Shown here piece by piece: positions 1 through 64,000 of a stretch of DNA of 64,000 nucleotides. This DNA is from Zygnema cylindricum (lineage: Eukaryota; Streptophyta; Zygnematophyceae; Zygnematales; Zygnemataceae), in assembly GCA_037447655.1 (NCBI GenBank), contig JBBHKE010000098.1, positions 1-64,000 of the forward strand, read 5' to 3'. The notes beneath the pieces are model-generated. The model saw only the letters and a program-made list of their open reading frames with translations. It did no database searches and was not told the DNA's origin. Made by a program: the position numbers and the translations under genes. The number at the start of each line of letters is the position of its first letter. Position 1 is the stretch's first letter.

Positions 1-1398
1 ATGTATGTTGACAATTTTATCTTCAATTTATTTTCTCACAAAAATCAACCTTATATCCATATGTTTGTCTGAAAATGGTGTTTTGGATTGGCTGCGATTG
101 CATTGCAGCTTGATTATCACAAAATATTTTTTTCCACTAACCTTTCATGAACCCAAGTTATCGTAACAAATATTTCACCCACATCAATTTTATGACGGCA
201 GAACAACAAGCCATGTACTCAACCTCTTTAGTTGACTGAGCAACCACCTTTTGTTGCTAGCTACTCCAATAGTAGGCACTTTTACCCACATGCAAAACAT
301 ATGTAGATGTGCATCGCCTCATAGGAACATCCTTATAACTGGCTTCACTTCAAGTGGTGATGTTACCGCTCTCCCCTCCCAAACAACTACAAATCTCTAA
401 TCAATTTCAAATATCTCATAATTCTCATTGCTGCCTCCCAATCACTCTTCTTAGGATCGTTCAGACTTCTAATCAAGACTCCAACTGTTGCCACTATGTC
501 TAGCTAGGAACAATTTTTAAAAATATATCAAGCTACCTATAACCTGCCAATATGGAATTTCCTTCTTAAATTTCTTCTCTTCTAATCCTTTCTCATTACA
601 AATGACTCTTATCTCTCCTTGTACACCCTCATTACTGACTTTCTTTAAGTCAATAAGAGTGGTACAATTGTTTCCTTTGTCCATCTGAAACTTCTCCAAT
701 ATATTTCCTATGGCTTTTTTTTGGGTTAATATTAAAACTTTCTTATATTTGTCTCTCTCCATTTGTATTCCTAAAGTATATTTTCCTTCTCCTATGTCCT
801 CAATATTAAATGTGATTCACTAATATCTTTTTAATTAATTTATTTTTTCAATTGACTTACTTAAAACAAATAAATCATCCACATATAGACAGATAAAAAT
901 GACTCAATCATCATCTTAAAACATATAGACAGAGTAGTCAAAACACTTTCTGACAAACCAAAGATGTGTTAGAAACTAATCGAACTTCTCACTCTATTGC
1001 CAAGGAGCTTGATTTAGTTTGCACAAAGACTTAATGAGTCTATATACCTTTCTTTCCTCCCCCTCTTTCATTAATCCCACCATTCGCCTCATAAAGATTT
1101 ATTTTTCCAATTCACCGTTGAGGAAAAATGTCTTGATGTCCATGCGATGAATTTTCATGTCTTCCACTACCACAAGACTGAAGAGATTTCTCACGGAGGG
1201 AAAACGTATATCTTGTGCAAATGTCTTCTTACAATCAATCCTCCTCTTCTGGGTGTATTCTTTTGCCACTAATCTGACTTTGTACCTTGCAATAGTATCA
1301 TCGGGACTGAGCTTTTCTTTTAACACCCACTTGCATCCAATAGGTTTCTTGTCCGGTGGGCAGTCCACTAACTCCCAGGTTTTAGCTTCCATAATCAT
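1..1398 (-). pseudogene. pol: copia RT and RNase H, broken (E1)
   Basis: The frame at 1099-1398 reads as the start of a copia-type reverse transcriptase: the TWELVD motif, then KWVLKEK, and then MDIKTFFLNGELE near the catalytic region. The second catalytic motif YVDDL is encoded at 871-885. The frame at 517-762 carries the RT end (LTQKKAIGN and IGSLIYF). RNase H follows at about 400-490 (KSDWEAA-like) and its last part, KHMDIRL-like, lies at 20-70. In a live element this enzyme copies the element RNA into cDNA inside the virus-like particle. Here it is split over several frames and is a pseudogene. Confidence 0.85.
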
Positions 1399-1926
1399 TT
1401 ATGACTTTGACCCCTTTGTCTTTTCTAGGCTGTTCACTGCCTCTAAATGAGTTTGTGGCTCACTAGGGTGTGACAATCTTGTTACCTTGTTGATGGCTTG
1501 TTTTCTTGCAGTATTTTGCACCTCTTTTATCCTCCTTCAAACTTTGAGGCTGGGATGGAGGGGAGTCCTGGTTTTTTCCAATCGTTATCACGTGCTCCTT
1601 TTTCTATTGATTCCAGTTCCACACTTTCTTCTTCCTTCTCTTCGGGATGAGCTATAAGTTTTGGATCCACAAGTAGCTCGCTATTAGTCTGATTTTTTTC
1701 TTGTTCTGCCGTGATTTGTTGAGCCACATTGTTGTGAGGAAGATCACGATCTAATTCACTTTCTGATTCAAATTTTATCCAGATTGTTCTATAATACTTA
1801 AATTGATCTACAGATTTTCCCTTCATCTATCTCCCCTAGATATTTAACCATTATGATGTTTTGTTTTCCTATATCATATCTCTTAACATCTTCATCATAC
1901 CCCTCTAAATATCTGAGTTTTTCTAG
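1399..1926 (-). pseudogene. pol: copia integrase C-terminus and linker, broken (E1)
   Basis: Minus-strand reading gives the post-catalytic integrase motif GYDEDVKRY at about 1865-1905, followed by the polar, glutamate-rich linker (1527-1826) that joins integrase to RT in copia polyproteins. The matching motif in E2 (GYDEDVKGY at about 4840-4875) shows the two are related. The sequence stops at 1926, where the E2 LTR begins. Confidence 0.75.
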
Positions 1927-2928
1927 TGCAATTATGTGTCATATATTGGACGACAAAATTTAGGAAACCTCTAGGTAGTTTTTAACTAATCCACTTTCAA
2001 CCACAACCACTGCTGCCTTGGCAAACAAATTGACAATTTGACTCACCCCTATGTAGTGTGGACTCCCTTGAGTCTATAGGAAGAAGAATCACTGTAAACG
2101 GCCAACTAGCCAATAAGATATGAGGTGGCAAAGATGCCAATTTATACAAACTCTCAAAGATAGAGGTGACTGTCTACAAAAATTGTTAAGTCCTAATTAT
2201 CTCTCACGATCCCTATCTTCTAAAATACAAACGAATCAAGTGACTGTATAGTACAGAAAAGTACTACTGTCGATGAACTTTCTGTACGGCTAGTGCACGA
2301 CAAGGCCATTAAGTGGACGCGTGTCCACATTTTACTTGTCCGTATGTTCCTCATAATTCTCGCGGCTAAATGTTATCTCTCCACGTGGCGCCAGGTCATG
2401 CCACGTCACAAAACGCCAAAGTGACCATTCTAGGATCTTGGCGGTGATATGCGCCGTCGGATAAAAACCGAAATTCAATGTCAACAGTAGAAAAAAATGT
2501 CCCATTCATTTATTTCGTGCGTAATCATGTTCGCACAGTATATTTAACTAGTTCTATTTTCTTTCATTCGTAATTCCGTTAAATGAATCAAAGATCAAAG
2601 CACATTTTAAATAATTGTCAAACACTATGTATCTTAACGAAATTTTACGACACACTGGTTAGAGCTGACGTCTACGCCTCGCTTTGCCGGTCGGAGGTTT
2701 GATTCCTGCCAGACTCAACCTTTTGTTGAGAGTGATTTATGTCACTCCTTAATCTTGCCTATAGGGCTGAAGCACCTATGGCTCCACCACTCTCTCTCTC
2801 CTTTAGTGACTACAACAAGTGTGGGGGATAGAGAAAACAGGTTGGGCAGACTGCCTCCGCTATTATTTTATTTTCCTGCTAAGTTATTGAGACCTAGAAA
2901 ATACTCCATAAATCTAGTGATTTCAACA
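1927..2928 (-). repeat. E2 3' LTR (left)
   Basis: 1002 bp. On the minus strand it begins TGTTGAAATCACTAG and ends in TTGCA. It aligns along its length with 7168-8139: both share the segments around 1965-1985/7205-7225, 2070-2130/7310-7370 and 2780-2930/7985-8139. A tRNA-like unit at about 2650-2720 is absent from the partner LTR. Confidence 0.85.
2650..2720 (+). other. tRNA-like segment with A and B boxes, possible SINE head
   Basis: The segment has TGGTTAGAGCTG at 2656-2667, resembling an RNA polymerase III A box, and GGTTTGATTCC at 2696-2706, one base from the B-box consensus, at tRNA-like spacing. It is missing from the other E2 LTR, so it looks inserted. A full cloverleaf is not evident, so it may be a tRNA-derived SINE fragment rather than a tRNA gene. 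Confidence 0.4.
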
Positions 2929-2984
2929 ATCCGCTTATTTTTAAGTCTAATTTCAACATCTCTTTTAACCGTCATTTTTCCCTA

Positions 2985-3200
2985 CAATATTTTAACTTGG
3001 GGAGAGGGCACAGGTTTTGTCTTCATGTCAGCCACCATTTCTTCATCGAATTTATACTCAAGATTCACAATTTAATTTTCAACCTTTTATCTCACGAAGC
3101 TGAATCTTATGTCCATATACTTAGCTTTGAAATGGGCGGTCTTAATATCCATCTGATGTATTTCCATGTGTTCAGCAGCTGCTAGAAAGAGAAGAATCCT
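2985..3200 (-). pseudogene. pol: copia RT joined to RNase H tail by a deletion (E2)
   Basis: Minus-strand reading from 3195 gives RILLFLAAAEHMEIHQMD then IKTAHF, the first catalytic region of copia RT, and runs directly into KYMDIRFSFVR, the end of copia RNase H, followed by EEMVADMKTKP. The RT palm with its YVDD motif, and most of RNase H, are therefore deleted. The RT frame continues on the far side of the solo LTR (from 4065), which shows that the solo LTR is an insertion. Confidence 0.8.
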
Positions 3201-4064
3201 TGTTGTTTTTAATAAAGCTTTAGTCCTCTCTATGCCTCAACTGTGAGGGAGAGAGAGCTGTTCAGGACTTAAGTTATTTTTGGTTGAGTTCGGTTCAGTA
3301 CTTACCAAAATTAGTGTGACAGTGATGTTGGGAGTTCACGGTTCATTCACACTTGAGACACGCATCGTCACTTGAGAGAAATGCGTGAGTATGTCTTCCG
3401 TGGACGTACGGAAATTCGGCAGGACCACGGGAATTCGTGAAGTCAATTCTACGGTCCCAAATCCTCTAATCGGACGGTTGAGAGCCGCCGCCAACACATA
3501 TTGACGAGGCATGACTAGATCACTATCGGCGAGACTATATCACTATCACTTTACGTTGTCTGAACTTCGGTGTAAATATTTGGTAGAACATAATTTTGTA
3601 TGTAGAGAATTAGTTGTTTAGTGTTGAGAATGTGGTTTATGACATACCTTCAGTACACAGGTATACTCACAGTATTTGTTGTGTTAGAATGTTAGATGTA
3701 CGGCTCGAATGCCTCCGTACAGCTTAGTGTAGTTTCGTTGTATAGAAGTAGGACTTAGTGAATTTGATTCATTAGGAACAAATGATATGAAAACTGTACA
3801 CTTAGTTTTATGTAATTTCATTTCTGCATATCTCACAGATCTGTTTGCGGAATTCATTGACATAATGTGTGTGTGTTCCTTTGTATGTTATCTACGTTGT
3901 GGTATATTTTCAGGACCATTGGGGCGTTTTTTTGAAAGTTATAGTCTGTCAAAGTTTCTGTTCAGCCATCGGTATTTGTGGAAGCTTCCTCTTTTGATTT
4001 GTTATACGATGACTACTGCTGCATCTTCTTCATCTTCAGTGCAAGCAATTGTCTAAGAACAACA
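3201..4064 (+). mobile_element. solo LTR of a D-like copia, inserted in E2 RT
   Basis: 864 bp from TGTTGTTTTTAATAAAGC to GAACAACA, flanked by the 5-bp duplication ATCCT at 3196-3200 and 4065-4069. The RT reading frame of E2 is continuous when it is removed. The start matches the LTR start of element D. Near its 3' end, at 4009, it carries an ATG followed by a short frame (TTAASSSSS) that resembles the gag N-termini encoded at the LTR ends of A, D and I. It is what remains after LTR-LTR recombination of a full element. Confidence 0.88.
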
Positions 4065-4560
4065 ATCCTTACTGATGGGAACAAAACAACTGGAGCAAAA
4101 GTCTCCTCATTGTAAATCCCCTCCTTTTGGGTGAACCCCTTTAATACCAAACGACCCTTATATCTCTCGATGGTATTATATAGGTTCAAATTCTGGTTAA
4201 ATACCCATTTATAGCCAATAAGTTTTATGTCCGAACGGCACTCCGCAAGGTCCCAAGTATTTGTTTCCATGATAGAGGCCATTTCATCATTAATGGCTCT
4301 AATCCATTTGTCTTTCTCTAGACTGTTCAGTTCTTCCGCGTACAACTGAGGCTCATTAGGGTGAGATAGCTTAGTTACCTTATTGGTGGCATGTTCAGTA
4401 CTTTCACGTATAACTGAGGCTCATTAGGGTGAGATATCTTAGTTACCTTATTGGCGACATGTTTTTCCTGTATCCTTTTGTTGCCCCTTACTCCCTCAAA
4501 CTCTGAAGCTGGAATAGAGTGAAGTCTTCAAATTCTCCTTATAGTATCATCGACTCCCCT
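4065..4560 (-). pseudogene. pol: copia RT N-terminal part (E2)
   Basis: The frame 4345 to 4070 reads as the beginning of copia RT: WIRAINDEMASI, TNTWDLAECR, GYKWVFNQN, LVLKGFTQKEG, then ETFAPVVLFPSVRI before the solo LTR breaks it. Upstream, at 4324-4459, a 68-bp tandem duplication repeats the segment that includes LTKLSHPNEP-like coding sequence. Copia RT normally runs on for about 250 residues; only the start is left here. Confidence 0.82.
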
Positions 4561-5838
4561 ATCTATGGAAGTCGGTTACGGTTCCTCGTATTCTGTCTCC
4601 TCAAAGTCCATAGGAATATGTGAGGTTTTTGGTAGATCTCTTGTATTTTTGATCTCCTTGAAATCTGCAATCACTATTTCACTCATGTCCCTTTGGGGAA
4701 AAACAAAGTTCTTTTCACTTTTGGACTCAAACCAGATTCTTTATTTTCTTGATATATTTGAAGGAGTCAAATAACTTCTCTTCATCCATGACAACTAGGT
4801 GTTTGACCATAATGATATCTTGCTTTGATAAGTCATAGACTATATATCCCTTGACATCCTCATCATATCCTACAAAGAATCGCGGTTTGCCCTTATCATC
4901 TAGCTTCCTATTTTTTGTTATTCGTATCAAGACTGTAAACTTGGCTACTAAATACTTTAAGGTGAGAGATATGTGGTTTTCTTCCAACCTATCTCTCCTA
5001 AGGTGTCATTCTTTTTACGGCTGAGGTAAAGACTCTATTATAATATGGTTGGCACACTTCATGGCATATGCCCAAAATCTCTATTTTATTTTCTAGTCAG
5101 CCAACATACTACATACACTATCTCCTATTAATCGGTTTAACCTTTCAGCTACCCTTTTTTGTTTCGTGTTATATGGTACAGTTTTTTGGTGCTGAACTCC
5201 CTCATCTCTCACGTATTCCTAAAACTGGTTAGAGGTATATTCTCCTCATTATCACTCCTTATTCTCTTAATAGGGGTTCCATGCAACTTCTCACTCCAGG
5301 CTTTATATTCTTTGAAGTAAGTTGGTGTTTCAGACTTTGTTTGTAGGAAGTAGACATTAGAGTACTTATAACTGTCATCGGTTATTAACAACATAAACCT
5401 CTTCCCTCCCACCCAAGGTACTCTTGCAAGTCCCCAGATATCTGTGTGGACTAGATCTAAAACTTTTTCCCTCCTATTTTTGGCTGCTTTGGGAAAGGAA
5501 AGTGTGTGAGCCTTAACTTGAGCACAGCCACTTCAATCATCCACCATTTAATTGTCACCAAACTGAATGCCTTCTACTACAACAAGCTTCTTCATTTCCC
5601 TCAACCTATCAAAATGCACATGCCCCCACCGCTTAAGCCAAATCATCAACTTTCGAACACCAACATAATAAGCATTCTTCTATTCATTACTCAGTTTAAG
5701 CCTAAACATTCCTTCGCTACCATTATTTGCCGTGAAGTACACTTCATCCCTATACTTAGCTGTAAAGACTCCCTTTTTAGTGAAGGTATCAAACTCATTT
5801 TCATCTAAAGAAGACGTAGAGTCAAGATTTTTACTCAG
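4561..5838 (-). pseudogene. pol: copia integrase and pre-integrase region (E2)
   Basis: Read from 5838 leftwards: the zinc-binding pre-integrase segment (GHVHFDRLREMKKL, near 5590-5640), part of the catalytic core (5209-5412, with LLITDDSYKYSNVYFLQ and IRSDNEEN, which contains the second catalytic aspartate), then the C-terminal segment at 4727-4987 with FVGYDEDVKGYIVYD. Integrase would insert the cDNA into the genome. Stops separate these pieces, and the glycine pair normally after SDN is changed to EE. Confidence 0.82.
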
Positions 5839-6519
5839 CTAAGGAATGTAGAGTACATCAAAGAAAATAAGTATAGAAGTCTTAACCTCCACTAAGACTT
5901 TTAGATCTACTAACCCCACTTGATTTTTAGTAACCACTATCCCATCCCAATATTCTATATCTACAGTAGGGATTTTTCTTAGCATAGTGAAGAGTTGTTT
6001 ATCGCGACACATATGCATAGATGCAGCTGGGTCGATTATCCATCCTTCCAGTGGGGCTTCCCAAATTGCTCCGAGAGCACACTTCTGTCTTTGAGGGATC
6101 TCCTTCTCTTTTAGACTGTCGTCAAGAAATTCCTCATCCTTCTCCTCAGAGGACTCATCCTTTTCGGTCTCCTCTTTCACTCGTGTGCCCACAAGAGGCT
6201 TCTTATACCCTTTTGGTGTACCCCCTCCACGTTTCTCTCGAAGCCTCAGATCTAACAGTTTGGTACAATCTGCTATGAAGTGTCCCGCCTTTTTGCAAAA
6301 ATGACAAAGACCATTTGTGGGCCTCAATCCTCCAAACTGATCTCTTCCTCCTTTGAAGTTGTTGTACGCTTTCCTCGAATCCTTCCTCCACTGGTCCTTT
6401 CGAAAAGCTAGAGCTTGAATGCTCTTTCCTCCTCTTCTAATCTCGATAGTGTTCTCTTGCACAATTTTCATCCGTACCACTATTTTCCACTTCCAAGTGT
6501 TGTCGTCCATTTCTTCCAC
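5839..6519 (-). pseudogene. gag-pol: copia nucleocapsid zinc knuckle and protease (E2)
   Basis: A 226-residue open stretch. It carries an intact CCHC zinc knuckle, CHFCKKAGHFIADC (spacing C-2-C-4-H-4-C), an acidic lysine/glutamate-rich spacer and then the protease region. The protease active-site motif, normally DTGAS or DSGAS in copia, reads DPAAS (WIIDPAASMHMC), so the catalytic glycine is lost and the enzyme would be inactive. The frame is followed on its left by pre-integrase sequence. Confidence 0.85.
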
Positions 6520-6522
6520 TAG

Positions 6523-7187
6523 TTACATTATGTTCTCATACTCTTTAGGCAAATTCATGGCGAGGGTGTTGACTTTCATCTTCATTTTACCTGTCCACCT
6601 GACACTCTCCATCTCCATATACAAACAAAAGAGATCATTACAATAGTCTAACATATTTTCCCCTCTGTAAATGTAATACCCTAGCTTTTGTTCGGCAAGC
6701 TGGAGCTCTTGAAATGTACTAGCTCTATAGATATCCAGTAAAGTCTCCCACAACTCCTCGGCCTTGAGAATGTGAAAATATGAGATTGCTAGAGCTTGAA
6801 TAAGGTGTCGCAGAATGACATGCTTGGCAGCCATGTTTGTGTATTCCCATGTTTGAATATCGTTTTCCTCGCTCTTCACTACCCTGCTTCGGGCTCCTTG
6901 GCGAAAGGAGTAAGAGGTGTCTCCTTCCCTTTTCCTTTTCAAAACACATTGTTGTCCGAAATGTCTTCCTCCTCCGTTGGAGCAAATGCTGCAGCAATAA
7001 ATCTAACTCCAAAAAACCCTGGTAGGATTCCATGAGGTGGACATTTCACTTGTCCTCTAACAATACCCTAGTAGCTTTTTTCAGAAAAAGCCCCTGTCAT
7101 CATTGCTTCCCAATAAATGAATCCAGATCCGTTGAAGATTGGCACCCTAAATGGTGGGCCAATAACCTGCAATTTTGTGTCCCTCAT
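6523..7187 (-). pseudogene. gag: copia gag starting inside the LTR (E2)
   Basis: Gag forms the particle. The likely start is the ATG whose complement ends at 7187, 20 bp inside the 5' LTR: the frame reads MRDTKL, then QVIGPP across the primer-binding site, then VPIFNGSGFIYWEAMM, a typical copia gag start. A stop follows near 7070, and the frame is picked up in others, with the gag domain clear at 6523-6942 (ELWETLLDIYRASTFQELQL and NDLFCLYMEM). Frameshifts and stops make it a pseudogene. Confidence 0.8.
7153..7167 (-). promoter_or_regulatory. primer-binding site, initiator tRNA-Met anticodon arm (E2)
   Basis: Minus strand GGTTATTGGCCCACC directly follows the LTR end TTGCA. It differs by one base from the exact complement of the plant initiator tRNA-Met anticodon stem and loop. 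This is the half-tRNA primer type known from Drosophila copia. It lies inside the gag frame. Confidence 0.75.
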
Positions 7188-8139
7188 CGGATTAAAGAAG
7201 TTAGGAAGCCTCTAGGTAGTTTTTGACTAACCCCCTTTCTTCTAGGATCAATGCTTTCCAAGAAGACAAACAAACAATCTATCTACACCATTGTGCATTT
7301 TAGACTCCATTGAGTCCACAGAAAGAATAATCACAAAAAACACCAAACCATGCAATTAGTTATGAAGTGGCAAAAATGCCAATATTTATACAAGCTCACT
7401 TGGAGAGAGGTTGTTACCTCCTCAATCCTCTAAGTCCTAAACCCCTCTCACAACCCCTATTTTCTGTTGTACGAACCAAGCAAAAGATTGTATAGTACAG
7501 AAAGGTACTCTGGCCGATGTCTTTTGTGTACGGCCAGTGTAAGACAAGGTCATGGAGTGTATGTCTTTCTCCTTCGTATTTGTCCTCATGCTCCTCCGAT
7601 TTCCCTCTTCTCAATAATATCTTCCCACGTGGCGCCAAGTCATGTTACGCCAGAAAATCGCCAAAGCGGTTATACCAAGATCTCGACGTTGGCGCGTGTC
7701 GTCGGATCCAAACCGGCTTTTAATAATAGCTGTTAAAATTAGTCGACTGTATGTATATAGAAATATTCTAACTGTTTCTATGTCATAGTTCCTACCAATT
7801 CGTTAATAGGCTTAATCTAATAATATAAGTTCAAATAATTATCACACCCTATGTATCGTAGAACTAGTCCTAGACTAAAGACAACGCTACTAGCTACTGG
7901 CTACTGACTATAGGGACCAGGATCAAAAACTTGGTCCGTCATTCTTTTTACTAAGAACTAGTTAGTCTTCTGCTTCTGGTTGCGGAGGCTGCCATGGCTC
8001 CACCTCCCTCTCTTTCCTTTAGTGACTACAGCAAGTATGTTGGCTAGAGGGAGGAGGTAGAAGTAGGCTCCCTACGCTTTCTTTTTTTCTTTTAATTTGT
8101 TAAGATCTAAAATGCCTCTTAAATCTAGTGATTTCAATA
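7168..8139 (-). repeat. E2 5' LTR (right)
   Basis: 972 bp, homologous to 1927-2928. On the minus strand it ends TTGCA directly before the primer-binding site. Its outer end (8130-8139) reads TTTCAATA on the plus strand, where the partner has TTTCAACA. Confidence 0.85.
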
Positions 8140-9009
8140 GTCCCATATTCTCGGTTGTGTTAGCCAACTCCTCTGCAAGCTAAGGAATTGGGGGAGGGGA
8201 TTATTTGGTTCATGTCACGTAAAGGTAAAATTCTTTTCCTATTCTTTTTCTCATTCACATAGGTCACTTCTCATGATCTATATAATTTTTGTCTTTTCAT
8301 GTGATTTTGTTGAATTTCACATCTGTATATTTTTTTGACAATGACTATGCTGGTTATGATGTATGATTTGCATTGCTTGCCTCTTATTCACGACAAATGT
8401 CATGCCGCATTATATCAGTTAGTCGCACGCATAATTTTTTGGCACGCACGATATTATGCACGCACGCACGATTTTAGCACGCACGCATGATTTTTGTTCG
8501 CACATGTGGTTTTGGATCTTACACACAAATTTCCTATGGTCCCTTGTTTCAAATCATTGGTTCATTTATTTGTGACGTGTACGTGATTGGCTTACGCGTC
8601 TAGTGGAATGAATACTAATTTAGTGCATTTTGTTTCATTTGCTGCGTAGGTACACAATTTAAATCGCGTACCGGATATCGTTTAGAGGTCATACAAAGAG
8701 AGATTGACGAACCTCAGCGATATTTCATTTGTTTTTTTGTTTTTGCTTGTACTTTCACTTTGGTTGGACTTTCGCAACCTACAAATCGCATGTTTGGGGA
8801 GCGTTTTGCCGCGCTTTGAATTTGGTTATGTATTGAAGTCGTGAACTTATGTAGGTTCGCTCACACACGTAGTTAGGGAGGGATTTTACCTTTGGACAAT
8901 GGATTTTTTGGAAGATGATTTGGTTTAACTTCACGTCTTTATATATTCTTGAGAATGACTTTGCTGGTTATGCTGCATTATTTTCCTTGCTTGCCTCTCA
9001 TGCACGACA
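8140..9009 (+). mobile_element. G-family element G0, 3' end (internal tail, B1, short A2, B2)
   Basis: 8140-8189 matches the internal end of G3 (60730-60774). A polypurine tract GGGGGAGGGGA lies at 8190-8200. B1 runs 8201-8395 and ends in GACA, two bases (AA) follow, and A2 starts at 8398 with TGTCATGCCGC. A2 is shortened and lacks the later part of the A repeat. B2 begins near 8920 and ends CATGCACGACA at 9009. The right flank is the integrase coding sequence of copia F. This second B1-A2-B2 block shows that the layout of G3 is not an accident. Confidence 0.75.
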
Positions 9010-10310
9010 AAGACTCATTACGGTCGAAAGCCTGCCTCACATCACCTTCGTATTTGGGGATGCCTCACATCACCTTTGTATTTGGGGATGCCTCACATCA
9101 CCTTCGTATTTGGGGATGTCGGGCTACAGTTTACATCGAGTCGGTGAATCAAAGAGGTAAATTTTCTTCTCGTAGTTGGTTTGAAATATTTGTCGATTAT
9201 AGCTCCAAAGGGAGTCTATATCGTGTGTATGATCTGATCTGCCACATGGTGTAAGAGAGTCAAAAAGTCAATTTTCATGAGGATCTCAAAAGGGCAACAT
9301 CTCAATCGGAGAAAATACTATCAAATCATAATTTTCTCGAAGAAAGGGTTTTTCACATCTTGATGATTCGAATTTTTAAAATGAGGTGGATCGAATCGTC
9401 AAAGTTAAGAGGGGGAAAGCTAATTCCAAAATTCATCCGGAATTAATTAATTTTGACAAGATCAGAAATGACAAATCTCAAATGTCTTTGGACATTCATT
9501 GATCTAAAAGCTATAATTCTCCGAGCGTTTCCTTCGACAAAGAGGAAACCGAATTTGAAAAATCTGCAAATGAAAAAAATAATGAAATTCTATTGAGAGG
9601 GAGTAAATGTGAGACAAAGTGGAAGAAACCAGATTGTTTGTCTTTTGATCGCAAAGGAGAAAATGTCAAAAATTTGCATTAATTTTTTTCGGCCGCTTCG
9701 GAGGAATCTTTTTTCTTGTAGCAATCATTGAGTGAGAACATGCCCGACGATCACCAATCACACGCCGAGGCACAAGGATCAACGGATTGGGAGGATAAGT
9801 GGAAACTGGCATGGGAGAGAGAATTAGATTCAATTATCGATAACAAAACTTTTGAGGAGGTGAGTCTTTCGGAGGAAAATAAAGCTATTGATGCAAAATG
9901 GATATTTAAAAAAATAACGGATGCTACGAGGGAGATAATAAAATGTAAGGCTAGATTGGTGTGTAAAGGTTTCTAACAAGTAAAGGGGGTTGATTATTCG
10001 GAAATATATGCACCGGTTGTGAAATTCGATTCCTTGATAATGTTAATTGCGATTCCGGCGCGGAAAATAAGCATATATATCAGATGGATATTTAGACGGC
10101 CTTTTTAAATAAAGAGTTAGAGGAAGAGGTGTACATGAACATGTCCGAAGGTGTGCTTTCGAAGGGAGAAAAAGTATGGCATCTGCAAAAATCCTTTTAC
10201 CAATTGAAACAGGCGCCCAAACGCTGGTACATTCGGTTTCATAAGGTACTTATTGACTTTGGCGTAACATTAATTAGTTTGTAACCGTGTGATTTTGCTT
10301 GGCGTTGCAT
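9010..10310 (+). pseudogene. pol: copia integrase end to RT fragment F
   Basis: The plus-strand reading begins in the integrase C-terminal motif (GRKP, then HHLRIWGC), continues with WFEIFVDYSS, a linker, and the RT start at 9728-9976 (WKLAWERELDSIIDNKTFEE, KWIFKK, CKARLVCKGF). A stop follows, then DYSEIYAPVVKFDSL and, in broken frames, NKELEEEVYMNMSEG and QLKQAPKRWY to about 10260. The upstream part was separated by G0. The element was probably a copia of a different family from A to E. Triplication at 9034-9117 adds a frameshift. Confidence 0.85.
9034..9117 (+). repeat. 28-bp unit in three tandem copies
   Basis: Units 9034-9061, 9062-9089 and 9090-9117 differ at one position. Each encodes the HLRIWGC-like integrase segment. 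The length is not a multiple of three, so the expansion breaks the frame. Confidence 0.95.
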
Positions 10311-11055
10311 GTTATTTTAAATATAGTTTGGTTTGGTTTTGAGTGCCTAGTACTTAAGTTCTTTAGATTAGTATGGCGGTCTTATGTTTTTGTGTAGTAC
10401 CGCGTACAATTCGTTGTTTCGCAGGTACTTCGATTTAATTAGTTCGCGAGCGTACTTTTGTACGACGTGCGATCGTATAGTACTTTGTTTGTTTGGAATT
10501 TGAGTATTTAGAACTTCATCGTTTTCGGACAAGTCTATTTTGTCAGAGGGGAAAACTTCCGGTGAAATATACTTATCTTTTACTGGAGTGCTCTCTTCTT
10601 GCTATCTTTACTTCCGCATTTTATTATGTCTTTCTTCTATCATATTGTGAATCGGTCCTTACAAATTTACTATCAAGGAGTTGTCATTGTTCTCCATTTT
10701 CCTCTTTACTTTCCTCTACAATTATTTTGGGTATGATTGCTAAAAAGGTTTTTGATCGCATTCTCTTTTGATGTTTTCAACTGCAAAAAGTTAGAAATCA
10801 ACACAAAAGATAAACTTAAAATAAACAAATTGATCAAACAAAATAGAATAAAAAACGTTCATTTTTCCTTCTAACATACGTAACTAACAAGAACGAAAAC
10901 ATTTACCTTTTTTTTTAATTTGTTTCTGTCTTTACAGATGAAAAAGGAGAGAAACTTCAATGGATAAATCTCGGTGAGAAGGATCAGGATCCTTGGAGGA
11001 AAGGGAATGAAAAGAGAGAGAGAGAAGAGAGGAGAGAAAAAACTAAGAGAAAAAA

Positions 11056-11352
11056 TAACCAAAAAACATAAAAAAACAAGTTGAATATTAATAAAAAAAA
11101 ATATTCTAACTCCCAAACAAGATGAAGTAGTATCGGCCGTTCAAAAAGTAAGTTGCGACGAGAAAATCAAATTTCTTACGGACGCGAAATCGAATCGTTC
11201 TCCTTTAACCGAAACACCGTCAAAAACAACAGATGCCCAATTCTCCAAAATTGATCCAGCAGAAAGCCTACTCAACCATACACGGTAAAAAATGATGTAG
11301 ATTGAAACTAAAGTACTGAAGACGAAACAACACCACCAAAGATTTTGTACGT

Positions 11353-11387
<35 letters not shown>

Positions 11388-11643
11388 AACTACAGATCAA
11401 AAACATAACCAAAAAACATAAAAAAACAAGTTGAATATTAAAATAAAAAAATATTCAAACTCCCAAACGAGATGAAGCAGTATCGGCCGTTCAAAAAGTA
11501 AGTTGCGACAAGAAAATCAAATTTCTTACGGACTCGAAATCGAATCGTTCTCCTGTAACCGAAACAGCGTCAAAAACAACAGACGCCCAATTCTCCAAAA
11601 TTGATCCAGCAGAAAGCCTACTCAACCGTACACAGTAAATAAT
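11056..11643 (+). repeat. direct repeat of ~240 bp, 351-bp period
   Basis: The copy at 11056-11300 and the copy at 11407-11643 are close matches, both running from CATAAAAAAACAAGTTGAA to the ACTCAACC end. They are separated by a short segment with the AG run. This is either a tandem duplication or two LTR-like ends. Confidence 0.85.
11355..11383 (+). repeat. AG dinucleotide microsatellite
   Basis: An uninterrupted AG run of about 29 bp between the two copies of the 240-bp direct repeat. Confidence 0.95.
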
Positions 11644-12328
11644 AGTTGCGGGCGACCCGGTGCTTTGCCCTTTGGTTGCCAAAGGGCCTTTCGTTTTTGT
11701 ACAGTACACATGTATAATGCAATAGTAATGTATCTTGTCGGTTAGTAATTTCGCGTCGACGACGCTTTCTGCGATTTCCATACGATACACTGTTGTCAGT
11801 ACGGCAAAATGTATCTTTACGGTAGACTGTAGAAGTTACACGACCGGTGAAGTTTGGCCGTCGGATTTGTTACTGCAATTGTCGGTTCGTAACGTGACGG
11901 TTCATCTCCACGTTAAACTCGCATGAACGTTGCTCTTTGGGGTTTCGAAATGTTACACTGCCGGCAGTACGGTAATGTTTTCGCTAACGACCTACTTTGG
12001 AAGTTTGTTGGCCGGTGAGCTCGCCTGTGTGATACAATTGTCGGCTCGTATATTGTCCGTTTGTTAACTCAGTCGGCGGCATATATGATTTATTCACAGC
12101 GTATGATATAATTGTCGGTTACGTTGGAAGGTACACAACTTCAATTGTCGGTTCATAGATTATCCTTCGCGGTACAAAATTGTCCTATTAACGACGTACT
12201 TTCAAAGTTCAACTCCCTCTTTGTAGATTGTCCGTTATGGAACTCAATCGACAGTGCTTTCGGGGGGTTTCGAACGGTTCTTGTTCGTATGCTCAATCAA
12301 CGGCGGTTCTGCCTACAGACACACCGCC

Positions 12329-12338
12329 TATATAAAGG
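12329..12338 (+). promoter_or_regulatory. TATA-like box
   Basis: TATATAAAGG matches a plant core promoter TATA box well. No downstream gene is recognised, so it may belong to a decayed LTR. Confidence 0.3.
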
Positions 12339-12414
12339 ATTCCTAAAAAACAACTAAAGGTCGTTAATTTATTGACAAGGATGTCGCCACTGTAGCTGTC
12401 GTTGAAGAGGGTGA

Positions 12415-12450
12415 GGGAAAGGGAGAGGGAGAGGGAGAGGGAGAGGGAAA
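12415..12450 (+). repeat. GGGAGA hexamer repeat
   Basis: About five copies of GAGGGA in tandem, purine-only on the plus strand. Confidence 0.9.
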
Positions 12451-12509
12451 CAAAGAGAGAAAAAGAGGAAAATGTTTCCCTTCAAGCTAATGCAGAGAGC
12501 TATATTATG

Positions 12510-12710
12510 TGAAAGGATCGAAAATAAACTCTGAGCTCACTAAAAAACACTTATAGCAGCAGAAGCATTCAGATTATAAAACATTAATCAACATTGAAGA
12601 GACATTTCAGAAAGTTCTCACATTAATATAAAACTGAAATTACAATTTCTTCTCTATCTCTTCTATTACTCCATATAATCCTCCAATTCCTCATTGATTG
12701 ATTTAACACA
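12510..12710 (-). repeat. B 3' LTR (left)
   Basis: 201 bp; plus-strand TGAAAGGATCG to TTTAACACA. Near-identical to 14943-15142. Confidence 0.92.
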
Positions 12711-13490
12711 CCGATTTTCTCTTCAATAATCGAACCCACGAAAATCTTGAATAGTCATCAACGATGACCATAATATATCGGTTTCCTCCGAGGCTCTCCG
12801 GCTTAATTTGTCCACATAGATCGACGTGGACAAGCTCCAAAGGATGTTGAGCCCGAAATTTCACATCCTTCGTAGGATGTGGTTTCCGAATTTGTCGTCC
12901 TTGGCTACATCCATCGCAACCATTTACTTTTTCACCGGTAGCAAGATCCAATCCTCTCACACATGCCGTTTTTATCATTCTCCACAAATTCCGTTCAGAT
13001 TTATGACACATCCGATGGTGCCATAACGTTAAATCTCCCTTTAATTCCGAGATATGATTTAGAATGCCTGTGGAAGAAGCATTCTTCCTCGGTCGCCTCC
13101 ATAAAAGTCGACTATGCATCGAATTGGTGACTTCGCCTTCGCCGATTAATTTGCCGTCGGCGCGATATATGCGAATCGCCGAATCACCTCTAGCGACTAC
13201 GCTTCCACCGGCACGCTGAATTTGAGGTACACTTAATAGATTCACTGAACCATCCGGAATGTAAAGAACATTCAATAAACGCGCCTCCGAAATAGTTTCA
13301 TTTCCAAAACGGTCCCACGTAGGTAAATTCAATCGAACGGTACTTACAGTACCAACCGTAACAGTTTGTCCACTTGCGACCGTAATTAGCTTTGGTACGG
13401 TAAGTGAGTGCATGTCGTCAAAAAGTGTAGCGTCCGTACACACGTGGTGAGAAGCTCCCGTGTCAATTATCCACTCCTTTTAGCGTGCGT
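12711..13490 (-). pseudogene. pol: copia protease and N-terminal integrase (B)
   Basis: The protease motif WIIDTGASHHVC is intact at about 13435-13480, in the first residues of the open stretch that runs to 12703. A stop lies just upstream. The pre-integrase zinc region follows (LWHHRMCHKSERNLW, then CDGC), and the first integrase aspartate lies in LVHVDLCGQI. The frame continues to DDYSRFSWVRLLKRK and there runs straight into the LTR. The second catalytic aspartate and the glutamate are lost. Apart from the truncation this is the best-kept copia pol frame in the window. Confidence 0.87.
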
Positions 13491-14906
13491 CATTTGGTTC
13501 ACTTAATGAATCAATAGAGAGGTGGAGACAAGTGAACGTTTGTCCTCGTTCGTCTCCTTCAAATATTCCCAAGTCAATAAAATTTCCATGGTTGCCACCA
13601 TGACCACCGTAGCGTCCACGACCACGACCACTTTCACATCCGCGACCACGTCCTCCAAAACTGCGACAGCCTCTTACTCCTCCATTACCAAATTTAGAGT
13701 AACATTGCTGGCTTGTGTGGCCTAATTTCCCACAATTGAAGCATTCTCTCTCTTTTTTCGGACACGAAGATGAAATATGTCCGGGCCGATTGCAACGGAA
13801 ACATAAAACGTTGCTATTATCATTGTGGACGGATCAAGGTCTTAGATTTTTGCTCCTATCAAACCATTTTCCACGACCTCTCGTACCTCCTCCTTTTCCA
13901 CCCCCTTTTCCACGGAAATAATGCAAATCTGTGAATCCGGGAACGGTCACATTCAAAGATCCAACGCCCAAAGATCCTTTTGAGGAAATGATACGATTAC
14001 TCTCCGCTATCTTCAAATAATTCACAATAAATTCGTAATACTTTGTCCTCCTCCGTGATCACTCTCCCATTGTTAAGAAGTTGCTCCACAATAATATTGA
14101 ATCTCTTCACGGCATCGTCAAAAGATTCATTGGATTTCTATTTGAATTGCATAAAATCGGAGAACACATATTGCCCCTTGTTTTGGATTCCCCTCTCAAA
14201 TTGGGATTCCAACACCTTTCCAACATCCGTGTGCGGTGCTATGCGTGAGGAAATGATCATGCACAGAAACTGAACACGTTTGCATCAACCCGGTGATAGC
14301 CGCAAGATTCTTTCGCCTCCACAAACGACGAGCCTTCGCATCTCCGACCGGCATTTTCTCTTCTCCATTTACGACCTTCCAAAGACCTCTCAAAATCAAT
14401 TGAGCTCGAATATATTTCTTCCACGAAGGGTAATTCGATCCATTGAATACGACGGTCTTTCCGGGCATCTGAAACATTTCGACTCCTCCTTGACTATCTT
14501 CTTCTAAATCGGAATCGTCATCAAGCTTAAGTTTCCCCCTCTTATCTTTCACTTTCTTTGCCTCCCCATCACTATCATCGGAATCATCTCCATCCGGATC
14601 GGGATCCGGATCACCGTGAGTTAATTCATCGAACCTCCTATCCACGGCCGAGAATTTCTCATCAATCCGACGCATGAAATTCTCCAAATACTCTCGCATT
14701 TGATTTTTAGACATCGAGCCACCGACACCTCTATTTTGGTCGAACGAATCCGTGGGGAATGATGACTCAAATGCGGCTCCGGTAAAACTGAACTCTTTCT
14801 CTTCTTTAGGAGGATCCTCGGGAGTCGGCAAATTTTCCCAAAAATTAGAAACGGGGGTAGCTGAAGAGGAGGGAGTGAAAGGGGACTTCTTTTTGTTCCT
14901 TCCCAT
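13491..14906 (-). pseudogene. gag: copia gag with two zinc knuckles (B)
   Basis: The start is the ATG at 14906, 23 bp downstream of the primer-binding site. The first 236 residues are open (to 14196): an N-terminal region, a coiled segment MREYLENFMRRIDEKF, an acidic run rich in DPDPD and DDS, and the gag domain start FNGSNYPSWKKYIRAQL. A frameshift near 14200 is followed by further gag sequence. Two CCHC knuckles are readable at about 13730-13805: CFRCNRPGHISSSC and CFNCGKLGHTSQQC. A glycine-arginine stretch (GRGRGRYGG) follows. The long N-terminal acidic extension before the gag domain is unusual in copia. Confidence 0.83.
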
Positions 14907-14928
14907 ACACTACAATGGAGCTCTACCC

Positions 14929-14940
14929 GCTCCGATACCA
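14929..14940 (-). promoter_or_regulatory. primer-binding site, initiator tRNA-Met 3' end (B)
   Basis: Minus strand TGGTATCGGAGC, two bases after the LTR end. This is the usual plant site TGGTATCAGAGC with one A to G change. The same variant occurs in the chromoviruses H1 and H2. Confidence 0.88.
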
Positions 14941-14942
14941 AA

Positions 14943-15142
14943 TGAAAGGATCGATAATAAACTCTGATCTCACTAACAAACACTTATAGCAGCAGAAGCA
15001 TTCAGATTATAAAACATTAAATCAACATTGAAGAGACATTTCAAAAAATTATCACATTAATATAAAACTGAAATTACAATTTTTTTCTATCTCTTCTATT
15101 ACTCCATATAATCCTCCAATTCCTCATTGATTGATTAACACA
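14943..15142 (-). repeat. B 5' LTR (right)
   Basis: 200 bp, plus-strand TGAAAGGATCG to TTAACACACA, partner of 12510-12710. Confidence 0.92.
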
Positions 15143-15497
15143 CAGTCATGGTGTCCCTTTAAATACAATACCAGCAATGGCGTGACACATGTGAGCGTGC
15201 GCCGCCAAGAAGCCCCCAGAAATGTGCCACCTGTTCTGCAGATTAGACTAGAAAACTCTAATTCTTACTAAGGGCTAAAACATAGCAAAACGACAAACCA
15301 AACGAAAGTACTAGACAAATCTAAATGTACTATCGTACTATATTAGACGTAACACAATTTTAGACGCGAAATGAAACAAAAAATAAATTTTGCGAAACGA
15401 ATAGAACTTTATCGAAACGTACGTATGAGTACTTTCGGCAAATTCTGGAAGGTACGGTACTTCGCGAAATCGAACAGATTCCGCGCGCGTACGATTC
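15143..15497. other. unclassified spacer
   Basis: About 355 bp between the outer end of B and the first recognisable part of the A 5' LTR. No coding signal is seen. The first ~350 bp expected of an A LTR are not found here. Confidence 0.5.
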
Positions 15498-15897
15498 TTT
15501 CAATGAATCGTAACATCAAATTCAACGGACGAGATTCCCGCGGGGGACCACAAGTGACTTAGCGGACTGTACGCACTCAGGTGGTTCGTACCTCAAGACA
15601 ATAGCCAGGTGGACTGAAGTGACGGATGATGACTAAGCAAGATCAACATTACCCGTACGGCTTCTATTTTGTAAATACCTTATCACATTGATTTGTAGTT
15701 TAGCGCAATAAGAAATAGTGTTTCACTATTTAGATTACGGCTAGCAGTAATTAGGTTTTTTGGAAGAACCTTGGTACAGTGACGTACAGTTTCGGTACTT
15801 TGTCATTTTATAGTACAGTACTACAGTGCCAGGTGTTAGTTTCTGATTTGTTAGTTAGCAGTGGACATACTCTAAGTGTATAAAGTTTAGGACTTAG

Positions 15898-16794
15898 GGT
15901 GAACCTCCATCAGACGAAAAATGGGGTTGTTTACCGAAAAAGTTGCATTTTCGTACACATCCAGCTCATTGCCGTACTGTTTTTTTTTTTATTACCAAAA
16001 TGATTATAATCAGCGCGTCAAGATTCTCCAAACTTTTGGGCGATAACATCAACAGTCGATTATGACTTTTTGAAGCAAGAAGTCACGTCGTCTAGTGATT
16101 AATTACTCTCCTCAGGAGGAGAGTAGCCAATCACCAGACGTGTGAAACAATTATGCGTGGAAAGGTGAAGTACAACCCATGCGTCTTCAGACAGGCGGAC
16201 ATCAGATACGACAAAAACCAAAAAAAAGGTTTGTTGAAGAATGTGTCGTGTCGCCTCCACCACCATTCATCGTCAACCGGAATTTGTTGCGCCTGCTGTC
16301 TTCAAAGTTCTGATATGGTTCCGATATTTAAAGTTCCGATATATTTTGCAAGTGAAAAGATTCCAGGGCGTGAAAGACATATGCACAAAAAGCGGCCGCT
16401 TTGATTCACGTCAGAGGCGGACGCAGCAAGGTTTCAAAGTAAAAACATAAAATCGGAGCCATGAATTCAAAAGGACAGCTGGTACATCCATGAAACATGA
16501 ACGTTCAAATGGTTCATCTAATTACGTCTGTACATCCATTTAATTTCGACAGATATATAAAACCGTTGAAACAACGACAAAGCAGCTCGTTGTACGGATA
16601 CTAGTTGAGATATTTCGCTTTTGGAATCTTTGACGACGCTTGCCGTCGGAACAAAAATCTACGTGCATCCAATCGAAGGAAAGCACGTCCACGATTGACT
16701 CCTTGCTGACACAACCTGATGGAGAAGTGAACCAAATTTTACTGGCAGTAAATGTTCCGTACGATTACTGTCAGCGCCTAATGGAGAAGCAGCT
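15898..16794. mobile_element. 897-bp insertion in the A 5' LTR
   Basis: The segment is absent from both copies of the A 3' LTR, where GACTTAG runs straight into CAAATTTG. Here TTAG (15894-15897) precedes and TTAG (16795-16798) follows the insert, consistent with a 4-bp target duplication. The ends form a weak inverted pair (GGTGAACCTCCATCAG at the left; the complements of CTGATGGAGAAGTGAACC near 16718 and CTAATGGAGAAGCAGCT at the right). No transposase is seen. A non-autonomous DNA transposon is the best guess. Confidence 0.5.
16084..16142. repeat. imperfect palindrome within the insertion
   Basis: CACGTCGTCTAGTGATT and its near-complement CAATCACCAGACGTG flank the perfect arms ACTCTCCT / AGGAGAGT around a central C-AGG. 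It could form a 59-nt hairpin or cruciform. Confidence 0.8.
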
Positions 16795-17038
16795 TTAGCA
16801 AAATTGTAATCATCCAGTTTCGGGAATATGGGAAACTAAAAAGCAGTTTTTGGAAAACTTGCAGCTCCTATATCTTATGTTTTACTAAATCAATTGTGCT
16901 GCAATTTTGGGAATTGACACAATGCATGGTGATTTAATTGTATACTGAATTTGGCTGAAATTGGAGCTTTGAGTCTGGTTTTATAGTGTCAGCAAAAGTG
17001 TTGTTTGGTATGATTCTTGTTAGCTTCTGTTAAGAATC

Positions 17039-17935
17039 ATGTCTACTTCTACAACTATTGCTGCAGCTCCACCTGTGCTAGTAGTCATAGAACAACATGT
17101 TATGGGCATGTCTTTAAGAAATACTATCTTTAATCGGTTAAAGTATGCTTATTGGGCGGATATGGTTGAGTCTCACTTTGAGAACGCAGGATTGTTGGAA
17201 ATCCTGGATAGATCACTTGATGAATCAGATCCAACTTAGGCGAAAAAGAATTCGCAAGCTCGTAACACACTGAAACTATGTCTCTCGAAGAACATGGTTA
17301 TGTCAAGAGTCAAGATGAAAAAGGCGATTGATATCAAGAAATCACTCAAAGCATCTTATGAGAAAGCGAACGTTTAAGAGGAACTTCTATTGGCAGGAAG
17401 GATATGGGACTACAAATACTCGGAGGGAACAATGGCCGAGTATTCTGATAATTTTCGAGCTCTTATTGATGCTCATGCTTGTGTTGGTGGTACCTTTTCT
17501 GAGTTTCAGCAAGCAGCTTTGGTCGTTAGAGGTCTACTAAGAAGTATGAAAGATGCATATGTGGCTTTGAAAAAACATGATAAAGCTAGTTGGACTCTTC
17601 CGTTAGCTATCAATATTATTTTAGAGGAAGAAGCTACGTCAAAGGTTTTTAATGGAGAAAATCAAGTAGAGGCATTTGTTACAGATTTTGACAGAAATAG
17701 ACAATTTAAGCAGTCAAGAAATCACTTTAATAAAAATTAGGGTTAGTTTAAACAGTTTAATCAAGGTAAAAAAAGACAGTCATCTACTGCATATTTTTAT
17801 TACTTCAAACGCGGTCATGGATTTAAGTACTGTCCTAAACTGAAAAAGGCAAATGAAAAAAGTTTATATAGCCCAGGTTGGCAGCAAAGTCAATTTAATC
17901 AAGGCTTCTTTGGAAAACACGTTCAAAACAATTTT
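17039..17935 (+). pseudogene. gag: copia gag starting in the LTR (A)
   Basis: The frame from ATG 17039 reads MSTSTTIAAAPPVLVVIEQ inside the LTR, then HVMGMSLR across the primer-binding site, then the gag domain (YAYWADMVESHFENAGLLEI). Stops at 17239 and 17375 break it; the next open part 17390-17740 has AGRIWDYKYSEGTMAEYSDN. The zinc knuckle at about 17790-17840 reads YFYYFKRGHGFKYC: both first cysteines are changed to tyrosine, so it could not bind zinc. Element I encodes the same gag family. Confidence 0.83.
17098..17110 (+). promoter_or_regulatory. primer-binding site, initiator tRNA-Met anticodon arm (A)
   Basis: TGTTATGGGCATG follows the LTR end AACAACA directly. It resembles GGTTATGGGCC(C), complement of the initiator tRNA-Met anticodon loop and stem, with a mutated first base. 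It is in frame with gag and encodes VMGM. Confidence 0.7.
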
Positions 17936-19237
17936 ATGTTTTCTTCATCCGCTACTGAGGAGGATGAGTCATTTAGCTTCAATAAGCAGGATGAATCAGA
18001 CCTATTTGATATAGATGCAGCAATGGAGGGCTTAAAGGATGCCGGATGGATCATGGACACCAAGGCATTGGCCCACAGGTGCTGGAACAATGCAATTTTT
18101 ATAAGTCTGAAAACAACACCTGCAAGAAATATATACTATGCATGTGGTATAAGTGTTTAAACAAATGCTCAGGGTGATGTTCATTTGCTAGTAGATGTAG
18201 GGGGGAAGTCAATTGAGAGAACACTTCATAATGTTTTGTATGTCTCATACTTCAACAAGAATCTATTTTCTACCTCACTTGTTGCAAGCAAAGGATTTGA
18301 AGTCACTCTTAAAGGGTGTAAGCGGGTTGTTAGCAAGCTAAAAAAGATAACGATCACAAGAACTAGAGATCAAAGCAAAATGTACCCCATGGATACGGCT
18401 AAAACTAAGGAAAATGATGTTCTCTACTCGAGTGTTATGTCTGAAAATGAGTTATGGGATAAGAGGCTAGGACATGCTAATTATGATAGTTTGAAAAAGA
18501 TGGTACATGTTGGCAAAGTAGAAGGTGTTTCTCTTTCTGATCAACCAGTTAGGATTTATGATGGCTGCTCATTGGGTTAAATTTACACTTTACCATTTCT
18601 TGAAAAATCGTAACATTGGTCAGGAAGAGTTTTGCAGCTCATACATTTTGATGTTTTAGGCCTTGCTCAGGTGTCATCGGCAGGAGGAGTTCACTTTATG
18701 GTCACCTTTACAGGCGATTTCTTAAGGTTTACAAAAGTGTATTTTATGAAGGAGAAAAGTGAAGTGTTTGGACCCTTTAAACACTACAAAATTTGGGCGG
18801 AAAAATTACATGGAGTTCCGATTTTAGAACTCAGATCGGACAACGGAGGGGAGTATATGTCGACATAATTTAAACATTTTCTTGTGGATGAGGGTATTAA
18901 TCAGCAGTTGACAGTTCCATTTACGCCTCAACAGAATGGTCTCTTGGAAAGGTTAAAAAAAACAGTTACAAAAAGTGCTAGATCCATGCTTGCAGACAAA
19001 AATGTTTGTGCACTTTATATTAAGAATATGATTGCTTCTAAATCAGTTAGTACTACACCATTTGACTCGTGGACAGGAAGGAAACCTCATGTCAATCATT
19101 TTAAAGTAATTGGTAGTAAATGTATTTTTCTTAACACATCGCAAAACACCTGGAAAATGGAACCAAAAGGCTTGCCGGGTATTCTCATAGGATATCATGA
19201 TAACTCCAAGGGTTATACACTGTATGTATTTGAATGA
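17936..19237 (+). pseudogene. pol: copia protease and integrase (A)
   Basis: Protease: GWIMDTKALAHRC at about 18045-18085, in which the DTGAS motif has become DTKAL, so it is inactive. Pre-integrase: 18185-18580 with ELWDKRLGHANYDSLKKMVH and a final YDGCSLG before a stop. Integrase core: LIHFDVLGLA at 18635 (first aspartate), ELRSDNGGEYMS at 18830 (second aspartate), and QQNGLLERLKKTV at 18930 (catalytic glutamate). The C-terminal part has RKPHVNHFKVIGSKC and GILIGYHDNSKGYTLY. Three stops separate the pieces, but the catalytic triad is still visible. Confidence 0.87.
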
Positions 19238-20420
19238 CAAAAAGAAGTTCTGTCAAGGAAGATCATAATAAAAGATGAAGGAGAATCAGCTGATTATTTC
19301 AAAATGGCAGCTGAACTGGTGGAAGAAAAAGTGCAGGATTATGTCATCTTTGACACTAAGAAGACCATTTACTTTCAAGTTTCTCAAAAGCCCATTAAAG
19401 AGACGATTTCACCTGTCTCTCAAATCCCTCTTCCGGCTCAGACGGAGCCAACTGCACCACTCTCGGAGGACACAAATCCAGCTCCGCGACAGACAAGGAA
19501 TGCCAAACATCCATTGATCTCAGCCTCATAATTTTTGGGGGAAGGAGATTAAGCAATCATCTGCAATATGGATCTCACTTTTCAATCTGGATCCCACTTT
19601 GCATTCTCTACAGCCTCAAAGGAACCTCTCACCATTCAGGAGACCTTCTCATAACCGAAAAGAACTCACAGGATCGAGGCAAAAAATGACGAAATGAAAT
19701 CTATTATATAGGCTCAAACGTGGGAGTTAGTAGATCTACCTCCGAACAAAAAAAAAGCCATCGGCACTAAAAGGGTATTCAAGGTAAAACTGAACCCTGA
19801 TGGCACCATTTAAAGGTATAAGGCCACACTTGTGGCCAAGGGTTACAGTCAAAAAGAATGGATTGATTTTGATGAGACTTAGAATTTTGCCATGTCTAGC
19901 TGCAATTGAAAATATGGAAATCCATCAAATTAACGTCAAGGCAGCCTTTTTGCATAGAAAGTTAGAAGAAACCACATATATGCAGCAATCACACATGTAT
20001 GAAGAAAAATGAAAGAAGAAGTTTGTGTGCAAACTGTTAAAATCCTTGTATAGGGTGAAACAGACCCTTAGACAATGGAACCTAAAGCTAGATGAGTTTC
20101 TGACTAGACTATGTTTTAAAAGGATTAGTTCGGATCATTTTGTGTATGTACTACAAGGGGAGGATGGATTACTTTATATTGATGTATATGTAGATGATCT
20201 ACTACTTATTAGCTGAAAGAAACCGCATTAAGGCAGCTTTGAAATCAAGATTTGAGATGAAGGACCTCGGTGAAGCCAAGTAAATCTTAGGAATACAAGT
20301 AAAGAGAGATAGGAACAATAAAGTAATCATGCTGACTCAAAAAGAAGCTATAGGAAACATGCTTGAAAAGTTTGAATTGAAGGAAGTCAGATGGTGTGTA
20401 ACTCCCACGGAAATATAGAT
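19238..20420 (+). pseudogene. pol: integrase-RT linker and RT (A)
   Basis: The linker at 19300-19530 is rich in proline and serine. RT starts near 19690 with NDEMKSII and QTWELVDLPPNKKK, followed by RYKATLVAKGYSQKEWIDFDET. At about 20180-20215 the catalytic motif is intact in the frame IDVYVDDLLLIS. RT end motifs (FEMKDLGEAK, LTQKEAIGN) follow at 20245-20360 in shifted frames. At least ten stops or frameshifts disrupt it. Confidence 0.85.
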
Positions 20421-21249
20421 AGAAATTGGAGGGAGATGACTCAGATTCTATACTTTTAGTAAGTGAGAGTATAGGGTCAAGGGAGGAGAAATTTATGGCC
20501 TCTAAACCATACAGGCAGGTAGTTGGCTGTCTGATTATTTTATGAACTGCACGAGGCCTGACATTGCAGCTGCTATTACTTGCAGAATCCGAAAAAGTCT
20601 GATTGGGAAGCTGCAAAGAGGGTTTTGAGGTACTTGGCGGATGTTGTTAAGGTTCTAAGTAGAAGCCTGCAATATCCGAAAAAGTCAAATTGGGAAGTTC
20701 CAAAGAGGGTTTTGAGGTACTTGGCAGGGACTCAAAACCTCAAACTTGTTCTTGGAGGAGGAGAGGTGAAACTACAAACTTGGAGCGATGCCATCTATGA
20801 GGACATGCCTAGCATAAAGTCTACGGCTGCTTTTGTCTTGCAGATTGGAAAGGGGACCTGCTGCTAGAGCAGCAAGCTTCAGAAGATCACAGCTCAGGCA
20901 ACAACGGAATCAGAATTTATGGTAGCAATCTCTGCCCTCAAAGAACTCCTATGGGTAAAAGCACTTCTACAAGAACTCGGTTACATGCAAACTGGACCCC
21001 TAGTCATCTAGTATGACAATCAGGCAGCTATAGCAATTGCTTCCAATCTCAGTCATCATTTTAAAATTAAACACATGGATATTAGGCTGCATTTTCTCCT
21101 GGAAAAGGTGCTTGCCAAAGTCATTAAAATGTGTTATTTGGCTGATGAAATGATGGTTGTACACATTTTAACCAAAGCTCTCTCTGCACCAAAATTACAG
21201 TTTTGCAAAGGTGTTATTGGGCTAAGTGACTAGTTGAGTCTAAAGCTTT
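20421..21249 (+). pseudogene. pol: RNase H domain with 87-bp in-frame duplication (A)
   Basis: Copia RNase H removes RNA from the hybrid. The segment PKKSDWEAAKRVLRYL at 20590-20640 is repeated at 20677-20725 as PKKSNWEVPKRVLRYLAGT because of an 87-bp tandem duplication (20581-20667, 20668-20754). LKLVLGGGEVKLQTWSDA follows, then broken frames with EFMVAISALKELLW, and the end HMDIRLHFLLEKV near 21080. The last 280 bp are repeated at 29723 as the start of duplication unit 2. Confidence 0.85.
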
Positions 21250-21256
21250 AGGGGAG
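21250..21256 (+). promoter_or_regulatory. polypurine tract (A)
   Basis: AGGGGAG immediately before the 3' LTR start TGTTGAATTTAAAGC; the plus-strand primer site. Confidence 0.85.
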
Positions 21257-22348
21257 TGTTGAATTTAAAGCTTTGTCCTCAGTAGATAGGGCTGTGAGGA
21301 AAACATTAGGACTTAGAATATTTTTGTCTAAGTCAAAGTGTAATACTTACCTTTATTAGTGTTACAATAGCATGAAGGGCAATAGAGTGTATTGTACTTC
21401 TAGAGGGACACGCGTCGCCATTTGAGACCTTTGCAGATATTGCGGAAAGGCGCCGACGTTTACCTACACGCGTTGACCATCGGACTAGCAGACTCTTTGG
21501 ATCGGACAGACGGAGTTCAAAGCAAACATCTGGGAGAAACGTTCCGTACAGAACTATACATATCATTGATACGAATTAAAGTCAACGGACGAGATTCCAG
21601 CGGGGACCACAAGCGACTAAGCGGATTGTACGCACTGAGGTGGTCCGTACCTCAAGACAATAGCTAGGTGGACTGACGTGACTGATGATGACTGAGCAAG
21701 GTGAACATTAATCATACAGCTTCTATTTTGTAAATACCTGATCACATTGATTTGTAGTTTAGCGCAATAAAAAATAGTGTTTCACTATTTAGATTACGAC
21801 TAGCAGTAATTAGGTTTTTTGGAAGTACCTTGGTACAGTGAAGTACAGTTTTGGTTCCTTGTAATTTTATAGTACGGTATTACAGTTCCAGGTGTTAGTT
21901 TCTTCTTTGTTAGTTAGCAGTAGACATACTCTGAGTGTATAAAGTTTAGGACTTAGCAAATTTGTAATCATCCAATTTTGGGAATATGGGAAACTAAATT
22001 GCAATTTTAGTGAAACTTGCTGCTCCTATATCTTATGGTTTATTGGATCAATTGTGCTGCAATTTCGGGAATTGGCAATGTGCACAATGATTTAATTGTA
22101 TATTGAATTTGGCTATAATTGGAGCTATGAGTCTGGTTTTACATTGTCGGCAAAAGTGTTATTTGGTAGGATTATTGTTAGCTTCTGTTAAGAATCATGT
22201 CTACTTTACAACTACTACTGAACCTCCAGCATCATGTCTACTTTACAACTAGTACTGAACCTCCACCTGCTGCAGCACCTGTGCCTCTAGCAGTACCTGT
22301 TCCTCCAACACCTGTGCCACTTCCTGTGCCACTAGTCATAGAACAACA
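21257..22348 (+). repeat. A 3' LTR, unit 1
   Basis: 1092 bp from TGTTGAATTTAAAGC to GAACAACA. A 37-bp tandem duplication (22194-22230 and 22231-22267) lies in the part that encodes the gag N-terminus, and the LTR end encodes a proline-valine repeat (PVPLAVPVPPTPVPLPVP). It is followed by GTGCT, the presumed target duplication, whose left partner is lost. Confidence 0.9.
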
Positions 22349-24639
22349 GTGCTCGCGTCCCATGTGTGTCCCAAGAGTCTCTCGTCGTGTTCAACGGATC
22401 GTGAAATGAATGATCTATAGGTTAACGAGTTTGTGTGGTGTTGCTATCTTTGTAAGAGGGTTGTAAGGGAGTTAAGATTGCAAGTTATACAAAACACTTT
22501 CTTTTACAAACCGTTTTATGTTATGACATAATAAAACCTCTACCCGTCGTGTCCTCGCTTTAGAACTTTGTCAAACATCCAAATTAAAGACTCACCTGCA
22601 AATTTTGGTAGAAAAACCTTAAAAATTTGTAAACTTAGAGTGATGGGACCACAGTTGTGTTTAACCCCCCACCCCTTCCATTGTTTTCACAAAAATTAGT
22701 AGCTATAGTAGACAATTTTTAACAAGATGTAACATTGAAACCTTAAACACATTTTTTTTTGGATTGACATGCATTTTTAATAGGTTGGAAGACCAACCTA
22801 ACAACAACGGTTGGTGCTGAAACACCATATTATTATTGCTAATTGTGATGATATACATTTTTAATTAGTGTTTTAATGTTGTCTAGGGATTGTAAAAGAC
22901 ATGACCACTTCAACAATATCGATGACAAAAAAGACGGAAGGTGGCCTCGATTGAAAGTAGTGGGGCGAATGAATCTTCAAAGGGCAAAAATAACGGGATA
23001 AAATTTGAAAATGTTATCTGTATGTGGAATTTGAGGAGATATTGAGAGATAAAAAACCAAAAAATAAATTATAGGATACAATTGAAGCCGTTGGGCCCTA
23101 TTAATGCACAACGAGGGAATTGAACTTACGCAACACCGATTACAATCAGAAATGACAAAAAAAAAATCAATGTACCAAACAAGAATATAAAATCTAGTTC
23201 TAAGTTATATAACATTATGTATTAACACATCAAATATCTTGTATATCATCAAAGAGATGATCATTTTGTGCGCCGGCAACATGACAAACTCAAAAATCTC
23301 GTGTTGAGCATCCGTAGCTTTTTAACAATAATCAATATCGTACATTTTTTTGACTTACGGATAATGGACATATCAGTTAGATAAATCCATGAAAAAAAAA
23401 TCGCAATATTTTTAACAATATATATATCAACCCGATAAACCGAGAAAAAATATCGCGATAACTAAATTTAACTCTTGTATGCTTTCATTGGTTTTTATGG
23501 TAGTACCACCTCCACATAACATCTTCTAACCATTTTTTTTTAGTTTTTTTACTAATTTTAAAGTGATAAGTTTTTTAATTTCTTACCCATGGAGAAGTTG
23601 CCTAGGGTTTGCAACAAGTAGTTTGGTGAGAATAAGGCTTGGAACATAAGTTTTGCTTATTACTTCCGATTATAGTGTATTGACAAAAATTGGAAAACAG
23701 GAAGATTTTATTAGGAAAATCGCAATGGTTAAACCATCAATGTACGAAACTTTATTGAAATGGAAAATTGTTCACAACCATTAAAGGCCAAGTTTGGAAA
23801 ACCAATAGTACATGAAAAAAGTGTAAAACCTAACCAACACAATGATAAAAAAAAAACGAAAACATAAGAAACAAAAATTAAAATTAAAACTAAACTACAA
23901 GAGCACTAAAATTGCACTATATATAGGCTATAAACGACAAAAATGGTCGTTGGCCCAAAGCTAAAAACAAGTCTACACTAATGGTCTGAGCGAAAAATAT
24001 CATCAATGTGCACCGGATGGCGGGGAGATAAATCTTGTGGGCCTCGACCATCGTTAACCACCGTGATTTGTCAGATAAGGGCCGATGCTTAAGGTCGTTG
24101 AAGGCCAACAGAGATACGTTGGCGGTAAAAGGCTGACATGAGAGTGAAGGGAGGGCTACAAAGTCCTCAGGATTCAAACGACCACCGAGCATAATCTCAA
24201 ATAAAGTTGTCGAACAATGAGTCCAAGGTCCCAAATTTCTCCAAATCAAACGATATGAAGTTGTTGATTGGGGCCCGATGAGGGTAATGGCGTTTTTTAG
24301 AATTCGTTGCATCCCCAGCCCTAACACCAGTATGTAATTTTGCATGCTTTGAAATATGGGATCCCATGAGGTCGGGCATAACTCCATCCCACATGTTCTC
24401 TTTTTGCCTTGCAAAACCACAAGGTCCACGCGAGGGCCGCCCACTCCCCGAGATTGAGAACGTGGCGAGAGGATACCTCACGTTTCACTATGTACCCGAC
24501 TTCATTACCCAAGAGGCGATTGCATCTCAAACCATATCATGTGCAGGTGTACGGTGCGAATGGTTTAATTACTTCTCAAACCCCATACGCCTGAGCAGAT
24601 AAAGCGAACGTCTATTTTTGTACGTCGTACGACCTAGGA
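22349..24639. other. unclassified block, copied at 31120-33410
   Basis: About 2.3 kb, AT-rich, no retroelement domain recognised. It lies between the A 3' LTR and the C LTR end. The only long open frame is 23917-24444 on the minus strand. The block may be a long LTR of copia C, or another element nested in it. Confidence 0.5.
23917..24444 (-). CDS. open reading frame of unknown function (175 aa), unit 1
   Basis: A 175-residue open frame that I do not recognise. It has ordinary composition with several tryptophans and cysteines (for example TCGMELCPTSWDP), no signal peptide, no evident membrane segment and no known catalytic motif. The protein is identical in the second unit (32688-33215), but because the whole block is a recent duplication this does not show selection. 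It may be a fragment of an element ORF or chance. Confidence 0.25.
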   Translation of the reverse strand: MGGPRVDLVVLQGKKRTCGMELCPTSWDPIFQSMQNYILVLGLGMQRILKNAITLIGPQSTTSYRLIWRNLGPWTHCSTTLFEIMLGGRLNPEDFVALPSLSCQPFTANVSLLAFNDLKHRPLSDKSRWLTMVEAHKIYLPAIRCTLMIFFAQTISVDLFLALGQRPFLSFIAYI

Positions 24640-24808
24640 TCAAATCTCGCCTTTATTACCCTTTTTGGTGGGTCCTTTGTATCTTCCTCTCCAGTAGCTT
24701 TGGATGCCATGGACATCCATGACCTATCTTCCCTTACGACTTATAATCTATCTCTACCTTTAGGAATAACAAGTAGGATAAGAATTAACTTTTCTTTTAT
24801 TTTCAACA
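24640..24808 (-). repeat. start of the copia C 3' LTR, unit 1 (copy at 33411-33579)
   Basis: On the minus strand a polypurine region TTAAGGGGAA is followed by TGTTGAAAATAAAAG, the form of a copia LTR start. The LTR extends leftwards for an unknown length because its other end cannot be compared with a partner LTR. Confidence 0.55.
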
Positions 24809-26367
24809 TTCCCCTTAATTTTTAGCCACTTTTGAGTTGTAGACCGCTTTGTTTTCTGCAATAGCTGAGTTTAGGCGACAAGATAGATTTAGTCATCATA
24901 TCCGATTTATACATCAATTTGACAATTCTATTTTCCACTTTCTCTTTAACAAACCTTAGTTTAATATCCATGTGTTTTGCTTTAGAGTGGTGTTTGAGAT
25001 TTGCTTCGATAGCAATCGTTGCATGATTATCTCAAAATATTTTTTCACTTCCACTATTTATAAATCCCAATTTTTTGGAGCAAACTTTTGACCCAGATCT
25101 ACTCTTTTACCGTAGCACAAACAACCATATACCCAGTCCCCATTTATCGTGCTTCTATTGTGGAGTGAGCAATGACCTTTTGTTGCTTATTACTCCAACA
25201 ACAAACACCATTTTCAATTTTTAAGATATACCCAGATGTAGATCATTTGACAAGGACATGACCATAAATGGCATCACTTCAAGTGGTGATGTCAGCATCA
25301 CACCCTCCCAAATGCAACCATTCCGAGTCCTAACAAAATACCTCATCACTCTCTTAGATGCCTCCTAATCTCTCTTTCTAAGATTATTAAGACTCTTACT
25401 TAGGACTCCAAATGCCGCAGTTGTGTCCAACCTAGTGAAGTTCATAAAATAAATCAGACTGCCGAAAATCTACTTATAAGAAATTCTTTCCATGAACTAT
25501 TTCTCTTCTTCTCTCATCTCATCATTCAACGTAATCACTCCTCCCATTTCAATTTCCATTTCCTTCATTTACGTTTTTTAACTCAATAGGAGTTGTATAT
25601 CCATTGCCTTTTTCAATTGAGAACGCTCAAACATGTTACATATTGCTTGCTTTTGAGTTAATCTAATAATTCTCTTTTCCCTATCTGTTTCCATTTGAAT
25701 TCCCAATATATATTTTGTTCCCCCTAAGTCCTTCAAATCGAATTGAGAAGCTCCATATCGCATTGACTTCTCAAATCTTTCTTAAGTTTTGTTATCATTT
25801 CCAAAGACTTACTCAATACTTAGAGATCATCCACATAAATAGCAATATAAATAACTTCATTTTCATCCTCAAACATGCAAATCACGTGGTCCGAGCTGAT
25901 TCTAATAAATCCTAGCTTGGTAAGGAACTGATCTTACTTGATGTTTCACTATCGTGGCGCCTGTTTTAGTCCATTAAGGGATTTCATTAACCTACAAACC
26001 TTCCTCTCCTCCCCTTTCTCCACAAACCCCTCAGGTTACTTCATAAAGATATCTTCCTCTAATTTTCCATGGAGGAAAGCCGTTTTAATATCCAACTGAA
26101 TTACTTCTATGTCTTTCTATGTCTTTGGCTGCGGTCAAACTTAGCAAAATTTTGACCTATGGAAACCTCACCACTAGTGCAAAGGTTTTCTCAGAGCCTA
26201 TTCCCTCTTTTGTTGTGTATGTTTCTGCCACTATTCGAGCCTTAAATCTCTCAAATGAGTCTTTTTGCCACTAACCTAGACTTGAATCTCTCAATCAAGT
26301 TATCAAGATTCAATTTTTAATAAAAAAACCAATTTACACCGAATTGGTTTTTTATTCGAAGAATAAT
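24809..26367 (-). pseudogene. pol: copia C RNase H and RT, unit 1
   Basis: Minus-strand reading, right to left: RT start (KTWE, NKKPI near 26345, cut by H1), an ancient 40-bp duplication of the ERFKSRLVAK-coding segment (26222-26301), the first catalytic region, the motif IYVDDL near 25826-25840, the RT end (DLKDLGGTKYILGIQM and LTQKQAICNMF at 25578-25763), and the RNase H end (KHMDIKLRFV near 24960). Stops are frequent. The element is interrupted by the chromovirus at the ATAAT target site. Confidence 0.85.
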
Positions 26368-26860
26368 TGTAACAGGGTTACAGGGTTGAGTACTTAGTGG
26401 CTAAAAACTAGGGTGCTATGGTTGCGGTTGCAGAGCAGCGCATCTGCGATTCCATACCAACGAAACATAGCAGCATAACAACTTAGTGGAATAGCGTAGC
26501 GCAGCATAGCAACGGAGCGTGGCAGTATAGCAAAGCCGCAAAATTTAGATTTAACAGTATAGTTCTACAAAGACATCTTGGATAGATCTCGGTTGACCGC
26601 GAAGGTCCACGTGTACATTTGTACAGTGTTGGTTTGACTAGCAGCTAATTAGTTCAAATAGTGGGACAGTCGTAGTGAAAGAGAATCTTTGAGTAGACCT
26701 TCGCAGTGAGCGCTGAATCTTGTAATTCCCTCTTGAGAAATAAAGCGCAACCTTGTCTGTCACTGCTGTGTGCGCCTGTTGTTGCTACGGGAAGATCCTT
26801 GGAGCTTACCGCTATGCATTGTGGTGTTCTATGGTACTTATATTTTTTGTCCCTTTTACA
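26368..26860 (+). repeat. H1 5' LTR
   Basis: 493 bp, TGTAACAGGG to CTTTTACA; almost identical to 35139-35631. Confidence 0.95.
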
Positions 26861-26861
26861 C

Positions 26862-26873
26862 TGGTATCGGAGC
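26862..26873 (+). promoter_or_regulatory. primer-binding site, initiator tRNA-Met 3' end (H1)
   Basis: TGGTATCGGAGC one base after the LTR end; same variant as B and H2. Confidence 0.9.
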
Positions 26874-26894
26874 TATTTCCCGTGACTAGACAGC

Positions 26895-27840
26895 ATGGGC
26901 AAACACGGCGTATCCACTACAGAAATGTTAGCGCAAGCTCTCAGGGAGTTAGAAAACGTTAGATTACAAAACGCGCAGTTGAGCAACACAGTAACAACTT
27001 TGGAATCTCGTCTGGTGAGCGACCACATGGAGGCATGGAGAGGGACTAGAAGAGACTGAAGTTAAGACTTCCCGACGAGTTCGACCGTGCAAGGCACAAG
27101 AACTTGGACACGTGGCTATTCTCTGTTGCGAATTATCTCGAGAATTTTCCTAGCCTATCGGACCGTGAGAAGATTCACTACGCGGGTGGTCTTCTTAAAG
27201 GGGCAGCGGGAGCATGGTGGAGGACATTGGTGGAGAATGATGAGATACCGACCGTTTGGGCTCTCTTCGTTCAATTCCTCCGTGACGCTTGGCAGCCTGT
27301 CAATACGGTTAAGGCTGCAAGAGATAAGATTGCAGTGTTGAAGCAACGAACTTTGGTGTTGGAGTTTACGCATCGTTTTTTGGAGTGCAAGGTTCAAAAA
27401 CCTAGGATGAAGGAGGATGAAGCTGTGGATCACTACGTGAAGGGGCTTAAATCATCCAGTCCTAGGGATGTGGAAGAATGGCTTGCTCGGGAAAGCACAA
27501 CTCGTAGTCTCTCGGCGATCATTCAGTTTGCTGAGCGGACCGATTCAGTCGACTTCACCTTCTGTAGACCTTATCATTATGGGTCGAGTAGCAGCGGAGG
27601 GGGTCGACAAACGATGGTCCAACTCCCATGGAGCTCGGAGCAATTGCTGAGGATAAGAAAGTGGTCAACGTGTTGCGGAAAAAGAAGAAAACTATCAAGA
27701 CCAAGGCCAACAACTTGTCCCCCGAGGAGCTCCAACGGAGGAGGCAAAATGGCTTATGCTTCCAGTGCGGTTCCCCGGACCATATACCCGAGAATGTCCA
27801 AAACGGAAAAATCCAAGAAAGGGGAAACTTAACGTCATGA
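26895..27840 (+). pseudogene. gag: gypsy gag (H1)
   Basis: ATG 26895 opens a short frame with heptad-like spacing (MLAQALRELENVRLQN) that stops at about 27059. Gag continues in another frame: LDTWLFSVANYLENFPSLSD, LLKGAAGAWWRTL, and FVQFLRDAWQPVN are hallmarks of the Ty3/gypsy capsid domain. The zinc knuckle at about 27763-27800 begins CFQCGSPDHI but is frameshifted before the last cysteine. Gag builds the particle and packages RNA. Confidence 0.87.
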
Positions 27841-28124
27841 GGTTAGCCGGTGAAGGAGGAGACCCTTTGATATTTTGGGGTCAAATCGGAGTGTGCGCAA
27901 CCAGCTTCATGGTGAACTCCGGAGCATCGGGAAATTTCATCAACGAGGCGACGACGAAAAAGTTGAAGCTTCCTCTCATGGTACTTAAGGATCATCAGTT
28001 GGTACAATTGGCAGAAGGAAGTTCCTTATCCATTACCCATCGTTCTCCAAGGTTACGCGTCGGAATCGGAAGATTCCGATGGTACGACACTCTCATGTGT
28101 TACCTCTTGGGGACCATGAGGTAA
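27838..28124 (+). pseudogene. pol: gypsy protease (H1)
   Basis: The frame reads NVMRLAGEGGDPLIF, then FMVNSGASGNFI, the aspartic protease motif with the catalytic aspartate replaced by asparagine (H2 keeps VDSGAS). Inactive by that change and by a frameshift near 28080. Confidence 0.87.
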
Positions 28125-29131
28125 TCTTCGGGAAGCAATGGCTGCTAAAATGGAATCCGACGATCGATTGGAGAAGTGGGGCCATGAGAGTGAAGAAGGG
28201 TGAAGAAGAGTTTGAGGTAAAAGCAGGAGAGGCTGGTAAAGGAGCGGAAGAGGGACGCCTACTTTCGGCCTTACAACTTAAGAGGGCACTCAAAAAAAAG
28301 GAAACTATTGGTGTAGCGGTCATCCAACCTATAGAGGAGGCGAAGGAGGAGATTCCGGAGGAATGGAAGAAGAAGGACCCCGACTTCGAATCGAAAGAAA
28401 GAGACGACACCGGAAAAACTTCCAAAGAGGCACGGGAAGTCGTGACAAAACTTCTCGAGGAGTACGTAGATGTTTTTCCCCCGAAGCTCCCTAAGGGCTT
28501 ACCTCCGAAGCACGAAGTAGACCACAAGATAGAACTTGTTCCCGGAGCGGTACCCCCGGCAAATCGGATATACAAGATGAGTTACACCGAATTAGACGAA
28601 CTCAAAAAGCAACTCGCGGAGTTGGTCGAAGCCAGAGCAATAGAACCGCGCAATTCCCCGTATGGAGCCCCCGTTCTCTTTGTGAATAAAAAAGATAGAG
28701 GTTTTCGTTTGTGTGTGGATTACCGAGCGCTAAACAAGTTAACGGTCAAGAATGCGTACCCTTTACCGAGAATAGACGAATTGTTGGACCGACTTCGAGG
28801 TGCTAAAAATTTCTCAAAGATAGATCTGCGGAGCGGTTATCACCAGATTAGAATTGCCGAGGAGGATGTGGAAAAGACGGCGTTTAGAACTCGGTATGGC
28901 TATTTCCAGTTTCGGGTAATGCCGTTCGGGTTAACCAATGCGCCGGCGACTTTTATGCATTTGATGAACTCCATCTTTCGGCAATATCTGGATGCGTTTG
29001 TAATCGTCTTTCTAGACGACATCTTGGTGTATAGCCGAACGCTGGAGGATCATATGAAGCACCTACCGACGGTCCTACAAGTCCTTCGGGAAAATAAGTG
29101 TACGCAAAGAGGAGTAAATGTGACTTCTTGA
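28079..29131 (+). pseudogene. pol: gypsy reverse transcriptase (H1)
   Basis: 350 residues without a stop. It starts with the end of the protease domain ([19 protein letters not shown]) and an acidic/basic linker, then [11 protein letters not shown]-like, [50 protein letters not shown] (first catalytic aspartate), [12 protein letters not shown], and FLDDILVYS (catalytic pair). A frameshift at about 29098 ends it; the thumb ([20 protein letters not shown]) continues in another frame. RT itself is nearly intact. Confidence 0.92.
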
Positions 29132-29722
29132 AGGAGAAAATTGATTTTTTGGGCCATGTGGTGAGCCGGGACGGAATTGCAGTGGATCCGAACAAAACGA
29201 GGGAAGTGAAGGAGTGGCCGCAGCCGATGAACATTACGGAATTACAGAGATTTCTGGGATTATGCTCCTACTATCAACGTTTTGTCGAAGGTTTTCGCCA
29301 AAATCGCTCCACCACTCACGGAGTTACTTAAAAATGACGTGCCCTACGAGTGGAAATCGGCGCAAGGGGGAACTTTTAACACGCTAAAGGAGCGGTTGGT
29401 TACCGCCCCTGTGTTAGTCGTCCCTGACCCGGACTTACCTTGGACGATAATTACAGACGCCAGCGATACGGCTATTGGAGCGATCCTTATGCAAGATCAA
29501 GGAAAAGGCCTACAACCCATTGCCTACGACAGTCAAAAATTAAAGGCAGCGGAGCTTAACAAGGCCACCCATGAAAAGGAGACAATTGCGATCAGCAACG
29601 CGCTGGAAGTTTGGAGATGTTACGTTCAGGGGAAGCGAATCACAATTATCACGGATCACCACGCCCTGCAGTACCTACAAACACAGCCGAAGTTGTCAAA
29701 GAAACAATTGCGATGGATGACG
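29098..29722 (+). pseudogene. pol: gypsy RT thumb and RNase H, truncated (H1)
   Basis: Frames at 29098-29331 and 29282-29722 give [33 protein letters not shown], and the RNase H part [38 protein letters not shown] and ITDHHALQYL. The sequence stops at LSKKQLRWMT, where it is fused to A sequence by the duplication junction. Integrase and chromodomain are absent. Confidence 0.9.
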
Positions 29723-30002
29723 TCGGTTACATGCAAACTGGACCCCTAGTCATCTAGTATGACAATCAGGCAGCCATAGCAATTGCTTCCAATCTCAGTC
29801 ATCATTTTAAAAGTATACACATAGATATTAGGCTGCATTTTCTCCTGGAAAAGGTGCTTGCCAAAGTCATTAAAATGTGTTATTTGGCTGATGAAATGAT
29901 GGTTGTACACATTTTAACCAAAGCTCTCTCTACACCAAAATTACAGTTTTGCAAAGGTGTTATTGGGCTAAGTGACTAGTTGAGTCTAAAGCTTTAGGGG
30001 AG
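29723..30002 (+). pseudogene. pol: second copy of the A RNase H end
   Basis: Repeats 20977-21256: the end of copia RNase H (DIRLHFLLEKV) and the polypurine tract AGGGGAG. Present only because of the tandem duplication. Confidence 0.92.
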
Positions 30003-31119
30003 TGTTGAATTTAAAGCTTTGTCCTCAGTAGATAGGGCTGTGAGGAAAACATTAGGACTTAGAATATTTTTGTCTAAGTTAAAGTGTAATACTTACCTTT
30101 ATTAGTGTTACAATAGCATGAAGGACAATAGAGTGTATTGTACTTCTAGAGGGACACGCGTCGCCATCTGAGACCTTTGCAGATATTGCGGAAAGGCGAC
30201 CTTTGCAGATATTGCGGAAAGGCGCCGACGTTAACCTACACGCGTTGACCATCGGACTAGCAGACTCTTTGGATCGGACAGACGGAGTTCAAAGCAAACA
30301 TCTGGGAGAAACGTTCCGTACAGAACTATACATATCATTGATACGAATTAAAGTCAACGGACGAGATTCCAGCGGGGACCACAAGCGACTAAGCGGACTG
30401 TACGCACTGAGGTGGTCCGTACCTCAAGACAATAGCTAGGTGGACTGACGTGACTGATGATGACTGAGCAAGGTGAACATTAATAATACGCTTCTATTTT
30501 GTAAATACCTGATCACATTGATTTGTAGTTTAGCGCAATAAAAAATAGTGTTTCACTATTTAGATTACGACTAGCAGTAATTAGGTTTTTTGGAAGTACC
30601 TTGGTACAGTGAAGTACTGTTTTGGTTCCTTGTCATTTTATAGTACGGTATTACAGTTCCAGGTGTTAGTTTCTTCTTTGTTAGTTAGCAGTAGACATAC
30701 TCTGAGTGTATAAAGTTTAGGACTTGGCAAATTTGTAATCATCCAATTTTGGGAATATAGGAAACTAAATTGCAATTTTAGTGAAACTTGCAGCTCCTAT
30801 ATCTTATGGTTTATTGGATCAATTGTGCTGCAATTTCGGGAATTGGCAATGTGCACAATGATTTAATTGTATATTGAATTTGGCTATAATTGGAGCTATG
30901 AGTCTGGTTTTACATTGTTGGCAAAAGTGTTATTTGGTATGATTATTGTTAGCTTCTGTTAAGAATCATGTCTACTTTACAACTACTACTGAACCTCCAG
31001 CATCATGTCTACTTTACAACTAGTACTGAACCTCCACCTGCGGCAGCACTTGTGCCTCTAGCAGTACCTGTTCCTCCAACACCTGTGCCACTTCCTGTGC
31101 CACTAGTCATAGAACAACA
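30003..31119 (+). repeat. A 3' LTR, unit 2
   Basis: Copy of 21257-22348 with a 26-bp tandem duplication (30172-30197 and 30198-30223) not present in unit 1. That insertion arose after the segmental duplication. Confidence 0.93.
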
Positions 31120-33410
31120 GTGCTCGCGGCCCATGTGTGTCCCAACAGTCTCTCGTCGTGTTCAACGGATCGTGAAATGAATGATCTATAGGTTAACGAG
31201 TTTGTGTGGTGTTGCTATCTTTGTAAGAGGGTTGTAAGGGAGTTAAGATTGCAAGTTATACAAAACACTTTCTTTTACAAACCGTTTTATGTTATGACAT
31301 AATAAAACCTCTACCCGTCGTGTCCTCGCTTTAGAACTTTGTCAAACATCCAAATTAAAGACTCACCTGCAAATTTTGGTAGAAAAACCTTAAAAATTTG
31401 TAAACTTAGAGTGATGGGACCACAGTTGTGTTTAACCCCCCACCCCTTCCATTGTTTTCACAAAAATTAGTAGCTATAGTAGACAATTTTTAACAAGATG
31501 TAACATTGAAACCTTAAACACATTTTTTTTTGGATTGACATGCATTTTTAATAGGTTGGAAGACCAACCTAACAACAACGGTTGGTGCTGAAACACCATA
31601 TTATTATTGCTAATTGTGATGATATACATTTTTAATTAGTGTTTTAATGTTGTCTAGGGATTGTAAAAGACATGACCACTTCAACAATATCGATGACAAA
31701 AAAGACGGAAGGTGGCCTCGATTGAAAGTAGTGGGGCCAATGAATCTTCAAAGGGCAAAAATAACGGGATAAAATTTGAAAATGTTATCTGTATGTGGAA
31801 TTTGAGGAGATATTGAGAGATAAAAAACCAAAAAATGAATTATAGGATACAATTGAAGCCGTTGGGCCCTATTAATGCACAACGAGGGAATTGAACTTAC
31901 GCAACACCGATTACAATCAAAAATGACAAAAAAAAAATCAATGTACCAAACAAGAATATAAAATCTAGTTCTAAGTTATATAACATTATGTATTAACACA
32001 TCAAATATCTTGTATATCATCAAAGAGATGATCATTTTGTGCGCCGGCAACATGACAAACTCAAAAATCTCGTGTTGAGCATCCGTAGCTTTTTAACAAT
32101 AATCAATATCGTACATTTTTTTGACTTACGGATAATGGACATATCAGTTAGATAAATCCATGAAAAAAAAATCGCAATATTTTTAACAATATATATATCA
32201 ACCCGATAAACCGAGAAAAAATATCGCGATAACTAAATTTAACTCTTGTATGCTTTCATTGGTTTTTATGGTAGTACCACCTCCACATAACATCTTCTAA
32301 CCATTTTTTTTTAGTTTTTTTACTAATTTTAAAGTGATAAGTTTTTTAATTTCTTACCCATGGAGAAGTTGCCTAGGGTTTGCAACAAGTAGTTTGGTGA
32401 GAATAAGGCTTGGAACATAAGTTTTGCTTATTACTTCCGATTATAGTGTATTGACAAAAATTGGAAAACAGGAAGATTTTATTAGGAAAATCGCAATGGT
32501 TAAACCATCAATGTACGAAACTTTATTGAAATGGAAAATTGTTCACAACCATTAAAGGCCAAGTTTGGAAAACCAATAGTACATGAAAAAAGTGTAAAAC
32601 CTAACCAACACAATGATAAAAAAAAAACGAAAACATAAGAAACAAAAATTAAAATTAAAACTAAACTACAAGAGCACTAAAATTGCACTATATATAGGCT
32701 ATAAACGACAAAAATGGTCGTTGGCCCAAAGCTAAAAACAAGTCTACACTAATGGTCTGAGCGAAAAATATCATCAATGTGCACCGGATGGCGGGGAGAT
32801 AAATCTTGTGGGCCTCGACCATCGTTAACCACCGTGATTTGTCAGATAAGGGCCGATGCTTAAGGTCGTTGAAGGCCAACAGAGATACGTTGGCGGTAAA
32901 AGGCTGACATGAGAGTGAAGGGAGGGCTACAAAGTCCTCAGGATTCAAACGACCACCGAGCATAATCTCAAATAAAGTTGTCGAACAATGAGTCCAAGGT
33001 CCCAAATTTCTCCAAATCAAACGATATGAAGTTGTTGATTGGGGCCCGATGAGGGTAATGGCGTTTTTTAGAATTCGTTGCATCCCCAGCCCTAACACCA
33101 GTATGTAATTTTGCATGCTTTGAAATATGGGATCCCATGAGGTCGGGCATAACTCCATCCCACATGTTCTCTTTTTGCCTTGCAAAACCACAAGGTCCAC
33201 GCGAGGGCCGCCCACTCCCCGAGATTGAGAACGTGGCGAGAGGATACCTCACGTTTCACTATGTACCCGACTTCATTACCCAAGAGGCGATTGCATCTCA
33301 AACCATATCATGTGCAGGTGTACGGTGCGAATGGTTTAATTACTTCTCAAACCCCATACGCCTGAGCAGATAAAGCGAACGTCTATTTTTGTACGTCGTA
33401 CGACCTAGGA
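31120..33410. other. unclassified block, unit 2
   Basis: Near-identical copy of 22349-24639. Confidence 0.9.
32688..33215 (-). CDS. open reading frame of unknown function (175 aa), unit 2
   Basis: Exact protein copy of 23917-24444 through the segmental duplication. No function assigned. Confidence 0.25.
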   Translation of the reverse strand: MGGPRVDLVVLQGKKRTCGMELCPTSWDPIFQSMQNYILVLGLGMQRILKNAITLIGPQSTTSYRLIWRNLGPWTHCSTTLFEIMLGGRLNPEDFVALPSLSCQPFTANVSLLAFNDLKHRPLSDKSRWLTMVEAHKIYLPAIRCTLMIFFAQTISVDLFLALGQRPFLSFIAYI

Positions 33411-33579
33411 TCAAATCTCGCCTTTATTACCCTTTTTGGTGGGTCCTTTGTATCTTCCTCTCCAGTAGCTTTGGATGCCATGGACATCCATGACCTATCT
33501 TCCCTTACGACTTATAATCTATCTCTACCTTTAGGAATAACAAGTAGGATAAGAATTAACTTTTCTTTTATTTTCAACA

Positions 33580-35138
33580 TTCCCCTTAATTTTTAGCCAC
33601 TTTTGAGTTGTAGACCGCTTTGTTTTCTGCAATAGCTGAGTTTAGGCGACAAGATAGATTTAGTCATCATATCCGATTTATACATCAATTTGACAATTCT
33701 ATTTTCCACTTTCTCTTTAACAAACCTTAGTTTAATATCCATGTGTTTTGCTTTAGAGTGGTGTTTGAGATTTGCTTCGATAGCAATCGTTGCATGATTA
33801 TCTCAAAATATTTTTTCACTTCCACTATTTATAAATCCCAATTTTTTGGAGCAAACTTTTGACCCAGATCTACTCTTTTACCGTAGCACAAACAACCATA
33901 TACCCAGTCCCCATTTATCGTGCTTCTATTGTGGAGTGAGCAATGACCTTTTGTTGCTTATTACTCCAACAACAAACACCATTTTCAATTTTTAAGATAT
34001 ACCCAGATGTAGATCATTTGACAAGGACATGACCATAAATGGCATCACTTCAAGTGGTGATGTCAGCATCACACCCTCCCAAATGCAACCATTCCGAGTC
34101 CTAACAAAATACCTCATCACTCTCTTAGATGCCTCCTAATCTCTCTTTCTAAGATTATTAAGACTCTTACTTAGGACTCCAAATGCCGCAGTTGTGTCCA
34201 ACCTAGTGAAGTTCATAAAATAAATCAGACTGCCGAAAATCTACTTATAAGAAATTCTTTCCATGAACTATTTCTCTTCTTCTCTCATCTCATCATTCAA
34301 CGTAATCACTCCTCCCATTTCAATTTCCATTTCCTTCATTTACGTTTTTTAACTCAATAGGAGTTGTATATCCATTGCCTTTTTCAATTGAGAACGCTCA
34401 AACATGTTACATATTGCTTGCTTTTGAGTTAATCTAATAATTCTCTTTTCCCTATCTGTTTCCATTTGAATTCCCAATATATATTTTGTTCCCCCTAAGT
34501 CCTTCAAATCGAATTGAGAAGCTCCATATCGCATTGACTTCTCAAATCTTTCTTAAGTTTTGTTATCATTTCCTAAGACTTACTCAATACTTAGAGATCA
34601 TCCACATAAATAGCAATATAAATAACTCCATTTTCATCCTCAAACATGCAAATCACGTGGTCCGAGCTGATTCTAATAAATCCTAGCTTGGTAAGGAACT
34701 CATCTTACTTGATGTTTCACTATCGTGGCGCTTGTTTTAGTCCATAAAGGGATTTCATTAACCTACAAACCTTCCTCTCCTCCCCTTTCTCCACAAACCC
34801 CTCAGGTTACTTCATAAAGATATCTTCCTCTAATTTTCCATGGAGGAAAGCCGTTTTAATATCCAACTGAATTACTTCTATGTCTTTCTATGTCTTCGGC
34901 TGCGGTCAAACTTAGCAAAATTTTGACCTATGGAAACCTCACCACTAGTGCAAAGGTTTTCGCATAGCCTATTCCCTCTTTTGTTGTGTATGTTTCTGCC
35001 ACTATTCGAGCCTTAAATCTCTCAAAAGAGTCTTTTTGCAACTAACCTAGACTTGAATCTCTCAATCAAGTTATCAAGATTTAATTTTTAATAAAAAAAC
35101 CAATTTACACCGAATTGGTTTTTTATTCGAAGAATAAT
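33580..35138 (-). pseudogene. pol: copia C RNase H and RT, unit 2
   Basis: Copy of 24809-26367 with a few substitutions. This copy is continuous with the rest of C once H2 is removed: the RT start at 35100-35138 (KKPI, KTWE) joins 41501 (WEF-coding sequence) across the ATAAT duplication. Confidence 0.88.
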
Positions 35139-35631
35139 TGTAACAGGGTTACAGGGTTGAGTACTTAGTGGCTAAAAACTAGGGTGCTATGGTTGCGGTT
35201 GCAGAGCAGCGCATCTGCGATTCCATACCAACGAAACATAGCAGCATAGCAACTTAGTAGAATAGCGTAGCGCAGCATAGCAACGGAGCGTGGCAGTATA
35301 GCAAAGCCGCAAAATTTAGATTTAACAGTATAGTTCTACAAAGACATCTTGGATAGATCTCGGTTGACCGCGAAGGTCCACGTGTACATTTGTACAGTGT
35401 TGGTTTGACTAGCAGCTAATTAGTTCAAATAGTGGGACAGTCGTAGTGAAAGAGAATCTTTGAGTAGACCTTCGCAGTGAGCGCTGAATCTTGTAATTCC
35501 CTCTTGAGAAATAAAGCGCAACCTTGTCTGTCACTGCTGTGTGCGCCTGTTGTTGCTACGGGAAGATCCTTGGAGCTTACCGCTATTCATTGTGGTGTTC
35601 TATGGTACTTATATTTTTTGTCCCTTTTACA
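35139..35631 (+). repeat. H2 5' LTR
   Basis: 493 bp, TGTAACAGGG to CTTTTACA. Confidence 0.95.
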
Positions 35632-35632
35632 C

Positions 35633-35644
35633 TGGTATCGGAGC
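35633..35644 (+). promoter_or_regulatory. primer-binding site, initiator tRNA-Met 3' end (H2)
   Basis: TGGTATCGGAGC, one base after the LTR. Confidence 0.9.
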
Positions 35645-35665
35645 TATTTCCCGTGACTAGACAGC

Positions 35666-36564
35666 ATGGGCAAACACGGCGTATCCACTACAGAAATGTT
35701 AGCGCAAGCTCTCAGGGAGTTAGAAAACGTTAGATTACAAAACCCGCAGTTGAGCAACACAGTAACAACTTTGGAATCTCGTCTGGTGAGCGACCACATG
35801 GAGGCATGGAGAGGGACTAGAAGAGACTGAAGTTAAGACTTCCCGACGAGTTCGACCGTGCAAGGCACAAGAACTTGGACACGTGGCTATTCTTTGTTGC
35901 GAATTATCTCGAAAATTTTCCTAGCCTATCGGACAATGAGAAGATTCACTACGCCGGTGGTCTTCTTAAAAGGGCAGCGGGAGCATGGTGGTGGACATTG
36001 GCGGAAAATGATGAGATACTGACCGTTTGGGCTCTCTTCGTTCAATTCCTCCGTGACGCTTGGCAGCCTGTTAATACAGTTAAGGCTACAAGAGATAAGA
36101 TCGAAGTGTTGAAGCAACGAACTTCGGTGTTGGAGTTTACGCAACGGTTTTTGGAGTGCAAGGTTCAAATACCTACGATGACGGAGGATGAAGCTGCTGA
36201 TCGCTACGTGAATGGGCTAAAATCATCCATTCGTAGGGATGTGGAACAATGGATTGCTCGGGAAAGCACAACTCCTAGTCTCTCAGCAATCATTCTGTTT
36301 GCTGAGCGGACCAATTTAGTGGACTTCACCTTCCGACGACCTTATCATTATGGGTCGAGTAGCGGTGGAGGGGGTCGCGAAGTCGATGGTCAAACTCCCA
36401 TGGAGCTCGGAGCAATTGATGAGGATAAGGAGGTGGTCAACGTGCTACGGAAAAAGAAGAAAACTATCAAGACCAAGGCCAACAACTTATCCCCCGAGGA
36501 GCTCCAACGGAGAAGGCAAAATGGCTTATGCTTCCAGTGCGGTTCCCTGAACCTTATGGCCTGA
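35666..36564 (+). pseudogene. gag: gypsy gag (H2)
   Basis: ATG 35666 opens a frame with a coiled segment (MLAQALRELENVRLQN) that stops near 35830; the capsid domain continues in the frame 35875-36564 with TWLFFVANYLENFPSLSD, AAGAWWWTLAENDE, FVQFLRDAWQPVN and RFLECKVQIPTMTEDEAADR. A serine-glycine linker and a lysine run precede CFQCGS, where a stop removes the rest of the zinc knuckle. The first stop is shared with H1, as expected from the duplication. Confidence 0.88.
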
Positions 36565-36609
36565 TAATGTCCAAAACGGAAAAATCCAGGAAAGGGGAAA
36601 ATTAACGTC

Positions 36610-36865
36610 ATGAGGTTAGCCGGTGAAGGAGGAGACCCTTTGATATTTCGAGGTCAAATCGGAGTGTGCGCAACTAGCTTCATGGTGGACTCCGGAGCAT
36701 CGGAAAATTTCATCAACAAGGCGACGGTGAAAAAGTTGAAACTCCCTCTCGTGGTGCTTAAGGATCATCAGTCGGTACAATTGGCACTCAGAAGTTCCTT
36801 ATCCATTACCCATTGTACTCTAAGGTTACGCGTCGGAATCGGGAAATTCCGATAGTACAACACAC
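36610..36865 (+). pseudogene. pol: gypsy protease (H2)
   Basis: The motif FMVDSGASENFI retains the catalytic aspartate. The frame closes at 36853 and the rest of the domain ([16 protein letters not shown]-like) is read after it. Cleaves the Gag-Pol polyprotein in an active element. Confidence 0.86.
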
Positions 36866-38232
36866 TTCATGTATTACCTCTTGGGGACCATGAGGTAATC
36901 TTCGGGAAGCCGTGGCTGCAAAAATGGAATCCGACGATCGATTGGAGAAGTGGGGCCATGAGAATGAAGAAGGGTGAATAAAAGTTTGAGGTAAATGCGG
37001 GAGCGGGTGGTAAAGGAGTGGAAGAGGGACGCCTACTTTCGGCCTTACAGCTTAAGAGGGCACTCAAAAAAGGGGAAACTATTGGTGTAGCGGTCATCCA
37101 GCCCATGGAGGAGGCGAAGGAGGAGGTTCTGGAGGAATGGAAGAAGAAGGACCCCGACTTCGACTCAATATAAAGAGACGACACTGGAAAGACTTCCGAA
37201 GAGGCCCCGGAAGTCGTGACAAAACTTCTCGAGGAGTACGTAGATGTTTTTCCCCCGAAGCTCCCCGAGGGCATACCTCCGAAGCGCGAAGTAGACCACA
37301 AGATAGAACTTGTTCACGGAGCGGTACCTCCGGCTAATCGGATGTACAAGATGAGTTACACCGAATTAGACGAACTCAAAAAGCAACTCGCGGAGTTGGT
37401 CAAAGCCGGAGCAATAGAACCGAGCAAGTCACTGTATGGAGCCCCCGTTCTCTTCGTGAATAAAAAAGATGGAGGTTTTCGTATGTGTGTGGACGACCGA
37501 GCCCTAAACAAGTTAACGGTGAAGAATGCGTACCCTTTACCGAGAATTGACGAATTGTTGGATCGACTTCGAGGTGCTAAATATTTCTCGAAGATAGATT
37601 TGCGGAGCAGTTATCACCAGATTAGAATTGCAGAGGAGGATGTGAAAAAGACAGCGTTTAGAACGCACTATGGCCATTTCCAGTTTCGGGTAATGCCGTT
37701 CGGGTTGACTAATGTGCCGGCGACCTTTATGCATCTGATGAACTCTATCTTCCGGCAATATCTGGACGCGTTTGTAATCGTCTTTCTCGACGACATCTTG
37801 GTGTATAGCCGAACGCTGGAGGATCACATGAAGCATCTACGCACGGTCTTACAAATCCTTCGGGAAAATAAGTTGTACGCAAAGAGGAGTAAATGTGACT
37901 TCTTGAAGGAGAAAATTAATTTTTTGGGCCATGTGGTGAGCCGGGACGGAATCACGGTGGATCCGAGCAAAACGAGAGCAGTGAAGGAGTGGCCGCAGCC
38001 GGTGAATATTACGGAATTGCGGAGCTTTCTGGGATTATGCTCCTACTATCGACGTTTTTTCGAAGGTTTCGCAAAAATCGATGCACCACTCACCGAATTG
38101 CTCAAGAACGACGTGCCCTACGAATGGAAACCAGCACAAGGGGCAGCTTTTAACACGCTAAAAGAGCGGTTGGTTACCGCCCATGTGTTAGCTGTTCCCG
38201 ACTCGAACTTACCTTGGACAATAATTACAGCA
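36866..38232 (+). pseudogene. pol: gypsy reverse transcriptase (H2)
   Basis: After an acidic linker with a stop near 37171, the RT frame 37216-38230 is open: [76 protein letters not shown] near 37780-37810 (catalytic pair), then the thumb with [18 protein letters not shown] and [16 protein letters not shown]. It has all RT motifs, although the usual VDYRAL reads VDDRAL. A one-base shift near 38228 moves RNase H to another frame. Confidence 0.93.
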
Positions 38233-39488
38233 CCAGCGATACGGCTATTGGAGCGATCCTTATGCAGGATCAAGGAAAAGGCCTACAACCCATTGCCTAC
38301 AACAGTCGAAAGTTTAAGGCAGCGGAGCTTAACTGGGCCACCCATGAAAAGGAGACAGTTGCGATCATCAACGCGTTGGAAGTTTGGAAATGTTACGTTC
38401 AAGGGAAACGGATCACAATTATCACGGATCACCACGCCATGCAGTACTTGCAAACACAACCGAAGTTGTCAAAGAAACAAGTGCGATGGATGACGTTTCT
38501 GCAGAACTTCAGGCCGGAACTTGTCATTGAGTATAAGTCAGGTAAGACAAATCCGACGGATGCGCTGAGTGAAAGACCCGGATTCGCTGCGCCAGTGGCG
38601 GATCAACGATCGCAAACATCGCAGGATGTAGACGTAAGCTCAGTGAAAAAGAACACCGTAGTGTCGGACACAACGCAAGATCCGAAACTCAGCGCAGTCA
38701 CTAGTACGGTGCAAGTGGATGAGCAGTGGCTAAGTAGAATCAAGGCCGCATACGATGAAGACGAGACATTAAAGGAATTGATAAAACGGAAGGTCTTAGT
38801 TCGGACCGCCAATGGTATGTGGCGATACAGACGGAGTCAAACAACTAGACTTTACGTTCCGACAAACCAGGAGCTACGTCATTCAATACTTAAAATAAGT
38901 CATGATGAACCGCTCAGTGGACATTTCGGCCGAGATAAAACAACCGCACGTGTCGCTGAGGCGTATTATTGGCCAAACATGACTAGAGACATCGCGGAGT
39001 ATGTCCGGACGTGTGACTCTTGTAACATAAACAAATCAGAATCGGGTCACCAGGGTCTGTTACAACCCCTTCCAATACCATCTGTTCCTTGGGAAGCGAT
39101 TTCGATAGACTTCATCGTTGCTCTCCTGTTGACCAAGGAAGGTTATGACTCTATTTTTGTCGTCGTGGATTACTTGACGAAAATGGCCCATTTCTTACCC
39201 TCGACAACCACAGCCACAGCGCGTGATGTTGCGGACTTATTCTTTCGGGAGATATTGCGCCATCACGAACTCCCACGGAGGATCGTCAACGACCATGATC
39301 GAAAATTTGTGAGTCACTTTTGGAGAAGTCTGTTCGAGTTGTGTGGAACACACCTGGCCATGTCCACAGCTTACCACCCTCAAACGGATGGTCAGACTGA
39401 AAGGGTGAATCGAACTTTGGAGGAGGCGTTGCGGGCTTATGTCTTAGTGCACCAAACGGATTTAGTGAACCATCTCACAGCGATTTAG
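38214..39488 (+). pseudogene. pol: gypsy RNase H and integrase (H2)
   Basis: 424 residues. RNase [54 protein letters not shown]. Integrase zinc-binding segment: HDEPLSGHFGRDKT and CDSCNINKS (HHCC). Catalytic core: ISIDFIVALL (first aspartate), IVNDHDRKFVSHFWR (second), TAYHPQTDGQTERVNRTLEE (glutamate). The initial residues come from the shift region. A single stop at 39486 splits it from the integrase C-terminus, which is in the same frame. Confidence 0.93.
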
Positions 39489-40140
39489 GTGGCGTACAAC
39501 AGTGCGGTGCACTCGTCCACGAATGCTACGCCATTCTCCCTCAATGGACAACAACCCACCCTTCCACAAAACTTATTGGTAGCGAACTGCCCTACGCCGA
39601 CAGCTCTGGATTTTACCAAAACGTTGCAAAGGAACCAGGAAAAGGCAACAAAGGCGCTCCAGTTGGCAAATGATCGTCAAAAGTCGCAGGCCGACTCTCA
39701 CCAAAAGGAAATCGTTTTCAGCGTGGGTGATAAGGTTCGCTTTAATATGGCAAACCTCTCCTTACCAGGTGCCCTCTCTAAGAAATTACCACCAAAATTC
39801 ACGCGCCCATTCACGGTTCTGTCACGTTTGGGTGAGGTGGCTTATAAGTTGGATATTCTGAAGGAGTGACATATCCACAATGTCTTCCCTGTTTCCCTTC
39901 TTAAACCATTCCGAGACCCTGATTTGATGTTTCTTAATCGACGGCGGAATACTCCTTTGCCCCTCGTTCACGGAACCTCGGACGAGTATGAGGTGGAGGA
40001 GATCCTTTAGTCGCGCCGCTCTCGGAATTCGAACTCCAGCCAGTATCAGGTGCGTTGGAAGGGCTACGGAGTTGAGGACGACTCTTGGGTGAACGAGGAG
40101 GATCTGCATTCTCCTGAGTTACTGCGCCGGTTTCAAAAGA
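39489..40140 (+). pseudogene. pol: integrase C-terminus with chromodomain (H2)
   Basis: 39489-39866 has the GPY/F-type region (FSVGDKVRFNMANL, LSKKLPPKFTRPFTVLSRLG, VAYKLDI). After a stop comes HNVFPVSLLKPF, and at 39987-40130 a chromodomain: YEVEEIL, stop, then YQVRWKGYGVEDDSWVNEED and LLRRFQK. Chromodomains bind modified histone tails and steer insertion to heterochromatin, which marks H2 as a chromovirus. Three stops interrupt this part. Confidence 0.9.
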
Positions 40141-40972
40141 GTGAGGACACTCAACTTCACCGGAGGGGCAATCGCAACGGCCCCGGTAGAGGAACGAATG
40201 GCAGTGCCGCAACCATCGCAATTATATTGGGGACACGGCGAAGAAACGCAGCGACAATGTTCCCGCATTTCAGCGATACAGCGGCGCAGCAACCGCAGCG
40301 CAGCATAGTTACGGTGCCGTCAGAGGAATGCAGCGCCACCGCTGCGCTGACAGTAAAGCGCAACAGAGCAATTGTCTTTCACCACATTTGTGACAACGAA
40401 CCCTCGGTTCCGCCGCAGCAGCGCAGTTTTATAAATATTGGACACTGCGATAACCTCGTACGCTACGACGCTTCGCAGAATCCAAACGGGTTACTCCGCC
40501 ATTATCACCCGTGGGATGTTCGTCTGCATGACATCATCTCTCGGGCGGAGGTTACACCCGAGGTACGGGCACTGAAGCTGGCCCGGAAGAACGCTCTCTA
40601 ACGAGCCCAAGCCGCCAGGAAACATGTTTCCTTTAAATTAAGGAAAGTACCGCGCTGGGAACCGCCAGAGGGGGTGGCGGAAAGGGCACAGCAAGCCGAG
40701 GAACCCGAATCTGCCCAAGCCCCGGCACTAGATGAACCTGCACTGGTAGCCATTCTCATGCAACCCGAGGCATCAGCAGAGGCACCGAAGGAAGGGGAGG
40801 ACCAGGTTCAGGAGCGAATCACTCGGAGACGCTTGGCACCGGCGGACCACCTTATTGCTCTGTAGGAGACTCGTTGTGAGCAGCTCCAACATCAACTTGA
40901 TACCCTACGACATGAACTTGAGGAGTACCGTCAGGAGACATACTGCATGCTCCAAAAATTACAGTTTCCTTG
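40141..40972 (+). pseudogene. extra frame downstream of the chromodomain (H2)
   Basis: Reading continues after the chromodomain for about 830 bp with few stops (near 40601, 40863 and 40972). It is alanine-, arginine- and glutamine-rich at first, then has HPWDVRLHDIISRAEVTPEV, a region rich in PEG, PEA and AEEPES, and ends in a likely coiled coil (CEQLQHQLDTLRHELEEYRQE). Chromoviruses usually end shortly after the chromodomain. The function is unknown; a separate structural protein or a gag-like helper would be guesses. Confidence 0.5.
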
Positions 40973-41005
40973 AGGAATCAAAGTTCAGCGGGACGTTGAA
41001 TCCTT

Positions 41006-41014
41006 AGTGGGAGG
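41006..41014 (+). promoter_or_regulatory. polypurine tract (H2)
   Basis: AGTGGGAGG three bases before the 3' LTR. Confidence 0.6.
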
Positions 41015-41017
41015 CAT

Positions 41018-41500
41018 TGTAACAGGGTTACAGGGTTGAGTACTTAGTGGCTAGAAACTAGGCTGCTATGGTTGGGGTTGCAGAGTAGCGCAGCTGCGAT
41101 ACCAGACTAGCGCAACATAGCAGCATAACAACTTAGTAGAATAGCGTAGCGCAGCAAAGCAACGCAGCGTGGCAGTATAGCAATGCGGTAAAATGTAGAT
41201 TTAACTGTATAGTTCTAGAAAGACATCTTGGATAGATCTCGATTGACCGCGAAGGTCCACGTGTACATTTGTACAATGTTGGTTTGACTAGCAGCTAATT
41301 AGTTTAAATAGTGGGACAGTCGTAGTGAAAGGGACTCTTTGATTAGACCTTCGCAGCGAGCGCTGAATCTTGTAATCCCCTCTTGAGAAATAAAGCGCAA
41401 CCTTGTCTGTCACTGCTGTATGCGCCTGCTGTTACTACGGGAAGCTTTGCACTGTGCATTGTGGTGTTTTGTGGTACTTATATTTTTTGTCCCTTTTACA
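41018..41500 (+). repeat. H2 3' LTR
   Basis: 483 bp, TGTAACAGGG to CTTTTACA, followed by ATAAT. Confidence 0.95.
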
Positions 41501-41686
41501 ATAATCTACGAACTCCTAAGTCTTAGCCTCCATAATTAAGTTCTCTTCATCATTTATTGCATATGTGTATTTCTCACATTTTTTACTCTTGATAACTTCG
41601 TGATAAGTTTGAAGCTTATCTAGATGTGACATCCTTGTGAGTTTATTATTTATTGTCTCTCTTGCAAGTCTTTTACGCATTCTCCT
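41501..41686 (-). pseudogene. pol: copia C RT start and linker, middle segment
   Basis: Short minus-strand segment between H2 and D. It holds the first RT residues of C (an EAKTWE-like sequence near 41530) and part of the integrase-RT linker, and links the RT part (33580-35138) with the integrase part (47258-49292) of the same old element. Confidence 0.75.
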
Positions 41687-42694
41687 TGTTGTTTTTGAAA
41701 CCTTTAGTCCTCTTTATATCTCGTGTGTGACAAAGAGATTCCGGACTTAGAACTTCTTGATAAATTTGAGTCTCATTTGGATGTGACATCCTTGTGATAT
41801 GATTATTTACGTATTTTGGAAACGTTTAGTACTCTCTATATCTCGTATATAAGTTGGAGATTTTAGACTTAGTCATTTTTGTGTACAAATTGAATTGGCG
41901 TAGACATTTTTATGTACAGACTGAATTGGCGTTGACATTTTTATGTACAGACCGAATTTGCGTAGATAGGAATTAGTATGGTATGTAACTCCAAAAGGAT
42001 TACACAGGTTTGGTACACTTCAACAATATGTGTCGGTCCGTGAGGGAGTCAAAGTTGTTTAATCTGGACGACAAAGTGCAGATTCATTCGGGGATCGGAA
42101 TTACACGTGGAGGTTCATCTTCGATGATGAATGAATGCGCGGATGGCAGATGGAGTTCGACGTTATTTTTAGAAGAGAAATATTGACTCCGTCGTCATTT
42201 CAGTTTTTGAACTTTGACTGCGAACTATTTCATTTCACTGACAGACAGTTTTTAAGATTGATGTAAATATTTTGTATAGCAGACATCCAGTTTTTGTTTT
42301 GATAATGTTTAGTGTACCTGTCGATCACGATAATTGTGGTACGCTTCAAATCAGCAGTAGACTCACCTGTATTTGTTGGACTTAGAATATCTTTCGAGTT
42401 AGGAATCCCTTGGATGAAAAACTATGAAGCAGTTTTTCGGAGTTTTTGAATTGTAAGATTATTATGATGTATTGGCAAAACCCTGTGAATTTTTGCATGT
42501 AATTTCTTTGGTGTATTTTTTTATATTTTGACAAATTTGCAGATCTAGGGTGTGTCTGGTTTGCTTGGGGGTTCATGGTGAAGTTGGTCATTTTGTGGGT
42601 TTTTGTGAGAGTTTCCTCTTTTTTCTTTAATTATTATGGCAATTGCTGGTGCTTCTTCTTCTTTTTCGAGGGCACCAGCTGCCTCAAATCAACA
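41687..42694 (+). repeat. D 5' LTR with internal repeats
   Basis: 1008 bp, TGTTGTTTTTGAAACC to AATCAACA. It holds a second diverged copy of its first ~120 bp (from about 41823) and three tandem 31-bp units at 41874-41966. The last 60 bp encode the gag N-terminus. Confidence 0.87.
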
Positions 42695-43480
42695 GGTTAC
42701 GTGTTTGCTCTCATGGATCCCGATGTTTAATAGGCAAAAATACTTATATTAGGCGGATTTGATTAAATCTTACCTTAAGCAAGTAATATTGTATGATGTG
42801 GTTTTCAGTGTTGTTCCGGATATGGATCCAGATTTTGGAAAAAAAAATGAGGATTCATTGCATGTTATCAAATTTCTCTTTTCCGAAGGTCTAAATATGA
42901 CATGTATCACTATCTATACGGCATCTGAAATATGGAAGGCTTTGCGGGAGTCTTATGTCTTAGCTTATGAGCAGAATGAGGTTATAACTGCTGGAAAAAT
43001 TTGGGATTATAAATATACCGGGGTGATATGAACTCATGCTATAATGGCTTGAAACTTCTATTGTAGGAAAATGCATGTTCTGGGGGGAATCTTCCTCCCT
43101 ATCATCAAGTTATGATTTGAATAAGAGGGCTTCCTACTGAATATAAAGGAGCCGCGAAATAATTAAAGGGGTTAGAGAAGAGTAGATTGAATAAAATTGT
43201 AGCTGAAGCTTATATTTTAGAGGAAATGGCCACTCATATAGCCTTGAACGGTGAAAATTCAGCAGTAGCTTACGATGCTCAGAAATATAAGCCGGCTAGC
43301 TTACAATGCTCACACATATAAGTCGGCTGGATTTTTTGAAAATAGGAATTTCACCCCTAATCCAAATTAAAAGCAATATGATAGGTGTATCTATTGTTTT
43401 GGTCAAGGTCATGTTTTTTGACTATGTCCGACATTTATAAAAGCGTTTGAAACAAAAATTATCGTGCAGGATAGAAAAAT
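42635..43480 (+). pseudogene. gag: copia gag starting in the LTR (D)
   Basis: From ATG 42635: MAIAGASSSFSRAPAASNQ in the LTR, then QVTCLLSWIPMF over the primer-binding site, RQKYLY, stop, ADLIKSYLKQVI. The open part 42759-43031 has the gag domain (TASEIWKALRESYVLAYEQN and GKIWDYKYTG). A 31-bp tandem duplication sits at 43267-43328. The zinc knuckle near 43385-43430 reads CIYCFGQGHVF, stop, LC, so it keeps all four ligands but is split by a stop. Confidence 0.83.
42695..42703 (+). promoter_or_regulatory. decayed primer-binding site (D)
   Basis: GGTTACGTG right after the LTR end CAACA, at the same place as GGTTATGGGCC in element I. Confidence 0.5.
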
Positions 43481-43599
43481 TATCGTGAGGATTCACCATC
43501 AAAATTGTCATCGTCAAAACTCCTGATTAAAAATGCGGCGTTCTTTACAATCGACGAGACGCTAGACGCCATAAGACGAACTGACGGAGGAAAAAGACG

Positions 43600-44330
43600 A
43601 TGTGGTCATATTTCCACAATCGGATGATGATGAGTTATTTTCTCTTGCAAAGGATCTCATGGAGGGACCTCAAGAGAACGGAGGAATTATGGACTCCGGG
43701 TGCTCCTCCCACATGTGCGGCAATCAGGCTTACTTCAAAACCCTTACTCCAATTCCCACTCGTCAAATTTATTACGCAAATGAAAGTGGTGTGAAGGCTA
43801 CATCAAAAGGAAGCGTGTAGTTAGCATGTGACATCAATGGCCAGATCTTAAAAATGACCTTACATGATGTTCTCTGTATTCCAAAATTTAAGAAAAATGT
43901 GTTTTCCACTTCGGTGGCTGGAATGAATGGATTCGATATTTTGCAAAAAAATGGGAAAAAGGTAGTAAGCAAAGATGGGAGAGTAGCTTTGGTAGGAACT
44001 AGAGGCCCAAACTTGTTATACTGGATGGACTTAGCTAATGAAATTGACTTTGCATACTCTATTGTCCTTCCGGAAAATGTGTTGTGGCATAAGAGGCCTG
44101 GTCATATTCATCATGAAAGGCTTGATAAAATAGTAAAACGAATTATGATAGATGGTGTTAAATTTAGACAAAAAGATTCTCATGTGTGTGATGGATGTGC
44201 TTTGGGAAAACTTCAAAAGCTGTACCTACCTCAGACGGCGAATAACAAGGCCATGAATTTGTTGCAAATAATTCTTTCAGATGTCTCGGGACCGTCAAAA
44301 GTCTCTTTCCTCCGTGGCAACCGATTTTAA
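43600..44330 (+). pseudogene. pol: copia protease and pre-integrase (D)
   Basis: Protease motif GIMDSGCSSHMCGN at about 43680-43720: the DSG core is kept, with an inserted or changed residue before SSHMC. One stop at 43818. Then LHDVLCIPKFKKNVFSTS, and the zinc-binding segment VLWHKRPGHIHHERLDKI with CDGCALGKL. The first integrase aspartate is in ILSDVSGPSK. A stop at 44328 ends the frame. Confidence 0.87.
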
Positions 44331-45115
44331 GTCACTTTTACGAATGATTTTTCCCGATACATGAAAGTTTACTTTATGAAGGAGAATAATGAAGTGTTTA
44401 CACACTTTAAGCACTTTTGGGTTTGGGGGGAAAAGCTTCACGGGAAGTTGGTTCTCTCCCTTGAGTCCGACAACGGAGGTGAATATATTTCAAATGCATT
44501 TTCATATTATTTAAAATAAAATGTCATCTCTCGTCGATTTACAGTTCCCTATAGCAAAACGGAGTATTGGAAAGACTTAACAAGACTTTAACGGAAAGTG
44601 CAAAATCTATGATGTTAGATAAAAGGAAAGATTTTAAATTTTGGGGTGAGGATTTGTCTTGTGCTTTGTATCTTAGGAATAAAATAGAAAATAGAGCCGT
44701 AAAAGGGAAAACACCCTATGAAGTGTGGACCGGAAGAAAGCCTAATGTTAGTCACTTCCGGGTTTTTGGTAGTAAATATTATATTTTGGATAATCTTTTT
44801 ATTTCTAAACTTAGTCCAAAATCTGTTCTCGCGATTTTTATGGGATATGATGATGAGTCTGTAGGCTATAGAGTATACAATACGGATAAAAAAACTCTTC
44901 AAGTTGTTAGGAATATTCAGGTTAAGGAAGAGATTCAATCGGTTGATATCTTTGGCATGACAAATTTTGAGAAAAATGCCAAAATTCAAGAATATAAAAT
45001 TATGGAAAATGTTCCTTGTACCTCTTCCACCCATTCTTCCTCGTCTATCATTAGAGGATCATCTCCTATTCCTACTCCAGACCCTCGGGTTGTTCAATCT
45101 GTACACCCTACATGA
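44331..45115 (+). pseudogene. pol: copia integrase core and C-terminus (D)
   Basis: FTNDFSRYMKVYFMKENNEV, then LESDNGGEYIS at about 44465-44495 (second catalytic aspartate), a frameshift, and MERLNKTLTESAKSMM at 44567 (glutamate). The C-terminal part is open to 45115 and includes TPYEVWTGRKPNVSHFRVFG and FMGYDDESVGYRVYN. Good conservation apart from two breaks. Confidence 0.88.
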
Positions 45116-46497
45116 CCTCTTTCACCTCTTCCTCCTCCTCCTCTTCCTCCTCATCGGCGGACACGTACGGCTCTAACAATTCCATCCTAATTTTTCCGGA
45201 GTCGGGAAAGCAAAGCAGCGGGCTCCGAGGTGAATAGGCGGAAGCATACTCAATTTTATGCGAGTACAATAGAACCAAGGAACGAGTCACCATACATGAG
45301 GCTTTTCCAGCTCCGAAAAAGGATTAATGGATCTCCGCGGTTAACGACGAAATGCGATCGATAATGGAAGCTCAAACTTGGGAGCTTGTGGAGCTTCCGC
45401 ACGATTTAAAGGCAGTCAGCTTTTGGCATGGCAGAGGCAAAGGGAAGTGCCACTCCCATGGAATTAAATCAAAAGGTAAAAGGTAGAGAGACCGATGGCG
45501 AGGTCATTTTTGATGACACCTTAGAATCGAGGAGGCACAGTTTATGGTTGCCATTCTATAATGTCAGATTGTCGACAACCTAATTGGTAGCAGTCTAATC
45601 TTCTTCATGAACTACACACGGCCGGACATTACGGCAGCATTGTCGACAGCCTAATTGGTAGCAGTCTAATCTACTTCATAAACTACACACGGCCGGACAT
45701 TACGGCAGCAGTTGGTACTTTAGGTCGGAGTTTGGAAAATCCGAGAAGATCGGATTGGGAGGAAATTGGTGCTTTAAGTCGGATTTACATAATCCGAGAA
45801 GATCGGATTGGGAGGAAGCAAAGAGGGTTTTTTGGTATCTTAGAGGGACACGGAATCTGCGACTTGCTCTCCGTGGAGATGAAGTCAAAATTCAAACTTG
45901 GAGCAATGCGGGCTACGGGCACATGCCAAGTCGCCGCTCCACCACTAGATTCATTCTGAAGAAAGGAAGTGGAACATGCAGCTTGAGCAGCAAACTGCGA
46001 CTTGCTCTCGGAGGATATGAAGTCAAAATTCAGACTTGGAGCGATGCGAGCTACCGAGACATGTTAAGCCGGTGCTCCACCACCATGTTCATTTTGAAGA
46101 TCAGAAATGGAACATGATGTTGGAGCAGCAAGCTTTAGAAATTCACACCTCAATCTACAATGGAGGCTGAATACATGGCGGCAAGCTCAACTGTGAAAGA
46201 GTTACTTTGGGTGAAATCTCTCTTTCAAGAACTTGATTTCATGCAATCTGGACCTCAAATAGTGTGGTGTGACAACCAGACACCTACAGCGATTGCATAT
46301 TCAAAAGCAAGCACATTGATATCAAGCTGCATTTTGTAAGAATGAGGTGATAAACATAATTTTAAAACTCAGTTATCTGCCAGATGAGCAAATAGTAGCA
46401 CATATGATGACTAAGCCTTTACCTACGCCTAAATTGTAGTTTGAAATTGCAGTTTTGTAGAGAGGCATGTGGACTAAGCGGGAGAGTTTAAATGTTT
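45116..46497 (+). pseudogene. pol: RT mostly deleted, RNase H with three tandem duplications (D)
   Basis: RT begins near 45310 (WISAVNDEMRSIMEAQTWEL) but after VELPHDLKA jumps to the RT-RNase H connection (IGSSLIFFMNYTRPDIT), so the catalytic palm with YVDD is gone. Three tandem duplications follow: 71 bp (45568-45638/45639-45709), 54 bp (45712-45765/45766-45819) and 138 bp (45857-45994/45995-46132), the last two in frame. RNase H residues include EYMAASSTVKELLWVKSL and, near 46310, SKHIDIKLHF. Confidence 0.85.
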
Positions 46498-46504
46498 AGG
46501 GGGG
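46498..46504 (+). promoter_or_regulatory. polypurine tract (D)
   Basis: AGGGGGG immediately before the 3' LTR. Confidence 0.85.
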
Positions 46505-47257
46505 TGTTGTTTTGTAAACCTTTAGTCCTCTCTATATCTCGTGTGTGGGAAAGAGATTCCGGACTTAATCATTTTTGTGTATAGATTGAATTGGCGTAGA
46601 CAAGATTTAATGTGCTATGTAAGTCCGAATGGGATTACACGGGTTCGGTACACTCAATGAACACGTGCCGGTCCGTGAGGGAGTCGAGGTTGTTTGATCC
46701 GGACAACAAAGTACGGATTCATTTGAGAACCGGATTTACACGTGGAGGTTCATTTTTAGTGATGAATGAATGCGCGGACGGCACACGGAGCGACACAGAG
46801 TATTTAAGATTCATGTAAATATTTCGTACGGCAGACGTCAAGGTTTTTTTTTTAAATATTTAGTGTACCCGTCGACCACGGTAATTTTGGTATGGTGTAG
46901 ATCGGCTATAAACTCAATTTTATATGTAAGACTAAGAATACTTTTGTGGTTAGGAATTCCTTGGATTAAAAACTGTGAAGCAGTTTTTGGGAGTTTTTGA
47001 ATTGTAAGATCATTGTGATCTTTTGGCACATCCTTGTGAAATTTTGCATGTGGTAACTTTGGGGTGTAATTTTTATTGTGGCAAATTTAGAGACCTAGTG
47101 TGAGTCTGGTTTGCTTGAAACATTATTGTGAAGCCGGTCATTTTGTGGGTTTTTGTGAGAGTTTCCTATTTTGTGCATTGATTATTATGACAACTGTTGG
47201 TGCTTCTTTTTCTTCTTCTTTTTCTTCTTCTAGGGCACCAGCTTCCTCAAATCATCA
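46505..47257 (+). repeat. D 3' LTR
   Basis: 753 bp, TGTTGTTTTGTAAACC to AATCATCA. As in the other copia LTRs here, an ATG (47189) with a short serine-rich frame lies close to its end. Confidence 0.87.
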
Positions 47258-48755
47258 CTCTTTCCTACCCCAAACTCTAAGGCAGATATGGACGACATTC
47301 TCATGTACTTTCTAGTTGATTCTTGCTCTTCCTTTTGTTCTTCCTCGGTCTCACTTCCTCTGAGGATGTCTCTTTTGACCTCTGTGTTCAATGGGAGTTC
47401 GGTTTCCACTAGATTTTCCACTTCCAGGTGTCCCTCCTTTCCCTCTTTATTTCTTTAACCTTGTTTTTGATCTCAAAATTTTTAATTCTTGTTCCAAACT
47501 GTCATTCAGAACCATTTCGATTTTCACTACCTTGTTGAACTTGAATGGATTAATTGACTCCCTTCATCCATTGCAACTAAATGTTTCACTAGAATCACAT
47601 CTTTTCTTTTTAAATCATAAAATTTATATCCTTTTACATTATCTAAATATCCCAATAGATATCTAGGCTTTTTCTTTTCTTCCATTTTCCACATAGATTT
47701 GTTTTTATTTAAACTATAATCCAGATTTCTAAAGAATTTGAGGTGTGACAAATCTGGCATTTTTCCAGTTTGCCTTTTATAAGGGGTTACATATTTCACT
47801 CTTAATGTAAGAACTCTACTCATGAGATAGTTGGCACAATTCAGAGCCTCGACCCAAAACTGATAACTAGTTTTCTTATTACTTGGCATGCACCTAGTAT
47901 TTTCTCCAAGTGTCCTATTTAGTCTCTCAGCTACTCCATTCTGCTTTGGATTATAAGGTATCGTTAACTAGTGTTGGGTACCCTTATTTTTAAGAAAATC
48001 CTCAAAATTATTCGAAGTATATTACCCCCCATTATTAGTCCTTATTCTCTTAATAGGTGTCTCGTGGAGCATTTCATTCCATGCTTAATATTGTTTAAAA
48101 ACTGAGAATGCTCTTGATTTAGGCCTTATAAAGTAGACTCGCGAAAACCGGGACCAATCATCATAAAGTAGACTTGAAAACACCGTGACCAATCATCAGT
48201 GATAGGTAGCATAAACTAACTTCGTACCCCTATCAGATATGACTCTAGCTCGTCCCCACACATCAGAGTGTACCGAATGTAACACTTCTTCCCCTCTAAA
48301 ACTATAAAATTTTGGAAATGGTAACATGTGTATCTTCCTTTGTGCACATCCACTACAATAATCCATTTCTATTTCACCCTCGAGCTTAATTTTTTCTACA
48401 GTTCCCTAAGAACACATTTCCCTTAGTTTCTTTACTTGAACATGCCCTAGTCTCTTATGCCAAAATGATACAACATTGACATAGGTATAAAAAACTCTTT
48501 GTTTGTCATTACTCAAAACAATGTGAAACATCCATTTCTTTCATTTTTCAGCTATGAAGAAAACCGCATCTTTGAAATTGATTGTCATAATTCCCTTGCT
48601 AGTATTAGTGTCAAAATCCTTGTCATCCAACCCATAAGTTGAGATCAATTTTTTACTTAACTTTGGGATATGCAATACTTCCTATAAGGTTATAATTAAT
48701 GCTTTCCCATCACCTAACGTTGTGAAATGAACTCCTCCAACTAGGCGAGCTGTTA
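47258..48755 (-). pseudogene. pol: copia C integrase and linker
   Basis: Minus-strand reading: linker at 47258-47520 (glutamate-rich), integrase C-terminus at 47527-47889 (SYQFWVEALNCANYLMSRV, YKRQTGKMPDLSHLKFF, LLGYLDNVKGYKFYDLK), catalytic core in broken frames at about 47900-48250 (RIRTNNGG-like, where the SDN motif has an asparagine), and pre-integrase near 48430-48480 (HKRLGHVQVKKLR-like). A 35-bp tandem duplication lies at 48128-48197. It is the upstream continuation of the pol at 33580-35138 and 41501-41686. Confidence 0.83.
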
Positions 48756-49292
48756 CTATCTTCCCATCCCCTCGCTCAATCTCAACTGAAGGAATTTTCT
48801 TGAGTTTTGCAAACTACCTTTTATCTCGACACATGTGCATTGATGCTCCGGAGTCAATGATCCATCCTTCTTCCGGCTTCTCTCAGACTCCTCGAAAGTC
48901 TCATCTCTGCTTTCTTGGAATCCCAACATGTTTTCAATCCGACTTCTCATTCAAACGAAGTTCCTCCGACTCCTCGTCCTCCTCGGATGACTCTTAATCC
49001 TCATTTCCATGAACATTTGTCAGAAGAGCCTTCTTGATCTCCCTTTGGCTCACATTAGCTTGGCCATCCTTGGTCATTAGAGCGGCAGCCCGGTTACAAT
49101 CTGCCATGCAATGCCCTAGTTTCTTACAAAAATGGCATACTCCTTTTGGAGGTCCCCTTCCCTTTCCATCAGAACCCCCTCCCTCTTTTTTTTTCCCACC
49201 AAAATTTTTGTGATCATTTCCCAAGCGGCAATCACCACGCTTCCTCCAAGCAGTTCCAGCTGCTAATGCGTGTACATTTGGAATATCTTTCT
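48756..49292 (-). pseudogene. gag-pol: copia C protease, zinc knuckle and gag end
   Basis: A protease-region frame sits at 48756-48950, and the protease active site (GWIIDSGASMHMC-like, plus-strand 48825-48880) is intact in sequence. The CCHC knuckle CHFCKKLGHCMADC is intact at 49098-49142 within an open stretch, preceded by a glycine-lysine-rich segment (NFGGKKKEGGGSDGKGRG). The frame is cut at 49292 by G1; the N-terminal part of gag is not found in the window. The knuckle is closely similar to that of E2. Confidence 0.83.
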
Positions 49293-49567
49293 TGTCATGC
49301 TGCATCGCGTCGGCTGCTCGCGCGCACGTTATCATGCACGCACGCGCGGTATTTTGCACGCACGCGCCGTATTTCTCACGCACCCGCAGTATTTCTCACG
49401 CACGCGCGGTATTCTGCACGCACGCGCGGTATTTTGTATGCACGCGCAGTTTAAGGCATGCGCGCTCGGTTTTATGCATGCACGCGCGGTTTTATGCATG
49501 CACGCACGATTTTGGCACGCGCGCATAATTTTTGTTCGCACGTGCAATTTAATTCCGATTCATATTT
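49293..49567 (+). mobile_element. G-family element G1, left end
   Basis: Starts TGTCATGCTGCATCGCGTCGG after the flank TTCT and runs through the CG-rich repeat array of the A repeat until the assembly gap. In the array it is closest to the A1 repeat of G3. Confidence 0.85.
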
Positions 49568-49577
49568 NNNNNNNNNN
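49568..49577. other. assembly gap (10 N)
   Basis: Ten N bases. Sequence on the right (49578 onward) does not continue the A repeat, so an unknown amount of G1 and probably the rest of copia C gag are missing here. Confidence 1.
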
Positions 49578-51099
49578 CTGTACGTGTCAAAACTTATCAG
49601 TGTTTTCACACGTCGCAGGTGTTGAGGGTGTTCTATCGGAAGAAAACAGAATTGTTACTTATAGAGTGTGATGGTTGTGGACGCTGCACACTTTTGTGAC
49701 TATTCAAAACTGTGCATGTCGATTTTTTTGTAACGTTATGACCGTCTAGTTTTTTTTTGTGACATTGTAGATGTCTAGGTTTTTGTGACATTTTTTCGTC
49801 ATGCTCACTTGTGACAGCATCGCTAGTAATATAACTTCCTCGATGGCTTCTCGATTTTGTTTATTTGTCCTTTCTAACTCGATGGGTCACCAAAATACAC
49901 CAGAAAGAAGTTAAAAAAAATAAAATAAAAATAGCGCTCTTTGATTTCTACCAATATTGTCGTATTTCATTCCAAGAAGAGGGATAGGGGGGTGGTAGTG
50001 GTAGTGTGAGGAGGAGAGGGAGAGGTGACGACGACATGTAATTTGGTAAGGAACCCATGAATGAAACGGGTGGTTTGGAAATTGTGTACTTATTAGAGGA
50101 ACTAGTCGTGACAATTCATCAATACATCGGTTATATTCAGTTTGATATACAGATGAAGCACTATCGCGACAAATCCGTTCTGAGTTTATACTATAGTTCT
50201 TTACTTTCAGTATACAAAGTACGGACATGATTGTGATAATTTCCTAACCCCCACAAGAATTGTTATACCCCCCTTTAAAATATATGAACGATAACTTTTT
50301 AGTTGGTGCAGCCGAAGATTGACCAAACCGAACCGAACCAAGAGTCGGGTCGAGTGCTACCGTATCGTGAAAATGTAATTATGTATTATGCGTTGTTGTA
50401 TCGTCTTACATACTTCACAGCTTTTAGTGTTGATACCAATAGCGATACACCATATTGTTTTTTATTTTGTTATCCGCACCGCATATCGAAGCTGGTCTAT
50501 TTTCCCGATATGTGTCTCTAACCTACCTACGTATCTGAATTGTGTCGTCTTCTTCCTCCCTAGGCGACAGCACCTACTGCTCGTCACTATGTTCCTACGG
50601 ATCCGGCCCGCGGCCACCGCCAACCGGACGCACACGGGCGAAATCATAGGTGCGGGCCCCCTTCAGTAATCCTTAAATCTTTCCCCCCTTCCCATTTATT
50701 GTCAAAAACCCCATTCCCCCCACTAAAATTATACATGCCCATTCCTTCCTTCCATTCCTTCCTTCCTTTCCATCTTCCATCCATTTGTTGACTCCTTTCG
50801 GATCCATTTCTTCCTTCCTTCCTCCATTCCATTCCTTCCACCCTCCATCCCTCCCCCCCCAGTTTTTCCTTTATCCCTTTTTTTTCCCCCCTATTTCCAT
50901 TCCTTCCATTCCATTCGTCCGGCATCTTTTCTTCCCCTTCCTTCCTCCACTACCATTTCCACCATCTATTTCCCATGGTTTCCATTCCTACTTCCCATTT
51001 CCCCCTTCCTTTCCCTCTATTAATTCCCATGCCTCTCATCTCTCTCATTAATGACCATGTCCGGCCACGCATCCTCGCCCATTCCCCCTCGATCACCTC
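49578..51099. other. unclassified sequence with pyrimidine tract
   Basis: No coding domain found. 50690-51000 is almost pure pyrimidine on the plus strand with CCTTCCATT-type repeats. It probably includes the 5' UTR of the non-LTR element that follows. Confidence 0.5.
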
Positions 51100-53103
51100 C
51101 TCCACCTAAACCTTAATGTAGTGGGTGTCATAACCATTTTGCGACCGGTGCCGGTATTGCCCGGTATACAAAGAGTTGTCAACAATTCTTGGCCCTAGGC
51201 GGCCCTTCTTCTAGTACCCTTTCTTCCACTACACTCTCGTCCGGACCTACAAGCGAAGATTGGGTATTTGTACGCGATTTAGACGTGTTCGGACCTTATG
51301 ATTTAGGGGGCCCCCGTCCACGATTATACCCGTGGATTCCCATGGTTGTGTGAATTATCGTACAAGACGCCCTCCACCTCCCTTTGTCTCGTATTTATTC
51401 GGATCCCACGGATGTTGGACCTTAACACCTCCTTTTCATGTTTTCTCTTTGGGTTCTAGTCTTACCTGGCCGTGGCGGCGGTAGCGAGGCCCGAGAAACT
51501 ATGACTCGATGTCGACGATTCCTTCAAGGTGATAGGAGGGCCCTTCATGCCGAGCACGAGGATCGAGTTGGGAGCGCTTCTTTCACACCACGTCGTACAT
51601 CTCGGACTTTGGATTCGCCATCCTCCTATCGTCGTGCGGTTAATTTGGGTCAAGTTGGTGAGCTCTCTCGAGCGGTTCGGGCCCTCCAGCCGTTTTATCG
51701 TGCTCCTCGGTTTGCTGCGACTGTCGAGATTCTCCAGGCTCTTCCTCCACCAACACCTACCCCTCAGTCCCCCTCTATTAACACCTTCGAGCCTCTATTC
51801 ACACCTCCGAGTCGACATGGTGTTTTCTCTTGGATTGACTCTCATTCATTAAAGCCCTTACGACTTCTCCACATCTTTCAGGAGGGGGTCCTTCGGGGCA
51901 CTGTTTATGAGTTATTTCGCGACGTTTTGCCTCCGAAATCTGGTGCTCGAGGTTTTGATATGTTTTTCGAGTTTGTTCCCTTATTGCGGTTGGCAATGTC
52001 CCTTCTCGTATTTGTGATCTCCTCACGGCCTCCCGCCTCTTAGCTGTCACCAAACCCAATGGGGGAATCTGTGCATTCTCGTATTTGTGATCTCCTCACG
52101 GCCTCCCGCCTCTTAGCTGTCACCAAACCCAATGAGGGAATTTGTCCTATTGCAGTGGGTGAGGTATTGTACTGACTGGTGGCCCGCGTCATCAGCATCC
52201 AGCTCCAGCCCGCTTTCCATGATTATTTCTCTCCTCATCAATTCGGAGTGGCAACCCGAGGGGGTTTTGAGGCCGTGGTCCACGGGATCCGGACTTTGTT
52301 AGATGCCCAACCGGATTGGTTAGTCCTCCAGGTGAATGTTTCTAATGCTTTCAATACAGTGGATTAGAATGCCATTTTTTCGGAGCTTATGGCTGCACCT
52401 TCCCCGATTTTCTAGATTTTTCCCTTTGTGATAGCCTTTTATTTTCTGAGCAGTGGCCCCTCTTTCTCCACTGATGATGATTTGGTCCCACTTTGGCCTC
52501 TCTTTCTCCACTGATGACGATTTGGTCCCACTTTCCTCCACGACTGGCACTCGTCAAGGTGATCCTCTTGGGGGCCATTTGTTTGCCCTAGCCCATTACC
52601 GCACCCTCTGAGCTTCCGCGGCTGCTTACCCTTCTAGCCTCTTCCCTTTAGTTGCGGACAACACACAGATTATTAGTCCTTGAGACCAAGTTATACAGGC
52701 CTATATCTTTTTCAAGGTTCGTCTGGCCGAAGTCAATCTTTCCGTCCAGCCCTCTAAGTGTGTTGTTTGGTCCCCTCGTTCTATTCCTCCTCCTCTCACT
52801 CCCCCTCCTAGTTTTCAAACTCCTCCATCCAAAGGCATTCGTGTGTTGGGTTGCCCGCTAGGTTCCGATCCATACGTCACGAAATTCCTTGATTCCGCTC
52901 TTCAAACAAATTTTTCCCACGTGGAAGACCTTCCTCACCTTTCCGGTTCCCAGGTGTCTTTTGCTCTTCTGACACGGTGTTTCCCCCACCGGCCTTCCTA
53001 CCTTACTCGCACTTCCCCTCCCACCCCATCTTTTGTGTCCTCGCTTTTTGCATTTGATGATCGTCTCATGGATGTCCTTACAACTTTGTTGGGCCATGGG
53101 GCT
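51100..53103 (+). pseudogene. non-LTR retrotransposon: zinc finger and reverse transcriptase
   Basis: A C-2-C zinc-finger-like start (CSGCHNHFATGAG, with a later C, at 51117-51179; the expected histidine is tyrosine) is followed by the long frame 51438-52043, which reads as the region before RT (GQVGELSRAVRALQ, VLPPKSGARGFD). RT motifs then appear in broken frames: LLAVTKPN, FSPHQFGVATRGGFEAVVHG, VNVSNAFNTVD (first aspartate), GTRQGDPLGGHLFALA, and VADNTQII near 52651, where the catalytic ADD reads ADN. The end of the domain runs to 53098. Two tandem duplications (63 bp at 52013-52138, 40 bp at 52461-52540) break it. No endonuclease is seen. Confidence 0.82.
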
Positions 53104-54639
53104 TGTCATGCCGCATCGTGTCGGCTGCTCGCGCGCACGATATTTTGCCCGCACGCGCAATATTCAGCGCGCGCACGATATAATGCACGCACGCGCAATT
53201 TTATACATGCACACGCGATTTCATGCATGCACGCACGATTTGATGCACGCGCGATATTATGCATGCACGCACGATTTTATGCATGCACGCACGATTTTAT
53301 GCATGCACACAGGTTTTCATGTTGTTTCGTCGCACGTGCGATTTCACGTCGATTCATTTATTTTCACGTTTGGCTGTATAGTACTAATTTCGTGCGATAC
53401 CTTTCATTTCGTGCGTAGGTACACGATTTTCGAAGTATGGACGCGATATATCGTTTGGGCGACGCATCGCGATTCTGGGAATATTTCGTGCGATATGTTC
53501 CGTTTCGTGCGGTATTTATCGTTTCGTGCGTATGCACGCGATTTGGGGAGTATCGACGCGAAGTATTGTTTGGAGGCGTATCGCGATTTCCGAGCGACGC
53601 TTCGATATATCTATTTATTTAAGTCGCGAACCCATGTAGGTTCGCGCATACATGTAGTTAGGGAGGGTTTTTACCCTCGGACGGTGGATTTTGTCAGGCG
53701 TACGGCAGACGATGTTGGCCGCATATTGGCCAACATCTTAAGTAGTTTCATGCATGTAAAGTAGACTAGACGTAGGCTAATTTTGCTTCGGCCTAGCGTA
53801 GCTCTTACTTAGCCTAATTCTCAGACTTAGAGAATTTAGCTTTTGGACAAGAATTTTCTCTTGGCAGCGGAGCTTTTCTCTTGCTCTCTCTCTCTCACCG
53901 ATTGCTCATGCTTTCTTTTTCTTATTGCTAGTTAGCTATAGTGGCTAGATAGGTTAAGAATATTTGCTTTTTTTGTGCCTCGCTTTTAATCCACACGGCT
54001 TCGGCCAAGTCCGGAAGGTTTCCCTCCAAATTTGTCTTTTTGGCGATTGGTGGAGTGGAGGCTTGAGGTGTGGCATCTTCTGTCAAGCAGCGCCGTTCTC
54101 CGGACAGTTGGACGGTTTGTTTGAGTGTATTTATGTGTGTGGCATTTCGGTTTTCTTGGGAAAGTGTCATTTTTGGTTAATTCCGATTTTCTTGGTTTTG
54201 GTTGGAAGTGATTATTTTGCCTCGTTGCTTTCCTTTGAGATAACTCTTGTAGAGAATACGTGGAAGACCCGAGAGCCTAGTGGCTACCTCGTGGCTTAGT
54301 ATTCTTGTCCAAAATCTCTAACTTTTAAAAAGGTCTAACTTTTCAAAAGCACATATTTTAAAAAGTTTATTTCTTTAAAATAAATTAAAAATATAAAATA
54401 AAATTATTACCTTTCTTATTCAGTTTTTATTCTTATTTTTGTCTTTCCATTTTCCTTCCACTTTATCTTTCGTTTTCAGTTTTGCTTCTCAGTTTGGTGT
54501 GAGAACAAAAATCTAAAAGACAAAAATATATAAAAATACATTATTTTCAATATAAAATCCATCTTTTCATTTCTATATTTTCTTCCACCTATTTTTGATT
54601 TGGTTTTTTTCCGCTTGTTTTTTCTTTCTACAATTTTCA
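53104..54639 (+). mobile_element. G-family element G2, left part (A1 and start of internal region)
   Basis: A1 runs from TGTCATGCCGC at 53104 to about 54300, inserted in the end of the non-LTR RT frame (left flank GGCT). The internal region starts TATTCTTGTCCAAAATC and continues to 54639 with the same order of AT-rich motifs as G3 (56515-56760), then copia I sequence begins abruptly. The 5' half of A1 is closest to A2 of G3. Confidence 0.83.
53711..53737 (+). repeat. conserved stem-loop in A repeat (G2)
   Basis: GATGTTGGCC and GGCCAACATC form a perfect 10-bp stem around a 7-nt loop. The same stem is at 55924-55950 and 61603-61629. A second stem, CGCGAACC/GGTTCGCG, is at 53625-53646. Confidence 0.85.
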
Positions 54640-55282
54640 TTCACACGTTTTAGCTGATTGATCTGAAAGAGCAACTCCTTTTATTTTACTACGATGTACC
54701 ATTTTTTTTAAACTGTCATAGTTCACATGGCCTAATATTTTATGCCACAACTCATCTGAAGATAATGCACCGGAATACAAAACATCATTTTCTTTATTAT
54801 CGGGCATATCCATACGATGCATTTTGCTGGCATCTCTAGTGTCTGTGACTGCAATCTTTCTATTCTTGCTAACAACCTGCCGACCATGTTTCAAATTGAC
54901 CTCAAACCCTTTACTCTCCACCAAAAAAGTTGAAAACAAATTTTTTTTTAAATCTGGGAAAGAGAGAACATTATGAAGAGTTCTCTCAATGCCTTGCCTT
55001 CCATATCAACTAGCAAAGAGACATCACCTACTACACGTGTCTGCACAATCATACCACAAGCATATTAGATATTCTTTTTAGGTGTGGAATTTAGATTTTT
55101 GAAAATCCCCTTGTTCCAGCACATGTGTGTCAAAGCTCATGTGTCCATTATCCATCCATAGTCTTTTGCACCCTTCATTACTGCCGCCATAACAAATAAA
55201 TCCTTTTCTTCCTTCTCAGAGAATGTCAGAGACTCGTCCTTGTAAGATAAAGATGCCGAGAATAGTGCATTTCCACAAATGT
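54640..55282 (-). pseudogene. pol: copia I protease and pre-integrase
   Basis: Minus-strand reading from 55282: LFSASLSYKDESLTFSEKEE, GAKDYGWIMDT followed by a stop and ALTHMCWN (decayed protease, same wording as element A), then at 54939-54640 the pre-integrase ELWHKILGHVNYDSLKKMVH and GVALSDQSAKTC, where it ends abruptly against G2 internal sequence. The first part of I lies beyond G3 at 62382-63225. Confidence 0.85.
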
Positions 55283-56513
55283 TGTCATGCCGCATCGTGT
55301 CGGCTGCTCGCGCGCACGTTATGATGCACGCACGCGCGGTATTCTGCATGCACGCGCAGTATTTCTCAGGCACACGCAGTATTTCTCACGCACCCGCGGT
55401 ATTTTGCACGCACGCGCGGTATTTTGTATGCACGCGCAGTTTAAGACACGCGCGCGCGGTTTTATGCATGCACGCGCGGTTTTATGCATGCACGCGCGGT
55501 TTTATGGATACACGCACGATTTTGACACGCGCGCATAATTTTTGTTCGCACGTGCGATTTAATTCCGATTCATATTTTCAGTTTTAGTTGAAAGGTACTT
55601 ATTTCATGCGATATGTTTTATTTTCTGCGTAGGTAAAAGATTTTCAAAGTTGGATGCGAAACATCGTTTGGGCGACGAGACGCGATTTCGAGTATTTCGT
55701 GATAGACCTTTTATTTCGTGTGGCATGCTTCGATTCGTGCGTATGTACGCAATTTCGAAGTATATACGCGGAGTATCGTTTGGAGGCGCATCGCGATTTC
55801 CAGGCGAGGCTTCGATACACTATCTATTTATTTAAGTCGCGAACCCATGTAGGTTCGCGCCCACATGTAGTTAGGGAGGGTTTATACCCTCAGACGGTGG
55901 ATTCTGTCAAGCGTACGGCAGACGATGTTGGCCGCCTATTGGCCAACATCTTAAGTAGTTTCATGCATGTAAAGAAGACTAAACGTAGGCTAATTTTGCT
56001 TAGGCCTAGCGTAGATCTTACTTAGCCTAATTCTCAGACTTAGAGAATTTAGCTTTTGGACAAGAATTTTCTCTTGGCAGCGGAGCTTTTCTCTTGCTCT
56101 CTCTCTCACCGATTGCCCACGTGTCTTTCTTTTCCTTGCTAGCTAGCTGTAGAGGCTAGATAGAGTAAAACTATTCTCCTTGTTTTTCTACCCTCGTTTT
56201 TAATCCACACGGCCTAAGGCCACGTGCGGAAGGTTTCCCTCCAAAGTTTGTCTTTTGGTAGAAGTGTGGAATTGGAGATCGTGGGGGAGCACATCTGGAC
56301 CTTGCTGTGCCTTCCTCGAGCATCTTACCGGTTTGGTTGTGTGTTTGTGCCTTGTTTGTATATCGGTTGGCTTGAAAGGAGTGTATTTTTGATCGGATTT
56401 GGATTTTCCCTTGTTCCGGTTGAAATATTTCTTGCTTTGCAGTCGTAACGAGATAACTCTTGTAGGGAATGTGATAAAGACAGAGAGCCTAGTGGCTGCC
56501 TTTTGGCTTAGCA
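55283..56513 (+). repeat. G3 A1 repeat
   Basis: 1231 bp. Starts with TGTCATGCCGCATCGTGTCGG, then a CG-rich array of ~19-bp units, a TATA-like stretch TATTTATTTAAG (55825-55836), two stem-loops (55838-55859 and 55924-55950), AGCTTTTGGACAAGAAT at 56051-56067, and ends GGCTTAGCA. Homologous to 60975-62186 and 53104-54300. Confidence 0.88.
55300..55550 (+). repeat. CG-rich ~19-bp minisatellite at the head of A1
   Basis: Degenerate units of the type GCACGCACGCGCGGTATTTT. Long alternating purine-pyrimidine runs occur. Equivalent arrays are at 49310-49540, 53125-53320 and 60995-61210; a shorter one is at 8440-8500. Long open frames through these arrays are an artefact of the repeat. Confidence 0.9.
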
Positions 56514-56529
56514 TTCTTGTCCAAAAGCT
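56513..56529 (+). promoter_or_regulatory. 17-nt sequence complementary to A repeat, candidate self-priming site
   Basis: ATTCTTGTCCAAAAGCT is the exact reverse complement of AGCTTTTGGACAAGAAT within A1 (56051-56067) and A2 (61730-61746). It lies directly at the A1/internal boundary, where a primer-binding site would be. G2 has the same pair with one mismatch (53838-53854 and 54301-54317). Confidence 0.65.
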
Positions 56530-58281
56530 GCACTTTTCAAAATCACATTTTCTCAAAGTCTATTTATAAAAAAAATATAAATTATTAAAAATAAATATTT
56601 TATTTCATAAAAATAAATATTACCTTTCATATTCAGGTTTTATTCTTGTTTTTGTCTTTCCATTTTCCTTTCACTTTACCTTTCATTTTCAGTTTTGCTT
56701 TGAAATAAAAATATTATAAAAATAATTATATTTTCAAATTTTATTATAAAAAAACATTTTGTTTTGTTCCTTTTCTTTCTTTCTTGCAATCCTTTCTTTC
56801 TATCTTGTTGCCACTCCATTTCTAGTCTGCAGATTTAGGTCTGATTTTGTTTCAGATTTTTAGGGTTAATCTGCAGAATTAGGGTTTGGCTGCAGATTTA
56901 GGGTTTGGGGCCGCAGATTTAGGGTGTGGGCGTATTTAGGGTTTATTTTTTGAAATTCTTAACCCTAGGTCAGCATATTACCATTCATTGGTCGCATATT
57001 TTTGATTTTTACAGCCTGGAATTAGGGTTTGGGAAACCTTTTTGCCCAATTTTACCGTATTTTGTGTCTTATTTTGAATTTTTCTCAATATTCCTCATAT
57101 TTCTTTCTTTTAGTGCAACTTAATTTGTTAACTAGTGGATGTTTATTTTGTTTGGGATTTGATATTTTCTTTATTTTTCTCTTATCAAATTTAATCATTA
57201 AGAAAACTTAACAAAATAAAAATATATACTCTATATATCAAGATTGCACGATTTAACACCTATAATTATCACCGCTTTATAGTTGGGCATAGCGTGGCAT
57301 AGCGCCGATACGCTTACCCTAGCAGGATACTAGTTGCTTTGGTGTTTAGCGGTGGTTTTTGACACGTTTATTCAGAATCGGAGCAAGTTCGATTCCAAGG
57401 AGCTCTGCGAAATCCGACTTGCCTCGACCAAGTCCGTTTCACTTTTAGTACTCACCAGAGTATTAAAGGTGTTTGTAAGCATCACGATGCCTTGCGGGTG
57501 CAGAAGTGTTTCTTTGTAATTTGGACACTCGTGTAGGGGTTCGGTGTGGATTGGTTCTATTACGAACCTTTCTTTTTGAGCATTTGCATTTTCCTTGTTT
57601 TCTTAGCATACTATCTGGCCGTGAGTGGCCTTGAGTTTCCTTGTGACTATCTAGATTGGATTTTCATTCATAGATCTCGCCGTGGGTGGCATTATTTAGA
57701 CAATTTTCTGTCTGTGCCGCTATAGATCTGCACCAAAAGGTGCCTGGATAGTTCTCTATTTTTTTTTATAGATCTGGCCCTTCCGCCTTGCCCTATTGTT
57801 TGTAGGGTAGAGGTTTTGGTATTCCGACTTCTTGCTAGATCTGATCACCGGGTCTTGATAGAGACTTCGTGTGTTAGCTTGTCTTGTGTGGTTTGGCCTT
57901 CCATTTGACGTACCTCGATTAGGCCGTTCCCTTCTTTCCTAGTCGTAATCGAGGGTTTTCTCTTCGTTTATGCCCACAGATTGGGATAACTTACGTTATC
58001 AATCCGGATCTACCCGCGGCAAGACTGTTTTCCGTCCACCGTAGTTAGATCTTTCTTGTTTTTTCGAGTCTACGAACGCACCAATTTCGGTTCCGACTTC
58101 TAGATCTCCGTCAGTTCGATCAGTATTGACCACAGTCTCACCATTATCCTCGATTTCCTCTAAGTCATACCTAGATAAAACTGAAGAAGAGTTTTCAGAG
58201 GAAATCTTTTCTCATCCTCTTACATTTCAATTTCCGGTTAGTCCAAATTTGGAACAACCGGTGTATCCTCCTTTTGACGAC
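56530..58281 (+). other. long leader of G3
   Basis: About 1.75 kb, no domain recognised. The first 250 bp are AT-rich and match G2. 56828-56946 holds several TTTAGGG or AGGGTTTGG motifs within CTGCAGATTTAGGG-type repeats. Confidence 0.6.
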
Positions 58282-59585
58282 ATGGCTTCCTCCTCAGAGG
58301 GATCTATGGGCAGGATGCAATTTTGTTTTTCCGGATTGAAGGATACCATGTCCTTATCTCATTTCCGCATGCTTTATCACACATAATTGAGGGACTTAAC
58401 CTTCCAATATCAAGACCGGTTCGACCTTAGGGTCGCTTTCTCTCTCCTTGGTCGAAACCTTCGGGGTTCGGCTCTCACTTTATACACACGGAAGTATGAG
58501 AGTATCTGTCAAATGACAGAGCACTCTCTACCCTTTGCAAGACTTCCAGATGTTTCCAGCCAGGTAAAAATTCCCTACGAGGCAGCTATTCCAGCAATAT
58601 AGGACGTTAATGGGGATGAACTATATCCAGCTATCCCGAGATTCCTCAACAGTATGCTGTGGCTGCCCAAGCGGCAGTTCCAACTAGACCGGGAGGATTA
58701 ATTTTTTTACGTGACCCGCTTTCGGTCATGTTCGATCTTCTCCAAGAAGAATATCGGATGCAAAATCTAGATCAGGTTAAGGAGTTGATGAACTTCAAAC
58801 GTAGGCCGGGTGAGACTGCCCATGTTTTCCGAGCTCGAATAGAAACCCTTCGAGAAGCCTTACCGGACCTTATGTCCAATGCGGAGGCTGTCCAAAAATT
58901 CGTGGGACAGTTTCCTCCTCAATCGAAAATATTCATTCAGACTCATCTCAGTCAAACCTACGGGCTGAAATTTACCTTTGAGCAAGCGGCTGAATATGCG
59001 GTTAGGTATGAGATGCAATCGTCGTGGTGGGATGCTCATGACTATCGCGAATCTCAAGGAAACGAATTTGACCAATCCCCACCACCTTCGAGGAACCCGT
59101 GGCCTTCTAATAGGCCTCCAAAGACGCCGGCCATGGGAAACCCGCCATTTCATTCTTGAGACCGATTGTGTTTCCGATGTGGAAACACGAGGCATGATGC
59201 CCGCATGTGCCCGGATAAGTCGGCCACATCAACCATTGCCAGCAGAAAGGACATTACGTCCACCGTTGCCATGTTAAGGACCCTAATTTCTCTTATGAGA
59301 ATCAGATTCAGAACGGTGTAATTCTTGCCCGTTTTGCCAAGCCTGTCATTCCTCCTGCCGAGACCGAGAAAGAGACGACTCCGCCTAAGATCTCTCGACG
59401 AGAGAGAGAGAAAAGGCCGAGTTACAAGTCATGATGGCCGCCATGATGAAGGAGCATTTTGTCGCCTTCATGGCCGAAATGAAACCCCAGTTCACGGGGA
59501 TGGCAATGACAGTCGTCCACATGCCATCGTTGGCCGGCCGAATCCTTCGACATTGTACTGTCTAACAACGAGCATCTACTTTTGA
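58282..59585 (+). pseudogene. gag: G3 gag with zinc knuckle
   Basis: A likely start is ATG 58282 (MASSSEGSMGRMQFCFSG), although the frame is open further upstream. Stops at 58384 and 58600 and a frameshift follow. The part 58659-59159 reads as a retrotransposon capsid domain: LQEEYRMQNLDQVKELMNFK, RRPGETAHVFRARIETLREA, FVGQFPPQSKIFIQTHL. An intact CCHC knuckle, CFRCGNTRHDARMC, is at 59169-59210, and a decayed second one (HCQQKGHYVHRC) follows. The capsid wording is of the Ty3/gypsy-like Retrotrans_gag type, not copia. Confidence 0.75.
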
Positions 59586-59969
59586 TAATGGCTCGCCTGA
59601 TCATAATCGAGACGGTAAATTACAGAATTCCCGTATTCCACTTTCTTTCGAGAAAGTATCTCTCTCTCCTCTACCAGACACAGCTTCTTCCATAGTGGCT
59701 GAAGCAATCACCAGTTTGGATAGTACCATACATGATGCACACCGGGTCAAGGAACGACTAAGCATTTTTTTTGCCATGGTTGATGAAGCCCCCAAGGACT
59801 CTCCCTTTCCTAACGAGGTTCCCAAAGCCTCTCCCGTTGTTGATGAGTTCGCTGCAGCCGCCGCTTTGAGAGCGTTGCAGCTGAACCATAGTTTTTCAGT
59901 TATTCAACTGGTTACCGCGGATGAGCGTCGTGACCTTGATCCTCACATCACTTTCTTGGAAAATGCTTG

Positions 59970-60774
59970 AAAGTCCTTCTGCATTAATGGTGTTGCTCCT
60001 TATCTACCTCTCATGGATACCGGAGCCAAACCCGTGGTCGTTGGATCCGGATTTGCGCTCAAGCTTAGTCTGATAGCAGACAAGCTCCAAGCCACGGCTA
60101 CTCGGCTTCTCACTTCAGCCGGTAACACGGAGCCAGTGCTTGGAATCACCAAGGACCGGCTCACCTTTCGATTCCAAAACGGAACCGAGGGTGAGTGCGT
60201 GGAAGTTTCTGTCCGAGCATTGGTCACCAAATGCAATGACTGCGAATGCTTAGTGGGACAGGATGTTATCTTCCGAATCGGTGGGGGAATTGATATGCAT
60301 GATCAGACCTTCTCCTACCATCCCTCTAATTTTCCGAGACGCAAAATTTTCCTCCCTCTTGTCTCGGCTCATAAAGCGTTGCCCACCATGGCACATTTGG
60401 CTTCCGCTCTCCCTGCATTTTCCAGTATCGACCTTAGGGAAGACAATTGCGACTCTCTTTTCCCAGAAAGGATCCTTCCAGCCACCCCACCTTTGCGAGA
60501 TAGTTTCAGTGAGCCCGGTTTTCTCATCGACTCGCGTCATCTCTTGAAAACCATCCACACCAAGGTCTCTCCACACATTCTCCATGTGGTGGACAACGAT
60601 ACTAACGAGATCTTGAGTTTGCAGAGGGTGTATACATGTACAGTTGGTGATCAAGGGTTCCACATGGAGTGCCTCTCTTCTCCATTATCTTTCAAACCTG
60701 CTGACCATTGCTGCCTCTATATCTGTTCCGAGCCCTCAGTTGTGTTGACCACCTCCTCTACAGGCTTAAGAGCT
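59970..60774 (+). pseudogene. pol: G3 aspartic protease and C-terminal extension
   Basis: The frame 60013-60807 (with a few residues upstream, YLPLMDTGAK) has the retropepsin motif DTGA at 60016-60027 followed by the second half motif CLVGQDVIFRIGGGIDMHDQ. The active-site aspartate is kept. Beyond the protease, about 150 residues of unknown function continue to the polypurine tract, with no RT motif. In gypsy-like elements RT would begin here, so either RT was deleted or this family never had it. The last ~20 residues overlap the polypurine tract and B1. Confidence 0.72.
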
Positions 60775-60785
60775 GGGGGGGGGGA
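60775..60785 (+). promoter_or_regulatory. polypurine tract before B1
   Basis: Ten G then A, directly before B1 (TTATTGGGTCC). The matching tract in G0 is at 8190-8200. Confidence 0.75.
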
Positions 60786-60972
60786 TTATTGGGTCCACTC
60801 ACTGTAGGGGAGTATTCTTCCCCTTCTCTCTTTGATAATTTTCACCTTTATTCCTTCTCATGGTGTATATAATTTTTGTCTTTTCATATTTATTTTCGTT
60901 GTTATATATGTTTATGAGCATGACTTTGCAGGTTTTGATGTATGTTTGCTTGCTTGTCTCTCATGCACGACA
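60786..60972 (+). repeat. G3 B1 repeat
   Basis: 187 bp, TTATTGGGTCC to CATGCACGACA. Homologous to B2 (62191-62381) and to 8201-8395. Confidence 0.85.
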
Positions 60973-60974
60973 GC

Positions 60975-62186
60975 TGTCATGCCGCATCGTGTCGGCTGCT
61001 CGCGCGCACGATATTCTGCTCGCACGCGCAATATTCGGCGCGCGCGCACAATATAATGCATGTACGCGCGATTTTATGCATGCACACGCGATTTCATGCA
61101 TGGACGCACGATTTGATGCACGCGCGATATTTCGCACGCACGCGCGATATTATGCATGCACGCACGATTTTATGCATGCACGCACAATTTTATGCATGCA
61201 CACATGTTTTCATGTTGTTTCGTCGCACGTGCGATTTCACGTCGATTCATTTATTTTCACGTTTGGCAGTATAGTATTAATTTCGTGCGATACTTTTCAT
61301 TTCGTGCGTAGGTACACGATTTTCGAAGTATGGACGTGATATATCGTTTGGGCGAGGCATCACGATTCTTGGAATATTTCGTGCGATATGTTTCGTTTCG
61401 TGCGGTATTTATCGTTTCGTGCGTATGCACGCAATTTCGGAAGTATCGACGCGAAGTATCGTTTGGAGGCGTATCGCGATTTCCGAGCGACGCTTCGATA
61501 TATCTATTTATTTAAGTCGCAACCCATGTAGGTTCGCGCATAGATGTAGTTAGGGAGGGTTTTTACCCTCGGACGGTGGATTTTGTCAGTCGTACGGCAG
61601 ACGATGTTGGCCGCATATTGGCCAACATCTTAAGTAGTTTCATGCATGTAGAGTAGACTAGACGTAGGCTAATTTTGCTTCGGCCTAGCATAGCTCTGAC
61701 TTAGCCTAATTCTCAGACTTAGAGAATTTAGCTTTTGGACAAGAATTTTCTCTTGGCAGCGGAGCTTTTCTCTTGCTCTCTCTCTCACCGATTGCTCCAC
61801 GTGTCTTTCTTCTTCTTGCTAGCTAGCTGTAGAGGCTAGATAGAGTAAGACTATTCTGCTTGTTTTTCTGTCCTCGTTTTTATTCCACACGGCCTAAGGC
61901 CACGTGCGAAAGGTTTCCCTCCAAAGTTTGTCTTTTGGTGGAAGTGTGAAATTGGAGATCGTGGGGGAGCACATATGGACATTGTTGTGCCTTCCTCGGG
62001 CGGCTTACCGGTTTGGGTGTGCCTTGTTTGTATTTCGGTTGGCTTAAAAAGGGTGTATTTTTGATCGGATTTGGATTTTCCCTTGTTCCGGTTGGAATAT
62101 TTCTTGCTTTGCTGTCGTAACGAGATAACTCTTGTAGGGAATGTGATAAAGACCAAAGAGCCTAGTAGCTACCTCGTGGCTTAGCA
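60975..62186 (+). repeat. G3 A2 repeat
   Basis: 1212 bp. Its head and middle are closest to G2, its last part to A1 of the same element. One stem-loop arm (61515 region) has lost a base; the other stem (61603-61629) is intact. Confidence 0.87.
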
Positions 62187-62190
62187 TTAG

Positions 62191-62381
62191 TTATTCGGTC
62201 CACTTCACTCTAGGGGAGTATTCTTCCCCTTTTTCTCTTTGGGTCATTTCCCCTTTTATCGTTTCTCATGGTGTATACGTTTTTCTCTTTCTCATTCATT
62301 TTTCGTTTGAATATATGGTTGTCCACATGACTTTGCTGGTTGTGATGCATGTTTGCTCTTTCTGGTCTCTCATGCACGACA
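62191..62381 (+). repeat. G3 B2 repeat and right end
   Basis: 191 bp, TTATTCGGTCC to CATGCACGACA, followed by ATGT and copia I. About one base in four differs from B1 by eye. Confidence 0.85.
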
Positions 62382-63284
62382 ATGTAGATCCACTAAAGCC
62401 TTGATTTAACTGCTATGTTGCCATCCAGGCCTGTACAAACCTGTTTCGTTAGCTCTCTTAAGCATAGGGCAGAACTTATATCCATGACATTTTTCATTAC
62501 AATAAAAACAAGCACTGAAAGACTATCTATTCCCTCTCGGATTAAACTGTTTAAAAAGATTCTGGTACTGATTAAACTAACTTCTTTGCTGATTAAAAAT
62601 ATTTCTTTACTGATTAAACTAAGCTTGTTTGTCAAAGTCTGACTTAAAGACCTCTACCTGCTTTTCTGCACTAAGAATTTTTAGAATCAGCCTCATTCTC
62701 TAATATCAAATTACTAGCTAAGTGTAAAGTCCAACTAGCTTTATCTTTCTGTTTCAGCGTATCATACGTTGCTTTCATAGTATTAGGAAAACCCATCATT
62801 AACAATGCAGCCTACTGAAGCTAAGGGAATGATCCACCTGCACGAGCATGAGAGTCTATTAGAATTCGAAACTTGTTACCATATTTGGCCATTGAGTCGC
62901 CCGTGAATTTATAGTCCCACATTTGTCCAGCCAAAATAGTTCTTTTTGGACCTTAGCCTTTTCGTAATCATCTTTAAAAGACCTCCAGATATCGATCGCC
63001 TTTTTCATTTTTATTCGAGACATAGCCAATTCTTATGAGATACACAATTTTAGATTAGATTGAGCTTGCAAATTTTTCTTTGACCAAGATGCATTTGTTT
63101 CCGCTAGGGAGCCATCCAAAATATCCAAAAGGTTAACATTTTCCAAGTGTGTTTGCAACATATCTGCCCAATAAATATATTTTTCTCCGGAGAAGATCGG
63201 AATTCTTGATGACAGGCCCATAACCTGTTGTTCCACGACCACTAGAGCAGGTGAAGCAACAACAGTAGTAGTAGAAGTAGACAT
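62382..63284 (-). pseudogene. gag: copia I gag starting in the LTR
   Basis: From the ATG complementing 63282-63284 the frame reads MSTSTTTVVASPALVVVEQQ within the LTR, then VMGLSSRIPIFSGEKYIYWA across and after the primer-binding site, and 83 residues in total before a stop at 63033. Further gag sequence follows in broken frames, with a decayed zinc knuckle near 62480-62520 (YCNEKCHGY-like). Copy I has the best-kept version of the LTR/primer-site/gag overlap. It is the same family as A. Confidence 0.85.
63213..63225 (-). promoter_or_regulatory. primer-binding site, initiator tRNA-Met anticodon arm (I)
   Basis: Minus strand GGTTATGGGCCTG directly after the LTR end GAACAACA. GGTTATGGGCC is the exact complement of the initiator tRNA-Met anticodon loop and part of the stem. 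It encodes VMGL of gag. Confidence 0.8.
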
Positions 63285-64000
63285 AATTCACTCACAGGAG
63301 CTTACCAAAATCCTACCAAAAACCTGTTTTCTACAGCTCACCAAATTTGACACAAATGACCAAACTATTTCAAAATATACCACATTATAGAATATTACAA
63401 AGAATGATAACTCCCAAAGTTTCAACCCAATTGATTCATCATTCCTCAAGATAAATGACTCAGAAATTTCCCAAAAATAGTTTGCAGATTACACAATCTA
63501 GAAGTCTGGATACATAAAATGTTCTAAGTCCTTAGTCTTGTACTCGCAGTGAGTATCTACTCTTAGTTTTCCTATTATATAGTATTGTACCTGAGATTCA
63601 AATGTACTTGAGAGGTAAGTCGAAAAACCAAAATGCCACTAAGATCTAAGTACTCTTAATCATTCTAAAACTAATATACCACTGTAGAGTCAATTTTACT
63701 TAGAAATCTATAATTTGTGATTGTACAAATACTTGTCGTTGGCTTAGTTAGTGTTGTCCGGATACGTCCATCCGGTTGTTGCGAAACCACCTGCCAGCTA
63801 AGTCATTTGTGATCCTCTTTTAAATCTCGTCTGTCGATGTCATTCATATTAACCGCGGCTACGTTGTCCCGTACCGGATCATTCCCAAAATAGCCCCTTT
63901 CTTTCTCGTTCGTCCGATTCTGAGACTCCACTTGTTCATTGCGTGACACGCGTATGTGGGTGTCGGCACCATTCCGAAATACCTACACTATCCTCAAGTG
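63226..64000 (-). repeat. copia I 5' LTR, runs off the window
   Basis: Plus-strand start TGTTGTTCC, the complement of the LTR end GAACAACA. At least 775 bp; the outer end is beyond position 64000. No coding sequence besides the gag start. Confidence 0.8.

Follow-up and report, generated by a model that had tools for sequence, protein, structure and literature searches.

Textbook accounts treat the integration of retroviral and retrotransposon DNA as a reaction that takes place at linear ends. Elements of the Ngaro and PAT type integrate, to our knowledge, without duplicating the target, and LTR retrotransposons of the Tf1/sushi, plant Tcn1 and TAR groups integrate in ordinary LTR form. Self-priming has been described in these last three groups (PMC6317226). 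In 1984 Panganiban and Temin proposed a circle route, in which a retrovirus integrates at an internal circle junction between its two LTRs; this experimental claim later gave way to studies of linear DNA (PMC11054761). Here we describe a retroelement family of Zygnema cylindricum that apparently replicates as an ordinary LTR element, and whose integrated copies look as if the DNA copy had been end-joined and then opened inside its own terminal repeat. No description of such an element was found in the passages retrieved from the open-access literature searched (one library).

The window, the whole 64,000-nucleotide stretch of DNA that was analysed, holds the element G3 and the related pieces G0, G1 (which meets a 10-N gap at 49568) and G2 (Table 1). 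A sequence-only reading had described G3 as A1, internal region (int), polypurine tract, B1, A2 and B2 with TGTC and GACA ends and ATGT flanks, and alignment bears this out, the full order being ATGT, A1, int, a G10 tract directly 5' of B1, B1, GC, A2, ATTA, B2, ATGT. Excision of G3 does rejoin copia I, and A1 does pass directly into int, with no B between, in both G2 and G3. The tract-B1-A2-B2 order claimed for G0 is the same as in G3 (~72% identical, with the A2 end and B2 start deleted), and the shared left end extends to five of five A starts in the window, all beginning TGTCATG (8398, 49293, 53104, 55283 and 60975).

Table 1. Positions of the element G3, its parts and its relatives in the window
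Feature	Position	Strand	Examined by
Left copy of 4-bp target duplication, ATGT	55279..55282	+	
A1, integrated left end TGTC	55283..56512	+	block identities, alignment, boundary
A1 blocks: U3-like 55283-55820, R-like 55821-56116, U5-like 56117-56512		+	block identities
Self-primer sequence AGCTTTTGGACAAGAAT inside A1	56051..56067	+	
Putative primer-binding site ATTCTTGTCCAAAAGCT, exact 17-nt reverse complement of self-primer, from base after A1	56513..56529	+	
gag, frames broken; CCHC knuckle CFRCGNTRHDARMC in frame starting 59130	58045..59967	+	
Protease frame (DTGA), C-terminal extension running across polypurine tract	59971..60807	+	
Polypurine tract GGGGGGGGGG	60775..60784	+	
B1, putative first LTR part from reverse-transcription signals; ends GACA	60785..60972	+	
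Candidate integration junction inside LTR, GCACGACA-GC-TGTCATGC, near-palindromic	60965..60982	+	
A2	60975..62185	+	alignment, block identities
A2/B2 joint ATTA: 3 nt equal to primer-site start, then A; read as end-to-end cDNA joint	62186..62189	+	
B2, integrated right end GACA	62190..62381	+	
Right copy of 4-bp target duplication, ATGT	62382..62385	+	
G2: A1 and int start; 14-nt primer-site match 54301-54314; copia I from ~54651	53104..54650	+	
G0: diverged 3' end, tract (8190-8199)-B1-AA-A2-B2, deletion between A2 and B2	8150..9009	+	
G1: A left end, U3-like block, cut by N gap	49293..49567	+	

The same reading had made recurrence of this layout the test of its claim, and A-int-B-A-B copies, with the split direct repeats known from Ngaro and PAT, do recur elsewhere in the genome, beside shorter A-B and A-int-B forms. 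Twenty loci were read around A matches, out of 1,063 candidate A places in the genome: four are A-int-B-A-B, one is a tandem, four are A-int-B, six are A-B and five are truncated (L021 and L026 have a common left flank and are possibly one insertion counted twice). None of the 20, the five truncated loci included, shows ordinary LTRs, identical at both integrated ends.

The A1/int boundary of G3 carries a 17-nt perfect complement to a site inside A, and a 14-nt perfect complement within 1,250 bases upstream occurs at only two places in the window, both of them A1/int boundaries. Across copies, TTCTTGTCC is retained at 21 of 22 A/int boundaries (the exception, L014, differs by one base), and the full 17-nt self-complement is intact in 9 of the 14 loci tested, being reduced to 15, 11, 10 or fewer nt in L013, L014, L018, L025 and L028. 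We read this complement as a putative self-priming primer-binding site, standing directly after A1 as such a site stands after the 5' LTR of an LTR retrotransposon. Predicted pairing joins 17 of 17 bases of self-primer and primer site in G3, and the predicted fold of G2 leaves the two unpaired with each other; Tf1/sushi-type self-priming would fit the sequence signature and the joint inserts but not the fold predicted for G2. A tRNA primer was rejected on the exact self-complementarity of the site. An LTR retrotransposon also has a polypurine tract immediately 5' of its 3' LTR; here such a tract lies ahead of B1 in 10 of 10 loci tested (degraded in L016). Two G tracts of this form occur on the + strand of the window, both directly 5' of B1, and one further G tract on the - strand, at 50849. 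With the self-primer site at A1 and the tract at B1, the LTR expected from reverse transcription is B-A; the ends defined by integration are TGTC (A start) and GACA (B end).

The sequence-only reading had left a choice between a tyrosine-recombinase element with a protease and an LTR-type element permuted relative to its LTR. Four features support the second: the self-primer site at A/int, the position of the tract at B1, the duplications of 4 bp, and A/B joints that vary. The duplications disfavour the first. Judged from sequence, we consider it probable that the family is a non-autonomous (gag-protease) retroelement of LTR type that integrates through a site within its own LTR, by way of end-joined cDNA. 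An RNA starting in the R-like block of A1 and ending in A2 would prime on itself at the A1/int boundary and be copied to linear B-A-int-B-A cDNA, the ends of which (...GGCTTAGC followed by a few bases of the primer site, and AATTATTGGG...) would be joined to give a 2-LTR circle or tandem joint. The near-palindromic B/A junction (GACA-2 bp-TGTC) inside one LTR would be recognised by a DDE integrase provided in trans, and cutting there would insert A-int-B-A-B with a 4-bp duplication. The A-B form would arise by later recombination between two A copies, and A-int-B either by recombination between two B copies or by direct insertion of a 1-LTR circle. An integrase site in the middle of the LTR as reverse-transcribed would mean that linear cDNA is not insertable in the usual way, and on balance we lean towards a natural lineage for which end joining of the cDNA (2-LTR circle) is an obligate step before integration.

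The A/B joint differs between copies (0-7 nt inserts, or deletions); the A/int boundary is nearly constant (21/22). In 12 of 15 A/B joints the end of A and the start of B are 0 to 7 nt apart, with seven different inserts, a parse that hinges on the chosen B start. Each non-empty insert starts with 2, 3, 4 or 7 nt of the primer site (the joint of C2254 reads CTTAGC-ATTCTTG-AATTATT), of which the 2-3 nt matches could be chance, the strong cases being the 4- and 7-nt ones only. Several inserts recur among the 12 copies (AT in three; ATA, ATT and ATTA in two each), which would fit an inherited joint as well. Joints holding 0-7 nt that match the primer site might also be left by a reverse transcriptase jumping between cDNA ends, instead of by host end joining; we entertain this tentatively, as a sub-version of the end-joined explanation and not exclusive of it. 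The other 3 of the 15 joints are deletions, which look more like end joining, though they could have been produced by later deletion.

Copy similarity within A bears on a further alternative. The first, U3-like block is 95% identical between G2 A1 and G3 A2 and 77% between G3 A1 and A2; the middle, R-like block is 95-98% identical across three pairs; the third, U5-like block is 93% identical between G3 A1 and A2 and 66-67% in the others. The pairing of 77% in U3 with 93% in U5 in G3 is not what plain intramolecular reverse transcription gives. Homologous recombination in A, between a 1-LTR circle (int-B-A) and a resident A-B copy, would leave A-int-B-A-B inside the old duplication; it accounts for two A copies with different U3 types and one U5 type, and A-B copies are common (6/20 loci). 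We nevertheless regard it as improbable, as it does not account for the origin of A-B copies, which have separate duplications and joints that vary, and as L026 has nearly identical R-U5 (99.7%) and B (99.5%) copies, a near-identity predicted by reverse transcription. The U3 blocks of L026 match less (93.8%, 142 gapped positions).

Exact 4-bp target duplications, of a fixed length as in LTR retrotransposons, flank 11 of 16 elements (A-B 6/7, A-int-B 2/4, A-int-B-A-B 3/5), compared to 1 of 240 mismatched flank pairs; with one mismatch allowed the figures are 13/16 and 14/240. Exact 3-bp and exact 5-bp duplications were each found in 0 of 16. Two more identified by eye, C2254 (GGAT) and C2019 (GACC), bring the exact 4-bp duplications to 13 of 18; the five elements without one are L012, L014, L017, L021 and L022, of which L017 and L021 are off by one base. 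A duplication such as that proposed for G3 is clear at other insertions, but the site of G3 alone proves none, since the stretch across it counts 52 nt to the 53 of copia II if a single ATGT is retained, and 56 if both are (hand-counted from the alignment). As we read it, the copia I frame would fit no duplication better than a duplication, in a copy of copia I that is decayed. No RT or integrase having been seen, whether in cis or in trans, we infer the type of enzyme from the 4-bp duplication by itself, which points to a DDE integrase rather than a tyrosine recombinase.

A Ngaro- or PAT-like element with a tyrosine recombinase and, by chance, a protease, its circle recombining into the target without duplication, would share the A1-int-B1-A2-B2 layout, and the near-palindromic B/A junction looks like a recombinase site. 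Isolated AB repeats are also reported for Ngaro (PMC8547959, PMC4157794). Such an element is very unlikely here, given the 13 of 18 exact duplications, since DIRS1-like integration is described as proceeding without duplication (PMC3266345). Moreover, the flanking 4 bp are absent from the 2-bp junction spacer, the element has an LTR-type primer site, polypurine tract and protease, and a tyrosine recombinase domain was found in none of the 31 ORF queries scanned. An ordinary LTR element whose copies were rearranged or tandemly deleted (the LTR being A or A-B) is scarcely credible, for although the TGTC...GACA ends and duplications resemble ordinary LTR termini and a gypsy element close by in the window has the ordinary form (TGTAAC...TTTTACA beside tggtatcggagc, which we take to be tRNA-Met-like), the layout counts contradict it, and in independent copies the primer site abuts A and not B, and the tract B and not A. 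The best 120 of 2,842 protein matches to the gypsy frame of the window are at 37-53% identity, the organism-named ones among them being Closterium, which suggests a host of the green lineage.

The gag and protease coding noted earlier is present, but the gag of G3 is broken by stops and frameshifts; the description of this gag as gypsy-like finds no profile match in G3, but does find a CCHC zinc knuckle above the cut-off in L021. Pfam Asp_protease_2 matches the protease frame of G3 at E 0.0013, below the cut-off, and that of L021 with a score exactly at the cut-off. In ten pairs of five copies, chosen for long open frames, gag-protease dN/dS is 0.27-0.43. Gag and protease are all that was seen in cis, with no RT, RNase H or integrase. 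The protease frame and one gag frame have no protein relatives at E <= 0.001, exact DNA patterns of the element gave 0 matches in viral and genome contigs, and comparison with Protein Data Bank sequences gave nothing meaningful (best E 0.08). There were 0 matches in Rfam (49000-64000) and 0 in NCBIfam, and a structure model of the protease frame was unusable (mean pLDDT 33). C1084 (L041, L050, L051) carries repeats of a second subfamily, A'/B', with a tract-B'-GC-A' order of its own; it was rejected as the autonomous partner, as its gag-protease is followed by copia-like sequence and no pol of its own was seen. A search for the far element ends of C985, C1393, C2016 and C2317 (L052-L055) yielded no match.

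If the end-joined reading is true, a circle route for integration exists in nature, of the kind first put forward for retroviruses and later given up (PMC11054761). It would stand as a third route of integration for reverse-transcribed genomes, alongside DDE integration of linear ends and the circles of recombinase elements, and would offer a model of how split direct repeats arise from LTR elements. Split direct repeats, taken as a mark of tyrosine recombinases, would not be diagnostic, and annotation may consequently misfile or miss such families.

Among known systems, the family resembles Ty3/gypsy-type elements in the CCHC knuckle and DTGA aspartic protease of its gag-protease, and differs from them in having no RT, RNase H or integrase in cis and no protein relatives found. 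With the Ngaro, PAT and VIPER tyrosine-recombinase retrotransposons it shares the A1-int-B1-A2-B2 order and isolated AB repeats in the genome; unlike them, it has 4-bp duplications, an LTR-type primer site, a polypurine tract and gag-protease, with no recombinase seen. Like Tf1/sushi, Tcn1 and TAR elements, it has a primer site complementary to part of itself, located at the border of the LTR that reverse transcription defines. In contrast to theirs, its integrated form is permuted, and the complement lies inside A, ~230 bases 3' of a TATA-like stretch, and need not coincide with the start of the RNA. As in the model of Panganiban and Temin, an LTR-LTR circle junction internal to the element would be used; unlike in that model, we infer the route from naturally occurring copies.

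Searching the genome for A, one of the family's two split direct repeats (the other is B; int is the internal region), covered 352.8 Mb in 2,689 contigs and returned 1,063 candidate places, with 40 scored and 44 rows listed. Reading 10 kb around each of 20 places gave A-int-B-A-B at four loci (L012, L018, L021, L026), a tandem at one (L019), A-int-B at four (L014, L016, L022, L024), A-B at six (L009, L011, L015, L017, L023, L027) and truncated copies at five (L010, L013, L020, L025, L028). The possibility raised in the sequence-only reading, that most copies have ordinary LTRs at both ends, found no instance: at none of the 20 loci read is an internal region bounded on both sides by B-A, or on both sides by A-B. 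The tandem, at place C2019, joins L019 and L057 as A-int-B-A-int-B-A-B, L057 continuing as int-B-A-B; reads of the two leave a 2,355-base gap, the middle of the second internal region. Ten more places, sampled as short pieces, comprise five A/int ends (C985, C1393, C2016, C2317, C2200), three A/B ends (C669, C2254, C180), one truncated copy (C2651) and one chimera (C1084). The far end of C2200 reads tract-B1-GC-A2; those of the other four A/int places were sought, with no match in the four stretches read. L041, L050 and L051 (C1084) belong to a second subfamily, distinct in its A' and B' sequences, with a similar polypurine tract, a GACA-GC-TGTC junction and gag-protease; in C1084 the protein end ahead of the tract differs.

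Within the window, G3, the most complete copy, runs A1, internal region, G10 tract, B1, GC, A2, B2, with ATGT at either flank. G0, a diverged 3' end with ~72% identity to G3, repeats the order as tract-B1-AA-A2-B2 and has lost sequence between A2 and B2. Both G3 and G2 (A1 plus the start of int) pass from A1 to the internal region without an intervening B, and A begins TGTCATG in 5/5 window copies. By pairwise identity among G2 A1, G3 A1 and G3 A2, A divides into three blocks that we read as probable U3, R and U5. The first is 95% identical between G2 A1 and G3 A2 and 77% between the G3 copies; the middle is 95–98% in all three pairs; the third is 93% between the G3 copies, with G2 A1 66–67% to either. 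Like U3, B1 and B2 of G3 (79%) are less alike than U5. Identities of U3 versus R-U5 in full copies are 92.6 versus 95.5% (L012), 96.0 versus 97.8% (L018), 93.8 versus 99.7% (L026) and 97.7 versus 97.9% (L021). The lower U3 identity could reflect co-packaging of two RNAs, gene conversion or a circle having recombined with an A-B copy already in place; alternatively, CG-rich U3 could decay more quickly. A hairpin in the R-like block is possibly a packaging or dimerisation signal.

Features in the window
Feature	Position	Remarks
G3	55283-62381	
Primer site ATTCTTGTCCAAAAGCT	56513-56529	directly 3' of A1; exact reverse complement of AGCTTTTGGACAAGAAT
Self-primer AGCTTTTGGACAAGAAT	56051-56067	within A1; exact reverse complement of ATTCTTGTCCAAAAGCT
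20-bp CG-rich tandem units, U3-like block	55300-55560, 61000-61210	unit number seems variable between copies
Hairpin GATGTTGGCC...GGCCAACATC	53711-53737, 55924-55950, 61603-61629	conserved in three A copies
Further G tract	50849	minus strand
Gypsy tandem duplication	20977-38496	8.8 kb, 96.6% identity; gives LTR-int-LTR-int-LTR
Its LTRs	26366-26860, 35137-35631, 41016-41500	
Its chromodomain match	40011-40598	
Reverse-transcriptase-like frames	51426-53100	by eye non-LTR type; G2 inserted at 53104; no Pfam match in two frames scanned

Gag and protease are the sole coding parts seen in family copies. In G3 the gag frames are broken, and long open gag or protease frames occur in several of 12 copies listed. 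L021 matches zf-CCHC above and Asp_protease_2 at the cut-off; domain matches in L012, L020 and L022 fall below it. Pairwise dN/dS (simple method; ten pairs among five copies chosen because their protease frames are open) is 0.27–0.43 over 355–509 codons, which suggests that selection acts on the family's protein, while pol is not kept in cis. Single-sequence queries of a large protein collection found no protein relatives, and no partner element carrying pol came to light.

Perfect 14-nt complements no more than 1,250 bases upstream occur at only two of 62,577 positions tested, and both are A1/int boundaries, one in G2 and one in G3. The predicted RNA fold pairs 17/17 primer bases with the primer site in G3 and 0/14 in G2. 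The boundary TTCTTGTCC is kept in 21 of 22 copies, L014 differing by a single base, and the primer half within A varies more, the full 17-nt self-complement being kept at 9 of 14 loci (not L013, L014, L018, L025 or L028). On the plus strand there are two G tracts of this form, one in G3 and one in G0, each lying immediately 5' of B1. Given a primer site after A1, a tract before B1 and U3/R/U5-like blocks, the reverse-transcribed LTR should therefore run from the start of B to the end of A. The LTRs of a gypsy element nearby are ordinary (TGTAAC...TTTTACA), and we take its primer site to be tRNA-Met-like.

The end of A and the start of B are both present in 12 of 15 A/B copies, 0 to 7 bases apart; three have deletions (L018, L021, L023). 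A ends in CTTAGC (CTCAGC in L015, TTGAGC in C180) and B starts with AATTATT (AATTATC in L011, GTTATTCGG in G3). Between them lie no bases (L027), AT (L015, C669, C180), ATA (L011, L057), ATT (L009, L026), ATTA (G3, L012), ATTCG (L017) or ATTCTTG (C2254). All non-empty inserts match the primer site ATTCTTGTCC over their first 2, 3, 4 or 7 bases. Most weight falls on the matches of 4 and 7 bases, since chance could account for the short inserts and some of them recur. Two bases separate B1 from A2 in the copies read. They are GC in G3, L012, L019, L020, L021, C1084 and C2200, GT in L026, C669 and L057, and AA in G0, with GACT-GC-TGTC in L018. A variable A/B joint beside near-faithful other joints is as expected if each transposition joins linear B-A-int-B-A cDNA end to end.

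Identical 4-bp sequences flank 11 of 16 elements with both ends read (A-B 6/7, A-int-B 2/4, A-int-B-A-B 3/5), against 1/240 mismatched flank pairs; exact 3-bp and 5-bp matches are each 0/16. Allowing one mismatch gives 13/16 against 14/240. Two more duplications found by eye, at C2254 (GGAT; B end mutated to GATA) and around the C2019 tandem (GACC), make 13/18. L012, L014, L017, L021 and L022 have no exact duplication, L017 and L021 being one base off; L021 and L026 share a left flank and are possibly one insertion. The site in copia I, which G3 interrupts, is equivocal, at 52 nt with one ATGT and 56 with two, versus 53 in copia II; by reading, two ATGT copies better fit the copia I frame, though both copia copies are decayed. 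A target duplication of fixed 4-bp length marks the action of a DDE integrase. DIRS1-like recombinase integration leaves no target duplication, according to PMC3266345.

From the anatomy, duplications and joints observed we infer the RNA ends, circle and enzyme, and a self-primed, end-joined, junction-integrated route would be the simplest account. Self-primed reverse transcription would yield linear B-A-int-B-A, whose ends would be joined to each other; a DDE integrase supplied in trans would then act on the near-palindromic B/A junction within one LTR, inserting A-int-B-A-B with a 4-bp duplication. Recombination of A1 with A2 would give A-B copies, and A-int-B copies could come, by routes not separable here, from B1 with B2 recombination or from direct insertion of 1-LTR circles.

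Full-text searches of one open-access library, as far as its texts were available, turned up no report of an LTR-type element arranged in this way. Ngaro, PAT and VIPER elements have an identical arrangement (PMC4157794, PMC6681497, PMC8547959); the 4-bp duplication, primer site, tract and protease of this family are out of keeping with them. Self-priming is known for Tf1/sushi, Tcn1 and TAR elements (PMC6317226). The putative use of an internal LTR-LTR-like junction resembles the retroviral integration via such a junction claimed by Panganiban and Temin in 1984, a claim that, according to PMC11054761, was displaced by later linear-DNA work.
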